A stretch of 64,000 bases of DNA from Brenneria rubrifaciens (GTDB lineage: Bacteria > Pseudomonadota > Gammaproteobacteria > Enterobacterales > Enterobacteriaceae): assembly GCF_005484945.1 (NCBI RefSeq), contig NZ_CP034035.1, forward strand, positions 2,108,001 to 2,172,000. The letters run 5' to 3'. Under the pieces are notes generated by a model. The model did not search any database and was not told the origin of the DNA. It was given only the letters and a program-made list of their open reading frames with translations. Of the stretch, positions 1-64,000 are shown piece after piece (the stretch's first letter is position 1; every line of letters begins with the position of its first letter). A program made the position numbers and the translations under genes.

Positions 1-1436
<1,436 letters not shown>

Positions 1437-1460
1437 TCATCTAAAAAATAAAGCGAAAGA

Positions 1461-1489
1461 AAAAAAGCCCCGGAAATACGCCGGGGCTT
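1461..1489 (-). terminator. Rho-independent terminator of cutC, probably also serving cmoAB
   Basis: A perfect 9-bp stem (AAGCCCCGG / CCGGGGCTT) with a 7-base loop is flanked on the left by an A run. Read on the minus strand this is a hairpin followed by a T tract, right for ending cutC transcription. On the plus strand the hairpin follows cmoB but lacks a T run. Confidence 0.8.
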
Positions 1490-1549
1490 GGTACTCGCAA
1501 GCAAACCTGATGGTATGCTGCGCGGCAAAGGGTAGATAACTGGCAGTCA

Positions 1550-2311
1550 TTAGGAAAGGGATGAGGTTTCATGATCCCCACCCAGCGCTCGCGTCATGGC
1601 AGCAACCACATCACCGTCCACGCGGTACTGACTGAACTCATCCCTATCGGTATTATCCCCACACATGGAAATACCGGCTTTTCGATAACGCATTACTGAT
1701 GACGTCCATTGACCCGCTGAGCTGTGGAGTTCCTGAATGCCGCTTTGCTTGAACTTGTGGAGATTGGTCAGTCGTACGCCTGAACCAGCCATGATTATTG
1801 GACCACGGCTGGCGCGAGTTAGTTCACGCAATAACGCCAATCCATTTTCCGCCGTTTGCTGCTGCCCCGAGGTCAGTATGCGGGATATGCCCAAATCCGT
1901 TAATTGCTCCAACGCAAGACGCGGGCTCAGGCACATATCGAAAGCACGATGAAATGTCACCTCCATGTCTTGAGCCAACGACATAATTCGCTGCATTCGG
2001 GACACGTCGATGTGCCCTTCAGAATCCAAGACCCCTACCACCAATCCCGGAAACCCCATTTCCCTGATTTGTTCAATCTCATACTTGATCGCTTTAAATT
2101 CTGTATTGCGGTAACAGAAATCCCCGCCCCGCGGACGCACAATCGGATGAACGGGAATCGTTACTTGTTCGAGAGCGAGGCGCAATAAACCATATCCAGG
2201 CGTTAATCCTCCTTCTCGCTGCCCGGCGCAGAGCTCTACCCGATCCGCCCCGGCCTGCGCCGCCGTTACCGCGCACTCGACGCTGTAGCAGCAGACTTCC
2301 AGTTTCGGCAT
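1550..2311 (-). CDS. cutC: CutC family protein (putative copper homeostasis)
   Basis: This 253-aa TIM-barrel protein matches E. coli CutC (248 aa). Conserved stretches include [10 protein letters not shown] at the N terminus, [36 protein letters not shown] and the C-terminal HSSAG. Members were linked to copper tolerance, but a direct copper-binding role is disputed and the enzymatic activity is unknown. I start at 2311 because a strong GGAGG Shine-Dalgarno lies just upstream and the next residues align with the E. coli N terminus. An upstream in-frame ATG at 2368 would add 19 unsupported residues. The gene converges on cmoB, as in related genomes. Confidence 0.93.
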
Positions 2312-2529
2312 AGCCACCTCCAGTTCACTCCAATGAACGTCCAAAGCGTTTTCTTTATTGCGAAACAAATAACTATGGCACTCCGGTTCTCAACGTAAGG
2401 AGACAGGCGTCACAATGAATGCGATGTGTTTTTAGCATAAACATGGCATAAGCCACAATTTCGTTAATGCGTTTATCGAAACGTAATTAGCGGTGAATCG
2501 TGACGTCACTGTCGTTTTGCCCCTAACAT

Positions 2530-3075
2530 TTACCCGTCCTGCTCACTGGCGACAATATCCCGGATATCATAAGGATGAAACTTGATGGTGACGTTACCAT
2601 TGGTGAGCGCCAGCGTGGGATTGGGAAGACGATCTTTTTCACCCTGCGGTGAAATGAATTTAAGTTTTATCCCCGGCATGCGTAAAGCCTCATCCGATAA
2701 ACAGGCTAATGCTCTCTGATGCAATGTTTCCGGGTCGCCGGGCAACACCAGTTCTACATGCTCCCACCCTTCATGGCGATAATATTTCTTGCCAGGCCAG
2801 GGTAATTCGATGCATTCAATTTCCCACGGCCCAACGCTGATTGCAGAATCTAATATAAACAAACAGATATTTCGTCCATTAATCCTATTCTCAGAAAAAA
2901 GCGTTCCTATACCTGATAGTTCGGCTTTCCAGCGTTCGGCCGTGGTGTTCTGGTGACAGCGCAAAGAGAGATGGTCGGCGCGAAATAGACTCAAATCAAG
3001 TTGAAGATCCGCCGCCAGCGTTATAACTTCTTGTTCAAAACGTGCTAAATCCAGGGTCAACGCCTTAGACAACAT
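2530..3075 (-). CDS. yecM: YecM family VOC-fold protein
   Basis: The 181-aa product resembles E. coli YecM (188 aa), a vicinal-oxygen-chelate-like protein with no established reaction. Typical features are the DHLSLRC segment near residue 35, EIECIELPWPGKKY, and GWEHVELVLPG, which correspond to the paired beta-alpha-beta-beta-beta modules of the fold. AGGAG lies about ten bases upstream of the ATG. It sits upstream of cutC in the same direction with a 218-bp gap, and divergent from the small ORF and argS. Confidence 0.88.
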   Translation of the reverse strand: MLSKALTLDLARFEQEVITLAADLQLDLSLFRADHLSLRCHQNTTAERWKAELSGIGTLFSENRINGRNICLFILDSAISVGPWEIECIELPWPGKKYYRHEGWEHVELVLPGDPETLHQRALACLSDEALRMPGIKLKFISPQGEKDRLPNPTLALTNGNVTIKFHPYDIRDIVASEQDG

Positions 3076-3392
3076 ATAAGAAAACTCCTAACTTATTAGT
3101 GACTAAATAAGATATAACTTTATTCGGTAATTATCTTCAAATTCATGAACTTTCCTAGAATGGTTTTCGTTTAACTTATATTCATAATACATTTGTTAAA
3201 AAAAATAAAACATTTAAATACAATAAGATGAAAAACAAATCACATTAATTAACAAAAGTGTTTATTAACATTCATATATGAGATGGCTTTTGCAACTTGC
3301 ATTGGGAGTTATCTTAAATAAAAGCAACCCCATTGTACGATGAAAAAAAACAGTATAGTGTGTCTGCTAAATATACACTGAGAGCCATAAAT
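3076..3392. other. AT-rich divergent intergenic region
   Basis: This 317-bp stretch between yecM and a candidate small gene contains no convincing protein gene. It is very A+T-rich and must carry the yecM promoter on the minus strand. On the plus strand TTGTAC (3333-3338) and TATAGT (3354-3359) form a promoter-like pair with a short 15-base spacer ahead of the small ORF at 3393. Confidence 0.5.
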
Positions 3393-3512
3393 ATGATCTT
3401 ATTAGCAATTTCAATTTTACTCGTCATTATTGCGGCGTATGCTATTTTCCGTCATTTTAAAATCAGGAATGAACAAAAAATTGGCGGAAATCATCGTTCT
3501 AAAAAGCATTAA
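3393..3512 (+). CDS. Candidate 39-aa single-pass small membrane protein
   Basis: An ATG-initiated 39-codon ORF encodes a hydrophobic N-terminal half (MILLAISILLVIIAAYAIF, about 19 residues) followed by a basic tail rich in Arg, Lys and His. This is the typical layout of a small inner-membrane protein with a positive cytoplasmic C terminus. A weak GAGAG lies upstream, and a promoter-like pair lies at 3333-3359. I do not recognise a named family. It lies between yecM and argS in the argS direction. The evidence is composition and topology only, so it could be a chance ORF. Confidence 0.45.
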   Translation: MILLAISILLVIIAAYAIFRHFKIRNEQKIGGNHRSKKH

Positions 3513-3700
3513 ATAAATAAGCCTCCTGCCGCGCCCACTTTTATAATAACTGACGTAATAAAATCTTTTTTTACCCTTTCACCTTCTCCTTTCTACTTCA
3601 TTGTAAACCTGTCACTTCCCGTTAACGATAGCCCGTTTGCTGACTCATATTGGTAAATATGGTATAAGCAAGGGCTTGATCTTTTAATTAAGGTAACACG

Positions 3701-5431
3701 GTGAATATTCAGGCTCTTCTCTCCGAAAAAGTCAGCCAGGCATTGGTAGCCGCGGGTGCGCCGCTCAACAGCGAGGCGCAGGTCCGTCAGTCGGCAAAAG
3801 CACAGTTTGGCGATTACCAGGCGAACGGCGTTATGGCCGTTGCAAAGCATCTGGGCATGCCCCCGCGTCAGTTGGCAGAAAAGGTGCTCCAGTGTTTAGC
3901 GCTGGATGGCATTGCGACGAAAACAGAAATCGCAGGCCCTGGTTTTATCAATATTTTTCTTGATAAACAATGGGTTGCCACCCAGACAGAGAACGCGCTG
4001 AACGCGCCCAAACTGGGTGTGACGCCCGTTGAACCACAAACCATTGTTATCGACTATTCCGGGCCTAACGTTGCCAAAGAGATGCACGTGGGCCACCTGC
4101 GTTCCACCATTATTGGGGACGCCGCCGTCCGCACGCTGGCGTTCCTCGGCCACAATGTGGTGCGCGCCAACCATGTCGGCGATTGGGGCACACAGTTCGG
4201 CATGCTGATCGCTTATCTCGAAAAAGTGCAGAACGCTCAGGCCGGCGAGATGGCGTTGTCTGACCTTGAAGCCTTCTACCGCGAAGCGAAAAAGCATTAT
4301 GACAACGATGCCGAATTCGCTGAACGCGCCCGTGGCTATGTGGTGAAGCTGCAAGGCGGCGATGAATACTGCCGTCAGTTGTGGCGTAAACTCGTCGATA
4401 TCACCATGTCGCAAAACCAGCTCACCTATGAACGTCTCAACGTCACGCTGACCAAAGATGACGTGATGGGTGAAAGCCTGTACAACAGCATGCTGCCCGG
4501 CATTGTGGCCGATCTGAAAGCGAAAGGTCTGGCTGTTGAAAGTGAAGGCGCCACGGTGGTTTTCCTTGATGAGTTCAAAAACAAAGAAGGCGAACCGATG
4601 GGGGTCATCATCCAGAAAAAAGATGGCGGCTACCTCTACACCACCACCGATATCGCCTGCGCGAAATACCGATATGAAACGCTGAATGCCGATCGCGTGC
4701 TTTATTACATTGATTCCCGCCAGCACCAGCATTTGTTGCAGGCCTGGACCATTGTCCGCAAAGCCGGCTACGTTCCCGACTCCGTCAGCCTGGAACATCA
4801 CATGTTCGGCATGATGCTGGGTAAAGACGGCAAACCGTTTAAAACCCGTGCGGGCGACACCATCAAGCTCTCCGATTTGCTGGACGAAGCCTATGAGCGC
4901 GCCTATAAGCTTATCGAATCCAAAAACCCCGATATGTCCGCCGATGAACTGAGCGCATTAGCCAAAGTGGTGTCCATCGGGGCGGTAAAATATGCCGACC
5001 TGTCAAAAAGCCGTACCACCGATTATGTTTTTGACTGGGACACCATGCTGGCATTCGAGGGCAATACCGCACCCTATATGCAGTATGCCTATACCCGTGT
5101 GGCGTCAATTTTTAAACGCGCCGGCATACAGGAAGATGCGCTGACTCAGCCCGTCCAACTGACAGAAGCTCGCGAAATGGCACTGGCTACCCGTTTACTG
5201 CAATTTGAAGAAACGATTAACACCGTGGCCCGAGACGGCACCCCGCATGTGATGTGCGCCTACCTTTACGATCTGGCGGGGTTGTTCTCCGGCTTTTATG
5301 AGCACTGCCCAATCCTGAACGCGGAAAATGATGCAATCCGTCAGAGCCGCCTGAAACTGGCGTTGCTGACCGCCAGAACGCTCAAACAAGGTCTGAATAC
5401 GCTGGGTATCGACACCGTCGAGAAGATGTAA
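3701..5431 (+). CDS. argS: Arginyl-tRNA synthetase
   Basis: The 576-aa class I synthetase (E. coli 577 aa) charges tRNA-Arg with arginine. The HIGH-type signature HVGHL is at residues 129-133. Other landmarks are the N-terminal additional domain (QFGDYQANG), [13 protein letters not shown], the active-site region [13 protein letters not shown], and the C-terminal anticodon-binding domain ([20 protein letters not shown]). As in E. coli ArgRS the KMSKS loop is replaced by a [10 protein letters not shown] segment. The start is GTG, as in E. coli, preceded by AAGGTAA. It is followed by a bidirectional terminator shared with murJ. Confidence 0.97.
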
Positions 5432-5473
5432 TTCGAGATGGCGTAACGCCGAATCTGGCTAAGCGCTAAACAC

Positions 5474-5504
5474 AAAGGCCATTGGGAATGCCCAGTGGCC
5501 TTTT
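5474..5504. terminator. Bidirectional terminator between argS and murJ
   Basis: GGCCATTGGG pairs with CCCAGTGGCC (one G-T wobble) around a four-base loop. It is flanked by AAA on the left and TTTT on the right, so it can end transcription from both convergent genes. Confidence 0.8.
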
Positions 5505-5526
5505 GCTATGCCGTTTTTTATCCGTA

Positions 5527-7065
5527 TCAGGCCAAAACCCGCCGGGCAAAATCCCGCGGACGGAAACCCAGTAGGGCCAGCGTAGCGAAGTACGCCCCGG
5601 CGCCCGCCACTACCACTACCATCAGACGCGCGATGCGGTTTGCCATGCTGCCGACCTCCCAGGCCGGCATCCACCACAGCAGGCCCATCAGCACCAGCGA
5701 CATCACGGCCACGCCGACAAACAGCTTCGACAGAAAGATCGTCCAGCCCGGTTGGGGATGGAAAATACCCTGCTTGCGCAATTGCCAGAACAGCAAACCG
5801 GCGTTCAGACAGGACGCCAACCCGATAGACAGCGCCAGTCCCGCGTGCTGCAACGGCCCGATGAAAATCAGATTCATTATCTGGGTCAAAACCAGCGTGA
5901 CGACCGCAATTTTTACCGGCGTTTTGATATCCTGCCGGGAATAAAACCCCGGCACCAAAACCTTCACGGCGATCAGTCCCATCAGTCCGACCGAATAGGC
6001 AATCAGCGCACGTTGCGTCATGACTGCGTCAAAGGCGCTGAATTTCCCGTACTGAAACAGCGATACGGTCAGCGGCTGCGCCAAAATCCCCAGCGCCACC
6101 GCGCTCGGCAGAGCCAGCAGGAAGCACAGACGCAGTCCCCAGTCCATCAGACGGGAATACTCATCCTGATTGCCGCTGGCAAAACTTTTCGCCAACGAAG
6201 GCAGTAGAATCGTTCCCAACGCCACGCCCAGGACGCCGGAAGGGAACTCCATCAGGCGGTCGGCGTAATACATCCACGACACGGCGCCTTCACTGAGAAA
6301 TGAGGCGAAAATGGTATTGATGATCAGCGAGATCTGGCTGACGGAAACCCCAAGAACCGCGGGTCCCATCAATTTCATCACCCGCCAGACACGGGGATCA
6401 CGCCATTTTATCCGCGGCAACACCAGCATCCCGATTTTCTTCAGATGCGGCAGTTGATAACCAAGCTGGAGCACTCCCCCCACCAGCACGGCCCAGGCAA
6501 GCGCCATCACCGGCGGATTAAAACACGGCGCCGCGAACAGGGCAAACCCGATCATGCTGACGTTTAGCAACGTGGGCGCAAAGGCGGGAACGGAAAAGCG
6601 GTTCCAGGTATTCAGCACCGATCCCACCATTGATGTCAACGAGATCAGCAAAATGTAGGGGAATGTTACCCGCAGCAGCGCGGAGGTCAGTTCAAATCTG
6701 TCCGGCGTGGCCGCGAATCCGGGAGCCGTCACCATAATGACCCACGGCGCCGCCACCATTCCGGCTACCGTCACCAGCGTCAGAATCAGCGTCAGCATGC
6801 CGGAAACATAGGCCAGAAATGTGCGGGTCGCTTCATCGCCCTGCTGACTTTTGTATTCTGCCAGGATCGGCACAAACGCCTGAGAGAACGCGCCTTCGGC
6901 AAAAATTCGGCGCAATAGATTAGGCAGTTTGAATGCCACAAAGAACGCATCCGTTGCCATGCCAGCGCCAAAAACCCGCGCCACTATCGCGTCCCGGACA
7001 AATCCCAGAACGCGGGAAAACATCGTCATAGAACTGACGGCTGCCAATGATTTAAGTAGATTCAT
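5527..7065 (-). CDS. murJ: Lipid II flippase MurJ
   Basis: The 512-aa polytopic membrane protein (E. coli 511 aa) belongs to the MOP exporter superfamily and flips undecaprenyl-linked peptidoglycan precursor across the inner membrane. The N terminus [20 protein letters not shown] and downstream [10 protein letters not shown] and [14 protein letters not shown] are nearly identical to the E. coli protein. About 14 membrane segments are evident, with conserved charged residues in the central cavity region. I start at 7065 by alignment. An in-frame ATG at 7107 would add 14 residues with no clear ribosome site. In E. coli yceH and yceM lie between rimJ and murJ; here only a scrap of yceH remains. 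Confidence 0.95.
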
Positions 7066-7271
7066 CCGATTTATATTCTGAAACGTCCGGGGACGATTAT
7101 CGACCATTTAGGTCATCTGATTGTGGCATGCGACTAGTCTACGCATTGTACGCTTAATAGCTACCGGCCATTGTTATCGCCGCCGATCTTTTCAGCTTTT
7201 TCCCAGCCCCATCATGCCGACATGCGGGCGGAGATAATGACCATTCAGCTTTCGTTGATATGACGGTTCCC

Positions 7272-7361
7272 TTACCGACGATGATTTGGGACACGGTTCC
7301 GCCGTGGTGATTGCCTTTCCCCGCATACGCCAATCTCGCGGGCACAAAGCGAATATTTCAT
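7272..7361 (-). pseudogene. yceH: Decayed 5' remnant of yceH
   Basis: Immediately downstream of the rimJ stop an AAGGA ribosome site and an ATG open a short frame starting MKYSL, like the MKYQL start of YceH. A stop follows after 29 codons. On the minus strand bases 7288-7331 resemble the yceH segment coding IGCLLEKQ-TTPEQYP, but with indels that break the frame. E. coli carries yceH and yceM between rimJ and murJ in this orientation. I see no trace of yceM or of the rest of yceH. Confidence 0.5.
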
Positions 7362-7370
7362 CCTGATTCC

Positions 7371-7949
7371 TTAGGGTTTCCAGTCATGATTGGTGAGTAC
7401 AGTCAACACATGATCCTGCCATTTACCGTCAATCAGCAGATAGTCTTTTGCATAACCTTCACGTTCAAACCCCAGTCGCGCCAGCAGATTTCCGCTGCGA
7501 TGATTATGCGGCATATGGTTGGCCATGATTCTGTGCATGTGCTGCTGACGCTGCATATAGCGCAACGCCGGTTGAAGAGCCTCGAACATCAATCCCTGCC
7601 CCTGCCACTTTTCACTCAGCGAGTAGCCGAGATAGCAGGCGTGAAACGCCCCGCGCAGCACATTGCTGAAATTGGCCACGCCCCGTACCTCGTTCTCATT
7701 CGGGTCCAGCAGCAGAAAATAATAAGCACAGCCCTGTTTATGCATATCGTTAATGACGCTCAATCGTGCCTGCCAGCCGGATGGGTAGCAGTGGCTGGCA
7801 TCGCGTACCGGCTCCCAGGGTTTAAGAAAATCACGATTTTCCGAATAGTATTCAGCCAGACGCCATGCATCGCGCTCATGCGCCAAACGCACCACCAACC
7901 GAGCGGTTGTTAGATGGACTTTTGCCGGCGTATTACGATAGCCAAACAT
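7371..7949 (-). CDS. rimJ: Ribosomal protein S5 N-alanine acetyltransferase
   Basis: The 192-aa GNAT-fold enzyme (E. coli RimJ 194 aa) acetylates the N-terminal alanine of ribosomal protein S5 using acetyl-CoA. Conserved segments are [10 protein letters not shown] at the N terminus, [10 protein letters not shown], the acetyl-CoA pyrophosphate loop in [12 protein letters not shown], and [15 protein letters not shown]. The start at 7949 follows a G-rich ribosome site and aligns with the E. coli N terminus MFGYR. A longer in-frame extension to 8114 is rejected. It is divergent from mdtH, as in E. coli. Confidence 0.94.
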
Positions 7950-8258
7950 CCCGCCCCCCAGATTTCCGTTTGTACGATAAATAAAATTCATCGGGTCAAA
8001 ATAAATTTTCTCTGACAGCAGAAAATACCGCGCATTGCCGATGATGCTTACTATAACCGCATAAATTCTCAGACGTAAAACCCCCTCCGCTGAGTTATTG
8101 TGCGATCGAATCAATAAATTTATTTTTATACAAAAAATGCCTCGCGGGTAGCGACTGTCGATAAAAAAATATTATCTATGAACGGGCTATCCCAGATGGG
8201 AAATAGAGTACAAAATAGTCATGTCCGTTATTTTCCTCCTCTTTTCTTGTGGTGATAC
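7950..8258. other. rimJ/mdtH divergent promoter region
   Basis: This 309-bp region separates two divergent genes. It is A+T-rich in its right half and contains no credible gene. The upstream extension of the rimJ frame into it has no homology or ribosome site. No specific operator is recognised. Confidence 0.5.
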
Positions 8259-9464
8259 ATGCCTCTGATGTCTCAAGCTCGAAGCTTAGGCAAATATTTT
8301 TTGTTGCTGGATAATATGCTGGTGGTATTGGGGTTCTTTGTCGTTTTTCCCCTTATTTCCATTCGTTTTGTCGATCAGCTTGGCTGGGCGGCGTTATTGG
8401 TGGGTATTGCGCTGGGACTACGCCAGTTCATTCAGCAGGGATTGGGTATTTTCGGCGGCGCCATTGCCGACTGCTTCGGTGCAAAACCGATGGTTGTGAC
8501 CGGTATGCTGTTGCGCGCTGCCAGCTTCGTTATTATGGCAATTGCCGACGATCCCTGGATTCTGTGGCTTTCCTGCGCCGTTTCCGGTATTGGGGGCGCG
8601 CTTTTCGATCCGCCAAGAACCGCGCTGGTTATCAAACTGACCCGTCCTCAGGAGCGTGGCCGTTTTTATTCCCTGTTAATGATGCAGGATAGCGCTGGGG
8701 CGGTAATCGGCGCGCTAATCGGAAGCTGGCTGCTCAAGTATGACTTTGAAATCGTCTGTTGGGTAGGCGCGACCATCTTTATGCTGGCAGCGGCGCTGAA
8801 TATGTGGTTTCTGCCTGCCTACCGTACCTCGATGATCAAACTTCCCATCGGGGAAGGTCTGAGGCGCGTTATCCGCGATCGCCGTTTCCTGACCTATGTG
8901 CTGACGCTAACCGGCTATTATATGCTGGCGGTTCAGGTACTGCTGATGTTGCCCATTATGGTGAATGAAATTGCCGGTACGCCAGGCGCGGTAAAATGGA
9001 TGTATGCCATTGAAGCGACGCTATCGCTGACGCTGCTCTATCCCATCGCGCGCTGGAGTGAAAAACGTTTTCGTCTGGAACAACGCCTGATGGCGGGTCT
9101 GTTTATTATGTCGCTCAGTATGTTTCCGATCGGCCTGACGACCAGCCTGCAACCATTATTGATACTGATCGGCCTGTTTTATATCGGTTCCATTATCGCG
9201 GAACCGGCCCGTGAAACGCTGAGCGCCTCGTTAGCCGACGCCCGTGCCAGAGGCAGCTACATGGGATGCAGCCGTCTTGGGCTGGCGCTGGGCGGCGCCA
9301 TTGGCTACAGCGGCGGGGGGTGGCTTTTTGATAGCGGGCATGCGCTGAATCAGCCTGAACTGCCCTGGTTCATGCTGGGCGCCATCGGCTTTCTCACACT
9401 GGCCGCACTCTACTGGCAGTTCAATCAACGCCGGATTGAACCCGCGATGCTGGGCGGTCACTAG
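8259..9464 (+). CDS. mdtH: Major facilitator multidrug transporter MdtH
   Basis: The 401-aa protein (E. coli 402 aa) is a 12-helix major facilitator antiporter. Landmarks are the N-terminal [20 protein letters not shown], the loop 2-3 motif with [13 protein letters not shown], and [20 protein letters not shown] in the C-terminal half. In E. coli, overexpression gives fluoroquinolone resistance. Length and alignment are full, and it looks intact. It is transcribed away from rimJ and toward grxB. Confidence 0.94.
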
Positions 9465-9538
9465 CATCGTCTTTACCGGTAATTTGATCTCATCAGTAAA
9501 GCGCTCCATACTTTCCTAATACATTCAACTGATTGTTA

Positions 9539-9603
9539 TATACCTAAATAATTCGAGTTGCCGCAAAACCAACACACATTCAACTTGAAGTATGACGCGT
9601 ATA
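9539..9603. repeat. Short degenerate copy of an enterobacterial inverted-repeat element
   Basis: The left end (TATACCTAAATAATTCGAG) and right end (ACTTGAAGTATGACGCGTATA, reverse-complemented) form imperfect terminal inverted repeats about 22 bp long around a short centre. This resembles a dispersed MITE-like repeat common in Serratia, Yersinia and Pectobacterium, whose full copies are longer. Here most of the internal part is missing. It lies between mdtH and grxB and could fold in the transcript. Confidence 0.6.
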
Positions 9604-9691
9604 GATGGTTTGTGGAATGGACCCATGTGGGGTCGCCCTCGCGACCACGTCTATGATAACGGATACATCAGTGAACCAGAGGATACCCAGT

Positions 9692-10339
9692 ATGAAGTTA
9701 TATATTTACGACCACTGCCCCTACTGTGTGAAAGCACGTATGATTTTCGGCCTGAAAAATATCCCGGTTGAACTGCAAATATTGGCCAATGATGATGAGG
9801 CGACGCCGAAGCGACTGATTGGTCAAAAAATGGTGCCGATCCTGCAAAAAGACGATGGCAGCGTTATGCCCGAAAGTATGGATATCGTCCATTTCATTGA
9901 TAACTACGATAAGAAACCTCTTCTTACCGGCCCGACGAATCCGGCGATCGCCGCCTGGTTACGCAAGGTATCCGACTATACGCCCCGTCTGATTATTCCG
10001 CGTTTTGCCCAGGCAGCATTCGAGGAGTTTGCTTCCGCGCCCGCCCGCCAATACTTCATCAGGAAAAAAGAAGCGCAGTTGGGCCGTTTTGCCGAACACC
10101 TTAGCCATTCACCGGGATTGATTAAAAAACTGAATAATGATCTGCTGGATCTGGATCCGTTGATCGTTCTCCCCAATGCGTGTAATGGCGAGCTTTCCAC
10201 GGATGATATCCATCTGTTCCCGCTGCTGCGCTCCCTGTCGATCGTGGCGGGCGTCACGCCACCGTCCAGGGTTGCCGACTACCGTGACAACATGGCCAAA
10301 CAAACTCAGGTCACCTTGTTGAGCAGTCTGGCGCAATAG
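9692..10339 (+). CDS. grxB: Glutaredoxin 2
   Basis: This 215-aa protein has the same length as E. coli Grx2. It has an N-terminal thioredoxin fold with the CPYC redox motif at residues 9-12 and a C-terminal all-helical, glutathione-transferase-like domain. It reduces disulfides and glutathione-mixed disulfides with GSH. Conserved segments are GQKMVPILQKDDG, MPESMDIVHFID and the C-terminal SRVADYRDNMAKQTQV. I chose the ATG at 9692, preceded by AGAGGA, because it aligns with the E. coli N terminus. An in-frame ORF beginning at 9605 has no support. Confidence 0.96.
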   Translation: MKLYIYDHCPYCVKARMIFGLKNIPVELQILANDDEATPKRLIGQKMVPILQKDDGSVMPESMDIVHFIDNYDKKPLLTGPTNPAIAAWLRKVSDYTPRLIIPRFAQAAFEEFASAPARQYFIRKKEAQLGRFAEHLSHSPGLIKKLNNDLLDLDPLIVLPNACNGELSTDDIHLFPLLRSLSIVAGVTPPSRVADYRDNMAKQTQVTLLSSLAQ

Positions 10340-10349
10340 CCCCACGTCG

Positions 10350-10377
10350 CGCCGCTTCTCCATGAAGCGGCGTTTTT
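10350..10377 (+). terminator. Rho-independent terminator of grxB
   Basis: A perfect 9-bp stem CGCCGCTTC / GAAGCGGCG with a 5-base loop is followed by TTTTT, ten bases after the grxB stop. Confidence 0.9.
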
Positions 10378-10533
10378 CTGTACCGCGTACCAAGGCGTTC
10401 GGCTATATGCTTCATTTTCAGCGCTATCTGATTGGTACGGAGTGGGATGAACATGCACCCTGAAACTGCATTTAAGTGAATCTATTTGAGTAACCGGATT
10501 ACACACCTAAGAAGTCTGATTGAGGTCAAGATA

Positions 10534-11097
10534 ATGAAAAAGCTGGGATTGGCGGCAACCGCATTGCTGCTTACTTTTACGCTAAGCGCTTGCAACAAAC
10601 TGACGCAATACACGCTGAATGAACAGGAAGTTAACGAGTACCTGCAAAAGCACAATGATTACAAAAAACAGTTGGGCGTTCCCGGCGTGGTGGATGCCGA
10701 TATCGTCCTGACCGATTTGTCCAGCCAGATTGGTAGAGCGGAACCGGGAAAGATTACCCTATCTGGCAACGCCAAAGTCGATATCAGTTCTTTGCTGGGT
10801 AACCAGAGCGCCGATCTCAAACTGACGCTGAAAGCGCAGCCGGTATTTAATCAGTCTCAAGGTGCTATCTATCTGAAAGATATGGAGTTGGCTGACTACA
10901 CTGTGCAACCCGAAAAAATGGAAGCGGTAATTAAGACGCTAAGTCCTTATCTGGATCAATCGTTGAAAAGCTACTTTGATCAAAAGCCAGCCTATGTATT
11001 GAATGCGGATAACAGCACTACCGAAGCGCTGGCCAAGAAACTGGCTAAAGGCATTGAAATCAAACCGGGACAAATTGTTATTCTGTTTACAGACTAA
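10534..11097 (+). CDS. yceB: YceB family lipoprotein (DUF1439)
   Basis: The 187-aa protein (E. coli YceB 186 aa) begins with a lipoprotein signal peptide ending in LSAC, so Cys20 is the lipidated residue. The mature part has the DUF1439 features LTQYTLNEQEVNEYL, GVPGVVDADIVLTDLSSQIG and a C-terminal AKKLAKGIEIKPGQIVI. Its function is not established; it is probably outer-membrane anchored. The start at 10534 follows TTGAGG and is chosen because it gives a proper signal sequence. In E. coli pyrC follows; here ycdY converges on it. Confidence 0.92.
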   Translation: MKKLGLAATALLLTFTLSACNKLTQYTLNEQEVNEYLQKHNDYKKQLGVPGVVDADIVLTDLSSQIGRAEPGKITLSGNAKVDISSLLGNQSADLKLTLKAQPVFNQSQGAIYLKDMELADYTVQPEKMEAVIKTLSPYLDQSLKSYFDQKPAYVLNADNSTTEALAKKLAKGIEIKPGQIVILFTD

Positions 11098-11112
11098 CAC
11101 CGCAGGACAACC

Positions 11113-11140
11113 ACGTTTGCGGTATGAGTGCCGCAAACGT
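11113..11140. terminator. Possible terminator between yceB and ycdY
   Basis: A perfect 10-bp inverted repeat (ACGTTTGCGG / CCGCAAACGT) with an 8-base loop lies in the 67-bp gap between two convergent genes. Neither flank has a good T tract, so its termination strength is uncertain. Confidence 0.5.
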
Positions 11141-11164
11141 CTTACACTGTTCCGTCCGTACCCG

Positions 11165-11737
11165 CTATTCTTCGTCAATCGAAGCGTTATTGACGTCCTC
11201 ATCCAATTCATCCCGCATTGCATCCAGCGCTTCACGGCAAATGATTGCCAGCGAACGATAGAATGCCGTGGCTGCGTGACTTTCCACCTTTCCCAGAAAG
11301 CGGCCGCTCCAGGGCAGCAGATAATCATCAAACAGCGCGATCTGTGCTGCCGTCTCATCTTCCTGAGCGTGATCTTCCAGCCAGGATGCCGCCAGAAGCA
11401 GGCCGCCGAAGTGATCAACGGGTCCGGCATTCATCGGCATACCTCGTTCTTGCAAGAAACCGCGGATATCCGTCTCTACATCACCGGCTTCATAGGCCGA
11501 ACGCCAAGGCGACACGGCGCAGCCGTCACCAACGAACAGCGCCTGATAATCGGCTGCCATCGCGGGGAGATCGAGACTTTTTTGCAGCCGTTCGAGCAAG
11601 GCGTCCTGCTCCAGCGGCCAGTGTTGCCGGAGCTTACCTTCCCTAATGAGCGTAAACACCGGCGCCAGTACCGGCTCATGCGGTGGACGATAAAACAAGG
11701 AGCCTAATATGCGGCAGACAATAGAAAACTCGTTCAT
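11165..11737 (-). CDS. ycdY: TorD/DmsD-family chaperone YcdY
   Basis: The 190-aa all-helical protein matches E. coli YcdY (184 aa), which belongs to the TorD redox-enzyme maturation chaperones. Conserved parts are the N-terminal MNEFSIVCRILGSLFYR, DYQALFVGDG, FLQERGMP, and LLLAASWLEDHAQEDE. In E. coli YcdY promotes zinc incorporation into the phosphatase YcdX, encoded just upstream. Here ycdX survives only as a 3' fragment at 11781-12017, so the chaperone is apparently without its partner. The ORF itself looks intact. Confidence 0.92.
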   Translation of the reverse strand: MNEFSIVCRILGSLFYRPPHEPVLAPVFTLIREGKLRQHWPLEQDALLERLQKSLDLPAMAADYQALFVGDGCAVSPWRSAYEAGDVETDIRGFLQERGMPMNAGPVDHFGGLLLAASWLEDHAQEDETAAQIALFDDYLLPWSGRFLGKVESHAATAFYRSLAIICREALDAMRDELDEDVNNASIDEE

Positions 11738-11780
11738 TCAAAAACCTATTGATTATTAAGTAACTTAGTGTGTGACATTG

Positions 11781-12017
11781 TCACAAAAAAGTCAGTTTAA
11801 CGATTGCGGACTGTCCCTTTTGCTCCAGGAAATCCAGTACTCGTCGGGGGCTGACGTTTATAATCCGCTCCTGCGGGAAATTCACTTCCTGCAAAATACG
11901 CTCGCAGTGGGTAAAGTTTCCCAGAGAAAAGGCAATATGGGAATCAGAACCTAAAGAAAGTAGGCCACCGGCATCACGGACGGCTTCGACAATCGCGCGA
12001 CAATTTGCAGTGAAACA
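11781..12017 (-). pseudogene. ycdX: 3' remnant of ycdX (PHP-domain phosphatase)
   Basis: On the minus strand this stretch encodes the C-terminal 78 or so residues of Ycd[26 protein letters not shown] and [12 protein letters not shown] align with the last part of the 245-aa E. coli protein. In-frame reading stops at 12018-12020, and nothing recognisable of the first two-thirds remains. It sits 43 bp upstream of ycdY, as in E. coli. In E. coli serX, ghrA, ycdX and ycdY are consecutive, so one deletion between the tRNA and this point would have removed ghrA and the front of ycdX. Confidence 0.8.
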
Positions 12018-12130
12018 TTACCCCAGGAGAGTCGAGGATGGCGAACAGGCAATGAAACAGAGAAAATGACGAGTAAAGCAGCAAATTGCGTTAAGTTTAG
12101 CTAAACGCGTCACTCAGGCGCAGAAGTTTG

Positions 12131-12159
12131 TTGACGCTGTTACGCAATTTCCCTACATT
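12131..12159 (+). promoter_or_regulatory. Sigma-70 promoter of the tRNA-Ser gene
   Basis: TTGACG and TACATT are separated by exactly 17 bases, followed by a G+C-rich discriminator (GCGCCGTCCCC) typical of stringently controlled stable-RNA promoters. The predicted start is about 30 bases before the mature tRNA. Confidence 0.75.
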
Positions 12160-12194
12160 AGCGCCGTCCCCGGTACAACGTACTGATGACCGCC

Positions 12195-12284
12195 GGTGAG
12201 GTGTCCGAGAGGCTGAAGGAGCACGCCTGGAAAGTGTGTATACGTGAAAACGTATCGAGGGTTCGAATCCCTCCCTCACCGCCA
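12195..12284 (+). tRNA. tRNA-Ser(GGA)
   Basis: This 90-nt class II tRNA includes an encoded CCA. The acceptor stem GGTGAGG pairs with CCTCACC, with discriminator G. The anticodon loop CTGGAAA gives anticodon GGA, reading UCC/UCU. A long variable arm (GTATACGTGAAAACGTAT) and the T loop GTTCGAATC are present. It corresponds to E. coli serW/serX. Its neighbours (ycdX, ycdY) match the serX locus. Confidence 0.97.
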
Positions 12285-12291
12285 TATAAAA

Positions 12292-12326
12292 GAAAATGCC
12301 CTTGATTTGCGTCAGGGGCATTTTCT
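12292..12326 (+). terminator. Terminator of tRNA-Ser
   Basis: AAAATGCCCTTGA pairs with TCAGGGGCATTTT (one wobble) and is followed by CTTTTAT. It begins eight bases after the tRNA CCA end. Confidence 0.85.
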
Positions 12327-12370
12327 TTTATACGTGACGGGATGAATAAGCGCAGCCTATCCCCTATAAA

Positions 12371-12398
12371 TGCAAAAGCCTCCGCGATGGGCGGAGGC
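12371..12398 (-). terminator. Terminator of rmf
   Basis: The perfect stem GCCTCCGC / GCGGAGGC with a 5-base loop lies about 25 bp beyond the rmf stop. On the minus strand it is followed by TTTTGC. Confidence 0.8.
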
Positions 12399-12421
12399 AT
12401 TCCCTGTATTGACAAGACAGC

Positions 12422-12592
12422 CTAGACTGTAACCGCCGCCTTGTCCTCCATGGCTTGTCGCCAGCCTCCCAACCAGTAAGACCGGGCATTTATTGATTGA
12501 TAAGGACAAAGTTCCCTCGGTCTACCGGAAATACCTGCTTGATAACCACGTGAATGAGCCCTTTCGAGGCGATCGCGTTTCTGTCTCTTCAT
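12422..12592 (-). CDS. rmf: Ribosome modulation factor
   Basis: This 56-aa basic protein was found by reading the minus strand. The N terminus MKRQKRDRLERAHSRGYQAG and the later CPYQSINARS and WLGGWRQAMED match E. coli RMF (55 aa) closely. RMF binds the 30S subunit in stationary phase and turns 70S ribosomes into inactive 100S dimers. A GAGGGA purine stretch precedes the ATG. It follows pqiC in the same direction, as in E. coli, but the usual downstream neighbour fabA is absent and tRNA-Ser takes its place. About 250 bp without a gene lie upstream and presumably hold its promoter. Confidence 0.95.
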   Translation of the reverse strand: MKRQKRDRLERAHSRGYQAGISGRPRELCPYQSINARSYWLGGWRQAMEDKAAVTV

Positions 12593-12842
12593 GCCTTATT
12601 TCCCTCATTATTTGTCTGGTGGAAAGAAAACAGTGGTCACTTTATGGACAACCACGGAGTATGAATAACGATTCTGCCGTCAAAGGTCAAGGCGCAAATT
12701 TCACGCCAACGTCACATTTTTGGACTAAAATAAGAGTTTTCCCCAACAAAGGAATGGCGCAGTTGGCCGATGCGAAACAAGGGAAAAGGAACTTGCCATA
12801 TCGCCCATTCCCCCTCTTCACCAACGCCGTCGATAATGAAGG

Positions 12843-13412
12843 CTAGTAAGCCGAATTCGCCTGCTGTGCGATGGATTGCGCGACCTGCTGCCATCCTTGC
12901 GCGAGCGTTCTGACCAGCGCGTCATAGCCATCTTCAGACTGTGGCAGGACAATGGAGAACGGCTGTTTAAGCACCTGTCCGTGGCGATTCAATACCCATT
13001 CCCCGCGTATCACGGCGTTACCATCGTAACGACCGTGAAAGGCGGTCACTGTGACATTCAGCACAGACTGTTCGCTACTACTTTGCGGCTGCGACGTCAC
13101 CAGCCATCCTGGCATTCTGCGACTCAGGTTAGCCACCAACGATTGCTGAAGCTGTTGGTCCAGAGGACTGGCCCACACATTATTACTGGCAATAACATAT
13201 TGCACGTCGTTGGTTTGATAAACCAACCCCGCACTGGAGAGATAATCCGCCACACTGACGTGTTCCAGCCACAATTGCTGACCAGTTGACGTTTTCTCTA
13301 CCGGTGCAACAGAGTCCTGCATAGCCGGTAACTGATAGTAGGTTTTTTGCGTGTTGCCGCCGCTACAGGCCGTCAGCAGCAACACCAGCGCCAGAGTCCA
13401 TCCTTTCATCAT
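12843..13412 (-). CDS. pqiC: Outer-membrane lipoprotein PqiC (YmbA)
   Basis: The 189-aa lipoprotein has a signal peptide ending in LTAC (lipidated Cys16) and a DUF330/ABC-type transport auxiliary domain starting at YYQLP. PqiC forms an outer-membrane-associated ring that docks the periplasmic PqiB tube, in a trans-envelope lipid transport system. Its ATG overlaps the pqiB stop (ATGA), so the genes are coupled. Length is typical (E. coli 187 aa). Confidence 0.93.
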   Translation of the reverse strand: MMKGWTLALVLLLTACSGGNTQKTYYQLPAMQDSVAPVEKTSTGQQLWLEHVSVADYLSSAGLVYQTNDVQYVIASNNVWASPLDQQLQQSLVANLSRRMPGWLVTSQPQSSSEQSVLNVTVTAFHGRYDGNAVIRGEWVLNRHGQVLKQPFSIVLPQSEDGYDALVRTLAQGWQQVAQSIAQQANSAY

Positions 13413-15052
13413 TGTTTTGCCTTCTTCGGTTGGGGGTCCTCACTGCCCGATGCCTCAAACACCAAAGCATTGCTCTTTTCATTCAAGGTACGCAGCACCG
13501 GTTGCAATTCGCGCAGCACCTGATCCAGGCGTTGCATATCCGCCACCATTTTACTGTAAGCGGGCGAACCCGGCTGGAACCCCTTCATACTGCGGTTCAG
13601 CTCGAGCAAGGTTTGCTGCATATCCTGCGGCAAATTCTGCATCGACTGGCTGGACGTTATCTTATTCAACGACGCCAGGGTTTTCTGCATTTCACGCAAC
13701 GTCGCCTGACTCTCCGCCAGCGTTTTGGTTGCTTCGGTGACCATTGGGTTCAGCGGCAACCCATTGACTTTATCCAGTACCGACACCAGTTTTTGCTGAA
13801 TTTGCGACAGCCCGCCGCCGACAGTCGGCAACACCGGATAGCCTTTGATGGTAATCAACGGCTTGTTATTTTTTTCCTGCGGATAGAAATCCAGATCGAC
13901 ATACAGCGCGCCGGTGATGATATTGGCGGTTTTCAATGACGCCCGCAGTCCCATCTTCTGCGATCTGGCCAAATGTTTGTCAAAATTCAATTCTCCGTCC
14001 AAATTCTTGGCAAACCGCGCGGACTCGATACGTATCAAGACGGGGATACGGTAATCGTCGTCAATTTCCTTTTGCAATCCTTTGGTGAAAAACGGCACTT
14101 GCGTCACCGTCCCTAAACGGATGCCGCGAAATTCAACCGGCGCGCCCGCCTGCAAGCCACGGACCGACTCGTTAAAGAACATCAGATATTCTTTGTATTC
14201 GGTATACAACGAATCCTGGATGCTGCTCCGATCGTCAAAGAGCTTATATTCGGCCATCGGCTTGGCGGAAGCACCCAAATCCCAGCCAGACGGCACATCA
14301 AAGCTGACGCCGCCGCTGAACAATGTCGCCAGCGACCCCATTTCGACGCGCATACCTTGCGCCGACATATCAAAAGCGATGCCGCTGTCTTTCCAGAAAC
14401 GCACATTGGCGGTCACCAGGCTGTCGTACGGGGCGGAAATAAACAACTGATAGCGCATTTTGCGCGCCTGAGGATTGAAGTTGCTGGTTTCCACCGAGCC
14501 GACACGATAACCGCGAAATAACACTGGATCGCCGACATTCAACTGACCGGACTGGTCGCTGTCCAGAATGATTCGAATCCCTTTGGCGTCAGGAGAGGCC
14601 AAAGGCGGAGTATCAAGCAGAGAGAATTCGGTTTTTTCATTACCTTTTGCTCCCGGCTGAAGCTCTATATAAGCGCCCGACAGCAGCGTGCCAAGACCGG
14701 AGATCCCCGCGCGCCCGACCTGGGGTTTAACCACCCAGAACGCGGAATCGTCCTTTATCAGCTTCCCCATGCCTTCATGCAGACGAGCCTTGATTTCCAC
14801 CTGATTCAGATTGTCTCTCAGCATTACGCTCTCCACGATACCGACATCAACGCTTCGACTCTTAATCGTGGTTTTTCCTGCCTCAATGCCCTCGGCATTT
14901 TGGGCCACCAGGGTAATCTGCGGCCCCTGATTACTGAAATGATAGAACAGTATCCACGCCCCGATCAGCACGGTAACGATAGGGACAATCCAGACGGGCG
15001 ACCAGCGTTTGATCGTTTCTACATCCGCAACGGCGTATTTATCTTTCGTCAA
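13409..15052 (-). CDS. pqiB: MCE-domain lipid-transport tunnel protein PqiB
   Basis: The product has one N-terminal membrane helix (WSPVWIVPIVTVLIGAW), three successive MCE domains and a long C-terminal coiled-coil, which stack into a periplasm-spanning hexameric tube. I assign a TTG start at 15052: it has AAGGAGG six bases upstream, overlaps the pqiA stop by 14 bp, and gives 547 aa against 546 in E. coli. The ATG-initiated ORF back to 15109 would run into pqiA and has no homology. The middle gene of pqiABC. Confidence 0.94.
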   Translation of the reverse strand: MTKDKYAVADVETIKRWSPVWIVPIVTVLIGAWILFYHFSNQGPQITLVAQNAEGIEAGKTTIKSRSVDVGIVESVMLRDNLNQVEIKARLHEGMGKLIKDDSAFWVVKPQVGRAGISGLGTLLSGAYIELQPGAKGNEKTEFSLLDTPPLASPDAKGIRIILDSDQSGQLNVGDPVLFRGYRVGSVETSNFNPQARKMRYQLFISAPYDSLVTANVRFWKDSGIAFDMSAQGMRVEMGSLATLFSGGVSFDVPSGWDLGASAKPMAEYKLFDDRSSIQDSLYTEYKEYLMFFNESVRGLQAGAPVEFRGIRLGTVTQVPFFTKGLQKEIDDDYRIPVLIRIESARFAKNLDGELNFDKHLARSQKMGLRASLKTANIITGALYVDLDFYPQEKNNKPLITIKGYPVLPTVGGGLSQIQQKLVSVLDKVNGLPLNPMVTEATKTLAESQATLREMQKTLASLNKITSSQSMQNLPQDMQQTLLELNRSMKGFQPGSPAYSKMVADMQRLDQVLRELQPVLRTLNEKSNALVFEASGSEDPQPKKAKQ

Positions 15053-16310
15053 CGGAGGCCTCCTTATGAAAAACATTATCACGGCGATCCCACAGTAACC
15101 GGGGATCAAATGTCATAGCGGCAAACATAGTCAGAATCACGACAGAAGCAAACAGCACGGCGCCAATTGCCGGATAAATGCTCATCAGCCTTCCCATTCG
15201 AACCAGTGCCGACAGCACGGCAATAACAAACACATCGATCATCGACCAGCGCCCTACGAACTCCACTATTTCATACACAACATGCAAGCGTTCACGATCC
15301 TGTTTACCCTTTCCATTGGCGCTCCAGCACAGCCAACCCAACGCCAGCATTTTCAATGAAGGCACCATGATACTGGCGACGAAAATCACCATTGCCACCG
15401 GATAGGAACCCGATCCCCACAACAGGATGACCCCGGACATAATGGTCGACCCCATTCGGTTCCCTAAGGATTCCGTCACCATGATGGGCATAAGATTAGA
15501 GGGGATATACAGTATTATCGAGGTGATCAGCAGCGACATCGTCCACTGTAAACTGTTCTTCCTGCGTGCATGCCCGTGACGGTGACAACGCGGGCAGACG
15601 CTCTGCTCCGCAGGGAGTATCGCCGTACAGCATGTGCAAGAGCGCAGCCCTTGCGACAGCCCGCCGACGCCCGGCTGAAGTTCAGCCGAGAGCGCGGGCG
15701 GCGGCACAATATCATTCCACAACCAGCGACGATCCAGCTTTTGAAACGCCAACAGTTGCAGGACACAAAATAGAACAAAAGGAATAAAACTGGCTCCGAT
15801 ACCGATATCGCCGTAGGACATCAATTTGACGAAACTGACCAGTACGCCAGCCAGAAAAATCTCCGCCATACCCCAGCTTTTTAGCTGAAACAGGATCTTC
15901 CCCATTATTTTTTTCAACGCCAAAGGTAACGGAGCATGCAAACAAAGCAGAATCACCGTGGCCATACAAAAAGCAGGAATAAGCTGAACAAACAGCATAA
16001 AGAGCGTTGCAACGCTGGCATAATCTTCCGCCAACATCACTTGAGGGATTTGGTTCAGCGTAATTTCGCTGGTAATGCCCGCCACTCGCATATACACAAA
16101 GGGAAAAAGATTTGCCAGCAGCAACATAAATAATGCGCTGAACGCATAACCAACCGGTTGTTTACGAGGCTCAGCCTGATAGCTGGTCAATGCCGTTTTA
16201 CAGCGCGGGCAGACTGCCTTTTGTCCATGTGACAATATCGGCAACTTGACCAATAGGTCACACTGTGGGCACAGCATATAGTCGTCATGGTGATGATCGT
16301 GGGAACACAC
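15039..16310 (-). CDS. pqiA: Inner-membrane protein PqiA
   Basis: The 423-aa polytopic protein (E. coli 417 aa) has two tandem PqiA modules. Each is preceded by a pair of zinc-ribbon-like CxxC motifs (CPQC...CPRC near residues 18-37 and CTCC...CPRC in the middle) and followed by about four membrane helices. It is the inner-membrane partner of PqiB. In E. coli the operon is induced by paraquat through SoxRS; I did not identify a SoxS site here. It starts 73 bp downstream of uup. Confidence 0.94.
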   Translation of the reverse strand: MCSHDHHHDDYMLCPQCDLLVKLPILSHGQKAVCPRCKTALTSYQAEPRKQPVGYAFSALFMLLLANLFPFVYMRVAGITSEITLNQIPQVMLAEDYASVATLFMLFVQLIPAFCMATVILLCLHAPLPLALKKIMGKILFQLKSWGMAEIFLAGVLVSFVKLMSYGDIGIGASFIPFVLFCVLQLLAFQKLDRRWLWNDIVPPPALSAELQPGVGGLSQGLRSCTCCTAILPAEQSVCPRCHRHGHARRKNSLQWTMSLLITSIILYIPSNLMPIMVTESLGNRMGSTIMSGVILLWGSGSYPVAMVIFVASIMVPSLKMLALGWLCWSANGKGKQDRERLHVVYEIVEFVGRWSMIDVFVIAVLSALVRMGRLMSIYPAIGAVLFASVVILTMFAAMTFDPRLLWDRRDNVFHKEASVDER

Positions 16311-16383
16311 TGCCAGCCGTCTCCTTCAGGAATGCACCTGACGCCGCCATTGTGACCACGCCAGGACCATCTGTTGCTAAATG

Positions 16384-18297
16384 TTAGCCGTTCCTTTGCG
16401 TTTCAAGCTCTTCCCAACGTTCAAAGCAGCATTCCAGCGTTTTTTCAGCTTCTGCTAATGCCGTCAGTACCTGCTGTGTTTCCTCATGCGAACGGCTAAA
16501 GAACCCGGCATCGCTCACCTGCGTTTGCAGCGCGTCAATTTGCTGTTCCAGTTGCTCGATTTTCAGCGGTAGCTGATCCAACTCGCGCTGCTGGTTATAG
16601 CTTAGTTTACCCGAATTACGTTTAGCGGCCTGTGCGGTATTCGCCGCAGGCGCCGATGGCGTAGACGCTGCCGGAGCGGATACCGTGCGCAGCGGTGTCG
16701 ACTCAGCGCGTTGTTGCTGAGCGTCGTAATACCCCCCGACATAGCGGGAGATCGCGCCGTCGCCTTCAAAGATCCAGCATTCCGTTACTGAATTATCCAC
16801 AAACTGGCGGTCGTGGCTGACCAGCAGCACCGTGCCCTGATAACCGTCGATCAACTCCTCCAGCAGTTCCAGCGTTTCCACATCCAGATCGTTGGTCGGC
16901 TCATCAAGGATCAACAGATTGCTGGGTTTCAGGAACAACCGCGCCAGTAATAAACGGTTGCGCTCGCCGCCTGACAGCGCTTTCACCGGCGTCATGGCGC
17001 GTTTCGGATGGAACAGAAAGTCTTGCAGGTAACCGAGCACATGGCGCGGACGGCCATTGACCATCACTTCCTGCTTACCTTCCGCCAGGTTATCCATCAC
17101 GGTGCGTTCAGGGTCCAACTCGGCGCGGTGCTGATCAAAATAAGCGACCTCCAGCTTCGTGCCGCAATGCACACGCCCGCTGGTCGGCGTCAGTTCACCC
17201 AGCATCAGCTTCAGCAGCGTGGTTTTACCACAGCCGTTCGGCCCGACCAGCGCGATTTTATCGCCGCGCTGTACCTGTGCGGAAAAATGACGGGTCAGGA
17301 CTTTATTATCGATCTGATAATTAACCTCTTCCAGTTCAAACACAATTTTGCCGGAACGAGCTGCCTCCTCCACCTGCATTTTTGCCGCGCCCATCACTTC
17401 ACGCCGCTGTGAGCGTGCATTACGCATGGCCTTCAACGCCCTGACACGGCCTTCATTACGGGTACGGCGAGCCTTAATTCCCTGACGTATCCAGACTTCC
17501 TCCTGCGCCAGTTTGCGATCGAACTCGGCGTTTTGCAGGTCTTCCACCCGCAGGGCTTCTTCTTTGCCTTCCAGATATTTATCGTAATTTCCCGGCCAGG
17601 AAACCAGTTTGCCGCGGTCAAGATCGACAATCCGGGTCGCCATGTTGCGAATAAAGGAACGGTCATGCGAGATAAAGACGATACTGCCCTGAAACGTTTT
17701 CAGGAAGGTTTCCAGCCAGTCGATGGTTTCGATGTCCAGATGGTTGGTCGGCTCGTCCAGCAGCAACACGCTCGGCGCGCTGACCAGCGCCCGGCCCAGC
17801 GCGGCTTTGCGCAGCCAGCCGCCTGAGAGCGAAGCCAGCGGCGCGTCGGCGCTCAGACCGAGTTGCGCCAGCACTTCGTGAATACGGCTTTCCAACTGCC
17901 ACAGTCCCTGATGTTCAAGAATTTCCTGTAGCTTCGCCAACTGATTTAGATGCGTTTCGCTGGGATCGGTTTCAATCAGGCGCAAGGTCGCGTGATAGTT
18001 TTTCAGATAGTCCGCCTGCGCCGCCACGCCTTCGGCCACAAAATCAAACACGCTGCCAGCAACGTCACGCGGCGGATCTTGCTGCAAGCGCGCCACGATC
18101 AAATCCTGCTCATAGGTCATACGCCCATCATCCAGTGGGATTTCTTTTGCCAGTATCTTCAACAAAGTTGATTTACCTGCACCGTTGCGGCCCACCAGAC
18201 ATACGCGTTCGTTTTCTTCAATATGAAGCTCGGTGTTATCTAACAGCGGCGCATCGCTGAATGACAGCCATGCGCCCGATACGCTGATTAATGACAT
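16384..18297 (-). CDS. uup: ABC-F ATPase Uup
   Basis: The 637-aa cytoplasmic protein (E. coli 635 aa) has two ABC domains without membrane segments: Walker A GRNGAGKST near residue 37 and GPNGCGKTT in the second half, each followed by an LSGG signature and a DEPTNHLD or DEPTNDLD Walker B. An interdomain linker rich in Arg/Lys and a C-terminal coiled-coil DNA-binding domain follow. Uup is linked to ribosome function and to limiting precise excision of transposons. Its start lies 3 bp from the rlmKL stop. Confidence 0.95.
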   Translation of the reverse strand: MSLISVSGAWLSFSDAPLLDNTELHIEENERVCLVGRNGAGKSTLLKILAKEIPLDDGRMTYEQDLIVARLQQDPPRDVAGSVFDFVAEGVAAQADYLKNYHATLRLIETDPSETHLNQLAKLQEILEHQGLWQLESRIHEVLAQLGLSADAPLASLSGGWLRKAALGRALVSAPSVLLLDEPTNHLDIETIDWLETFLKTFQGSIVFISHDRSFIRNMATRIVDLDRGKLVSWPGNYDKYLEGKEEALRVEDLQNAEFDRKLAQEEVWIRQGIKARRTRNEGRVRALKAMRNARSQRREVMGAAKMQVEEAARSGKIVFELEEVNYQIDNKVLTRHFSAQVQRGDKIALVGPNGCGKTTLLKLMLGELTPTSGRVHCGTKLEVAYFDQHRAELDPERTVMDNLAEGKQEVMVNGRPRHVLGYLQDFLFHPKRAMTPVKALSGGERNRLLLARLFLKPSNLLILDEPTNDLDVETLELLEELIDGYQGTVLLVSHDRQFVDNSVTECWIFEGDGAISRYVGGYYDAQQQRAESTPLRTVSAPAASTPSAPAANTAQAAKRNSGKLSYNQQRELDQLPLKIEQLEQQIDALQTQVSDAGFFSRSHEETQQVLTALAEAEKTLECCFERWEELETQRNG

Positions 18298-18300
18298 CTG

Positions 18301-20418
18301 TTACTTTTCCTCTCCGGCGTGCGTCAGCAGCCAGCAGTTGTGAATCTGACGGTTTCGGGCAAAATCCTGTGATTGCGTACGGGCGGTAATCTCTTTCGCG
18401 TCCAATCCCAACGCCGCTAATCCCGGCATATCCATCTGGAAGCCGCGTTTATTGTTGGAAAACATAATGATGCCGCCGCGACGCAACAACCGTTTAAGAT
18501 CTTTCATTAATGCCAGATGATCGCGCTGCACATCAAAGGTGTCTTCCATGCGTTTCGAGTTTGAGAACGTCGGTGGATCGATAAAAATAACGTCAAACTG
18601 TTCGTTGGCCTCACGCAGCCACGACAGACAATCCGCATGAATCAAACGATGCTGACGTCCGGTCAGGCCGTTGGCCCGCAGGTTTTTTTCCGCCCACTCC
18701 AGATACGTGCGTGACATATCCACCGTCGTGGTGGTCCGCGCCCCACCCAATCCGGCATGGACGCTGGCCGTACCGGTATAGGCGAACAGGTTGAGAAAAT
18801 CTTTCCCGTTGCTCATTTCGCCCAGCATTTTGCGGGCGATACGGTGATCGAGAAACAGCCCGGTGTCCAGATAGTCGGTCAGGTTGACCCACAGTTTGGC
18901 GTTATACTCTTCCACCTGTAAAAATTCGCCCTTCTGCGCCAGTTTCTCATACTGACTTTTCCCCTTCTGGCGTTCGCGGGTTTTCAGGACCAGACGGTTG
19001 GATGGCAGCGCCAGCACGCTCAGCGTCGCGTTAATCACATCAAACAGGCGCTGACGCGCTTTCTGGGCATCAATGGTTTTAGGCGGCGCATATTCCTGCA
19101 CCACCACCCAACTGCCGTAGCGATCAACCGCCACATTGAATTCAGGCAGGTCGGCATCATAGAGACGGTAACACTCAATCCTCTGCTGCTTCGCCCATTT
19201 TTCCAACTTGCGCAGGTTCTTACGCAGGCGGTTGGCAAAATCCTCAGCAATTTGACCGCAGGTTGCGCTCTGGCCCTCGGCAAGCTGATAATTTTTCTGC
19301 ACGCACTCGAGCGGGCCGTTTTTAGCCTTAAACTGACGCTCCGCGCGTAATTGCAGACAGCTAAGCAGTTCCGGCGACGCACTGAACAGCGACAGTTGCC
19401 AGCCGCCAAAATCATTTTTCATCTTGCGTCCCAGCAAGTTGTGCAGTGCAATCAATGCCGGTTCGCTTTCCAGACGCTCACCGTAAGGCGGGTTGCTGAC
19501 CACCGTTCCTGTTGGCGCTGAAGGTAAAGGATTCTGGATCTGAGCCACATCTTTCACCGCAAAGGTAATCAATTCATCAACGCCTGCGCGACGGGCATTG
19601 GCTTTGGCTAGCTCAATCACCTGGCGATCGTTATCGGAACCCCAAAAGCGGGAGGGGGTCTCACGCATGCCCAGACGCGCCCGGTTTTGCGCCGCCGCCG
19701 TCAACTCACGCCACAGTTCGGCATCGTGCTGCAACCAGGCATTAAAGCCCCAATGGGTACGATGCAAACCGGGCGCACGATCGGCGGCCATCATCGCCGC
19801 CTCAATTAAAAGCGTACCGGAACCACACATCGGATCGACCATCGGATCGCCCTTTTGCCAACCGGATCGCAGCACAATCGCCGCCGCCAGGTTTTCTTTC
19901 AGCGGCGCCAGCCCAGTCCGATCGCGATAGCCGCGCTGGTGCAAGGCTTCGCCACTCAGATCCAACGCCACGCTGACGGTATCGCGTTGTAGAAAAACGT
20001 TGATGCGAATATCCGGCTGCTGTTTCGCCACATCCGGGCGGTGACCCGTTTTGCGGGTAAAGCTGTCCACAATGGCGTCTTTCACTTTTAGCGCACCATA
20101 CTGGCTATTGCGGATATCGTCGTTGGTGCCGGTAAAATGCACGGCAAACGTTTTATCGACGGCGAAAATCGTTGACCAGTCGATAGCCTGTACGCCGAGG
20201 TACAAATCTAAATCGCTGTATACCTTGAAGGCATTGAGCGGCAGTAAAATGCGCGATGCCAGACGGCTCCACAACAGGCTCTGATACAACAGACGGCTAT
20301 CGCCCTGAAAATGCACCCCGCCTTGCACCACGGCACAGGCCTGAGCGCCCAGCGCCTCAAGCTCACTTTTTAATAATTCTTCCAGACCACGGCCCGTGCT
20401 GGCAAACAGAGCATTCAT
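18301..20418 (-). CDS. rlmL: Bifunctional 23S rRNA methyltransferase RlmKL
   Basis: The 705-aa fusion protein (E. coli 702 aa) has an N-terminal ferredoxin-like plus THUMP domain, then the RlmL methyltransferase ([14 protein letters not shown], catalytic NPPYGER) that makes m2G2445. The C-terminal RlmK methyltransferase ([23 protein letters not shown]) makes m7G2069. I start at the ATG at 20418, giving [17 protein letters not shown] as in E. coli; the ORF from 20451 adds 11 unsupported residues. It is divergent from ycbX and co-directional with uup. Confidence 0.95.
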
Positions 20419-20530
20419 ATCGTCACAATCACCAAAATAAAATGGCACCAAAAAGAAAATTGAGGCGCATTATAGCTAATCCGGGACGCTTGTCATAAAG
20501 TTGCCGTTTTACTTCTGTAAGGAACCTTCA

Positions 20531-21634
20531 GTGATCGGCGTAACGCGGCTTTATATCCATCCGGTAAAATCCATGCGAGGTTTGCAACTGTCCCATGCCG
20601 CGGCCTTCGTCAGCGGATTGGCGCATGACCGAACCTTTATGATTACCGAGACCGATGGCACCTTTATTACCGCCCGCCGATATCCGCAAATGGTGTTGTT
20701 CACCCCCGCACTGTTACCGGATGGACTGTGTCTCTCCGCACCGGACGGACAATCCGCCAGCGTTCGCTTTACTGACTTCATCCCCACCCCGCAGCCTACG
20801 GAAGTCTGGGGTAATCACTTTACGTCACAGGTGGCGCCGGATGCGATCAACACCTGGTTGAGCGGTTATTTTCAGCGTCAGGTACAACTGCGCTGGGTTG
20901 GCCGCGAACCCTCACGCCGTGTAAAACGCCATCCTGAGGTTCCGCTCTCTTTTGCCGATGGCTATCCCTTTCTCTTGATCAACGAAGCGTCTTTTCAGGC
21001 GCTGCGCCAGCGCTGCCCGGCCGGGATCAAAATTGAGCAGTTCCGCCCCAATCTGGTGGTGACAGGCGCGGCGGCGTTTGCCGAAGATAGTTGGCAAACC
21101 GTGCGGGTCGGCGATGTTATTTTTGATGTTATCACCCCCTGTAGCCGCTGCGTGCTGACCACGGTCAGCATTGAGCATGGCAGAAAGCACCCGACCTCAG
21201 AACCACTGGCGACGCTGAAATCCTTCCGCACAGCCGAAAACGGCGATGTCGACTTTGGTCAGAACCTGATTGCCCGAAATACCGGCATTATTCGCGTTGG
21301 CGATACGCTGGAAGTCCTGGCGACTAAACCGCCGCGTCCCTATGGCGCAGGTCGCGTCGTTGAAAACATGGCGGTCAAACCGCAAAGCGAACAAGCGATA
21401 ACCATTGAGTATCAGGGAAAACGTCTGCCCGGTAATAACCAGCAAATCTTGCTGGAACAGTTGGAACAACAAGGAATTCGCGTGCCTTATTCGTGCCGCG
21501 CCGGAATATGCGGGAGTTGTAAACTGACGCTGGTCAGTGGAGAGGTTTCAGCACTCAAGGAAAGTGCGATAGGGAAAAACGGCGCGATCCTCGCCTGTAG
21601 CTGCATTCCCCAGGGCAATATCACTCTGCAATGA
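20531..21634 (+). CDS. ycbX: MOSC-domain 2Fe-2S protein YcbX
   Basis: The 367-aa protein (E. coli 369 aa) has an MOSC N-terminal domain ([11 protein letters not shown]), a MOSC core ([19 protein letters not shown]) and a C-terminal 2Fe-2S ferredoxin domain with [12 protein letters not shown] and a fourth Cys in ILACSC. In E. coli YcbX works with the molybdenum cofactor in detoxifying N-hydroxylated bases such as 6-hydroxylaminopurine. I assign a GTG start at 20531: TAAGGA lies just upstream and the length and N terminus then match E. coli. An ATG at 20501 is weaker. Confidence 0.92.
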
Positions 21635-21655
21635 GCAGTGCGATGGCAAGAGCCG

Positions 21656-22225
21656 TTAAACGACTTTAGCATAATGGAACGCAGAAGATTCCTGCTCAGC
21701 CGTATGCTGCGCGTCAGCAGGCAATAATCTGTCGTGCATAATTTTTATTGCATCACCCAGAATCATCGTCTTCGCATTCAGCGTTAAGTGTTCTTGCGCC
21801 AGCAGACACAGGCTGGCTTTATCGCCGGCTTCCGCTACCAGAAAACAGGCCGTTTCCTGATTTTCAGTGACCCGCACCTGCACCAGATCCCCGGTCTGCG
21901 GCAAATAATCATTCGAAACAGGCTGCTGATCAAAATGCCAGCTTTTGGGCATTAACGGTTTGAGAAACCGACTGGCTACCAGCGCATTCAATATTAACTC
22001 GCTTTGCAGCGAACGATTTAACGCCATTTTCTGACATTTATCGTTATAGGTAAAAAATAAAGCGGCATCTTCAACACAGAATGCGCATTCATTAAACGCA
22101 TCCGGCGTCAGCATTTTGGATGGAAAGCGCGAACGGAATAACATGCCATTTGCCAGATCCAACATCAGCCGATCATGTTCGGTGTCAAAAAACCAGCGCC
22201 AGCTATCATCGGGTTTTAACTTCAT
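21656..22225 (-). CDS. zapC: Cell division protein ZapC
   Basis: The 189-aa protein resembles E. coli ZapC (180 aa), a cytoplasmic FtsZ-bundling factor at the division ring. Conserved parts are the N-terminal [27 protein letters not shown] segment, [26 protein letters not shown] and [13 protein letters not shown] start at 22225 (MKLKPDD) with AAGGA upstream. The C-terminal 15-20 residues are longer and diverged. It follows pyrD and converges on ycbX, as in E. coli. Confidence 0.9.
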
Positions 22226-22407
22226 CTTATTTATCCTTCGCCTTTCGTTCTTTGCTCTTCTGTTAAACAAGAATCAGAAATGACTGATTGCAAAATGTCG
22301 CCAAAAAATCAGCTCAATGTTGATAGTTTATTAACACAAACGAATAAAATATAGACCAGCCGAGGGAATAAATAAACCCCCGGCGATAGAATGAAAGGTA
22401 GAAAGGA

Positions 22408-23418
22408 TTAAATATGTGTAACGATATCTTTTATCAGACCCGGTCCACGAAAAATAAATCCGGAATAAATTTGAATCAGCGTCGCCCCGGCATCCATTTT
22501 CTCGCGGGCCGCCATCAGAGAATCAATACCGCCGACACCGATAATGGGTAAACGGCCGGATAATTCCTGAGATAAACGCCGGATAATTTCTGTGCTGTGC
22601 AATTGTAAAGGCCGACCGCTTAATCCCCCGCTCTGACCACAATGATTTAATCCCTGAATCAGTTTTCGCTCAAGCGTAGTATTAGTGGCAATAACCCCGT
22701 CGATGTTATGGCGCGCCAGACTATCCGCAACCTGGATCAATTCTTCTTCAGAAAGATCCGGCGCGATCTTTACCGCTACCGGAACATATTTCTGATATTT
22801 CTCATTTAACTCGGTCTGCTTATTTTTTATCGACTGTAAAAGATCGTCAAGCGCTTCACCATATTGCAGGCTTCTCAGCCCCGGCGTATTTGGAGAAGAT
22901 ATATTGATCGCAATATAGCCCGCATGAGGATAAATTTTATCCATGCAGATCAAATAATCATCTTTGCCCTGTTCTACCGGCGTATCTTTATTTTTACCGA
23001 TATTGATCCCTAATACCCCGCCGAAACGTGTTTTTTTGACATTCTCAACCAGGTAATCCACCCCCTTATTATTGAAACCCATCCGGTTAATTAAACCTTC
23101 CGCTTCAATCATTCTAAACAATCTCGGTTTGTCATTTCCCGGCTGTGGGCGCGGCGTTACAGTTCCGACTTCAATAAACCCGAATCCCATCGCGCCCAGC
23201 GCATCAATACATTCTCCATCTTTATCAAGACCGGCAGCCAAACCCAGTGGATTTTTAAATGACAGCCCCATGCAAGTGACCGGCTTGGTAGGAACAGACT
23301 GACGGACGAGAAATTCAAATGGCGTGTTGGTGATACGGCGTAATTGTTGGAAGGTCAGTTCATGAGCTCGTTCTGGATCGAGCTGAAATAACGCTTTCCT
23401 GATAATGGGATAAAACAT
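22408..23418 (-). CDS. pyrD: Dihydroorotate dehydrogenase (quinone)
   Basis: The 336-aa class 2 enzyme has the same length as E. coli PyrD. It oxidises dihydroorotate to orotate with FMN and membrane quinone in pyrimidine synthesis. The N-terminal amphipathic helix region ([19 protein letters not shown]) associates with the membrane. FMN and substrate motifs include [37 protein letters not shown], and the C-terminal GVGGI and [15 protein letters not shown] precedes the ATG. A PurR-like core lies about 95 bp upstream. Confidence 0.96.
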
Positions 23419-23510
23419 ATCGTCTCCTGCTGGGACCCCAATCGTAATAAATAAAGTCGGAATACGGTTTCGCGCACCGGCGTGATGGTAATTCTATCGT
23501 AGCGGAAAGT

Positions 23511-23519
23511 AAAACGTTT
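23511..23519. promoter_or_regulatory. PurR-like operator core upstream of pyrD
   Basis: On the minus strand AAACGTTTT matches the core of the PurR consensus, and outer positions match only in part. E. coli pyrD is repressed by PurR, so the location 93-101 bp before the start codon is reasonable. The match is short and unproven. Confidence 0.35.
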
Positions 23520-23525
23520 AGGGGT

Positions 23526-23593
23526 AAGGGAAACGGCGATATGGCGCTTGCAGCCACACGCGGCACGGCAAATGCGCGCGTGGCGTTTCCCTT
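23526..23593. repeat. Long imperfect hairpin between pepN and pyrD
   Basis: AAGGGAAACG (23526-23535) is complementary to CGTTTCCCTT (23584-23593). Inside it CCACACGCG pairs with CGCGCGTGG with one wobble, so the whole stretch can fold into a two-part stem. It lies just past the pepN stop and may serve as its terminator, but there is no T tract. Confidence 0.4.
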
Positions 23594-23605
23594 TAATAAA
23601 CAGTT

Positions 23606-26221
23606 TTAATCTTGTAGGGCTTTATCGATCTTCTCGAACAGATCGCCCGACAGATTTTCCAACGCCTTCAACTGTTCCAACGACTCACGCATCAACGCCT
23701 GCCGCTTTGCATCATAGCGTTTCAACCGGATCAAAGGCTCGATCAACCGCGCCGCGACCTGAGGATTGCGCGTGTTCAAATCGGCCAGTATCTCAGTCAG
23801 GAAACGGTAACCGCTGCCATTATCCGCGTGAAAGGCCGCCGGATTGGAAGCGGCAAACGCGCCGACCAACGACCGCAGACGGTTCGGGTTATTCAGGCTG
23901 AACGAGCGATGGCCCAAAAGCTCACGTACCCGGCCCAATACCTCCGCCGCCGGACTGGTGGCCTGCAAAGTAAACCACTTGTCCATAACCAGGCCGTCCT
24001 GATGCCAGCGCTCATCAAACCGGGACAGCAGTTCCTCACGGCACGGCAACTGGGCGCTCACCGCGGCAGACAATGCCGCCAGCGAATCGGTCATGTTGTC
24101 GGCCCGTTCAAACTGCGCCACGATCAGTTTGTCAGCCAGGGCATCATCCCCGAATGCCAAATAATCGAGGCAGACATTGCGTAGCGCGCGTTTGCCGATG
24201 TCCGCATGTTCAACCCGATATTGAGGCGTAAGATTAGCGTGATAAACCGCCAGCCATTCATCGGCCATCTCTTTTGCCAGCGCCCGCACAATACCGCCGC
24301 GGACGGCGGCAATCGCCGTGGGATCGATAATCTCAAACAACTCGGCGATCTCATTTTCACTGGGCAATGTCAGGATCTGCGATACCAGCATCGGCCCCAG
24401 TTTGTCATCCAGCAATATGCCACGAAATGCATCAACCACGTGCATCGGTAATGAAAGCGCCTGCTTTTGCTGATAACGGGCAACATTCAGGCGAACGTAA
24501 TTGGACAGCAGGCTTTGCGCCGCGTCCCAGCGGGAAAACGCATTGCTGGCGTGATGCATCAGGAAAGTCAGTTGCGCATCACTCCAGGTATAATTCAGTT
24601 TTACCGGGGCGGAGAATTCACGTAATAAAGAAGGAATCGGCTGGCTGGAAACCCGATCGAAAATAAAGGTTTGCTCAGATTCAGTGACATTCAATACCGA
24701 GGACAGCCGTTCTCCCTCATTCTGTAATGGAATGACCTGCCCTTGCTGATCATACAGCTCAATATCCAGCGGAATATGCAGCGGCGGCTTGGGCTGCTTA
24801 TCCGCGCCTGCCGGCGTTATCTGGCTAACGCTCAATCTATATTGCTGCGTTTGCGGATCGTAATCATCACGCACGGTCAGCACCGGCGTGCCGGACTGAC
24901 TATACCAGCGGCGGAACTGCGTGAGATCCACGCCGGACGCCTCTTCCATCGCCTGAACGAAATCGTCGCAGGTGACGGCGCTGCCGTCATGACGCTCAAA
25001 GTAGAGGCGCATCCCGGCCTGGAACTTCGCCTCGCCTAATAAGGTATGCATCATGCGGATCACTTCCGCCCCCTTCTCATACACGGTCAGAGTATAGAAG
25101 TTGTTCTTTTCTATTACCTGATCGGGACGGATCGGATGCGACATTGGACCGGCGTCCTCGGCGAACTGGGCGCCGCGCATGATACGCACGTGGTTGATGC
25201 GATTCACAGGACGCGAGCCTAAATCCGAACTGAACTCCTGATCGCGGAACACCGTCAGCCCTTCTTTAAGGCTGAGCTGGAACCAGTCGCGGCAGGTAAC
25301 GCGGTTTCCCGTCCAGTTATGAAAATATTCGTGACCGATCACCGCCTCAATGTTCAGGTAGTCTTTATCCGTGGCGGTTTCCGCTTTGGCCAGCACATAC
25401 TTGGAGTTGAAAATGTTCAGACCTTTATTTTCCATCGCCCCCAAATTGAAGAAGTCCACCGCCACAATCATATAGATGTCGAGGTCATATTCGAGACCAA
25501 AACGGGTTTCATCCCACTTCATTGCATTCTGTAATGAAGTCATGGCCCAGCCGGCACGGTCGAGATTACCGCGGTCAACGTAGAGTTCCAACGCCACATC
25601 ACGGCCGGAGCGAGTGGTAAAGCTATCCCGCAACACATCAAAATCACCGGCAACCAGCGCAAACAAGTAGCAAGGTTTAGGGAATGGATCATGCCATTCA
25701 ACCCAGTGACGCCCCCCTTCAAGTTCACCCTGGGCGATGCGGTTGCCGTTGGACAATAAATAAGGATAGCGGGCTTTGTCCGCAACAATGCGCGTGGTAA
25801 ATTTGGCCAAAACATCCGGGCGATCAAGATAATAGGTAATGTGGCGAAATCCTTCGGCCTCACACTGGGTACACAGCGCGTCACCTGACTGATACAGCCC
25901 CTCCAGCGCACTGTTGGCCGCCGGGTTAATGTAAGTTTCAATGCTGAGTTTAAATCTGGCGGGTAATTTCGTCAGTACCAAACCGTCATCCCGTTGCTCG
26001 TAGTGCGGCCAGGCCACGCCATCAACACTCAGGCTCATCAGCGTCAGCCCCTCGCCATCCAGCTTAAGCGGCGCGTCCGCTTCCCCTTGCAACACCACCT
26101 GGCTTTCTGCTTTTACACGCGTATTCTCCGCATGCAGATCAAAATGCAGGGCGATATCCGTAATGGTGTAATCCGGCGCGCGGTAATCGTGGCGATATTT
26201 CACTTGCGGCTGTCGATTCAT
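23606..26221 (-). CDS. pepN: Aminopeptidase N
   Basis: The 871-aa M1 zinc metallopeptidase (E. coli 870 aa) removes N-terminal residues from peptides in the cytosol. The exopeptidase motif GAMEN and the zinc site HEYFH followed 18 residues later by Glu are present, as is the transition-state tyrosine region FYTLTVYEKGAEVIRM. The start at 26221 (MNRQPQVKYRHDYRAPDY) aligns with E. coli; the 12 extra residues of the longer ORF are not supported. It is divergent from pncB, as in E. coli. Confidence 0.96.
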   Translation of the reverse strand: MNRQPQVKYRHDYRAPDYTITDIALHFDLHAENTRVKAESQVVLQGEADAPLKLDGEGLTLMSLSVDGVAWPHYEQRDDGLVLTKLPARFKLSIETYINPAANSALEGLYQSGDALCTQCEAEGFRHITYYLDRPDVLAKFTTRIVADKARYPYLLSNGNRIAQGELEGGRHWVEWHDPFPKPCYLFALVAGDFDVLRDSFTTRSGRDVALELYVDRGNLDRAGWAMTSLQNAMKWDETRFGLEYDLDIYMIVAVDFFNLGAMENKGLNIFNSKYVLAKAETATDKDYLNIEAVIGHEYFHNWTGNRVTCRDWFQLSLKEGLTVFRDQEFSSDLGSRPVNRINHVRIMRGAQFAEDAGPMSHPIRPDQVIEKNNFYTLTVYEKGAEVIRMMHTLLGEAKFQAGMRLYFERHDGSAVTCDDFVQAMEEASGVDLTQFRRWYSQSGTPVLTVRDDYDPQTQQYRLSVSQITPAGADKQPKPPLHIPLDIELYDQQGQVIPLQNEGERLSSVLNVTESEQTFIFDRVSSQPIPSLLREFSAPVKLNYTWSDAQLTFLMHHASNAFSRWDAAQSLLSNYVRLNVARYQQKQALSLPMHVVDAFRGILLDDKLGPMLVSQILTLPSENEIAELFEIIDPTAIAAVRGGIVRALAKEMADEWLAVYHANLTPQYRVEHADIGKRALRNVCLDYLAFGDDALADKLIVAQFERADNMTDSLAALSAAVSAQLPCREELLSRFDERWHQDGLVMDKWFTLQATSPAAEVLGRVRELLGHRSFSLNNPNRLRSLVGAFAASNPAAFHADNGSGYRFLTEILADLNTRNPQVAARLIEPLIRLKRYDAKRQALMRESLEQLKALENLSGDLFEKIDKALQD

Positions 26222-26432
26222 ATTACGTTTCCATCTCCTCATTAGCATTAGGAACAAAGTCTATTCCTGTTACGTCGATGTTACCAAGACAATATACAGC
26301 ATGTTTGAATCTCGCCCGGGTACACCATCAATGTTGTGATAAGGTAAAAAAATGAGAATCAAGGTATACTAACCGAACCTTGCGATTGTCTCGAACGCGG
26401 ATATGCGTCTAACGAGGATGCTGTAACGCATT

Positions 26433-27638
26433 ATGACCTTACACACGTCTCCGATTCTGACTTCATTACTGGATACCGATGCTTACAAGCTACATATGCA
26501 GCAGGCGGTGTATCACCATTATTACTCTGTCGATGTTGCGGCCGAATTCCGCTGTCGCGGCGATGATTTGTTGGGAATTTATGCCGAAGAGATAACCGAG
26601 CAGGTTGCTCTTATGCGCTTTTTATCGTTAAACGACGAAGAGTTTACCTACCTTTCTTCCTTGCCGTTTTTCAAGCAGGATTATCTGAACTGGCTGAAAA
26701 CGTTTCGTTTTAATCCGCAGCAGGTAAGTATCAAGAATAACCACGGCAATCTTGATATCCGGATTGCCGGACCGTGGCGCGAAGTCATTCTGTGGGAAGT
26801 GCCGCTGCTGGCGGTGATCAGCGAAGTGGTTCACCGGAATCGAACCCCACAGTTCGGCGCGGAACAGGCTACGGCTCAGCTTGATAAAACCCTGGCCCAT
26901 TTCCAGCGTAACAGCGCCGGTATAGATATCAGCCAATTTAAACTTATGGATTTTGGCACTCGTCGTCGATTCTCGCGCGATGTGCAACATGCAATCGTCA
27001 GTAAACTGCAATCTGAGTTTCCGTACTTAATCGGCACCAGCAACTATGATTTAGCGCGTCGTTTAACATTGACGCCCGTTGGTACTCAGGCTCACGAATG
27101 GTTCCAGGCGCATCAGCGAATCAGCCCGGATCTTGCCAACAGTCAGCGAGCGGCGTTACAGATGTGGTTAAACGAATATCCCAATCAACTGGGCATTGCG
27201 CTGACTGACTGCATTTCCATGGACGCCTTCCTGCGCGATTTTGACGCCCGGTTCGCCGAATCCTATCAGGGGTTACGTCATGATTCTGGCGACCCGGTGG
27301 ATTGGGGAGAAAAAGCGATTGCTCATTATCAGCGTTTAAACATTGATCCAATGCGCAAAATGCTGGTGTTTTCCGATAATCTGAATCTTGATAAAGCGCT
27401 CAAGCTGTATGGTCATTTCCGGCAGCGCATCAATCTGGTATTTGGCATCGGTACTCGATTGACTTGCGATATTCCGGGCACTACACCGTTGAATATCGTG
27501 ATCAAGCTGGTGGAATGCAATGGCAAACCAGTGGCGAAACTTTCCGATAGCCCGGGAAAAACCATTTGTCAGGATCAAGCCTTTGTGTGTGAATTGCGCA
27601 AAGCATTCGATCTGCCCCGCATAAGAAAAGCCAGTTAA
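26433..27638 (+). CDS. pncB: Nicotinate phosphoribosyltransferase
   Basis: The 401-aa enzyme (E. coli 400 aa) makes nicotinate mononucleotide from nicotinate and PRPP with ATP hydrolysis, salvaging NAD precursors. Landmarks are [19 protein letters not shown] at the N terminus, [14 protein letters not shown] (with the phosphorylated-histidine region downstream in [17 protein letters not shown]) and [13 protein letters not shown] near the end. It sits between the divergent pepN and asnS. Confidence 0.96.
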
Positions 27639-27817
27639 TCCCTTTAACTCTGAAAGACTGCCTAACTTTTAGCCCGGATAAGCAGGAATGCGCAAAACTT
27701 GTTGCATTCCGGTGATTTCTGCTTGTGTCCTGCCAGACGGCTAGTAACATAGCGAATTACCCTTTTCAGGGCATCCACTGATTTATTTCTGAAACGATTA
27801 ATTGAAGAGAGAATTTT

Positions 27818-29218
27818 ATGAGCGTAGTGCCTGTAGTCGACGTACTGCAAGGCCGTATTGCCGTTGACAGCGAAGTCACCGTGCGCGGCTGGGTACGTAC
27901 CCGGAGAGATTCTAAAGCCGGTATCTCCTTTGTTGCCGTTTATGACGGTTCCTGCTTTAATCCATTACAGGCTGTCGTTAATAATCATCTCTCCAATTAC
28001 CAGAATGAAGTTCTGCGTCTGACCACGGGGTGTTCCGTGGAAGTCACCGGCAAAGTCGCCGCCTCGCCGGGTGAAGGCCAAAGCTTTGAGTTGCAGGCAT
28101 CCTCTGTCAGCGTTGTCGGCTGGGTGGACGATCCAGATACCTACCCGATGGCGGCCAAACGCCACAGCATCGAATATCTGCGTGAAGTGGCGCATTTGCG
28201 TCCGCGCACCAATTTGATTGGCGCCGTTACCCGCGTTCGTCACACGCTGGCTCAGGCAATTCACCGTTTCTTCCATGAAAATGGTTACTTCTGGGTATCA
28301 ACGCCGCTGATTACGGCCTCCGATACGGAAGGCGCGGGCGAAATGTTCCGCGTTTCCACCCTCGATCTGGAAAATCTGCCGCGTACAGAACAAGGCAAAG
28401 TGGATTTCAGCGAAGACTTTTTTGGCAAAGAAGCGTTTCTCACCGTATCCGGTCAGTTGAACGGCGAAACCTATGCCTGCGCACTTTCCAAAGTGTACAC
28501 CTTCGGTCCAACATTCCGCGCAGAAAACTCCAATACCAGCCGTCATCTCGCTGAATTCTGGATGATCGAGCCGGAAGTGGCTTTTGCATCGCTGGACGAT
28601 ATCGCCGGGTTGGCAGAAAGCCTGTTGAAGTACGTCTTTAAAGCCGTTCTTGACGAACGCGCCGATGACATGGCGTTTTTTGCCGAGCGCGTAGATAAAG
28701 AGGCGATCAGCCGTCTGGAAAACTTTATCACCTCTGATTTTGCTCAGGTCGACTATACCGATGCCGTGGAAATATTGCTGAACTGCGGTCAACCGTTTGA
28801 AAACCCGGTTTACTGGGGCGTCGATCTCTCGTCCGAACATGAGCGCTATTTGGCGGAAAAACATTTCAAAGCACCGGTGGTGGTCAAAAACTACCCTAAA
28901 GACATCAAAGCATTTTATATGCGCATGAACAGCGACGGTAAAACCGTTGCCGCTATGGATGTTCTGGCGCCGGGCATTGGTGAAATTATCGGCGGTTCAC
29001 AACGTGAGGAGCGTCTGGAACAGTTGGATAGCCGTCTGGAGGCGATGGGTTTAGATAAAGAAGACTACTGGTGGTATCGGGATCTGCGTCGTTACGGCAC
29101 GATACCGCATTCTGGTTTCGGATTGGGATTTGAACGTCTGGTTGCCTACGTTACCGGAGTGCAAAATGTGCGGGATGTCATCCCGTTCCCTCGGACACCC
29201 CGCAACGCCAGTTTCTAA
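27818..29218 (+). CDS. asnS: Asparaginyl-tRNA synthetase
   Basis: This 466-aa class IIb synthetase has the same length as E. coli AsnRS. An N-terminal OB fold binds the anticodon ([18 protein letters not shown]), followed by the class II catalytic core with motif 2 [19 protein letters not shown] and motif 3 [24 protein letters not shown] ribosome site precedes the ATG. It is followed by its own terminator and the porin gene. Confidence 0.97.
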
Positions 29219-29259
29219 ATAAAAATTTAATATAAGTAAAACAAATATGTAGAAAAATA

Positions 29260-29287
29260 GAGTCGAGTGTTCCGGCTCTTTTTTTTT
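29260..29287 (+). terminator. Terminator of asnS
   Basis: GAGTCG pairs with CGGCTC (one wobble) around a 7-base loop and is followed by nine T residues. Confidence 0.8.
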
Positions 29288-29319
29288 AATTCTAGAGTTG
29301 CCTCACAAAGTTCCGCGAT

Positions 29320-29513
29320 ATTTACATTTTGTAATACATATTTTCTATTAGTTACTTGATTGCGAAGTTAGTAGCACATTCGGGGTAGATTAACTAGCGA
29401 GCGAATGGAAAACTGCGTTCAGACACAGGACGACACCAAACTTTCAGGAATAGTTCCGTAAGGAATTTTTTATGGCAGTGGCAGGTGTCTACAAAACACC
29501 AATGAGGGTAATA
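29320..29513 (+). promoter_or_regulatory. ompF control region: OmpR-type sites, promoter and 5' UTR
   Basis: The block at 29321-29345 (TTTACATTTTGTAATACATA and onward) resembles the E. coli ompF OmpR F-box region. The GTAGCAC and GAATGGAAAA blocks and the transcript segments ACACCAAACTTTCA, AATAGTTCCGTAA and GGCAGTGGCAGGTGTC also match E. coli in order and spacing. The sequence around the ribosome site (GAGGGTAATAATGATG) is the part paired by the small RNA MicF in E. coli. OmpR and MicF control is therefore inferred by comparison. Confidence 0.65.
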
Positions 29514-30590
29514 ATGATGAAACGCAATGTTCTTGCAGTGGTAATCCCAGTTCTGTTAGCTGCTGGCGCGGCAAACGCAGCAGAAGTCTACAACAAAGAC
29601 GGCAATAAGCTGGATATTTATGGCCGTATGGAAGGCCGTCATTTCTTCTCTGAAGCCGATGACGACAATGGCGATGGGACTCGTGCTCGTCTGGGTATCA
29701 GAGGCGAAACTCAGATTAATAGTGAGCTGACTGGCTATGGTCGTTTCGAATCTGAATTCAGCGCCAATAGCTCTGAAAGCAATAACGTCAAAACTCGTTT
29801 TGCCTTCGCTGGTCTTAAATTTGCCGATTTTGGTTCATTGGATTACGGTCGTAACCAGGGTATCGGTTATGAAGGTATTTCCTACACCGACGTTCTGCCG
29901 GCTTTTGGCGGCGATCATAGCTATACCGACACCTTGACCGGTCGTAAAAGCGGCTTGCTGACTTACCGCAACAACGGTTTCTTTGGTCTGGTAGACGGCT
30001 TGAATTTTGGTTTGCAGGCTATCAGTAAAGATAGCGACGACACGAGCGCTGGCCGTTCTGCTACGGATAGAAAAGCTAACGGCGACGGCTGGGGTACCTC
30101 TCTGAGCTATGACTCCGACATGGGTCTGGGCTTTATTGGTTCATATGCCACAGTAAAACGCACTACTGGTCAGAACCTTACTGCTGACGGTCGCGGCAAG
30201 AAAGCTGAAACCTGGGCTACCGGCGTAAAATATGACGCTAACAACCTTTATCTGGCCGCGACTTACGGCGAATTCCGTAATCTGGCCCTAGACGGGGGTC
30301 TGCCGCTGGACAAAACTGAAATCTTTGAAGCTGTCGCTCAATATACTTTTGATTTCGGCTTAACGCCTTCTCTGGCGTACGTTCAGGGTAAAGGTAAGCA
30401 AGACAACAGCGGCATAGACGAATACGTGAACAAATATGTTAGCGTTGCCGCGTACTACGATTTCAACAAGAACTTCCAGACTTACGCCGAATACAAAATT
30501 AACCTGCTTGACAGTGATAATGCATATGTTGTGAGTGGCGATACTCATGATGATGACGTTGTTGCAGTTGGTGTGAAATATCAGTTCTAA
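29514..30590 (+). CDS. ompF: OmpF-type general porin
   Basis: The 358-aa precursor has a signal peptide ending ANA just before AEVYNKDGNKLDIYG, then a 16-stranded trimeric porin barrel closing with the C-terminal VGVKYQF (terminal Phe). Small hydrophilic solutes and many antibiotics enter through such pores. I start at 29514 (MMKRN), as in E. coli, downstream of GAGGGTAATA; the ORF from 29472 lies in the leader. In loop 3 the usual PEFGG is PAFGG, so the constriction glutamate is lost. The asnS-ompF-aspC neighbourhood is that of E. coli ompF. Confidence 0.9.
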   Translation: MMKRNVLAVVIPVLLAAGAANAAEVYNKDGNKLDIYGRMEGRHFFSEADDDNGDGTRARLGIRGETQINSELTGYGRFESEFSANSSESNNVKTRFAFAGLKFADFGSLDYGRNQGIGYEGISYTDVLPAFGGDHSYTDTLTGRKSGLLTYRNNGFFGLVDGLNFGLQAISKDSDDTSAGRSATDRKANGDGWGTSLSYDSDMGLGFIGSYATVKRTTGQNLTADGRGKKAETWATGVKYDANNLYLAATYGEFRNLALDGGLPLDKTEIFEAVAQYTFDFGLTPSLAYVQGKGKQDNSGIDEYVNKYVSVAAYYDFNKNFQTYAEYKINLLDSDNAYVVSGDTHDDDVVAVGVKYQF

Positions 30591-30632
30591 TCTGATAGAG
30601 CATTATGTAACGGTTTAACCGTTTATCGTTCC

Positions 30633-30662
30633 AAAAAGACAGAGCTTCGGTTCTGTCTTTTT
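30633..30662 (+). terminator. Terminator of ompF
   Basis: AAAAAGACAGAGC pairs with GTTCTGTCTTTTT (one wobble) across a short loop, with T residues at the 3' end. Confidence 0.9.
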
Positions 30663-30835
30663 GTTGGTGCATTTTATGCCTAAATCTCCATAATCTCTTT
30701 TTAACCAGACTATTATTTTGTTTCCCCTTGTCCCTTTATTATTTCCCCTTCTTTTTGATTCAATGGTTGGCAAAGCCTTTTACTGGCGGTAATCTGAGAT
30801 TTCTTGCTTAACCTCTGTCATGGAACACCCTATCA

Positions 30836-32026
30836 ATGTTTGAAAATATCTCCGCCGCACCCGCCGATCCTATTCTTGGGCTGATCGATCTTTTCCGCGC
30901 TGATGATCGTCCGGGCAAAATCAACTTAGGAATCGGTGTTTATAAAGATGAAACAGGCAAAACACCGGTACTGACCAGCGTTAAAAAAGCAGAACAGTTT
31001 CTGTTAGAAAACGAGACGACAAAAAACTATTTGGGCATTGATGGTCTACCCGCTTTTGCCCACTGCACACAGGAATTGCTGTTTGGCAAAGAAAACAGCA
31101 TCATCACCCATAAACGCGCACGTACGGCGCAAACGCCGGGCGGTACTGGCGGTCTGCGTGTCGCTGCCGACTTCATTGCTAACCAGACGTCAGCAAAACG
31201 CATCTGGATCAGCACCCCTACCTGGCCGAACCACAAAAATGTGTTTTCTGCCGTCGGTCTGGAAATCTGCGAGTACCATTACTACGATGCAGCCAACCAT
31301 TCAATGGATTTCGATAGCCTGCTCAGCAGCCTTAACGCGGCTCAGGCAGGCGATGTGGTGCTTTTCCACGGTTGTTGCCATAACCCTACGGGTATCGATC
31401 CTACGGCAGAACAGTGGACCACACTGGCCGAGCTTTCCGTACAAAAAGGTTGGCTGCCGCTGTTTGATTTCGCCTATCAGGGTTTTGCCCGCGGACTGGA
31501 AGAAGACGCGGAAGGTCTACGCATTTTTGCAGCAAAACACCGCGAACTGATCGTTTGCAGTTCTTATTCCAAGAACTTCGGTCTGTATAACGAGCGAGTG
31601 GGCGCCTGCACGGTGGTTGCCGCTGATGCAGGGATCGCCGATAAAGCGTTCAGTCAGGTGAAAGCCGCTATTCGCGCAAACTACTCCAACCCGCCGTCAC
31701 ACGGTGCAACCGTAGTTGCAACCATTCTGGGTAACGACGCGCTGCGCGCTATCTGGGAGCAAGAACTGACGGCAATGCGCGAACGTATTCAACGCATGCG
31801 TCAATTGTTTGTGAATACGCTACAGGAAAAAGGTGCCAAACAGGACTTCTCTTTTATTATTGACCAAAATGGCATGTTCTCATTCAGCGGACTGAATAAA
31901 GATCAGGTACTGCGCCTGCGTGATGAATTTGGCGTTTATGCCGTTAATTCCGGCCGTATCAACGTTGCAGGCATGACGCCTGAAAACATGGCCCCGTTGT
32001 GTGAGGCCATTGTCGCGGTGCTATAA
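30836..32026 (+). CDS. aspC: Aspartate aminotransferase
   Basis: This 396-aa PLP enzyme has the same length as E. coli AspC. It interconverts aspartate and 2-oxoglutarate with oxaloacetate and glutamate. The PLP lysine is in [16 protein letters not shown], and the other cofactor and substrate residues are in [26 protein letters not shown] and the C-terminal SGRINVAGM. The N terminus [20 protein letters not shown] is nearly identical to E. coli. It follows ompF, as in E. coli. Confidence 0.96.
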
Positions 32027-32050
32027 CAAACAACCCGATAGCGGTTAACG

Positions 32051-32079
32051 AAAAAGCCGGCGAATAAGCCGGCTTTTTT
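32051..32079. terminator. Bidirectional terminator between aspC and gloC
   Basis: AAAAAGCCGG pairs with CCGGCTTTTT, giving an A-run/T-run hairpin suited to both convergent genes. Confidence 0.9.
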
Positions 32080-32102
32080 ACGGGTGTCTTTGATAAAAAA
32101 GA

Positions 32103-32747
32103 CTAAATTGTAGGTTCATCACGCACAAAAGGATTGGTTTTCCTCTCCTGGCCCAACGTCGACATAGGCCCATGTCCGGGAATAAAAGTGACATCGTCAC
32201 CCAGAGGAAACAGTTTATTTTTGATCGAGGAGATTAATGCCTGATGATCGCCCTGCGGAAAGTCGGTACGCCCCACGCCACCGTTAAAAATCACGTCGCC
32301 AACCTGGGCCAGCCGTGAAACCTCATCAAAAAAGACGATATGACCGGGCGTATGACCAGGGCAGTGGAATACGGCCAACGCCAGCTTACCCACATTGACC
32401 GTATCCCCTTCTTGTAACCAGCGTGACGGCGTTACCGGTTTGCATTCACCCAGACCAAACATATGGCTCTGTGCCGATAATCCTTCCAACCAGAAAGCAT
32501 CTTTAATGTGGGGACCAACAATCGGTACCTGATAGTATTCCGCAAGTTCGGCCGCGGCGCCAACATGGTCTAAATGCCCATGAGTCAGTAATATTTGCGT
32601 TACTTTGATGCCTGCATTCGTCACCGCGCGTTTGATTTTATCCGCATCACCACCGGGATCGACAATGGCGGCATCGTTAGTCGCCTCACACCACAGTAAT
32701 GTACAGTTCTGGCTGAACGCCGTCACAGGAACTATTTGATATTTCAT
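32103..32747 (-). CDS. gloC: Hydroxyacylglutathione hydrolase GloC (YcbL)
   Basis: The 214-aa metallo-beta-lactamase-fold protein (E. coli YcbL 215 aa) is a type II glyoxalase that hydrolyses S-lactoylglutathione. The metal site [11 protein letters not shown] near residue 53 and later [25 protein letters not shown] and [10 protein letters not shown] supply the usual His and Asp ligands. It is much shorter than GloB because it lacks the C-terminal helical domain, typical of the GloC branch. It follows mepK and converges on aspC. Confidence 0.93.
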
Positions 32748-32872
32748 ACCGCTCCATTTTGAGTCAACCTGACAGATTTAGCCGCCGTAAAAATCCGCAA
32801 TGAAGCGGTGTCAGACTTAGCCGTAACCGGCAGGGTAAACGACCTTAAGCCAATCCATCGTAATCAGAAACG

Positions 32873-33421
32873 CTACCAAGTGCGAACAGGGCCGGTATCG
32901 ATATGAACAAAATTACTACGAGGATAGTAACCAACGCCACCAGCCCGCATCTTTAGTGCCGCTTTTCGCAGATTAGCAAGTTGAACCCCGTTGATATGAA
33001 AGTCCATCGCTTGCCCTTTGGTGTGATAACTTTGCTTGGCAACGCCAGTATGATGCGCCCGGAGCGCGTTATTGGTGTTGATTGACCGATATCCAGAAAT
33101 TAGCTGCACTGGTTTATTCGTTTCCAGCATCACCTGCAAACGGTAAAGCTGATCAAAAAGTAGCGGATCGATTGCTTTGACTTTATTTGCGCGGTAGTCA
33201 CGGAAGAAATGGTTCAAACGGGACAACTCTTCTTTATTGTAGCGTCTGCCATCGAAAAACTCTGTTTTAAGATGTTCGCCCGTATTAAGGTTATCAAGCG
33301 TTAAAATACGTGGACGCGGGGTCGATAACATGGCGAACGCCTGACCGGGAAGCAGAGTCATCCCTAATGCAACCCCACCCAGCGCAAGCCATTTGCGTCG
33401 ATGATTGTCAATGTGTTCCAT
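32873..33421 (-). CDS. mepK: Peptidoglycan L,D-endopeptidase MepK (YcbK)
   Basis: The 182-aa protein begins with a twin-arginine signal (RRKWLALGGVALGM, cleavage after AFA). The mature DUF882/M15-type zinc peptidase domain has LISGYRSINTN, SYHTKGQAMDFHI and NFVHIDTGP, holding the likely zinc ligands. E. coli MepK cleaves 3-3 (mDAP-mDAP) cross-links of peptidoglycan. It lies directly downstream of ldtD, the enzyme that makes 3-3 cross-links. Length matches E. coli. Confidence 0.93.
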   Translation of the reverse strand: MEHIDNHRRKWLALGGVALGMTLLPGQAFAMLSTPRPRILTLDNLNTGEHLKTEFFDGRRYNKEELSRLNHFFRDYRANKVKAIDPLLFDQLYRLQVMLETNKPVQLISGYRSINTNNALRAHHTGVAKQSYHTKGQAMDFHINGVQLANLRKAALKMRAGGVGYYPRSNFVHIDTGPVRTW

Positions 33422-33599
33422 AGCGCGAATTATCCTGGAAAAAACGATGTCAATGGGAGTACATAAAATGCACCGTTTTGAACCTTAACCGCCTATGAAA
33501 AGCGAGTCAACCTGCTTTATTCAGGGTTTGAAAGGGATCGCAACGATCCCCTGGAGGAAAGTCTGTATCTATTTCGCTAAATCGCGCTATTTTCAGTAA

Positions 33600-35357
33600 T
33601 TACAGTAATAATAATCCGGCTTTTGACAGTATGTGCGTACCCGAACTCGCCGTGTCATCATAATTGTAAATATCTGTTCTGAACTGCGGTTTACCATCCT
33701 CTGCGACCCACGCGGTTAAATAATACAGGCTGACCGGAATTCGGTGTTTCATCGGTACATAGGTGGTATTGCCCTGCTCAAGCGTTGCGGAAATACGTGC
33801 ATTATTCCATCCCGCATCGTGTAGCAACATGCCAGCCAGTTCAGATGCCTTGTTGACGCGTACGCAGCCCGAACTCAGCGCCCGGACATCACGCTGAAAC
33901 AGATCATGACTCGGCGTGTCGTGCAGATAGATGGCTTCCGAATTCGGCATGTTAAACTTATAGCGACCTAGCGAGTTGTTAGCGCCTGGCGCCTGGCGCA
34001 GTCGATAAGGAAAACGCGCCGGCGAAACCATGGACCAGTCAATCATCGTCGGATCAATCACTTCTGAATCCTGACTCCAGCCGGACAGCACCGTATAACC
34101 ATGACGCTGCAAGTAGCCAGGGTCTTGAATAACCTTCGGAATAATATCCTGACGCGTCAGCTTAGTGGGTACATTCCACGGCGGATTGACCACCACATTA
34201 TTAAGCGAACTGCTCATCAATGGCGTTTTACGTTTAGGCTGCCCGACAATCACCCGCGATGACAGTCGCTCCGCGCCATCCTGATAGTAAATCAGCGAGT
34301 AATTGGGAATATTTACCAAAATGCCAGTGTTGACATTATCCGGCAGCAAACGCAGTCGCTGGATATTCAGCGCCAGCAACGCTGCCCGCATCTGTGGCGA
34401 AACGTTCAGCCAGTCACGGGTTCGTTTTCCGATCACGCCGTCATCCGCCAGCCCCTGCCACCGTTGGAAACGCTTGACCGCTTCAACCAGTTCACCGCCA
34501 TAGCGGTTTTCAGAATTCACCTCGGCGCTGTCGCCGATGCTCGCCATTGGCGCTTGTGTTGTTTGTTGCGTGACGGATGCTCCCGCAGTTGTCTGTTCAT
34601 TGAACAGCGTAATATTCTCTGTAGTCGTGAGCATGCCAGTCCGTTGCAAAATTTCGCGCAGCTCCGTCAGTTCCCGGCTTTGTTGTCCCGGACGTAACGT
34701 TTCAGACAGATTTAATGCCGGCCAGGGACGCGTATCCACCAACATGCTTTTCAACGCATCGTGCATCTTGGCGTATTGTGAATGCCTGGGCGCCAGCGAG
34801 TCGACATACGCAGCGCTGCTCCCCGATGCCACCGACTGTTGCCATTGGCTGACCGCATCTGGCGCTGGCGATTGCAGACGATAAGGCACACTGCTGTATA
34901 ACCAGTTATTACCGTTGCGCCCAACATCGGAAACAAAATGCAAATAACCGAGCATGGCATCGGATAATATGATGTCGCGAGCAAAACCGGTGATTTGCGG
35001 ATCGGTCAGCCAGGAAACCCAGGTAGTAAACTGCGGTTGTATCCCAGAGATGGCTAATTCGGCCAGTTGCTGCTGAAATTGCTGAACAGCACGCTGGTCG
35101 GCCCACATGGGTTGCATAGAACGGCTGGCATATAATAACGACAGTTCGGAGAGATATTTCGGCGTCGCCGATTTAGGTAATGCCGCCAATAATGACGCTC
35201 TGCTTTGTTCTGTCGAAACCGTCCCGGCACTTTGCAGAACGCCAGATAAAGCCGAGGAAGCTGCTGCCAGCACCGAAAAAGAAAGAGACAGGCTACATAC
35301 CCAGATACAACCGGCGCTCCACAGTAGCCTCTGCTTTTTTCGTTTATATAACAACAC
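33600..35357 (-). CDS. ldtD: L,D-transpeptidase LdtD (YcbB)
   Basis: The 585-aa periplasmic enzyme (E. coli 615 aa) forms 3-3 cross-links in peptidoglycan. A basic N terminus and hydrophobic segment form the signal peptide. A peptidoglycan-binding PGBD1 domain (VKRFQRWQGLADDGVIGKRT) precedes the YkuD domain, with HDTPSHDLF and the nucleophile in SSGCVRV near residue 498. I prefer the GTG start at 35357, which has AGGGGA upstream and gives MLLYKRKK, over the ATG at 35378, which lacks a ribosome site. The region between residues 210 and 260 is shorter than in E. coli. In E. coli mukB is directly upstream; here 4.5 kb of foreign DNA intervenes. Confidence 0.92.
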   Translation of the reverse strand: MLLYKRKKQRLLWSAGCIWVCSLSLSFSVLAAASSALSGVLQSAGTVSTEQSRASLLAALPKSATPKYLSELSLLYASRSMQPMWADQRAVQQFQQQLAELAISGIQPQFTTWVSWLTDPQITGFARDIILSDAMLGYLHFVSDVGRNGNNWLYSSVPYRLQSPAPDAVSQWQQSVASGSSAAYVDSLAPRHSQYAKMHDALKSMLVDTRPWPALNLSETLRPGQQSRELTELREILQRTGMLTTTENITLFNEQTTAGASVTQQTTQAPMASIGDSAEVNSENRYGGELVEAVKRFQRWQGLADDGVIGKRTRDWLNVSPQMRAALLALNIQRLRLLPDNVNTGILVNIPNYSLIYYQDGAERLSSRVIVGQPKRKTPLMSSSLNNVVVNPPWNVPTKLTRQDIIPKVIQDPGYLQRHGYTVLSGWSQDSEVIDPTMIDWSMVSPARFPYRLRQAPGANNSLGRYKFNMPNSEAIYLHDTPSHDLFQRDVRALSSGCVRVNKASELAGMLLHDAGWNNARISATLEQGNTTYVPMKHRIPVSLYYLTAWVAEDGKPQFRTDIYNYDDTASSGTHILSKAGLLLL

Positions 35358-35587
35358 CCATTTATCCCCTGTACACATTAACGACCATGCCTTCCACTAC
35401 GAACGGTTTTAAGAGTGGAAATAAAACAACCAAATTCATTATGGCAAAAAAAAATTATGTTTTAAGTGACGTTATTCTGTGCGGAGAATAGATAACTTTG
35501 CCAAATAGTATATCACTTGAAGGGAATTCAGCCCAAATTGTGCGATCTGATTAATCGCCAAATTTCCCCAATCACCAACCGGACTAA

Positions 35588-36080
35588 ATTACGCCGATCA
35601 TCGCATTTATCCCGGATGAAGAACGGCGCCTGATGAGAACAAAGGCCCAGCAACCCGTGATAAAAACTCTTTCCCGACGACTGATAGCCATGCTGATGTT
35701 GCATCAGGAAATGACCGTTACCTACGTTGCCAGAAAACTTTGCGCCGCGGGTTACTCCGTTCGAAATGGATAAATTGGTTACTTTACAGAGCATTAAATG
35801 ACTAAAAGGCTTCAGGCCCGGACGCGCTCCCCGCCGGCCCGTTGATGATATCCTGCAGACTTTGCCGCTTCTGATACAACGGTCACCCCAGACTTTGGCT
35901 GGTTGCGCTTTCGATGGAATACGGAACTTCTGCCGCTCATCGTCAATCGACTTTTTGGCGCCACGCTTCATTTCGCTACCCGCACCACTCCCTGAAGCAG
36001 GCAGGTATAGTTTGGCGCATAGCCGCGCCGACACTGAAAATAAAAGACCCGCATAAAGAGGAAAACGAGCCGCTACGCTG
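35588..36080 (+). pseudogene. Decayed IS630-family transposase, left remnant
   Basis: The first frame reads ITPIIAFIPDEERRLM, then SRRLIAMLMLHQEMTVTYVA, which matches the IS630 N terminus; it stops at 35771. The match resumes in another frame with WINW at 35767-35778. It resumes again near 36004 with AGIVWRIAAPTLKIKDPHKE, a hallmark IS630 segment. The intervening 200 bp are scrambled by stops and deletions. The C-terminal catalytic part is missing. The element is dead and old. Confidence 0.8.
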
Positions 36081-36211
36081 GGGATTTAGCTAAAGAACAG
36101 CGTGATAATCCAAAGTATTATAAGGATGAAGCGATGTTAGTATGCCATGACGAACCGATCAGTGCGCCAGAAGCATTACGCAGGTCGTAGAGAATTGCAT
36201 CATTTACAAAA
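36004..36211 (+). repeat. Left arm of a diverged 0.2-kb inverted repeat
   Basis: This stretch aligns by eye over its full length, at roughly 70% identity, with the reverse complement of 39633-39845. Shared words include TTTGGCG, GCCGCG, GATGAAG and TCGTAGAGAAT. It starts inside the IS630 remnant and continues into a non-transposase sequence that is the same in both copies. Confidence 0.75.
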
Positions 36212-36393
36212 CGTCACGTTGCGATCCGAGATGACTTTCAGCAATGCAGGCGCATAAATCGCCTGTCCCGGATGATCATAACGCCATCGTTGCAAGGGCA
36301 CCCGAAAGCCCCACTCATTGTTATTTCCTCTGCATCTTGCGGGAATAACGACTCTTCATCTTCTGCTCCCTTACATTATATACTGCAAAAAAC

Positions 36394-36428
36394 AATAAAC
36401 CCCCGCCATCTCGTTACGGGGGTTTATT
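36394..36428 (-). terminator. ilv-type attenuator terminator
   Basis: A perfect 12-bp stem AATAAACCCCCG / CGGGGGTTTATT with an 11-base loop is followed on the minus strand by GTTTTTTGC. It lies 17 bp after the stop of an IlvL-like leader peptide, the arrangement of the ilvGMEDA attenuator. It may now act as terminator for the upstream dehydrogenase-hydrolase operon. Confidence 0.75.
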
Positions 36429-36445
36429 GAATTCGGGCCTGATTT

Positions 36446-36502
36446 CTAAGCCATTAATCGTCCAGGCGCTACGCCCCACGGTGGGATAATAATCACCACC
36501 AT
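36446..36502 (-). CDS. Orphan IlvL-like leader peptide
   Basis: On the minus strand the peptide MVVIIIPPWGVAPGRLMA resembles the C-terminal half of the ilvGMEDA leader peptide IlvL of E. coli (which ends VVVIIIPPCGAALGRGKA). The nucleotides GTGGTGATTATTATCCCACC are the same as I recall for E. coli ilvL. Upstream the frame continues with RVNS but meets a stop before a good start codon, so the 5' half is broken or altered. No ilvG follows. No ilv structural gene is in the window. Confidence 0.6.
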   Translation of the reverse strand: MVVIIIPPWGVAPGRLMA

Positions 36503-36605
36503 GCTATTCACTCGGAAGAATGCTTTGATAAAGAGTATTCATCAATCGGCCCCAAACCAGCGTCCGATGCCTCGCCTCCTGCCCACGGACCTGCACCGGC
36601 GCCGA

Positions 36606-37421
36606 TCAGTTCTGCTTCAACTCAATGCCAATCGGCCCGAGACTCTCCCCCATATCCACGGGCAGCAGCACGCCGGTGATCGCACTGGCGGCATCGCTGG
36701 CCAGAAACAGCACCGCGTCGGCGACCTGGCGCTGCTCGACCGGCTCGCCCAGCGTCACCTGCTGCCGGAACCAGGCATGGAACTCCGGCGTCTCCACGAA
36801 CGCGCGGCTGAGCGCCGTCTTCACCAGGGTCGGGCACACGCCATTGACGCGGATCCGCTGCGGACCGTACTCGAGCGCCGCGACGCGGGTAGCCTGCGCG
36901 CTGGCCGCCTTGGATATGTCGTAGACGGCCTGGTTGATGTGCGGGCGGACGGCCGCCATGGAGAGGACGTTGACGATCACCCCGCCGGACTCCTGCTCGA
37001 GCATGCGCCGGATCGCCGCGCGCATCCCGTTCCAGGTGCCCTTGGTGTTGACGGCCAGGGCGCGCTCGAGTTCCTCATCGCCGTACTCGTGCATGCGTTT
37101 CTGCGGAGCCACGATGCCCGCGTTATTCACCCAGATGTCCAGTTTCCCCCGCGCGGTCAGCGCACGCTCAGCCAGGGCCGCGACAGCCTCGGGGGAGGTC
37201 ACGTCGGTCTTCAGGTACTCTGCCGAGTGGCCCTCGGACGCGAGTAGGTCGACGACATCCCTATCCGGGCTCTCGTCGTAGCCGCCGGACCGGGGGCTCG
37301 GCTGTAGGTCGCCTATCACCACGTGCGCACCTGCACGTCCGAGGGCGAGGGCGATGGCATGTCCGATGCCGGTCGCGCCGCCGGTCACCACCGCAGTCTT
37401 TCCTGCCAGAAGCTCTGTCAT
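36606..37421 (-). CDS. Short-chain dehydrogenase/reductase (third gene of the acquired operon)
   Basis: The 271-aa classical SDR has the cofactor loop TGGATGIG near residue 14, an acidic residue after beta 2 (GDLQPS, favouring NAD), NNAGI, a Ser in NVLSMAA and the catalytic YDISK. After beta 2 it has an insert PRSGGYDESPDRD not usual in the family and shared with the dehydrogenase at 38409-39215. GGAG lies upstream of the ATG. Codons almost always end in G or C, unlike the flanking genes, so it is probably transferred. It lies 59 bp downstream of the hydrolase in the same direction. The substrate is unknown. Confidence 0.88.
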   Translation of the reverse strand: MTELLAGKTAVVTGGATGIGHAIALALGRAGAHVVIGDLQPSPRSGGYDESPDRDVVDLLASEGHSAEYLKTDVTSPEAVAALAERALTARGKLDIWVNNAGIVAPQKRMHEYGDEELERALAVNTKGTWNGMRAAIRRMLEQESGGVIVNVLSMAAVRPHINQAVYDISKAASAQATRVAALEYGPQRIRVNGVCPTLVKTALSRAFVETPEFHAWFRQQVTLGEPVEQRQVADAVLFLASDAASAITGVLLPVDMGESLGPIGIELKQN

Positions 37422-37480
37422 CTGCTTTACTCCGCAATTGATGTCGAATTGATGTCGATAAGCGGCCTCGCCGCTGCCAT

Positions 37481-38386
37481 TCAGCCCGCGCCCGTCAGGT
37501 GGCGGCTAAACCAGTCGACGGCGGCGCTGGAGGCTTGCACGAATTCCTCGTCGTAGGGCGCGAAATGCCCTCCTTGCAGAAGCAGCAACTGCTTCGGCTC
37601 GAGCGCTTGCGCATAGGTTTCCAGCGCCAGTTCCGCCGACGCCAGATCGTCCCGCCGCCCGATGATCATCAGCAGCGGCACCGGCGCGATCCGGCCGACG
37701 TAGCCGCCCGGTTCGTAGGCCGCCGCCAGTTCCAGCGAGCGCAACGTGACCTCGTTGTGGAACGATGGCGCGTCGGCGGCATTGCGCACCGTCCAGTCAT
37801 GCGCTTCCGGGGTGGACAGCACCGCCGGATGCGTCGGGTCCTGGTGCGTGACCGGGAGCATCACCGGCGCTTCGCCGCGCATGCGTGCGGCGCGGTCGGC
37901 GGCGAAGCCCTTGGCGCTCATTTCCTGCATCACTGGGGTGAGGTTGAGCCGGGACTGCCGGCTGCCGCTGGTGAAGGGCACCTGCGATACGACGCACCCG
38001 ACCCGGCTGTCGGTGGCCCCCAGCACCAGCACATGCCCACCGGCCAGGCTCGATCCCCAGATACCTACACGCTCGGGGTCGACCTCCGGCAGGCCCTGGG
38101 CAAAGGTGATCGCCTCGCGCCAGTCGTTGATTTGCTGGGTCGGATCGACCTCCTGGCGCACCACGCCGTCGCTGTGGCCGAAATTGCGATGGTCGTAGAC
38201 CAGCACCCCCAGCCCGGCCTCGGCGAAGGCCTCGGCGAACGGCGCCAGGGACAGCTCCACGACCCCGGAAAAACCGTGGGCCATGACTACCACCGGCGCG
38301 GGGCCGGTGACGCCGCGGGCGTGATAATGGCGGCCGCGCAGCACGATACCGTCGGCAGTGGCGAATTCAATCGGTTCAAAGTTCAT
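37481..38386 (-). CDS. Alpha/beta hydrolase (middle gene of the acquired operon)
   Basis: The 301-aa alpha/beta-hydrolase-fold protein has the oxyanion strand VMAHGFSG near residue 38, VYDHRNFGHSDG, the nucleophile elbow GIWGSSLAGGH (second Ser as nucleophile), the acid in IIGRRDDLAS and the catalytic His in LLQGGHFAPY. It has no signal peptide, so it acts in the cytoplasm. The family includes dienelactone-hydrolase-like and ester-cleaving enzymes, and the true substrate cannot be told. I start at 38386, after CGGAG; the ORF further upstream overlaps the preceding dehydrogenase. Composition is very G+C-rich. The gap to the upstream dehydrogenase is 22 bp. Confidence 0.87.
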   Translation of the reverse strand: MNFEPIEFATADGIVLRGRHYHARGVTGPAPVVVMAHGFSGVVELSLAPFAEAFAEAGLGVLVYDHRNFGHSDGVVRQEVDPTQQINDWREAITFAQGLPEVDPERVGIWGSSLAGGHVLVLGATDSRVGCVVSQVPFTSGSRQSRLNLTPVMQEMSAKGFAADRAARMRGEAPVMLPVTHQDPTHPAVLSTPEAHDWTVRNAADAPSFHNEVTLRSLELAAAYEPGGYVGRIAPVPLLMIIGRRDDLASAELALETYAQALEPKQLLLLQGGHFAPYDEEFVQASSAAVDWFSRHLTGAG

Positions 38387-38408
38387 AATCGGCTCCGAGC
38401 AAGTTTGA

Positions 38409-39215
38409 TCACAGGGCAAGCTTCCCGCCATCGACCGCCAGACCCGCGCCATTGATGAAGCCAGCGGCATCGGAAGCGAGGAAGGCCACCGCGGCGGCAA
38501 CGTCGTCGACGGTTCCGAAGCGTGGGAACGTATTGATCTGGCGCAGCGCGGCGACCGTCTTCTCGTCCGAAAGCGGCTCGCGGGACATCGCGGTCTGGAT
38601 GATGCCGGGAAGGATAGCGTTCACGCGGATGTGCTGCGGCCCGAAGTCGGCCGCCACCTGGCGGGTAAGCGCGAGCACCGCGCCTTTGGAGGCGCAATAG
38701 GCCGGTTCGAGCGGAAGCCCGGCCTGCGCCGCGACCGAGGCGATGTTGATTACCTGCCCGCGCGCGCCATTCGCGCGCGGCGGCTGCGCCATCATCTGGG
38801 CGACCGCGTACTTGCAGCCGAGGAACACGCCCTTGGCGTTCACCGCCATGGTGAGGTCCCAGTCGGCCTCGCTCTGATCGACCACCGTCTCCAGCGACGT
38901 GACGACCCCGGCGTTGTTGACCATGATGTCCAGTCTGCCGTAAGCCTCGACCGCGACCGCGACCGCCGCCTGCACCTGCGCAGCCTTGGACACGTCGGTC
39001 TGCTGGAACTGCGCCGCGCCGTGTCGACGGCGGATGAGCTCGTGCGTATCGAACTCCGGCTCGACGTCATAGCCGCCCGGCTTGGGCCCGGCGCGCATGT
39101 CGGCGACCAGTACCGAAGCGCCCTGCGCCGCCAGTTCCAGCGCGATCGCCCGGCCCATGCCGGACCCGCCGCCAGTGACGACGGCGGTCATTCCTTGCAA
39201 TTGTAATGAAGACAC
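38409..39215 (-). CDS. Short-chain dehydrogenase/reductase (first gene of the acquired operon)
   Basis: The 268-aa classical SDR has TGGGSGMG near residue 15, an acidic residue after beta 2 (VADMRAG), NNAGV, Ser in INIASVAA, the catalytic YCASK, and a C-terminal FINGAGLAVDGG. It carries the insert KPGGYDVEPEFDTHE after beta 2, paralleling the other dehydrogenase of this operon. The start is GTG at 39215, with GGAGG upstream. Codon use is extremely G+C-biased. It begins the operon. The acquired DNA appears to begin near 39330. No regulator gene accompanies it. Confidence 0.88.
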   Translation of the reverse strand: MSSLQLQGMTAVVTGGGSGMGRAIALELAAQGASVLVADMRAGPKPGGYDVEPEFDTHELIRRRHGAAQFQQTDVSKAAQVQAAVAVAVEAYGRLDIMVNNAGVVTSLETVVDQSEADWDLTMAVNAKGVFLGCKYAVAQMMAQPPRANGARGQVINIASVAAQAGLPLEPAYCASKGAVLALTRQVAADFGPQHIRVNAILPGIIQTAMSREPLSDEKTVAALRQINTFPRFGTVDDVAAAVAFLASDAAGFINGAGLAVDGGKLAL

Positions 39216-39632
39216 GTTCTACCTCCACATCGATGATAGTGAGATTCGTCCCGGCACGCGCGCCACCGTCAAAGCGGCGTAGTCTCACCGTCGCTCACGA
39301 TCTTCGCATTGCCGGCCCATACAATCTTCAAATCCGGAGTCTAAAGAATAGCTAACAGGGCTATCACAACCAGGCAGGACATGACAATATTTCTTTATGT
39401 GTTTTTCTGTAACACAGAATAATTATTATCAAAAAGTATAATGTAATTATGAGGGTAAAAGGGACGCGAGTTATTTTCGCCGTATTCGAAACTTGAGAAT
39501 TTTGGCAACTATTAGCACGATAATAGTGACAACAACCACAATCGCTCTATCAGATTTCGCCACAATGACTACACCGGCAAAAACAGTCGGTGAACGTCTA
39601 ATTGATCGTCAGTCAGCATTCAACTTTGCAGC
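39216..39632. other. Upstream region of the acquired operon, mixed composition
   Basis: The right-hand edge of the G+C-rich DNA falls near 39330, and composition then drops to A+T-rich. Bases 39493-39702 contain a 69-codon ORF from TTG with a hydrophobic N-terminal stretch; its last part enters the inverted repeat, and I do not count it as a gene. A promoter for the operon must lie here, but none is clear. Confidence 0.45.
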
Positions 39633-39845
39633 TTTTGTGAACAATGTCATTCTCTACGATCCGCATCATGTTTCTGGCTCGCCGATCAGTTCGACTTGGT
39701 AAAGCCAACGCCACTTCATCTTGATAAAACACTGTATTATCAATCTATTATTTAGAAAAATCCCGAGCGACAGCGGCGTATTTTTCTTATAATGCGGGCC
39801 TTTTATTTTCCGTGTCGCCGCGGCTCTTCGCCAAACAATACTACC
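39633..39845 (-). repeat. Right arm of a diverged 0.2-kb inverted repeat
   Basis: This is the reverse-complement partner of 36004-36211. In both arms the IS630 sequence breaks off after the segment coding YYKDEA or FYQDEV and continues into the same non-IS630 sequence. Confidence 0.75.
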
Positions 39846-39881
39846 CTGCTTCCGGTAACGATGCAGGGTAGTATCCACCAT
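39690..39881 (-). pseudogene. Decayed IS630-family transposase, right remnant
   Basis: On the minus strand the frame reads SIVWRRAAATRKIKGPHYKK and, in another frame, VFYQDEV, both typical of IS630 transposases in the middle of the catalytic region. Neither the N-terminal nor the C-terminal parts are here. It ends four bases before the mukB stop. Confidence 0.7.
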
Positions 39882-39884
39882 ACG

Positions 39885-42800
39885 CTAAGAAGCCCGTTCC
39901 TGAATTTCCGGGGGTTCATCTGCAAAACCGCGCAAACCCACCACATGAACGTGCTCATGATTCTGATGCACCTTACGCACCAGCTTATAGGTTGTCCCTT
40001 TTTCAGGGCTGATATTTTCCGGCGCGGCGATGATCAACTGCATTTCCAGACGATCGCAAAGTTCAAATAGGGTCGCGATTGATTTGGCGTCCAGACGGGC
40101 CGCTTCATCCAGAAACAGTAAACGGCACGGTGAGATATCTTTGCCGCGTAGCCGCTTGGACTCCTCTTCCCAGCTCTGAACCACCATCACCAGAATCGAC
40201 ATCCCGGTACCGATTGCTTCCCCGGTCGACAGGGCACCGCTCTCGGCGCGCAACCAACCATCGGCTCCGCGGTTGACCTCGACTTCCATTTCCAGATAGT
40301 TACGGTAATCCAGCAGTTCCTCACCTATGGTTTGCGGAGCCCGCTGTCCCATATCGATTTCCGGGTTCAGACGCTGGTACAGCTTCGCCAACGCTTCCGA
40401 GAAGGTCAGACGATTACTATTAAACAGATCCTGATGCATCTCCTGCTGTTCAGACAACACATTCAGCAGGGTTGTATGCGTTTCACGCACGTTGACGTTC
40501 AGCCGCACGCTTTTTACCTGACCAAACGCCACGGATTGCAGCCCCTGATTGAGCATTCGAATTCGGTTCTGTTCACGCTGGATCGTCTTGCGGATAATGT
40601 TGGCCACGCTGCGCGAACTGATTGCCAGCGTTTGTTCGCGGGCCGTCAACTCTTCCGTCAGACGATTAAGCTCAATTTCCATCTGTTCAATGGCTTCGAC
40701 CGGGTCATCGGTGCGGATGATATCCTGCCGGATACGCTCGCGCAGGTGCTGATATACCGCGATGTAAAACTGAATTTTACGCTCAGGCCGCTTAGGATCT
40801 TCCGAAAGGCGCAATACATCGCGCAAATGCTCGTTATCCGCCACCGCCAGGCGCAGAGCCCCCAGCGCTTTATCCGACATTGAACGCAGTTCGTCGCCAT
40901 CCATATAGGCCAGTTCACGACGATGCAAACGGCGCTCCACGCCGTTATCCTTAACCAGACGCATCACCGCACACCAGCTTGCCTTCGCCGTTACCACCTG
41001 CTCGCGCATCTGATGATAATCACGTTCCAGCTTACGCAGTTTCTTTTGCAGGCCATCCATCTCCGCTTCACAAAACGTGAGCTGTTTTTCCAACTGGTTA
41101 CGGCGCGCACGATTCGCGCTCAACGCGGCATGCAACTCGTCACGGCGCTGACGGGCCCGCGACTCGGCATCGGCATCGGCCCGCACGCCAATGTCCTGAA
41201 GCTCCTGAGTCAGCTCTTTCAGCATGTCACGTTTGGCGTCATAAGAACTCTTCAGTGATGCCTGGAGCTGGCTATATTGCGTAAGCTGCGATTGATGCTG
41301 ACGCAGTTGCTCACGGGCTTTGGTCCGCTCCGCTTCCGCCTGTTCCAAACGCTGACGCAGCTTGTCGTTCAGGTCAGCGTTTTCACCCAGCATCCCGGCG
41401 GAATCGGTATAGGTGAAGTGCGCCCGGCGCTGTACGACCTCCGTCAGGGAAAATGCCTGTTGCCTGGCGTGACGCTGCGCGTTTTGCGCCTGCGTATAAT
41501 CTTTTTTGAGCTGCTCATGCTGCTGAGGGTCGCTTTGCAGCACTGAAACCATCGGCTCCAGTTTTGCCAGCGTAGCACCGTGTTGCTGAAGAAAACCTAC
41601 CGACGCTTCCGCTTCGTCCAGCTCCGCGCGAATTTCTTCAACCCGATCGTACAGTGTGTCATCACATAGCAGGCTAACGCGAGGAATCAGTCTGTTCAGC
41701 ATTGCGCTGAGCGCTTTTGCCTGCTCGAACTGCTGGCGCTGCTGCTGATTTTCGCCATCAAAGTTGTCGATAGCCCGCTCAAGCTCGCTACGGCGAGAAT
41801 TTAAGCGACGAATATCCGTCTCAGGATCGTCGTCAAACGCGACGGCCAGATGGGTGCCAATAAAACGGCTGAACGACTGATGCAGACGTTGAGTTTTTTG
41901 CACGTCAAAAGAGAGCGTCGCATACTGTTCCGCCAACGCCTCACGTTCATCACGCAGACTTTCCAGCCGCATTTCTCGCGCCGCGCGGCCAAACAGCGGA
42001 ACCGCAGGAAAACGTGAGTAACGCCACTGGCGCTCCGCGACTTTCACCACCACCGCCCGTTCCAGCTCTTCCACCGCAAAAACGCTGTCGTCGAACGATT
42101 GCGGGTCGCCTTCGATCAGATACAAATCTTCCGGGCAATCTTCCAGCCCCGCCAGTTGTTCGCGAACCAAAGACAGATCCGCAACCACGATCCCGTGACG
42201 CGAAGGACCGTAAAGCGCGGAGAAATAGGGCGCATCGTCCAACGTGACATCGTCGTAGATCTCCGACAGCAGTACGCCGCCAAATCGTTCCGCCAATGCA
42301 TTTAAGCGCGGATCTTCAGCCCCACCTGGCTGGCTAAGGCGTTCAATCTGCGCTTCGATATGCCGTTTGCGGGCGGCGATCTCATCGCGCTCCACCGTGG
42401 TTTCCCGCTCACGCTCCAGCAGTTGCTGCATGAATTCCGTCACCTGACGGCTGTCGTCAAATGTTTCGCCGCTTTGATCGCTCAGTTGGGTCAGCATTTC
42501 CTGCGCCGCCAGCCAAATCGGTGCACGCGCCGTCAGTTGCTGAATACGTTGCTGGATCTGCTCAAGCTCCTGACGCAACGCCAAGCGGCGCTCGCCTGCC
42601 TCAGCCACCAGCGCCGACAGGGTTTCAATCTTCGCGTCCAACTCCTGCTGAAGCGAATCCAGCGCTTCCGGCTCACACGCCTGACCGCTGCGCTTGTTAA
42701 AATCCTGATGCAACCGCTCAGCGTCTTGCTGTTCGCCCAGGCGCTGCTCCAGTTCCGATAAACGCACGCGCAGCGGTTGCACCCGCTCAGCCTGATAGCG

Positions 42801-44324
42801 CTGTGACGAGCTATCGCGCAACAGGTCACGCGCGACCTGCCACGCCTCACTGCGACTTACGCTGCCGGCGATCCGGCAAACCAGCTCATAAGCCTGCTCA
42901 AACTGGCTGTGAGCAGCATCGGCAACGCTCAGCTTTTGCTCAAGCATCAACAGAATTTCTGTGGCTTCCTGATCTTTCGCCTGATAACTGTCCAGCCATT
43001 CATCGGCGTTGTCCGGGGTCAGATCCGGTATTTGGCAGAGCGTACGGGCGCGCTCCAGCGCCTGCTGCGCCTGCTGGTACTGAATGGCGCGGGTTTGCTG
43101 CACATCCAGCGCCTGCTGGTAATCGGCCAACTGACTTTTCAGTTCATCCACTTCCAACTCGGCGGCGTCGGCACGGGCTTCATTTTCAGCCTGTTGCTCA
43201 CGCGCTTCCTCAACCACCTCATTCTGTTCTTCGAGGCGGTAGCTCAACTCTTCCAGATCCGCGTTGTAGCGCGCGATCTTTTCCTGCTGGCGCATCGCGG
43301 TCTGCACCAGATTCAGGTGATCGCTGGCTGCCTGATAATCCGTTTCCAGATCGTCTTCCGCCCCGCTTTGCTCTTCGAGTTCACGCGCCATTTCAACGTG
43401 GCGATATTGCTCGGCGGAGAGTTGCTTGCGGCTGTTGAACAGATCGCGGCGCAGCGCCAGCGCGCCGTCCAGGTGAATACGGCGCTCATTGGCATGACGC
43501 ATATAGTCCGCCGCCACATAAGAGGTCGCCTCAGAAATCAAATGCTTGAACAGGTCACGATCGGACTGGGTAACGCGAATGGCTTCCAGCGTCATGCGGT
43601 TTTCACGTAACGCCGCCTCCATATCCTGAAACGCTTTGCGCACGCCGCTGTTTTCCGGCAGCAAATAATCACGCAATGAACGTGTAATGGCGCTGGAAAT
43701 ACCGCCGTACAACGAAGCTTCAATCAGGCGGTAAAACTTGCTGCGATCGGCGGCGGAGCGCAGACGACGAGGCACCACGCCCAGATCAAACATCAGGGAG
43801 TGATAATCCGTGATGGAGTTGAACTGTTTAAACTGAACGCCTTCCATCTCTTCAACGCGCTCTTTCAGTTCCTGTAGAGAAAGCACCCGCGCCTGACGAT
43901 CGCCCACCGTCTGGGTCAGCAACTGCGTCGGCTGCATCGCGGTCGGCAATCCTTGAATGACAAACGGCTTGATATCGACCTTGCGATCGCGGCCGGCAAC
44001 CTGCTGCAAGCGCACGCCCACCAGCACGCGCTGATGACGGGAGTTGACGATATCCAACGTGGAGTAACACACGCCAGCGCGCAGTTTACCGTGCAGACCC
44101 TTATCACGGGAACCGCTGGTGGCGCCGGCTTCAGTGGTGTTTCTGAAATGCAACAGTGTCAGATCGGGGATCAGCGCCGTAATAAACGCCGCCATTGTGG
44201 TGGATTTTCCGGCGCCGTTGCCTCCCGACAGCGTGGTAACCAGTTCATCGAGATCAAATGTGCGAGCGAAAAAACCATTCCAGTTAACCAGTGTCAGCGA
44301 GCGAAATTTACCGCGTTCAATCAT
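39885..44324 (-). CDS. mukB: Chromosome condensin subunit MukB
   Basis: The 1479-aa SMC-like protein has an N-terminal ATPase half with Walker [11 protein letters not shown] at residues 34-43, two very long coiled-coil arms separated by a hinge around residues 650-800, and a C-terminal half with the signature [13 protein letters not shown] and Walker [12 protein letters not shown]. It dimerises and, with MukE and MukF, organises and segregates the chromosome and binds topoisomerase IV. Its ATG overlaps the mukE stop (ATGA). Length fits E. coli (1486 aa). In E. coli ldtD follows directly; here the acquired segment does. Confidence 0.97.
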
Positions 44325-45049
44325 TCCTGTTCATCCTCAACACTTTCTGGCGGGGTATCGTCTGGGCGATCGTTCTCGTCACTCTCATCTTTCAGTGACA
44401 GATTACCGTCGACAGGCATCGCTTCACCATCGCGGATCATCCGCAACTGCGCCTCGCGCGCATCATCGCCGCTGCGCACATCGGCGCCGAAGCGGAAAAC
44501 CGACTCGGTGATCCGAAACTTGCTGTTATCGCTGCCCATAAAATAGATCATTCCCAGCCGCCGCAGGCGGTTAAGGGAGGTTCTGACTTTTTCCTGTAAT
44601 TTCTGGCGATCCAGATCGGAGCCTGTCGAGCGCTGGTTAACCAGCTTCAGCAATTTGCTTTCATCCGCCAGGCCGAGCAGCTCTTCATACAGTTCCTGCT
44701 GGCTGAAAATGCCTTCGTGCGCCAGCCGCTCCGGGCTGAGGTATAAATAGCAAAGAATTTTCCCCACCATCATATCCAGCTCGGACAAGACTGAACGGGC
44801 GATCAGCGTGGTGGAACGCGGACGCAGATAGAAGAACCCTTCCGGCGCACGAATCAGCTCGACATTATACCGGCTGTAGAACGATTCCAGTTCTTCCTGA
44901 AAATCCATCAGGAAAGCGTGATTTTCCAGCTCTTCAATGCCGATATGACGGCCTGCCCGCAATTGACTGTCCAGCGCGGGAAATAGCATATTCGACAGCG
45001 CGGTAACCAGTCTGACTGGCATGATATGTTCAATATTTGTCGATGACAT
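44321..45049 (-). CDS. mukE: Condensin subunit MukE
   Basis: The 242-aa protein (E. coli 234 aa) has two winged-helix domains and an acidic C-terminal tail, and bridges MukF to MukB. Conserved segments are [48 protein letters not shown] and [17 protein letters not shown] start at 45049 ([14 protein letters not shown]), which overlaps the mukF end by 20 bp; the 9 extra residues of the longer ORF are not supported by alignment. Confidence 0.95.
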
Positions 45050-46355
45050 GGGCCTGTACCTTGGCTCCGTAATCATTGATTACCTGCCACAGCGCGGGCA
45101 ATCCGGTGAAATCTGCTTCGGCCACTCCCAGACGCACCGCCTGGTCGACCACGATTCTGGCAACATCAAAGTGCCGGGAACGAGGATACTGTGCAAGATA
45201 CTCGCGCATTACATCGCTTAAATTAAGCGGTATTTGCTGCGCTTTGTATTTCTGTAACGACTGCTCCACCAACGCGATCAACTGTTCGCGCATTTCGCTG
45301 AACGCTTCATATTCCAGATCTGGCGGCAGTTCGCCCGTGACTTCTTCGCTGCGTAACGTCAACTCTTCATCACGCATATCCAGCAATCGATCGGCATTGG
45401 CAAACGTAAGCGCCCAGGGGTAGTCAAAATAACTCTGCACCGACTGGCGCAAACGTTGCGCAAACACCCGGTTTTTATCCATATCAATGGCGGTACGGAT
45501 AAATTTATGAACATGCCGATCATAGCCAATCCATAAGTCGATGGTTTGCTGGCCCCAACTGACAATACGGTCAAGTTTGCTTTGTAAATCAAAGACCAGT
45601 TTATCGACAAACTCCAGGTTGTGCGGGTTGTTGAGAATAGTATCCTGAATACTCAGCAGGCTGGCCTGTAATTTGTCGCCGGCGGCTTCCAGCGTATCCT
45701 GCAATTCGCGCAGGGTGCTCGAGGTTTCCGTCAACAGTTGTTCACAACTGCTGATAGCCGCGCGCCAGTCCTGATTCAACAGCGCGGCAATATCCTCTTT
45801 TACCCCTTGCTGTTGCTCATCCATCACCCGTTGGGATAAATCGATACTGTCAAAAATTTCTGCGACCGAGTATTTCAGCGGCGCAAAGACATTACGATGC
45901 CAGTGAAACTCATCGCCGCCCTCTTCCGCCGCCTCCGCCGCCCGCTTAAGTTCCTGAGCCACAATCGAGAGCTGCATAGAGAGGCGCAGCGCGGAAAATT
46001 CACGCTGACGAATGTAGTAGTCGGTGATACCGATTCCCAACGGGGTCAGGCGGTAAATGGCGTTGCCCTCCGCCTGTTCACTGACAAAACGATTGAGCAA
46101 CCGCTGGCGAACCAGATCATTGATGGCATTATTGGCACGGACGGTAATGGTTTCGTCCGTTTGATCGAACCCCTGACTGACATGCCGAAAGGCATCGACC
46201 AGTTCGCCTTCACTCATTTCTCCATCCATACGTTCGCCATTGAGTGTGGCTATCGCCAGTAAAAAAGCCAGGCGCTCAGTGGGAAGGGAAAGGGAAAAAT
46301 CATTTTTTCGTGCCCAGGCGACCAGTTCGGGTACAGTCTGGGAAAAATCACTCAT
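45030..46355 (-). CDS. mukF: Kleisin subunit MukF
   Basis: The 441-aa kleisin (E. coli 440 aa) has an N-terminal winged-helix dimer domain ([20 protein letters not shown]), a central helical region and a C-terminal winged helix that contacts the MukB head. It overlaps cmoM by four bases and mukE by 20, so cmoM-mukF-mukE-mukB form one tightly coupled operon. Confidence 0.95.
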
Positions 46356-47137
46356 AATGCATCCTTCAAATGGGGTTTATGCGCCATGACATGGATATAA
46401 CGACCCAAACTCACGAAAGGTTCCTGCCGGCAGTAACGCTGTTCAAGCTCAAGAATCTCGGCAAAATTATCACGTTGTTGCTGTTTATTCTGCAAATAAT
46501 CGTGAAATACCCGCACGCCCGTTTTACCGCTGATGGACAAGCCCATCTCCTCAAGCCAGCCATAAACCTGCTGAGGCGCCAGCGGATGATCCGGTGACAA
46601 CGACCGCCGCTTGCGCTTGGGCATACCGGCTTGTACATAGGCAAAATTACCCAGCACCATATTGCGCATCAACAAACCATGATGGTTATAAAACATCAGG
46701 GATAACGCGCCCCCCGGAGACAGACAGTCATTCAATTTTTCCAGCGCCTGCCGTGGCTGGGCCACCCACTCCAGCACTGCGTGAAACAATATCAGATCGG
46801 CGGGCCGATCCATATATTGCGCGACATCCTGCGCCGCACTTTGCACAAAGCGCATATTCCGGTTCACACCCTGCGCGGCGGCGGCCTCTTTAGCGCGCTG
46901 AATCATCTCATCGGATAAGTCGCACAACAATACCTGATGTCCTAAACCCGCCAAACGACACGCCATATGTCCTTCCCCACCGCCGGCATCCAGAACCTTT
47001 AATTGCCGTGCCGGAAGCCGGGCGAGCAAACCATCAAGATCCTGCCATAGCACCGCCTGTCGCAGTGCGCCTTTTGTCGTGCCATAAATGTTCCGGGAAA
47101 ATTTCTCTGCGATATCGTTAAAGTTGCGATCCTGCAT
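46352..47137 (-). CDS. cmoM: tRNA 5-carboxymethoxyuridine methyltransferase CmoM
   Basis: This 261-aa SAM-dependent methyltransferase has the same length as the E. coli protein formerly called SmtA. It methylates cmo5U34 to mcmo5U in a subset of tRNAs, finishing the pathway begun by CmoA and CmoB at the left edge of this window. The cofactor loop [12 protein letters not shown] near residue 45 and LFHAVLEWV are visible. First gene of the cmoM-mukFEB operon. It is divergent from elyC. Confidence 0.95.
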
Positions 47138-47307
47138 GGGTCAATGATTCCGCGTCATAGATTCAGGACGAATAAAAAGCGCATAGCAATCCGGCTCGCC
47201 GGACGCCGTTGAAGACTGCATTTTGGCACAGCCTGACTTAGAATAAATCGTCTTACCCCATAATATCTGCCCGAATGCGGTTTTTTCACCCAAAGGAACG
47301 CCATTTT

Positions 47308-48084
47308 ATGCTTTTCGCGCTTAAAAAATTTGTCGGCAGTCTGTTACAGCCTCTTCCATTACTGCTGTTGGTGATGGGAGCAGGCTTGCTGCTCCTGTGG
47401 TTCACACAGCGGCAACGCACCGGCAAAACGCTGATTTCGGCAAGCTGGCTTACCCTGGCGCTGATCAGCATCCAGCCTATTGCCGATCGCCTGCTGCTGC
47501 CACTGGAAACACGCTATCCCACCTGGCAACCCGATCGCCCACTGGCCGATTATATCGTGGTGCTGGGCGGAGGTTATACCTATAACCCCGACTGGGCGCC
47601 CAGTTCCAATCTCATTAACAACAGTTTGTCACGGGTCACCGAAGGCATTCGCCTCTATCACGCCAATCCGGGGGCTAAAATGATTTTTACCGGTGCGGCG
47701 GCGCAAGGCAATCCGGTCAGCAGCGCCAGCACCGCCGCGCGAGTCGCCGAGAGCCTTGGGGTTCCGCCGCAGGATATCGTGCTGGTGGATACCGCAAGGG
47801 ATACGGAAGAAGAAGCGATCGGCACGGCGAAAATCGTCGGCAATCAACCTTTCTGGCTGGTAACATCGGCAAGTCACTTGCCTCGGGCGATGCGTTTTTT
47901 CCAGGCGGAAGGGCTTCGTCCCATGCCAGCGCCGGCGAATCAATTGGCCATTACCACCGCGCTGAACCCGTGGGAAAAAATCTTCCCTTCAGCCTATTTT
48001 TTGTCGCATAGCGAACGGGCCTGGTATGAAACACTGGGGCATATCTGGCAAAACCTGAAAGGAACAAAACCCGCGGCGGAGTAA
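47308..48084 (+). CDS. elyC: Envelope biogenesis factor ElyC
   Basis: The 258-aa inner-membrane protein (E. coli YcbC/ElyC 259 aa) has two N-terminal transmembrane segments and a DUF218 domain (YIVVLGGGYTYNPDWAPSSN, LVTSASHLPRAM). E. coli mutants lacking it have peptidoglycan defects at low temperature, tied to use of undecaprenyl phosphate. I start at 47308, with AAGGA upstream, giving MLFALKK as in E. coli. The 11-residue upstream extension is rejected. Confidence 0.93.
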   Translation: MLFALKKFVGSLLQPLPLLLLVMGAGLLLLWFTQRQRTGKTLISASWLTLALISIQPIADRLLLPLETRYPTWQPDRPLADYIVVLGGGYTYNPDWAPSSNLINNSLSRVTEGIRLYHANPGAKMIFTGAAAQGNPVSSASTAARVAESLGVPPQDIVLVDTARDTEEEAIGTAKIVGNQPFWLVTSASHLPRAMRFFQAEGLRPMPAPANQLAITTALNPWEKIFPSAYFLSHSERAWYETLGHIWQNLKGTKPAAE

Positions 48085-48097
48085 TAAGCCCGCCTGA

Positions 48098-48991
48098 CTA
48101 TTCGAGCCAGGGCGAAAGTTCGCGGGCGGCCACATCAAAGGACCGCCGCTCCAGTTGCCCGGTGTGAATATAGCGGGAAGCGATTTCCCAGATGACATAC
48201 AGCCAGCGGCGGTAGATAAAAGATTCCGCAACCGGCGCTTTCTTAATATAGTGATATAACAACTGCTCCGGCATCCCTGACTCACAGAGCCGGAAGAGCT
48301 CATACTCCCTGGGAGCCCAAAGCACCATTCCCGGATTAATCATCGCCAGTAGCTGATCGCTGCGGGCGTCTTTCAACATACTGCGCAACGAGAGGTTGCC
48401 GTGTACCAACACACAACCGTCATTAAAATCATCAAATAATTCCGACAATGCCTGACGGGAACGGTAAAGCAGGCTGCGATCGGCCTGGGTCAGCAGAGGG
48501 GCGGTGACATTGAGCAGTGTGGACCATATCACTTCCAGACGCTGCTGATACCAGCTAAACCAGTTATTTTCCTGCGTGCTATCGACAGTGCCGACACAGC
48601 CGTGGCTATCAATGCGATGCCAGGCCATCATGTTCTCCACGATTTGATCCATCAACAACGTCCAGCGCTGTGCCGTACGGGGCGGCGCTTCAACCGAAAC
48701 GCCGCGCAGACGTTCAATCAGTAACAGTTCTTTATACGGCGGTTGTTGGGTAATGACCAGACCATATACCGTCGGCAGGCGCACATCCCCTTCACGCGCC
48801 AGCATGGATAACTTGTAGGCTTCCTGTTGCGCAATGCCTTGACAAATATAACTTTTAGCGAGCAAGGGAATCGCATTGCCTTTTCTATCGTACAAAGCAT
48901 ATAAATCCGCATAAGGTTGTTCGCTAATCCGCTCAAGACGGCTTAGGTTTTCCCCCAGCACCGTGCTTAATTCCGCCTTTAACTGTTCCAT
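48098..48991 (-). CDS. ycbJ: YcbJ family protein, phosphotransferase-like fold
   Basis: This 297-aa protein has the length of E. coli YcbJ. The fold is related to aminoglycoside phosphotransferase and choline kinase: VLVHGNLSLRSMLKD resembles the catalytic loop, with Asn rather than the usual Asp after HG. Activity is unknown. The start at 48991 (MEQLKAELS) aligns with E. coli; a TTG further upstream is not supported. It converges on elyC with a 13-bp gap. Confidence 0.9.
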   Translation of the reverse strand: MEQLKAELSTVLGENLSRLERISEQPYADLYALYDRKGNAIPLLAKSYICQGIAQQEAYKLSMLAREGDVRLPTVYGLVITQQPPYKELLLIERLRGVSVEAPPRTAQRWTLLMDQIVENMMAWHRIDSHGCVGTVDSTQENNWFSWYQQRLEVIWSTLLNVTAPLLTQADRSLLYRSRQALSELFDDFNDGCVLVHGNLSLRSMLKDARSDQLLAMINPGMVLWAPREYELFRLCESGMPEQLLYHYIKKAPVAESFIYRRWLYVIWEIASRYIHTGQLERRSFDVAARELSPWLE

Positions 48992-49023
48992 AAACGGCAA
49001 AACCTCTACTGAGCCTAATTTCT

Positions 49024-49200
49024 TCAATTATTATAATGCGGTCCGAAAAAGACAATTTCACCAATGCAGATCAAATAAAGATACATCCGCGGCCACTGCT
49101 TATCCCACCCAAAGAAGTCACTCTTGTAAGTATCCCGGTACACCGAACCATACACTTTTAGAAATCTTCCAGCATACTGATTATATCCCCTTGAGCAGAT
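49024..49200 (-). pseudogene. Possible C-terminal fragment of an unknown protein
   Basis: The minus frame encodes about 58 residues including FLKVYGSVYRDTYKSDFFG and MYLYLICIGEIVFFGPHYNN before a stop. The aromatic-rich, protein-like sequence has no ribosome site or start, and the IS3-type fragment begins next to it. It could be the tail of a gene cut by the insertion, but I do not recognise a family. Confidence 0.3.
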
Positions 49201-49204
49201 CACT

Positions 49205-49303
49205 ATGCGTAAAGCTCGATTCACTGAACACCAGATCATCACCGCTTTTAAATCCAAGGTAGTCGGTATTTCTGAGGCCCGTTATTGCACTGATTTCCGT
49301 TAA
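49205..49303 (+). mobile_element. IS3-family OrfA remnant
   Basis: This 32-codon frame begins MRKARFTEHQII, a hallmark of IS3-family OrfA proteins, then jumps to GISEARY, skipping the helix-turn-helix residues in between, and stops. It is an internally deleted fragment. No OrfB is seen. Confidence 0.75.
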
Positions 49304-49544
49304 TAACTGCCTACCTTGTATCAAGACTAAACAGCTGATGACATATACCCAATAAACCTTAGGATTCAGGGTGTAGTACCTGCAAATGATCGTTAATTCA
49401 GTAGGTGAGTATACTTACTTATCACATCCGGCATCATCGATATGTTCAAGTTCGAATTTTACTCATCGTAATGTGATATAGACAAAAGCTAAATACTAAT
49501 ACATATTGACGATAAAACAGGATATAACCTAGGAGTAGAAAGAG

Positions 49545-49998
49545 GTGTTTATATTGAGGTCGAGTAATTCTATAAAAAAGCCAGTTCTGGTATTAGTATT
49601 TTGGGGGGGTGGTGGTAACTGTTCCTGTTTTATTCGTTAACGTTGATTTTTCATATACGAAAAATGATTATATTAAATATAATATATTTACCTTTGATGA
49701 AATAAAGAAAATGCCATTTATTTCAGATGATTATATCATTTATTATAATTCACCGGATGGAACAACGCCAATGACCAATAGTGTGGTTTTTTCTAATGCT
49801 AACCCAAGCGGTAAGTCAGAACTGGTTAACTACATTGAAAATCTGGGGTTTCAAAGATATGAAGATAAAATCTGGAGTGAATATAATAGCAATGCGTTTT
49901 GGAGAAGAAAAGATAGTGTTATTAATATAACCCAGAATGATACTGAATATACTGTTTCTTTTTCCGTTCAGAAGAGCGGAGGGGTTAACAGAGAATAA
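49545..49998 (+). pseudogene. Unknown membrane-anchored protein, frame broken in a G7 tract
   Basis: A GTG start at 49545 follows AGGAG by nine bases and encodes MFILRSSNSIKKPVLVLVF before a run of seven G (49603-49609), where the frame is lost and stops at 49640. With one G fewer the frame continues into the 129-codon ORF that ends at 49998. The joined 150-residue product would have a single N-terminal membrane anchor (PVLVLVFW-G-VVVTVPVLFV), then a soluble, Asn/Tyr-rich domain. Composition is A+T-rich, unlike the surrounding core genes. No family is recognised. The break may be phase variation, decay or a sequencing error. Confidence 0.55.
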
Positions 49999-50094
49999 TA
50001 TATCCTTGAACATTGAAGAGGTTTGGTTTTATGTGTCAAGAGGAGCGCGCTTTCCGGCATAGAATATTTGTCACTGCTGAGCATACAAAAATCT

Positions 50095-50665
50095 AATCAA
50101 TGATTGATCTCAAAATTTCTTTCATCATATGCATGAAGTCACGGTTTATTTTGTACCGCGCTAAACTCTCCGCTTCAATATTCCGGGCATGGAAAAATGA
50201 CTGCACCGTTACGGTTTTGAGCACAAAAAACTTTTCCCCACAATCTTCACTACAAAGGCCCAATCTTTAATGAACTGGGTTCGGTGATAACCCGCTCCAT
50301 ACAGAATAACGTGGATTTTTTGTCGATAACCGAGATAACGTTTTCGTATCTCATTAAAAAAACGAGTAACATTGTAGTCATTAATCGTTTTATAGTCATG
50401 AATAACCGTCCCGCCGATATCATTTAGATTCAGTACACCCAGAATATTTAGGCGAGTTCGGCTTCCCGTTATTTTAACTGACTTTTTATGCCTTTTCTGT
50501 ATCCCTCCCTAGCTAAGCTTTGTCGCCTGTGTCGGATGAATGACATCGATAAACAGTCTCGGCTCATCACCTGCTGTCTTCTTTAAATCTTCATAATATT
50601 CAATGAGCTGCTTCTGCTTTTCTTCATTAAATTGATGCGGCACACCCGTCGGTTTTGAGAGCATG
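50095..50665 (-). pseudogene. Decayed IS630-family (DDE_3) transposase, second type
   Basis: The minus strand reads FNEEKQKQLIEYYEDLKK, then PRLFIDVIHPTQATKLS, a stop, then RTRLNILGVLNLNDIGGTV, IHDYKTIN, RKRYLGYRQKIHVILYGAGYH. These correspond to the catalytic domain of IS630-type transposases (LFADAVHPTH and DNARYH regions) with several stops and frame changes. Its sequence differs from the IS630 remnants at 35.6 and 39.7 kb. The N-terminal part is missing. Confidence 0.7.
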
Positions 50666-51000
50666 ATCTTTTAGCTGCATAAAATCAGGCATCTTCAATG
50701 ATCACGGGTATAGAATTGATGACATAACATATTGAAAAGCCCCATCCTTGGGGTCAATGCTGATTGATTCCTATCAGCATCCCTCATGGTTCTTTGCTTT
50801 TAAGTCATCAGTTAACGACTCTTTAATTCAATAACGAAAACACAGACTTTATTCAATATATCTTCCTATAGATGTCGTTAGGAATTTTTTATATCTTTTT
50901 ATGAATCCAAATTGATGAAATTGACTATTGGAAATAAAATAATTTATTCCTGACACACGTTCACAATGAGGCTGCCGGGATAAGGATGAATACCCTCTCC
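50666..51000. other. Gene-free stretch between IS remnant and kdsB
   Basis: This 335-bp A+T-rich region has no credible gene. It contains a small inverted repeat (ATGCTGAT at 50757-50764 and ATCAGCAT at 50773-50780) and a short GGGG/CCCC hairpin nearby. The only longer ORF here is the antisense of kdsB. Confidence 0.4.
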
Positions 51001-51753
51001 TCAATGCCCCGCCATCATCTGCCGCACTCGCGCTAAATCCTGTGGTGTATCCACGCCGACGCTGGGAATCGCTTTTGCCGCGGCAACATGAATTTTTTCG
51101 CCGTACCACAGGACGCGCAGTTGCTCCAGCAGCTCAATTTGCTCCAATGGGCTGGGGGCCCAACTGACATAGCGCCGGACAAAACCTGCACGATATGCGT
51201 AGATGCCGATATGCCGTAAAAAATGATCGCCGATAGTCTCCCTGGATTGCGCAAAACGTTCGCGATCCCAGGGTATGGTCGCCCGTGAGAAATACAGCGC
51301 ATACCCTTCGGCATCAATGACCACTTTAACCGCGTTAGGGTTGAAGGCTTCTTCACTGGTTTCAATCGGCACCGCCAACGTCGCCATGCCAGCACTACAG
51401 GAAGCCAAGTTTTCCGCAACCTGACGAATAATGACCGGCGGGATCATAGGCTCATCACCCTGCACATTCACGATAATTTCGTCATCGGCAAAACCATAAC
51501 GTTCAATCACCTCGGCCAGTCGCTCCGTCCCAGAGTGATGGGCCGGACTGGTCAGACACACTTCTCCGCCAGCCTGCCGGACCGCCGCCTCTACATCAGG
51601 ATGGTCGGTGGCGACAACCACCCGCTCGGCCCCCGACTCCAGCGCCCGCGTCATGACATGAAGCACCATTGGTTTGCCATTTATCTCCACCAGGGGCTTA
51701 CCAGGCAAACGGCTCGACGCAAAGCGCGCTGGAATAATGACATTAAAATTCAT
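51001..51753 (-). CDS. kdsB: 3-deoxy-manno-octulosonate cytidylyltransferase
   Basis: The 250-aa enzyme (E. coli 248 aa) activates Kdo as CMP-Kdo for lipopolysaccharide core synthesis. The nucleotide-binding N terminus [16 protein letters not shown], followed by [21 protein letters not shown] and HIGIYAYR, is diagnostic. It overlaps ycaR by four bases. Last gene of the lpxK-ycaR-kdsB cluster. In E. coli ycbJ follows; here 2 kb of accessory DNA intervenes. Confidence 0.96.
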
Positions 51754-51932
51754 TGCGTCTTCTCATCAGCATCTAATGTACGCGCTTCATTTTCCAGCAA
51801 AACAGGAATGCCGTCACGCACGGGATAAGCCAGCCCATCAACCTTGCATATCAGTTCCAGTTTTTCTTTATTGAAGTACAAACGTCCGTTACATACCGGA
51901 CAGGCTACGATCTCAAGTAAACGGTGATCCAT
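51750..51932 (-). CDS. ycaR: Trm112-like protein YcaR
   Basis: This 60-aa protein has the length of E. coli YcaR (UPF0434). The N terminus [18 protein letters not shown] and [20 protein letters not shown] are conserved. It has a CxxC pair but lacks the second zinc pair of true Trm112 proteins. Function is unknown. The ATG at 51932 has GGAGG upstream; the longer ORF to 51998 is rejected. In E. coli ycaQ separates it from lpxK; here it is absent. Confidence 0.92.
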
Positions 51933-52010
51933 GCTTCCTCCATCATAGAAGCCAGCTAACAAGGTTATGATAGGACCGCAGGCGCGTTCAGCCAGCACCC
52001 CGTCTTTAAA

Positions 52011-52997
52011 TTAATGCCCGCCCAAAAGGGTTTCCAATTGTCGAAGCAATTGCGTCGCGTGCGGCTCGGACAACGCCGCATCCACCGGGAGATACCACCA
52101 GTTAGCACAGGCAAACGCCCTGCACTTCACGGCATCTTTCTCCGTCATTAACAGCGGCTGCCTGTCATCGGACGTTAATTGTTTAAGTTGCTCAGGCTGA
52201 TAGTCCTGATGGTCGGCGAAAGCTATCTCACGCGAAATGCCGACGCCGGACTGACGCAAAGTAGCAAAAAAACGGGGCGGATGCCCAATTCCCGCCATCG
52301 CCACGACATTTTGCAAGCGCGCAACCTGACACTTTTCCCCCGAAAGCAGATTAATCGCCATGCCTGCGATTAACGTCATCGCGATTTCGCCGTCACGCGG
52401 GAGACCGCCATTCACGATGATCGCGTCCACGGAAGCTAACCGGCTTTCCCGCTCGCGCATCGGGCCGGCGGGTAGCCACCAGCCGTTGCCAAAGCGCCGA
52501 ATACCGTCCACCACTACCAACTCCATATCGCGGGCTAAAGCATAATGCTGTAGTCCGTCGTCGGTAATCACCACATCCAACGGATAGCGCGCCAGCAGCG
52601 CTTCCACGGCCAGACGACGCACGGGCGCAACGGCAACCGGCGCGCCCGTGCGTTGATAAATCAGCACCGGTTCATCACCGGCCTGCGAGGTTGTGACGTC
52701 ATTATCCACCAGCAAGGGATAATGCTCCGCTTTGCCGCCATAACCACGGGACACCACCCCCACCCGATAGCCCTTTTTTTGCAGTTGATCGACCAGCCAG
52801 ATGACCACCGGCGTTTTACCGTTGCCGCCGATGGTCAAATTCCCCACCACGACTATCGGTATCGGCGCACGCCAGCTTTTACGCCAGCCCCACCGATAAC
52901 TATGGCGAATCAAATAGGCGATGCCCCCATATAACAGTGAAAAGGGAATCAGAAGCCAATAAAGCGGCGAACGCCCCGACCAGATACGCTCAATCAT
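52011..52997 (-). CDS. lpxK: Tetraacyldisaccharide 4'-kinase
   Basis: This 328-aa membrane-associated enzyme has the same length as E. coli LpxK. It phosphorylates the 4' position of the lipid A disaccharide to give lipid IVA. The P-loop [12 protein letters not shown] near residue 53 and [36 protein letters not shown] are family hallmarks. An N-terminal hydrophobic helix anchors it. Its start overlaps the msbA stop by four bases, so the lipid A kinase and flippase are coupled. Confidence 0.96.
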
Positions 52998-54742
52998 TCG
53001 CCAAACTGCATTTTATGTAGCTGTGCGTAAGCACCGTTATTGGCCAGCAGCGTAGTATGATCGCCGCGCTCAATAATACGTCCATCTTCAATAACCAGGA
53101 TTTCGCCAGCCTTTTCAATGGTAGAGAGGCGGTGCGCGATAACCAACGCGGTACGGTCTTTCTGCAATGCATCCAGCGCGGACTGAATCGCCCGCTCAGA
53201 TTCCGTATCCAATGCGGACGTCGCTTCATCCAACACCAGTATAGGGCAGTCGCGCAGCAGTGCGCGTGCAATGGCGATACGCTGACGCTGACCGCCGGAA
53301 AGCAACACGCCATTCTCGCCAATCATGGTATCCAGTCCATCTTCCATTTTGCTGATGAAATCCATCGCATACGCCATTGTCGCCGCACGCTCGATTTCCT
53401 CACGGCTATAACGGTCATTACAGGCATAGGCAATATTGTTGGCGATGGTGTCATTAAACAGGTGCACGCTTTGTGAAACCAGCGCCACCTGATTACGTAG
53501 CGAGGCCAGCGTATATTCACGAAGATCGTGTCCATCCAGCAGGATCTCGCCTGACTGAATGTCATAAAAGCGCGTGATCAGATTGGCAATCGTGGATTTG
53601 CCGGAACCTGAGCGCCCGACGAGTGCGACCGTTTTCCCCGGAGGAATGTGCAGACTGACATTATTCAGCGCCAGATTCTCTCTTCCCGGATAGGAAAAAC
53701 TGACATTGCGAAATTCGAGGTCGCCTTTCGCCCGATCAATCTCCAGCGTGCCATTATCTTTCTCCTGCTCCGTGTCCAGTATGGCAAATAAGGTCTGACA
53801 GGCCGCCATCCCCCGCTGAAACTGCGCGTTGACGTTGGTCAATGACTTCAGCGGACGCATCAGCGCAATCATCGAGGAAAAGACCACCGTGATCGTCCCC
53901 GCCGTCAACGTCTCCATCACGCTGGGGAAACTGGCTGCGTAGAGGACGAAGGCCAGCGCCAGAGAAGCGATCAATTGAATAATCGGGTCAGAGATTGAAG
54001 AAGCGGAAACCAATCTCATTCCCTGTCGGCGCATGCGGTTGCTGACTTTGTCAAAACGCTTTGCTTCCACGTCCTGACCACCAAAAATCAGCACTTCTTT
54101 ATGGCCTTTCAACATCTGCTCTGCGCTGGTGGTCACATGCCCCATGGTGTCCTGCATGCTTTTACTGATAATACGAAAACGTTTGGAGACAAGACGAATG
54201 GCCATCGACACGGTCGGCGCAATGACAATCAGGATGAGAGAAAGCTGCCAACTGTAATAGAACATCAGAATGAAAAGGCCGAGGATAGACGCCCCTTCCC
54301 TGACGACCGTAATCAGCGCGCCCGAGGAAGACGCCGCCACCTGTTCTGAATCATAAGTGATACGGGATAACAGCGTTCCCGTAGACTGCTGGTCGAAAAA
54401 AGCGACCGGCATTCCCATCATATGGGCAAACAGGCGGCGGCGCATGTTCATCACAACCTGCCCGGACACCCAAGCCACACAATAACCGGAAACAAAACCG
54501 GAGACGCCACGCATCAGCATCAGACCAATCACCACCAGTGGCATCCAGAGCAATACCGAACGATCGGCTTTACCAATTCCTTCATCCAGCAGGGGTTTAA
54601 GCAAAGACAGCATTAACGTGTCGCCAGCCGCATTAACAACCAGTGCGATCGCGGCTACAACCAGCCCCGCTTTAAAAGGAGAGATCATCGGCCATAAGCG
54701 ACGGAATGTCTGCCAGGTGGAGAGATCTTTATCATTCAGCAT
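52994..54742 (-). CDS. msbA: Lipid A flippase MsbA
   Basis: This 582-aa half-type ABC exporter has the length of E. coli MsbA. Six N-terminal membrane helices are followed by the ATPase domain with Walker [10 protein letters not shown], signature LLSGGQRQR, and Walker [15 protein letters not shown]. It flips core-lipid A across the inner membrane as a homodimer. It lies between the comEC homologue and lpxK, as in E. coli. Confidence 0.97.
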
Positions 54743-54780
54743 GCAATAAAACCTGAACCAAAGAGAAATAGCCGCCTATT

Positions 54781-57063
54781 TTACTCATTATAATGCTTTA
54801 CGCCAAACCACCGATGATACCAACGGGGTGATATTTGCTCCCTGAAACGTAAAATTTGCCATGAATCGTTGAAAAAACGAGCGCTCAGTTGCCCATAGGC
54901 CGCCGTATCCAACCATCCGTAACCCTGCTGCCGATATCGCTCGACGACTTTCGGCGCAGGCAGCCGCCACGGATTATAACGCGCTGCCGACGCCGCGATG
55001 TACCGGGCATTAACGGCACGAATAAAAGGCGGGGAAGAAGAACTGCGACTTCCATGATGCGGAATTTGTAACAAATCCGCCGTTAACGCATTTCTCTGCC
55101 ATTTAACCAACTTTTTCTCCGTATCAGACTCAATATCCCCCGTCAGCAGAACCCGATATTTACCATCATCGATACGTATCACGCACGAATCATTATTTTC
55201 CGCTCTGTCCACCAGAGTAGCCGGCCACAATACGGTGAAGGTTAGTCCCCGCCAGTTCCAGACATCACCTTGCAAACAAGGCAAGTGCCCCTCCTGGTTA
55301 AAGGAGCTATAAATAGCTGCTGCGGGATAAGCCTGACGAAGCCTTTCAAAACCACCGGAGTGATCCGTATGGCTGTGGCTCAAAATAATTTTTTCCACGC
55401 TGAGGCCGCGCCAGCGCAAATAGGGTAATATCTCCCGCCCCGCCATATCGCCGCCCTCCCACCGATTTCCGGTATCATAAAGAACCGCTTTGCCGTCACG
55501 CTCAATGACAACCGCCAGACCATGCCCCACATCCAATATGTCGACCCGCCAATTGGGGACATCACTCTTTACCCGCGACATCACCAGAAGGACGACCAAA
55601 CTCCCTACCGCGGCGGGACAGTTTCTCCACCATTCAAAACGCCAAATAGCGACCATCAGCCAACCTGCAACACTGCCCATCAACAGGGATGATTCAAGGT
55701 GTACCCAGCCAGCCTGCAAATAGGCAAGCGGAATAAACACCACGCTCAACGACCCGTCTCCCATCCTCCATAACCAGTGACTCAATGTCGTGAAAGGCAT
55801 CATGGGCAAGGCCAGCAAAATAAGCGGCGTGGTAATCAGCGACACCACGGGAACCGCCCAGAGATTGGCTGGCAAAGACATCAGGCTGAAGCCATGAAAC
55901 ATGGTGAGTTGTAAAGGCATCAGCAGCAGAGAAATCCCCGTTTGCAAATGTATCCATCGTAACCAGAACCAGCGAAATCGCGTTTGGCAACGAAGGGGCA
56001 ATGGCGCCCACTGAAACCAGAAAATGAGCGAGGCGACGGCCAGACAGGAGAGCCAGAAGCTGTCAGACAGCACGCTGAGGGGATCGCAGAGCAAAATAAT
56101 CGCCACACACCACAGCCAGACTTGCCACGGCGAACAGAGCACGCCTCTGATTTTCAGCGCCATCCATACAGACAGCGCCAATGCCGCCCTGACCGCGGGG
56201 GGATTCCCGCCTGCCAGCCAGACATAGATCCAGGCCATTATCACGCCGGTTAACAAGGGAAATCGATAGCCTATTCGATGCGAGGGAAAACCGTATTGCA
56301 TGCCCCGCGCCAGCGCCCAGCCAAACCCTGCGGCCAGCGCAATATGCAGGCCGGAAATCGCCATCAAATGCAGGGTTCCGGTTTTCTGTAAAATCTCCCT
56401 GGTTGCCGGCTTCACCGTTTTCATTTCGCCGAACGCTAACGCCAGCAAAATAGCGCGCCACGGCAACGCCGCCGTTTGCTGCTCCGCCAGCGAAAAAATA
56501 CGCTGGCGAAAACCACATTCAGAATCGAGAACCTGCGCTGACACAATTCTTCCCGTCAGGGGTTGGCGTTTCGACAGTGCCCATCGCTGGCTGTCGAACC
56601 CGCCTTCATTCAGGCGGCTATGGACAGGACGCAAGTTCGCGCTCACCGCCCACCGTTGACCGCCACACCAGTTCCGCATGCCGTTCGACAGGGTTACCCG
56701 CGCATAGAGCGGTGGAAATATCCAACGTTGATTAATTTTATCCAGTCTGACAATGACCTGGTTTTTATCAAGCTCGTTAAAACGTACGCTGCTAAGGGTG
56801 ACGATGGCATTCACGGTTTGTAACGCCAGCCGATCGACTTGTTTGAGCAGCGTCTGAGCCGCCAACCCCGCCCAACAAAAACCGAAAAGGGTGACGGCCG
56901 CCATGACCTGTAGAAAACAGCGTTTGCCGGTCAGCACCCGTGTGACAGCCAGGATTATCCCCAGCCCTAATACAGCGGATGGGGGTACGGCAGGCAGTAT
57001 CGCCAGGGGCAAAACCCCTAAAACAACCGCGATGGCAAGGCAATCTACCGATATTTTTTTCAT
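54781..57063 (-). CDS. ycaI: ComEC/Rec2 family DNA internalisation protein (YcaI)
   Basis: The 760-aa polytopic protein (E. coli YcaI 754 aa) belongs to the ComEC/Rec2 family of competence DNA channels. An N-terminal DUF4131 region is followed by the Competence domain (LHLMAISGLHIALA) with many helices and a C-terminal metallo-beta-lactamase-like domain (ILSHSHTDHSGGFE, LLTGDIE, PHHGSRSSSS). In enterobacteria it is needed for DNA use as a nutrient. I start at 57063 by alignment, with CAGGGACAGG upstream. In E. coli ihfB and rpsA precede it; here tmaR does, so synteny breaks at about 57.1 kb. Confidence 0.93.
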   Translation of the reverse strand: MKKISVDCLAIAVVLGVLPLAILPAVPPSAVLGLGIILAVTRVLTGKRCFLQVMAAVTLFGFCWAGLAAQTLLKQVDRLALQTVNAIVTLSSVRFNELDKNQVIVRLDKINQRWIFPPLYARVTLSNGMRNWCGGQRWAVSANLRPVHSRLNEGGFDSQRWALSKRQPLTGRIVSAQVLDSECGFRQRIFSLAEQQTAALPWRAILLALAFGEMKTVKPATREILQKTGTLHLMAISGLHIALAAGFGWALARGMQYGFPSHRIGYRFPLLTGVIMAWIYVWLAGGNPPAVRAALALSVWMALKIRGVLCSPWQVWLWCVAIILLCDPLSVLSDSFWLSCLAVASLIFWFQWAPLPLRCQTRFRWFWLRWIHLQTGISLLLMPLQLTMFHGFSLMSLPANLWAVPVVSLITTPLILLALPMMPFTTLSHWLWRMGDGSLSVVFIPLAYLQAGWVHLESSLLMGSVAGWLMVAIWRFEWWRNCPAAVGSLVVLLVMSRVKSDVPNWRVDILDVGHGLAVVIERDGKAVLYDTGNRWEGGDMAGREILPYLRWRGLSVEKIILSHSHTDHSGGFERLRQAYPAAAIYSSFNQEGHLPCLQGDVWNWRGLTFTVLWPATLVDRAENNDSCVIRIDDGKYRVLLTGDIESDTEKKLVKWQRNALTADLLQIPHHGSRSSSSPPFIRAVNARYIAASAARYNPWRLPAPKVVERYRQQGYGWLDTAAYGQLSARFFNDSWQILRFREQISPRWYHRWFGVKHYNE

Positions 57064-57300
57064 TGCGCCTGTCCCTGGAAAAATACGCATTCCCTTTAAT
57101 GCGCGCTTCACCATGAATCATGTCGCCCCCTCTGCACTCAGACCAGAGAAAAAGATAAAAACCGGAATCCGTTACGCAACAAACATTCGCGATTGCAAGG
57201 CGTTGCAGGCAGCAGGCGAAGGGGAATCCAATGGCGGCGTTACACTGAGTGGGGGAGCGGATCGTTTGGGACAAAAGAATAAAGCGGATGACAACAAAAA

Positions 57301-57320
57301 GGGATCGCTGATGCGATCCC
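57301..57320 (-). terminator. Terminator downstream of tmaR
   Basis: A perfect 8-bp stem GGGATCGC / GCGATCCC with a four-base loop is flanked on the left by an A-rich run, which is TTTTTGTTGT on the minus strand. It lies 50 bp past the tmaR stop. Confidence 0.75.
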
Positions 57321-57369
57321 ATTGACAATGGCCGTCCCGTCGACAGAGACGGCATTAAGAAGGATGAGG

Positions 57370-57729
<360 letters not shown>

Positions 57730-57816
57730 TCACCATACAGTTTAACCCCGCCACCTTTCAAGTTACAGGTGTTTCACTGTCAGCGACCGAACGTTTTTAT
57801 GCCATCTATCGGTTAA

Positions 57817-58575
57817 TCATCGGTAATACACAGCGATGCGCTGATTATGAACCTGCTCAATCGCGACTTCAGTATCAAAAATATCCTCAAGGATCTCGGA
57901 CACCATTATCTCTTCCGGCTTGCCGCTGTATATAATCTGCCCTTTTCGCATGGCGATAATGTAATCGGAATAAGCGGACGCAAAATTGATATCGTGAATA
58001 ACCAGCACAATCGTTTTACCCAGCTCATCCGCAGCACGACGGATTTGCTTCATCATTGCTACCGCATGCTTCATATCCAGATTATTCAGCGGTTCATCCA
58101 GCAGCACGTATTCCGTATCCTGACACAACACCATCGCCACGTAGGACCGTTGCCGCTGTCCGCCGGAAAGCTCATCTAAAAAACGGTCTTTGAGTTCGGT
58201 CAGATTGAGAAACGCCAGCGCAGCGGCGATGCGCTCGCGGTCGTCCGCATTCAGGCGGCCTTTAGTATAAGGATAGCGTCCAAACCCAACCAGTTCCTCA
58301 ACCGTTAACCGACTGGTAAACTGGTTTTCCTGCCGTAACACCGACAGGCAGGTCGCCAGTTTATCGCTCGGCGTAGTCGTCACATCCATGCCATTGACGT
58401 TTACCCGACCGTGATCGGCATCCAACAGTCGGCTGACGATGGATAATAACGTCGATTTCCCCGCGCCGTTCGGACCAATAATCGAGGTGACGCCGCCTCG
58501 GGGAATGGTGGCGCTAACATTTTTCAATACTGCCACATTATTGTAAGTTTTGGTTACATTACCGATCTCAATCAC
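57817..58575 (-). CDS. Ferric-siderophore ABC transporter, ATPase
   Basis: The 252-aa ATPase has Walker A GPNGAGKST near residue 36, signature LSGGQRQR and Walker B YVLLDEPLNNLD. The sequence resembles the CeuD/YclP/VctC-type ATPases of catecholate siderophore uptake more than FepC. Its ATG overlaps the stop of the permease gene by four bases. It is the last gene of a four-gene operon for inner-membrane uptake of ferric siderophore. Confidence 0.92.
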   Translation of the reverse strand: MIEIGNVTKTYNNVAVLKNVSATIPRGGVTSIIGPNGAGKSTLLSIVSRLLDADHGRVNVNGMDVTTTPSDKLATCLSVLRQENQFTSRLTVEELVGFGRYPYTKGRLNADDRERIAAALAFLNLTELKDRFLDELSGGQRQRSYVAMVLCQDTEYVLLDEPLNNLDMKHAVAMMKQIRRAADELGKTIVLVIHDINFASAYSDYIIAMRKGQIIYSGKPEEIMVSEILEDIFDTEVAIEQVHNQRIAVYYR

Positions 58576-59579
58576 ACGGAAACCTTCTTAAGCAACAAAA
58601 AGATAAACAGCGAACCGCCGATGAATTCAATGACAACGGACAACGCGCCGGCCATATCGAGAAGGTGCTCCAGAATCAGATGTCCCCCCAACAGCGCGAT
58701 CACGCCCAGCAGAAAAGCCGCAGGCAGTAAAAGCCGATGCTGGCTGGAACCGACAACCAGATACGCCAAATTAGCGACCATGAATCCGAGGAAGGTTAAG
58801 GGCCCCACCAGCGCGGTTGATATTGCCACCAGCACGGAGACCAGCAGCAGGATGATGGTTACGCTGCGTTTATAGTCCATTCCCAGATTAATGGCCGTAT
58901 TGCGCCCCAACGCCAGCACATCGAAACGATAACGCATGCGCCATATGGCCAATGCAACTATCACGGTAATTACCGCAGACAAGGCTATCAATTCAGGCGC
59001 CGCCCGGGTAAAGGTGGCAAACATCCTTCCCTGCAAAATGGCAAACTCGCTTGGCGTCAGTAAACGCTGCATCAGTCCCGACATACTGCGAAATAGCGTA
59101 CCGAAAATGATCCCCACCAACAGCACCAGATGAAGATTGTTACGGCTACCGGTAAATAACCAGCGGTAAAGGAGCGCAGAAAACAGAATCAGCAGCGCCG
59201 CTTCAAGAGCAAATTTGCCCTCCACCCCCAGCCACGGTACACCCCCTCCCCCAAACACAAAGACCAGTACCGTTTGAATAAGTACAAACAGCGCTTCAAA
59301 TCCCATAATCGACGGCGTCAAAACACGTTTGTTGGTGACCGTTTGAAACAGTACCGTCGAGGCGCTGGCGGCAAACGCAACAAGCAACATGGTGGTCATC
59401 ATCAACCCGCGATGAACTATAATGTAGCGCAGGTTGCTGCCGAGGTTGATCGTCATAAATATCACCATCAGCCCCAGCGATATTGCCGCCAACCACCCCA
59501 GACGCTGGCGAGAAGACAACCCCGCTTGCCTTTTGCAGCAGACAGCAGACAGTGCTGTATTACGTTCGTTAACCGACAT
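58572..59579 (-). CDS. Ferric-siderophore ABC transporter, permease 2
   Basis: This 335-aa FecCD-family permease has about 9-10 membrane helices. Family markers are ALGRNTAINLGMDYKR and the coupling region GPLTFLGFMVANLAY, with the Gly-rich LGVIALLGGHLILEH. It overlaps the upstream permease by 11 bp. The two permeases would form the heterodimeric channel. Confidence 0.92.
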   Translation of the reverse strand: MSVNERNTALSAVCCKRQAGLSSRQRLGWLAAISLGLMVIFMTINLGSNLRYIIVHRGLMMTTMLLVAFAASASTVLFQTVTNKRVLTPSIMGFEALFVLIQTVLVFVFGGGGVPWLGVEGKFALEAALLILFSALLYRWLFTGSRNNLHLVLLVGIIFGTLFRSMSGLMQRLLTPSEFAILQGRMFATFTRAAPELIALSAVITVIVALAIWRMRYRFDVLALGRNTAINLGMDYKRSVTIILLLVSVLVAISTALVGPLTFLGFMVANLAYLVVGSSQHRLLLPAAFLLGVIALLGGHLILEHLLDMAGALSVVIEFIGGSLFIFLLLKKVSV

Positions 59580-60528
59580 GACGTTTTTGGCTTAACAGTA
59601 AAAGAAGGAAAACGGAGGCGCCGATAACACCGAGAATCACGCTCACGGGAATTTCAAACGGATAACGAATTACCCGGCTGATGATGTCGCAGAACAGCAC
59701 CAAACCACCACCAAGCAGACACACCCAGGGAAGGGTTTTACGCACGTTATCGCCTAATAACATGCTGATCAAATTGGGGACGATAAGGCCGAGGAAAGGC
59801 AGACTGCCGACCACCACCACCACCACGCCGCTGATGACGGCGATGATCGACAGCCCCATTAACATCACCTGCCGGTAATTAAGCCCGGCGTTGACGGAGA
59901 ATTCCCGCCCCATTCCCGCGACGGTAAAACGGTCCGCAATCCAGCAAGCCACCAGCATCAGCAGACCGACTACCCACAGCAATTCATAACGTCCTTGCAG
60001 CACACCGGAGAAATCGCCTGACTCCCAACTTCCCAATGCCTGCAACAAATCAAAATGCATCGCGCCAAATGTGGTGATCGCGCTAATCACCGCCCCCAGC
60101 ATGATGCCCACCAGCGGCACAACCAGTGCCGATTTAAGCACCACGCTCCGCAGCAACAGCATGAACAGCAAGGCGCCGGCCAGGGCAAAAAGGCTGGCGA
60201 CCATCATCTTGATAAAGATAGACGCACTCGGCGCCAGCACCATGACCACCAACAATCCCAGACCGGCGGACTGGGTAGTGCCAGCCAGCGAGGGCTCGAC
60301 AAAACGGTTCTGGGTCAGCAATTGCATAATCAAACCGGCCACGCTCATGGCGCTGCCTGCCAGAAGCAACGCCAGCGTACGCGGTACGCGGCTGATAAAG
60401 AAAATATCGCGCATTGCCGGATCGCGCCAAACCGCCTGCATGTTCATCTGCCCCGCGCCAATGCATAGGCTGATGATAATCATGCCGCCAAGTAACACCA
60501 TACCAAGCAAAAAGTAGAGAGATCTCAT
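59569..60528 (-). CDS. Ferric-siderophore ABC transporter, permease 1
   Basis: This 319-aa FecCD-family permease has about 9-10 helices. Markers are PRTLALLLAGSAMSVAGLIM, FVEPSLAGTTQSAGLGLL, and SLPFLGLIVPNLISMLLGD. It lies 21 bp downstream of the binding-protein gene. Confidence 0.92.
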   Translation of the reverse strand: MRSLYFLLGMVLLGGMIIISLCIGAGQMNMQAVWRDPAMRDIFFISRVPRTLALLLAGSAMSVAGLIMQLLTQNRFVEPSLAGTTQSAGLGLLVVMVLAPSASIFIKMMVASLFALAGALLFMLLLRSVVLKSALVVPLVGIMLGAVISAITTFGAMHFDLLQALGSWESGDFSGVLQGRYELLWVVGLLMLVACWIADRFTVAGMGREFSVNAGLNYRQVMLMGLSIIAVISGVVVVVVGSLPFLGLIVPNLISMLLGDNVRKTLPWVCLLGGGLVLFCDIISRVIRYPFEIPVSVILGVIGASVFLLLLLSQKRHVG

Positions 60529-60549
60529 TATGCTGCCGCGACCTGACCG

Positions 60550-61497
60550 TTATTTTTCATCCAGCGCGGCGTTCACATCACGAATCAGCGCCTGATAGCT
60601 TTGCAGACCGCCCGCGATATAAAGCGAAGCGGAATCAAGGTAGACAATACGATTGTTCTGCCATGCCGCCGTCTTACTAATCAGCGGATTATTCAGCACC
60701 TGCTGTGCGGACTCGTTGCCGGGACGACCGATCGCGCTGTCGCGATCCAATACGAACAACCACTCAGGGTTTACGCTCAGCAAGAATTCAGACGTCACCA
60801 CATTGCCATGACGTCCGGCGTCAGGGAATTCGGTCGCCGACTTAAATCCCAGCTCATCGAAAACAAAGCCGAAACGGGATTTAGGACCATAGGCAGAAAT
60901 CTTTCCACCGCTTACCATCAGCACCAGCGCATTGCCTGCGTTAGCCGCTTTTTCGCGTGTTTGGGCGATACTCCGCCTGAAGTCCGCCAGTTGTTTTTTG
61001 GCTTCCTCTTCTTTATCAAAAATCGCGCCCAGTTGTTCGATACGCTGGGCAAAACTGTTCATGAACTGATGTTCATCAACATCCATGGATATGGTCGGCG
61101 CAATGGCGCTCAGTTTGTCATAGGCGTCGCGGGTACGTCCGCCGGCAATAATCAGATCCGGCTCGGCGCTGCTAAGCGCCTCATATTTCGGCTCAAATAA
61201 CGTACCCGCGTCAAGATAGTCAGCGCCGCTATATTTGGAGAGAAAATCGGGTAAATGCGTACCACTCTTCGGCACCCCGGCAACATTCACTTTCAGTGCA
61301 TCCAACGTGTCCAGGATCGCCGGGTCAAAAACGATGACCTTTTTAGGCGGCTGCGGCACCTGAGTCGTTCCCTGAGCATGCTCGATACTGATCGTACGTG
61401 TTTCTTCGCTCGTTGATGATGGCTGATCGCACCCGGCCAGCGCCAGCATTGACGCCACTAATGTTGCTTTCACCGCAATCGCTACGTTTACCCGCAT
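60550..61497 (-). CDS. Siderophore-binding lipoprotein, CeuE/FatB type
   Basis: The 315-aa class III substrate-binding protein has a lipoprotein signal with LAGC as the lipobox, followed by a Ser/Thr-rich linker. The binding-protein core includes KKVIVFDPAILDTLDAL, VAGVPKSGTHLP and DLIIAGGRTRDAYDKL. His in AGRHGN and Tyr in SASLYIAGG are placed like the His and Tyr that complete iron coordination in CeuE, suggesting bis-catecholate ligands. GGAGG precedes the ATG. A Fur-like site lies upstream. Confidence 0.9.
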   Translation of the reverse strand: MRVNVAIAVKATLVASMLALAGCDQPSSTSEETRTISIEHAQGTTQVPQPPKKVIVFDPAILDTLDALKVNVAGVPKSGTHLPDFLSKYSGADYLDAGTLFEPKYEALSSAEPDLIIAGGRTRDAYDKLSAIAPTISMDVDEHQFMNSFAQRIEQLGAIFDKEEEAKKQLADFRRSIAQTREKAANAGNALVLMVSGGKISAYGPKSRFGFVFDELGFKSATEFPDAGRHGNVVTSEFLLSVNPEWLFVLDRDSAIGRPGNESAQQVLNNPLISKTAAWQNNRIVYLDSASLYIAGGLQSYQALIRDVNAALDEK

Positions 61498-61559
61498 TTT
61501 CCCCTCCTGGTCGTTTTTTCTTATGGCTGTCTAAGAGATCTTCAAGCAGTAAAGCATTT

Positions 61560-61578
61560 AATTATCATTCGTATTAAG
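61560..61578 (-). promoter_or_regulatory. Fur-box-like site upstream of the siderophore transporter
   Basis: The plus-strand hexamer series ATTATC-ATTCGT-ATTAAG fits the three-hexamer Fur pattern, with a perfect first repeat and two weaker ones. A GATAAT element on the minus strand overlaps it and could be the -10 of the transporter promoter. It lies about 65-80 bp before the lipoprotein start. Confidence 0.55.
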
Positions 61579-61716
61579 AAATAAAATTGTAACCGAACGC
61601 GCGTACAGATGACCAGCGATTATGGGATCGTGGAAATTGACACACATCAGGAAAGCGCGATAGAAAACGTTATTCAATGCTATCCTTAGCACTTTGTTAC
61701 CGGTTTTCGCCTGAGA

Positions 61717-63168
61717 ATGTATATTTCGTCAAATGTAAATATGGCCAATAAAACACTCCCCACTTTTTTCATTCACGACTACGAAACGTTCGGCAAGCAT
61801 CCGGCACGCGATCGTCCCGCACAGTTTGCCGGTGTCCGCACTGATATGGACTTCAATATCATTGGTGATCCGCTGATTATTTACTGCAAGCCGACCGATG
61901 ACTATCTGCCTGAACCCGAAGCAGTGATGATCACCGGGATCACCCCCCAGTTGGCCATGATCAAAGGGGTGAATGAAGCCGAGTTTGCCCGCCATATTCA
62001 CGATGCTTTCAGCGTGCCCGGCACCTGTATTATGGGTTACAACAATATCCGGTTCGATGATGAAGTCAGCCGTAATATTTTTTACCGCAACTTTTATGAT
62101 CCCTATGCTTACAGTTGGCAGAACGGCAATTCCCGCTGGGATTTACTCGATGCGTTGCGTGCGTGTTACGCCTTGCGTCCTGAAGGCATTATCTGGCCTG
62201 AAAACGAGGAGGGGTTACCCAGCTTCAGGCTGGAGCATCTGACTAAAGCCAACAGCGTTGCGCACGAACACGCTCATGACGCGATGTCCGATGTCTATGC
62301 CACAATTGCCATGGCAAAATTGCTGAAACAGGCTCAGCCCAAGCTTTTCGATTATCTGTTCCAGCTACGTAATAAGAACAAAGTCAGCCAGTTGATTGAT
62401 ATTCCGCGAATGAAGCCGCTTGTGCATGTTTCCGGTATGTTCGGCGCGGCAAGAGGCAACACCAGTTGGGTAGTGCCGCTCGCCTGGCACCCGGATAACC
62501 GGAATGCCGTCATCATGTGCGATCTGACTGGTGATATGTCCCCCTTGATGACCCTGACCGTCGACGCGTTACGTGAACGCCTGTATACGCGGCGGGAACA
62601 ACTGGCCGACGATCAGAGCCCGGTGCCGATCAAGCTGGTTCATATCAACAAATGTCCGGTTCTTGCGCCTGCCAGCACGCTGCGGCCGGAAGACGCCGCT
62701 CGGCTGGGGATTGAACGTCAGCGCTGTCTGGATAATCTGGCTCTGCTGCGACAGAACACGCAGGTCAGGGAAAAAGTCGTTGAACTGTTTGCCGAATCTG
62801 CGGCGTTCCCGCCCGCCAGCGATGTCGATCTCCGGCTGTACGATGGCTTTTTCGGTGATGCGGATCGTATGTCCATGAAAATTATCCAAGAAACGGCGCC
62901 ACAGAATCTCCCGGCGCTGGATCTCAAATTTGTTGATAACCGTTTGGAGCCGCTGCTGTTCCGCTATCGTGCCCGTAACTTCCCCAGCACGCTCGATCAT
63001 GGTGAACAACAGCGTTGGTTACGTCACCGGCAGGCGATATTTTCCGCTGAGCGGCTACAAGAATACATTGCGGAATTGGATACGCTTTATCAGCGCTACG
63101 AGGGGGATAAACAAAAAACCGAATTAATTAAAGCGCTCTTTGCCCATGCCCAGGCATTGACCCGTTGA
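61717..63168 (+). CDS. sbcB: Exodeoxyribonuclease I
   Basis: The 483-aa protein (E. coli 475 aa) is a 3'-5' single-strand DNA exonuclease of the DEDDh family. The first exonuclease motif is FIHDYETFG near residue 17, then GYNNIRFDDEV, RWDLLDALRACYAL and HEHAHDAMSDVYATIAMAK. The C-terminal SH3-like and helical domains form the processivity clamp. An in-frame ATG at 61741 (MANKTLP) is an equally possible start; neither has a good ribosome site. It is divergent from the siderophore transporter. Confidence 0.95.
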   Translation: MYISSNVNMANKTLPTFFIHDYETFGKHPARDRPAQFAGVRTDMDFNIIGDPLIIYCKPTDDYLPEPEAVMITGITPQLAMIKGVNEAEFARHIHDAFSVPGTCIMGYNNIRFDDEVSRNIFYRNFYDPYAYSWQNGNSRWDLLDALRACYALRPEGIIWPENEEGLPSFRLEHLTKANSVAHEHAHDAMSDVYATIAMAKLLKQAQPKLFDYLFQLRNKNKVSQLIDIPRMKPLVHVSGMFGAARGNTSWVVPLAWHPDNRNAVIMCDLTGDMSPLMTLTVDALRERLYTRREQLADDQSPVPIKLVHINKCPVLAPASTLRPEDAARLGIERQRCLDNLALLRQNTQVREKVVELFAESAAFPPASDVDLRLYDGFFGDADRMSMKIIQETAPQNLPALDLKFVDNRLEPLLFRYRARNFPSTLDHGEQQRWLRHRQAIFSAERLQEYIAELDTLYQRYEGDKQKTELIKALFAHAQALTR

Positions 63169-63263
63169 CGGCTAGTCTTCCAATCATGGCGAACGGCGGT
63201 TTGATAAGGTGGCGGGCTGGATACCCGCCATAGTAAAGCGGAAGAAAAGGTGGTAGCAAAAAA

Positions 63264-64000
63264 TTACATATCCTGAAATTTCTTCTTTTTCTCAATCTGT
63301 AATCTTTCGAGATCAAAAATAATCTGCTGTAAATCGCGCTCCTGCGCGGCGGATAAAGCCAGAAATTTAAAGCTCAGGCGCTGGGTGAGTTTAATTTCAC
63401 CTTTGTTATCGACAGCTTTCACCGCAGACTGGCCGATAAACTGTAAGTCGACACAAAAGAATCCATATTCATCAAGGTCCATCTCAACCTTTTCAATAAT
63501 ATCGCCTTGTTTCAACAAATCTGACGTATCACGATCAGTGCACAAACTCAGTCCCCCCAGAGAGAGATCTTTGATCGTGAATTGAAAATGACTTTCATCG
63601 GGTAATTCCCCACGGCAGATTAGCGGCGGCCATAATGGGGTATTGATGCGAAAATAGTTTCTGCGTTGAATAAAATAAAGCTGCTCGGGAATGGCTGCGG
63701 TAAACGCCGGAAATCCTTGAAAATCGACAGTACGAACTATTTCCGCCTTGAACTCGACTTTAGCGCCCGCCGGTTCAGCGACAAAAGACAGCGAACCGGC
63801 ATACAACGCCCGACTGTTCTCGTGCTCCACACTACCTAGGTCAAAAACAAAGATATCATTATTGGGCATCACCTCGAGAATTTTACTGATAAACTGACCA
63901 TGAGAGTGATTAATCATTACGGCCGTGTCATTTTTCTTTAATTCGCGTAGCGTCGCGCAGATAGCCAGTTTATTTCGTTTAACAAACTGTTCATTTATAT
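63264..64000 (-). CDS. ycgR: Flagellar brake protein YcgR, N terminus outside window
   Basis: The frame runs open to the window edge. The residues NEQFVKRNKLAICATLRELK before the Met at 63917 align with the E. coli YcgR N terminus, so that Met is internal and only a few residues are missing. An N-terminal YcgR domain is followed by a PilZ domain with the cyclic-di-GMP motifs QRRNYFRI and DLSLGGL. Bound to c-di-GMP, YcgR slows the flagellar motor. The presence of ycgR implies a flagellated lineage. Confidence 0.92.
   Translation of the reverse strand, partial: INEQFVKRNKLAICATLRELKKNDTAVMINHSHGQFISKILEVMPNNDIFVFDLGSVEHENSRALYAGSLSFVAEPAGAKVEFKAEIVRTVDFQGFPAFTAAIPEQLYFIQRRNYFRINTPLWPPLICRGELPDESHFQFTIKDLSLGGLSLCTDRDTSDLLKQGDIIEKVEMDLDEYGFFCVDLQFIGQSAVKAVDNKGEIKLTQRLSFKFLALSAAQERDLQQIIFDLERLQIEKKKKFQDM

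Follow-up and report, generated by a model that had tools for sequence, protein, structure and literature searches.

A set of three genes encoding two short-chain dehydrogenases (SDR1 and SDR2) and an alpha/beta hydrolase, located between ldtD and mukB of Brenneria rubrifaciens, has very probably been acquired horizontally, and the same holds for the anatomy and origin of the whole insert described below. The trio does not lie directly between the two native genes. Instead, it is embedded in a decayed piece of the ilvG-ilvL-yifB region which is bounded by inverted remnants of insertion sequences (IS). Coordinates refer to the window, i.e. the entire 64,000-nt stretch of DNA that was analysed.

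The ldtD-mukB insert

The native flanks and the three genes are as follows:
33600..35378, minus strand: ldtD, native left flank; L,D-transpeptidase (NF007891, 973.8 bits)
36606..37421, minus strand: SDR1, third gene, 271 aa; classical NAD-type short-chain dehydrogenase (PF13561, 186.7 bits, cut-off 27)
37481..38386, minus strand: alpha/beta hydrolase, second gene, 301 aa (PF00561, 48.7 bits, cut-off 25.8)
38409..39215, minus strand: SDR2, first gene, 268 aa, GTG start; classical NAD-type short-chain dehydrogenase (PF13561, 198.6 bits, cut-off 27)
39885..44324, minus strand: mukB, native right flank; MukB (NF003422, 2538 bits)

The distance from the ldtD start to the mukB stop is 4506 bp, compared to 288-378 bp in all eight congeners, none of which has the trio. 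A sequence-only reading of this DNA had placed an insertion here, and to that extent it was right; its description of a self-contained cassette set directly between mukB and ldtD is unsupported or at least incomplete. The foreign stretch is longer (35489-39871) and comprises, in addition to the trio, remnants of IS and a piece displaced from the ilv locus. The genes themselves are just as that reading described them: intact, co-directional and tightly spaced in the order SDR2, hydrolase, SDR1, with gaps of 22 nt (SDR2/hydrolase) and 59 nt (hydrolase/SDR1), GGAG-type ribosome sites 5' of all three starts (GTG 39215, ATG 38386 and ATG 37421) and preserved catalytic residues.

The trio stands out by its base composition. 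Its G+C content is 0.68, compared to a mean of 0.52 for the other 42 long ORFs in the window, and 500-bp windows range from 0.656 to 0.698 over 36500-39249 as against 0.41-0.60 in the rest of 28000-46000, boundary windows included, in agreement with the earlier estimate by eye of about two-thirds. G+C at third codon positions (GC3) is 0.860, 0.847 and 0.854, compared to 0.583 +/- 0.062 (maximum 0.70) in the 42 other window ORFs of at least 150 aa, corresponding to z-scores of 4.3-4.5. By contrast, a CAI-like index is 0.69-0.75 for the trio, not below that of host genes (0.69 +/- 0.04). Thus, the proposed deviation in codon use holds for GC3 but not for the CAI-like measure, which is uninformative about foreignness here. 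The GC3 of the trio is still about 0.85 despite the decay of the surrounding ilv copy. Foreign composition together with absence from the eight congeners bears out the horizontal origin that had been suggested.

Displaced ilv sequence and IS remnants

The sequences surrounding the trio could be assigned as follows:
35489..36211, plus strand: left IS remnant, IS630-type; decayed 5' part of the transposase gene
36219..36286, minus strand: internal fragment of ilvG, 82-90% identical to ilvG of the same genome and congeners
36299..36547, minus strand: ilvG start, ilvG-ilvL spacer, attenuator and ilvL leader, 82-88% identical to the native ilv locus
36385..36440, minus strand: ilv attenuator hairpin (MFE -24.3 kcal/mol, z -3.8, none of 200 shuffles as low)
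36538..36550: left junction, a 13-mer from the ilv leader; the native equivalent of this 13-mer has a further counterpart at 39328-39339, the right junction
39327..39534, minus strand: ilvL-yifB (comM) intergenic segment, on the upstream side of the trio
39360..39387, minus strand: ilv-promoter-like TTGTCA-N16-GATAGC, about 145 nt upstream of SDR2
39526..39871, minus strand: right IS remnant, likewise of the IS630 type, in inverted orientation to the left one and devoid of its outer end

Within this decayed copy of the ilvG-ilvL-yifB region, the trio has the ilv-promoter-like site on its upstream side and the ilv attenuator hairpin on its downstream side. Elsewhere in the genome, an intact native ilv locus is preserved, with both ilvG and yifB present. 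The 36299..36547 piece was aligned with the ilv loci of seven genus genomes; it is degraded, with an altered start codon and a loss of about 15 nt, and its match in E. coli carries the annotation ilvL. About 1 kb of ilvG (2747 to 3762 of locus L050) is missing between this piece and the 36219..36286 fragment. On the other side of the trio, the ilvL-yifB segment aligns with scores of 142-149 to the loci of five congeners (G001, G002, G003, G005 and G008), 83 to the native locus of the same genome and 68 to that of G006, the maxima for shuffled sequences being 44-51. Since the yifB-side part is nearer to the loci of those five congeners than to its own or that of G006, a simple and recent copying of the native locus becomes less likely as the source of the ilv piece. 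The transfer had also been taken to be recent; the degraded state of the flanking ilv copy, with no more than about 70-88% identity to native ilv loci, makes this doubtful.

The captured attenuator hairpin has a U-rich tail 3' of it and, lying downstream of the trio, is likely the terminator of the operon, although a generic terminator scan did not call it on the minus strand. As for the promoter, the native counterpart TTGTCA-N16-GATAAC occurs in six of the seven genus ilv loci scanned, and the captured -10 element differs from it at one position. The native form of the site was not found in the E. coli ilv locus, and a generic promoter scan made no call at 39360..39387, the putative promoter of the trio. 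The two junctions share no more than a short direct repeat with mismatches, which is suggestive only. At its flanks the insert passes gradually into decayed ilv and IS sequence of genus type, with no abrupt end.

Both outer parts of the insert are related to IS copies of congeners. Positions 35489-36065 are 77.8% identical over 582 nt to a copy in G003, and 35489-35824 are 84% identical over 339 nt to one in G006. ORFs of related IS copies have HTH_23/HTH_32 and DDE_3 domains, a pair from which we presume the remnants to be of the IS630 type. On the right, 39633-39871 is 74.9% identical to the reverse complement of 35976-36211, the two forming inverted IS arms, and 39526-39693 is 68% identical to the 3' part of a G006 copy. 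As in IS-flanked composite transposons, foreign genes are found between inverted copies of one IS type; the difference is that here both copies are decayed, and one outer end is gone (the right remnant lacks its 5' part), so that a target duplication would not be recognizable. With the outer end of the right IS absent, composite transposition is a possible mechanism. Nevertheless, the location of the trio within an ilvG-ilvL-yifB fragment, itself bounded by inverted IS remnants, suggests that the trio has probably moved at least twice. The order of events would be as follows. The first step may have been entry of the trio, in some member of this genus, into the ilvGMEDA leader at a point after the ilv promoter and before the attenuator; the piece consisting of truncated ilvG, attenuator, cassette and ilvL/yifB intergenic region would later have settled in the ldtD-mukB gap, with inverted IS630-type elements on either side which decayed afterwards. 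Such a history would make this locus a readable example of a foreign operon which landed in the leader of an amino-acid operon, between promoter and terminator, and was relocated together with that control region.

Enzymes and their relatives on plasmids

Classical SDRs have a Rossmann domain and are recognized by the TGxxxGxG, NNAG and Ser-Tyr-Lys motifs. Both SDR1 and SDR2 score above the Pfam cut-offs for adh_short_C2 and adh_short and belong to this class, and the Ser/Tyr/Lys residues as well as the Asp following beta-2 are invariant among 11 aligned SDRs. An assignment to mycofactocin-coupled SDRs (TIGR03971) was rejected, as the scores (183.4 and 176.4 bits) do not reach the curated cut-off of 300. 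The hydrolase has the fold, the GxSxxG nucleophile elbow and the Asp and His of the alpha/beta hydrolase superfamily, with the Ser113/Asp246/His274 triad invariant in 10 aligned proteins. Its best NCBIfam match is the acyl-homoserine lactonase (AHL lactonase) UilS (NF047920), but 126.1 bits against a cut-off of 400 preclude membership in that family. The closest solved structures are DcsB, GrgF and 7qjm; a structural model of middling quality (pLDDT 70.7) matches the latter with a Foldseek E-value of 2.5e-20 and a TM-score of 0.70. The fold neighbours (7qjm, DcsB, GrgF and a PETase) indicate ester or thioester chemistry as much as diketone cleavage.

Relatives of the trio were scarce in the genome samples searched. 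The hydrolase was found in two of 392 family genomes (E<=1e-40, own included), and SDR2 in one of 369 class genomes (E<=1e-60, its own) and two of 398 phylum genomes (E<=1e-52, own included); orthologues may have escaped, because the genome samples are partial and the SDR searches scored only 6-7 first-look candidates per genome. In tblastn searches against plasmids, the best identity was 49.3% for the hydrolase among the 30 matches listed (below 60% in all 3287 records), 44.7% for SDR1 and 54.5% for SDR2, the latter to a 'glucose 1-dehydrogenase' on a B. multivorans plasmid. A scan of genome contigs yielded 13 loci, with the hydrolase at most 45% identical over its length (one 33-residue piece reached 55%). 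For none of the three genes was an orthologue of more than 55% identity found in the plasmids and genome samples searched, and no close donor emerged; blastn against plasmids returned no match that covers 80% of the query.

More distant orthologues of the same genes occur together on plasmids of Rhodococcus, Burkholderia, Paraburkholderia and haloarchaea (SDR2 45-55%, SDR1 41-42%, hydrolase 47-49% where intact):
Rhodococcus: R. jostii RHA1 pRHL2, R. oxybenzonivorans pRB98 and JS3073
Burkholderia multivorans: p1_2010Ycf503
Paraburkholderia phenoliruptrix: pSYMBR3459
Haloarchaea: Haloferax gibbonsii pHG3 and Salinigranum marinum plasmids

Among the 20 loci compared, eight plasmid loci (L084-L090 and L099) have an SDR1 orthologue. 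SDR1 and SDR2 are in tandem in six of these, and the hydrolase gene is adjacent in five (broken in the three Rhodococcus copies); no hydrolase was seen in the examined stretch of two loci, and in a third it is about 11 kb off. Gene order varies. In Brenneria the hydrolase lies between the two SDR genes (SDR2-hydrolase-SDR1), whereas the order is hydrolase-SDR2-SDR1 in Rhodococcus, with the hydrolase broken, and hydrolase-SDR1-SDR2 in Haloferax; Salinigranum has only hydrolase-SDR1, P. phenoliruptrix only the SDR pair, and in B. multivorans it is the hydrolase that is about 11 kb away. In contrast to the plasmid sets, the trio is chromosomal, set within ilv debris, and has no monooxygenase, cupin or regulator.

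In the phylogenetic tree, SDR1 falls with the second SDR of the tandem pairs in the plasmid clusters, although on a long branch, and the branch dividing this group from all other sequences has support of 100/99. The four bacterial SDR2 sequences come together at 81/85 only, with the haloarchaeal SDR2 falling outside. A local duplication, with SDR1 and SDR2 as sisters, was rejected (p-AU 0.0005). SDR1 and SDR2 are thus counterparts of different members of the plasmid tandem pair. This tree was built without the paralogues from the same genome and without sequences L086_Pphen_c and L090_Sphingop2; in an earlier tree, paralogues L001, L002 and L004 fell outside both SDR groups, while L003, L005, L006 and L008 had entered it as wrong-frame or partial pieces. 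Judged by sequence kinship, the trio is a member of a small, dispersed and old gene set composed of tandem SDR2/SDR1 and an alpha/beta hydrolase. The check named in the sequence-only reading, a search for the three genes in company elsewhere, thus speaks for their common ancestry as one set. No description of this tandem-SDR and hydrolase set appeared among the papers listed in literature searches. The analysis thereby groups three poorly characterised enzymes as a recurrent set whose substrate class can be put to the test.

The plasmid neighbourhoods offer two kinds of clues to function. In P. phenoliruptrix, the SDR pair is found one gene after a cupin homologous to the 'acetylacetone-cleaving enzyme' 3bal (E=4e-57), the top structure match of which is, however, the differently named 2o1q (E=9e-72); a glyoxalase-like protein follows the pair, and gloB genes as well as a D-lactate dehydrogenase are encoded no more than about 7 kb away. 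Similarly, an SDR1 relative on a Sphingopyxis plasmid adjoins a Cupin_7 protein, a glyoxalase and an FAD oxidase. On the other hand, the SDR pairs of R. jostii RHA1 and B. multivorans have genes for FMO-like monooxygenases in their vicinity; the FMO-like protein of R. oxybenzonivorans has an accession identical to that of RHA1.

Possible pathway and alternative readings

The best overall explanation, which we consider reasonably probable, is that of an acquired catabolic trio which landed in the ilv leader, was relocated, and carries out alcohol oxidation followed by hydrolysis. Transcription would run from the captured ilv-type promoter to the captured attenuator hairpin. The two NAD-dependent SDRs would act on two secondary carbinols, which differ in position or in configuration within a small 1,3-diol or hydroxyketone, and oxidise them to give a ketone or beta-diketone. 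The serine hydrolase would then cleave the product, either by C-C cleavage of an activated beta-diketone or as an ester or lactone, yielding a carboxylic acid and a ketone or alcohol for central metabolism. The general scheme of alcohol to ketone and then hydrolysis is slightly more likely than not, whereas a beta-diketone/1,3-diol substrate in particular is only tentatively suggested. The sequences directly show the anatomy of the insert, its foreign composition, its absence from congeners, the kinship of each gene with the plasmid sets and the preservation of catalytic residues; the order of events, the use of the promoter, the substrate and the direction of the SDR reactions are inferred.

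In P. phenoliruptrix, where the orthologous SDR pair has a Dke1 homologue and a glyoxalase-like protein as neighbours, the setting recalls acetylacetone degradation via Dke1 and glyoxalase, in which acetylacetone is converted to acetate and methylglyoxal and the latter to lactate (PMC7226712). The cassette differs in that cleavage would be hydrolytic and O2-independent. No Dke1 cupin is encoded among insert ORFs of at least 80 aa, and the P. phenoliruptrix cupin had no match in the Brenneria genome at E<=0.001, in a search that had no positive control. A bolder proposal, which we regard as speculative and rather improbable as a whole, is an undescribed portable O2-independent 1,3-diol/beta-diketone route that would serve in place of Dke1 and be exchanged among actinobacteria, Burkholderia-type bacteria and haloarchaea; in this lineage it would have become a working operon through its capture between ilv promoter and attenuator, before IS moved it to mukB-ldtD. 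If the diketone route is true, it would provide a hydrolytic counterpart to acetylacetone dioxygenase, with a possible connection to polyvinyl-alcohol-type compounds.

Alternatively, the ketone produced by the SDRs could be converted by a Baeyer-Villiger-type monooxygenase, left behind or encoded elsewhere, to an ester or lactone which the cassette hydrolase opens. The FMO-like proteins near the SDR pair in RHA1 and B. multivorans fit this reading, as do a protein with the same NCBIfam matches near a 45%-identical hydrolase of Nevskia and the esterases and thioesterases among the closest structures of the hydrolase. Yet the B. multivorans and RHA1 clusters have other esterase-type genes beside the monooxygenase, and the Brenneria cassette has none of the latter. 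The genome contains a single partial match to the FMO family (PF00743, 24 bits against a Pfam cut-off of 22) and nothing matching the RHA1 monooxygenase at E<=0.001, the latter being a weak negative, as the search had no positive-control genome. The ester/lactone route proposed in the sequence-only reading is therefore possible, but the monooxygenase it would need is not seen here, and we consider it unlikely; the hydrolytic diketone route explains the data at least as well.

Two further readings of the hydrolase fare worse. To our knowledge, AHL signalling is not expected in the hosts of catabolic-type plasmids or in haloarchaea, where the relatives of the trio are found, and this speaks against a role in quorum-signal modification, with a UilS-like lactonase and SDRs reducing 3-oxo acyl chains. 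UilS, described as an AHL lactonase of Serratia marcescens (PMC11633161), shares the hydrolase superfamily and is the best NCBIfam match, but at 126 bits remains far under the family cut-off of 400, making this role very improbable. Still more remote is polyketide tailoring, in which the hydrolase would be an off-loading thioesterase or would form lactones in the manner of DcsB or GrgF, and the SDRs would be two ketoreductases: DcsB and GrgF are among the closest structures by sequence and fold, but the identity is only about 25%, the cassette encodes no PKS or carrier protein, and none is annotated in the plasmid stretches examined, for which gene tables are incomplete. Finally, simple vertical descent of the trio followed by its loss from relatives, or else contamination or an artefact of assembly, would account for the occurrence of the trio in one genome and the absence of a close orthologue from every collection searched, but is scarcely credible given the composition (z above 4), the short ldtD-mukB gap in all eight congeners, the assembly of the genome as a single 4.03-Mb contig and the gradual merging of the flanks into decayed genus-type sequence.

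Anatomy of the insert and its captured ilv sequence

The 3′ end of mukB is present in all nine genomes of the genus, and the distance from the ldtD start to the mukB stop is 288–378 bp in all eight congeners versus 4506 bp here. This spacing bears out the insertion between mukB and ldtD proposed by the sequence-only reading, which nevertheless underestimated its extent, because IS remnants and ilv pieces are also included. The entire window is held by a single 4.03-Mb contig, and the features are as follows.

33600–35378, ldtD, flanking gene (NCBIfam confirmed)
35489–36211, plus strand, left IS remnant, the leftmost part of the extra stretch
36219–36547, right of the left IS remnant, ilvG piece (68 nt) plus ilvG start, attenuator and ilvL leader
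37421–36606, minus strand, SDR1 (short-chain dehydrogenase), ATG start
38386–37481, minus strand, alpha/beta hydrolase, ATG start
39215–38409, minus strand, SDR2 (short-chain dehydrogenase), GTG start
39327–39534, right of the cassette, ilvL–yifB intergenic segment
39526–39871, right IS remnant, inverted relative to the left one
39885–44324, mukB, flanking gene (NCBIfam confirmed)

The cassette thus lies between two ilv-derived segments, and about 1 kb of ilvG is deleted between the two ilvG pieces relative to the comparison locus L050. The ilv assignment is based on sequence matches in congeners, on identification of ilvG and yifB in the native locus of the same genome (L049), and on the matching stretch of E. 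coli, annotated ilvL between ilvG and yifB. Since that native locus is intact elsewhere in the genome, the copy beside the cassette is an extra one. Relatives of the IS remnants carry HTH and DDE_3 domains, a pair from which we take the element to be IS630-type. No further IS copy was among the matches found in the own genome with the insert query; congener G007 yielded 33 matches to this query, many at contig ends and many to the IS part.

In all seven native genus ilv loci aligned (own, G001, G002, G003, G005, G006 and G008), the sequences of the left and right arms are contiguous. The left arm runs through the attenuator into a degraded ilvL (start codon changed, ~15 nt deleted) and ends at ~36550, and the right arm begins at ~39327. 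One short native segment is matched, imperfectly, at both cassette ends (36538–36550 and 39328–39339), a pattern expected if an insertion had duplicated its target. The right arm contains a promoter-like TTGTCA-N16-GATAGC (39387–39360) that a generic promoter scan did not call. TTGTCA-N16-GATAAC lies 5′ of ilvL in six of the seven native loci, and was found neither in the seventh (G005, L053) nor in the E. coli locus. The left arm can form a hairpin (−24.3 kcal/mol, z −3.8) followed by a U-rich tail, not called on the minus strand by a generic terminator scan. Given these two elements, the trio is placed sense-wise between a putative ilv-type promoter and a predicted ilv attenuator, captured signals that the cassette would use.

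Composition, provenance and age

The three genes are tightly spaced and co-directional, with gaps of 22 and 59 nt, and alignments indicate that catalytic residues are retained in both SDRs and the hydrolase, both as originally read. The accompanying claim that composition and codon use stand apart holds for the former: the trio has GC of 0.68 and GC3 of 0.85–0.86 versus 0.523 ± 0.033 and 0.583 ± 0.062 in 42 other window ORFs of ≥150 aa (largely non-overlapping; one, 35528–36034, inside an IS remnant), but a codon-adaptation-like index did not separate the cassette from them. Elsewhere in the window, a stretch of ~2 kb (49028–51000), bounded by genes at 48098–49027 and 51001–51753, contains no ORF longer than 129 aa.

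The left arm is 82–88% identical to the seven native ilv loci, with no clear favourite (own, 82.0%; G005, 88.1%). Right-arm scores are 142–149 with G001, G002, G003, G005 and G008; the own native locus reaches only 83, and G006, nearest of the congeners by mukB identity, 68 (shuffled maxima, 44 and 51). Because the right arm is closer to the five congeners, the ilv piece would be either an old duplicate predating a change of the own locus or an import from another species of the genus. The ilv stretch is matched at E ≤ 0.001 in 267 of 392 family-sample genomes; outside the genus, the top-scoring match is 75% identical (G113) and shorter ones reach 84%.

Decay has affected the ilv and IS arms but left the reading frames of all three enzyme genes open, a pattern that points to selection for the enzymes since arrival. 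The unchanged GC3 argues against a very old event. These two observations are not fully reconciled; they would be if decay had occurred inside an intermediate host, or if the donated segment had already diverged. The cassette is a genuine foreign metabolic unit with an unusually legible two-step history.

Distribution of the gene set

All three enzymes are members of known superfamilies. The set they form also occurs elsewhere, and no description of it appeared in the literature listings searched. The hydrolase is matched at E ≤ 0.001 in six of nine genus genomes, never above 37% outside the cassette itself, and at E ≤ 1e−40 in two of 392 family genomes, the own included. The remaining genome is G288 (46%), in which an 18-kb stretch yielded no SDR match at E ≤ 1e−15. 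SDR2 was found at E ≤ 1e−60 only in the own genome among 369 of the class, and at E ≤ 1e−52 in two of 398 of the phylum, the own included; 6–7 first-look candidates were scored per genome in SDR searches, so misses are possible. All these sets are samples of larger groups and partly overlap. The own genome also has a second hydrolase relative (L028, G000:C1:1857346-1858146; 30% identity), which contains a single in-frame TAG and is located ~0.3 kb away from the SDR gene L001; an open relative (31%) is present in congener G001.

Among plasmid records, 9 match SDR1 and 18 match SDR2 at E ≤ 1e−40. Both lists include records from Rhodococcus, Burkholderia, Paraburkholderia, Haloferax and Salinigranum, the Salinigranum matches being a single ORF, an SDR1. 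The hydrolase represents a broad family: at E ≤ 1e−5 it is matched in 3287 plasmid records, all <60%, a number far above that for SDR2. In the eight plasmid loci with an SDR1 orthologue that were compared (further Rhodococcus records, DK17 and DK180, lie outside this comparison), SDR1 and SDR2 are in tandem in six, with SDR1 broken in JS3073, and a hydrolase gene adjoins the SDRs in five. The latter is broken in all three Rhodococcus loci (pseudogenes at L084 14055–14946, L089 11056–11946 and L099 7055–7946); both SDRs are open in two of these plasmids, and SDR1 is split in L099. In a tree of 16 SDR sequences, the SDR1 group is separated from all other rows with support of 100/99, and four bacterial SDR2 rows group at 81/85. 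A sister relationship of SDR1 and SDR2 was rejected (p-AU 0.0005; the SDR1 branch is long). Judging from these separate groups, SDR1 and SDR2 most likely travelled as a pair.

Possible metabolic role

Both SDRs and their relatives share an unusual GG(Y/F)(E/D)-type loop. An aspartate after beta-strand 2, invariant in the aligned SDRs, is kept in SDR1 and SDR2; as this residue goes with NAD(H), it favours oxidation as their probable direction. Orthologues in RHA1 (the Rhodococcus jostii plasmid locus) and B. multivorans neighbour FMO-like monooxygenase and esterase-type genes. In P. phenoliruptrix, the neighbours are a protein homologous to 3bal, an acetylacetone-cleaving enzyme of solved structure (E 4e−57; the top match, 2o1q, is named otherwise), a glyoxalase-like protein that scores below its family cut-off, gloB and D-lactate dehydrogenase. 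On the plasmid of Sphingopyxis sp. 113P3, a polyvinyl alcohol degrader, an SDR1 relative (45%) adjoins Cupin_7, glyoxalase and FAD oxidase genes (L090, 7277–10687); this cupin is only 31% identical to that of P. phenoliruptrix. The L090 group is possibly a diketone–methylglyoxal–lactate set. According to PMC7226712, the Dke1 route leads to acetate and methylglyoxal, and then lactate. No monooxygenase, cupin or glyoxalase-type partner is annotated in the Haloferax and Salinigranum stretches.

We read the theme common to the neighbourhoods as a predicted conversion of a secondary alcohol to a ketone or diketone, followed by cleavage. The structures nearest to the hydrolase model (pLDDT 70.7, with several weak stretches between residues 138 and 216) are 7qjm, GrgF and the thioesterase DcsB, fold neighbours that would be compatible with cleavage of a C–C or a C–O bond and do not settle the matter. 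The own genome has one partial FMO-family match (24 bits, barely above cut-off), and neither the RHA1 monooxygenase nor the P. phenoliruptrix cupin is matched in it at E ≤ 0.001, by which both partner routes are lightly disfavoured in this host. The cassette itself would most likely supply the last step, through hydrolytic cleavage by its hydrolase.
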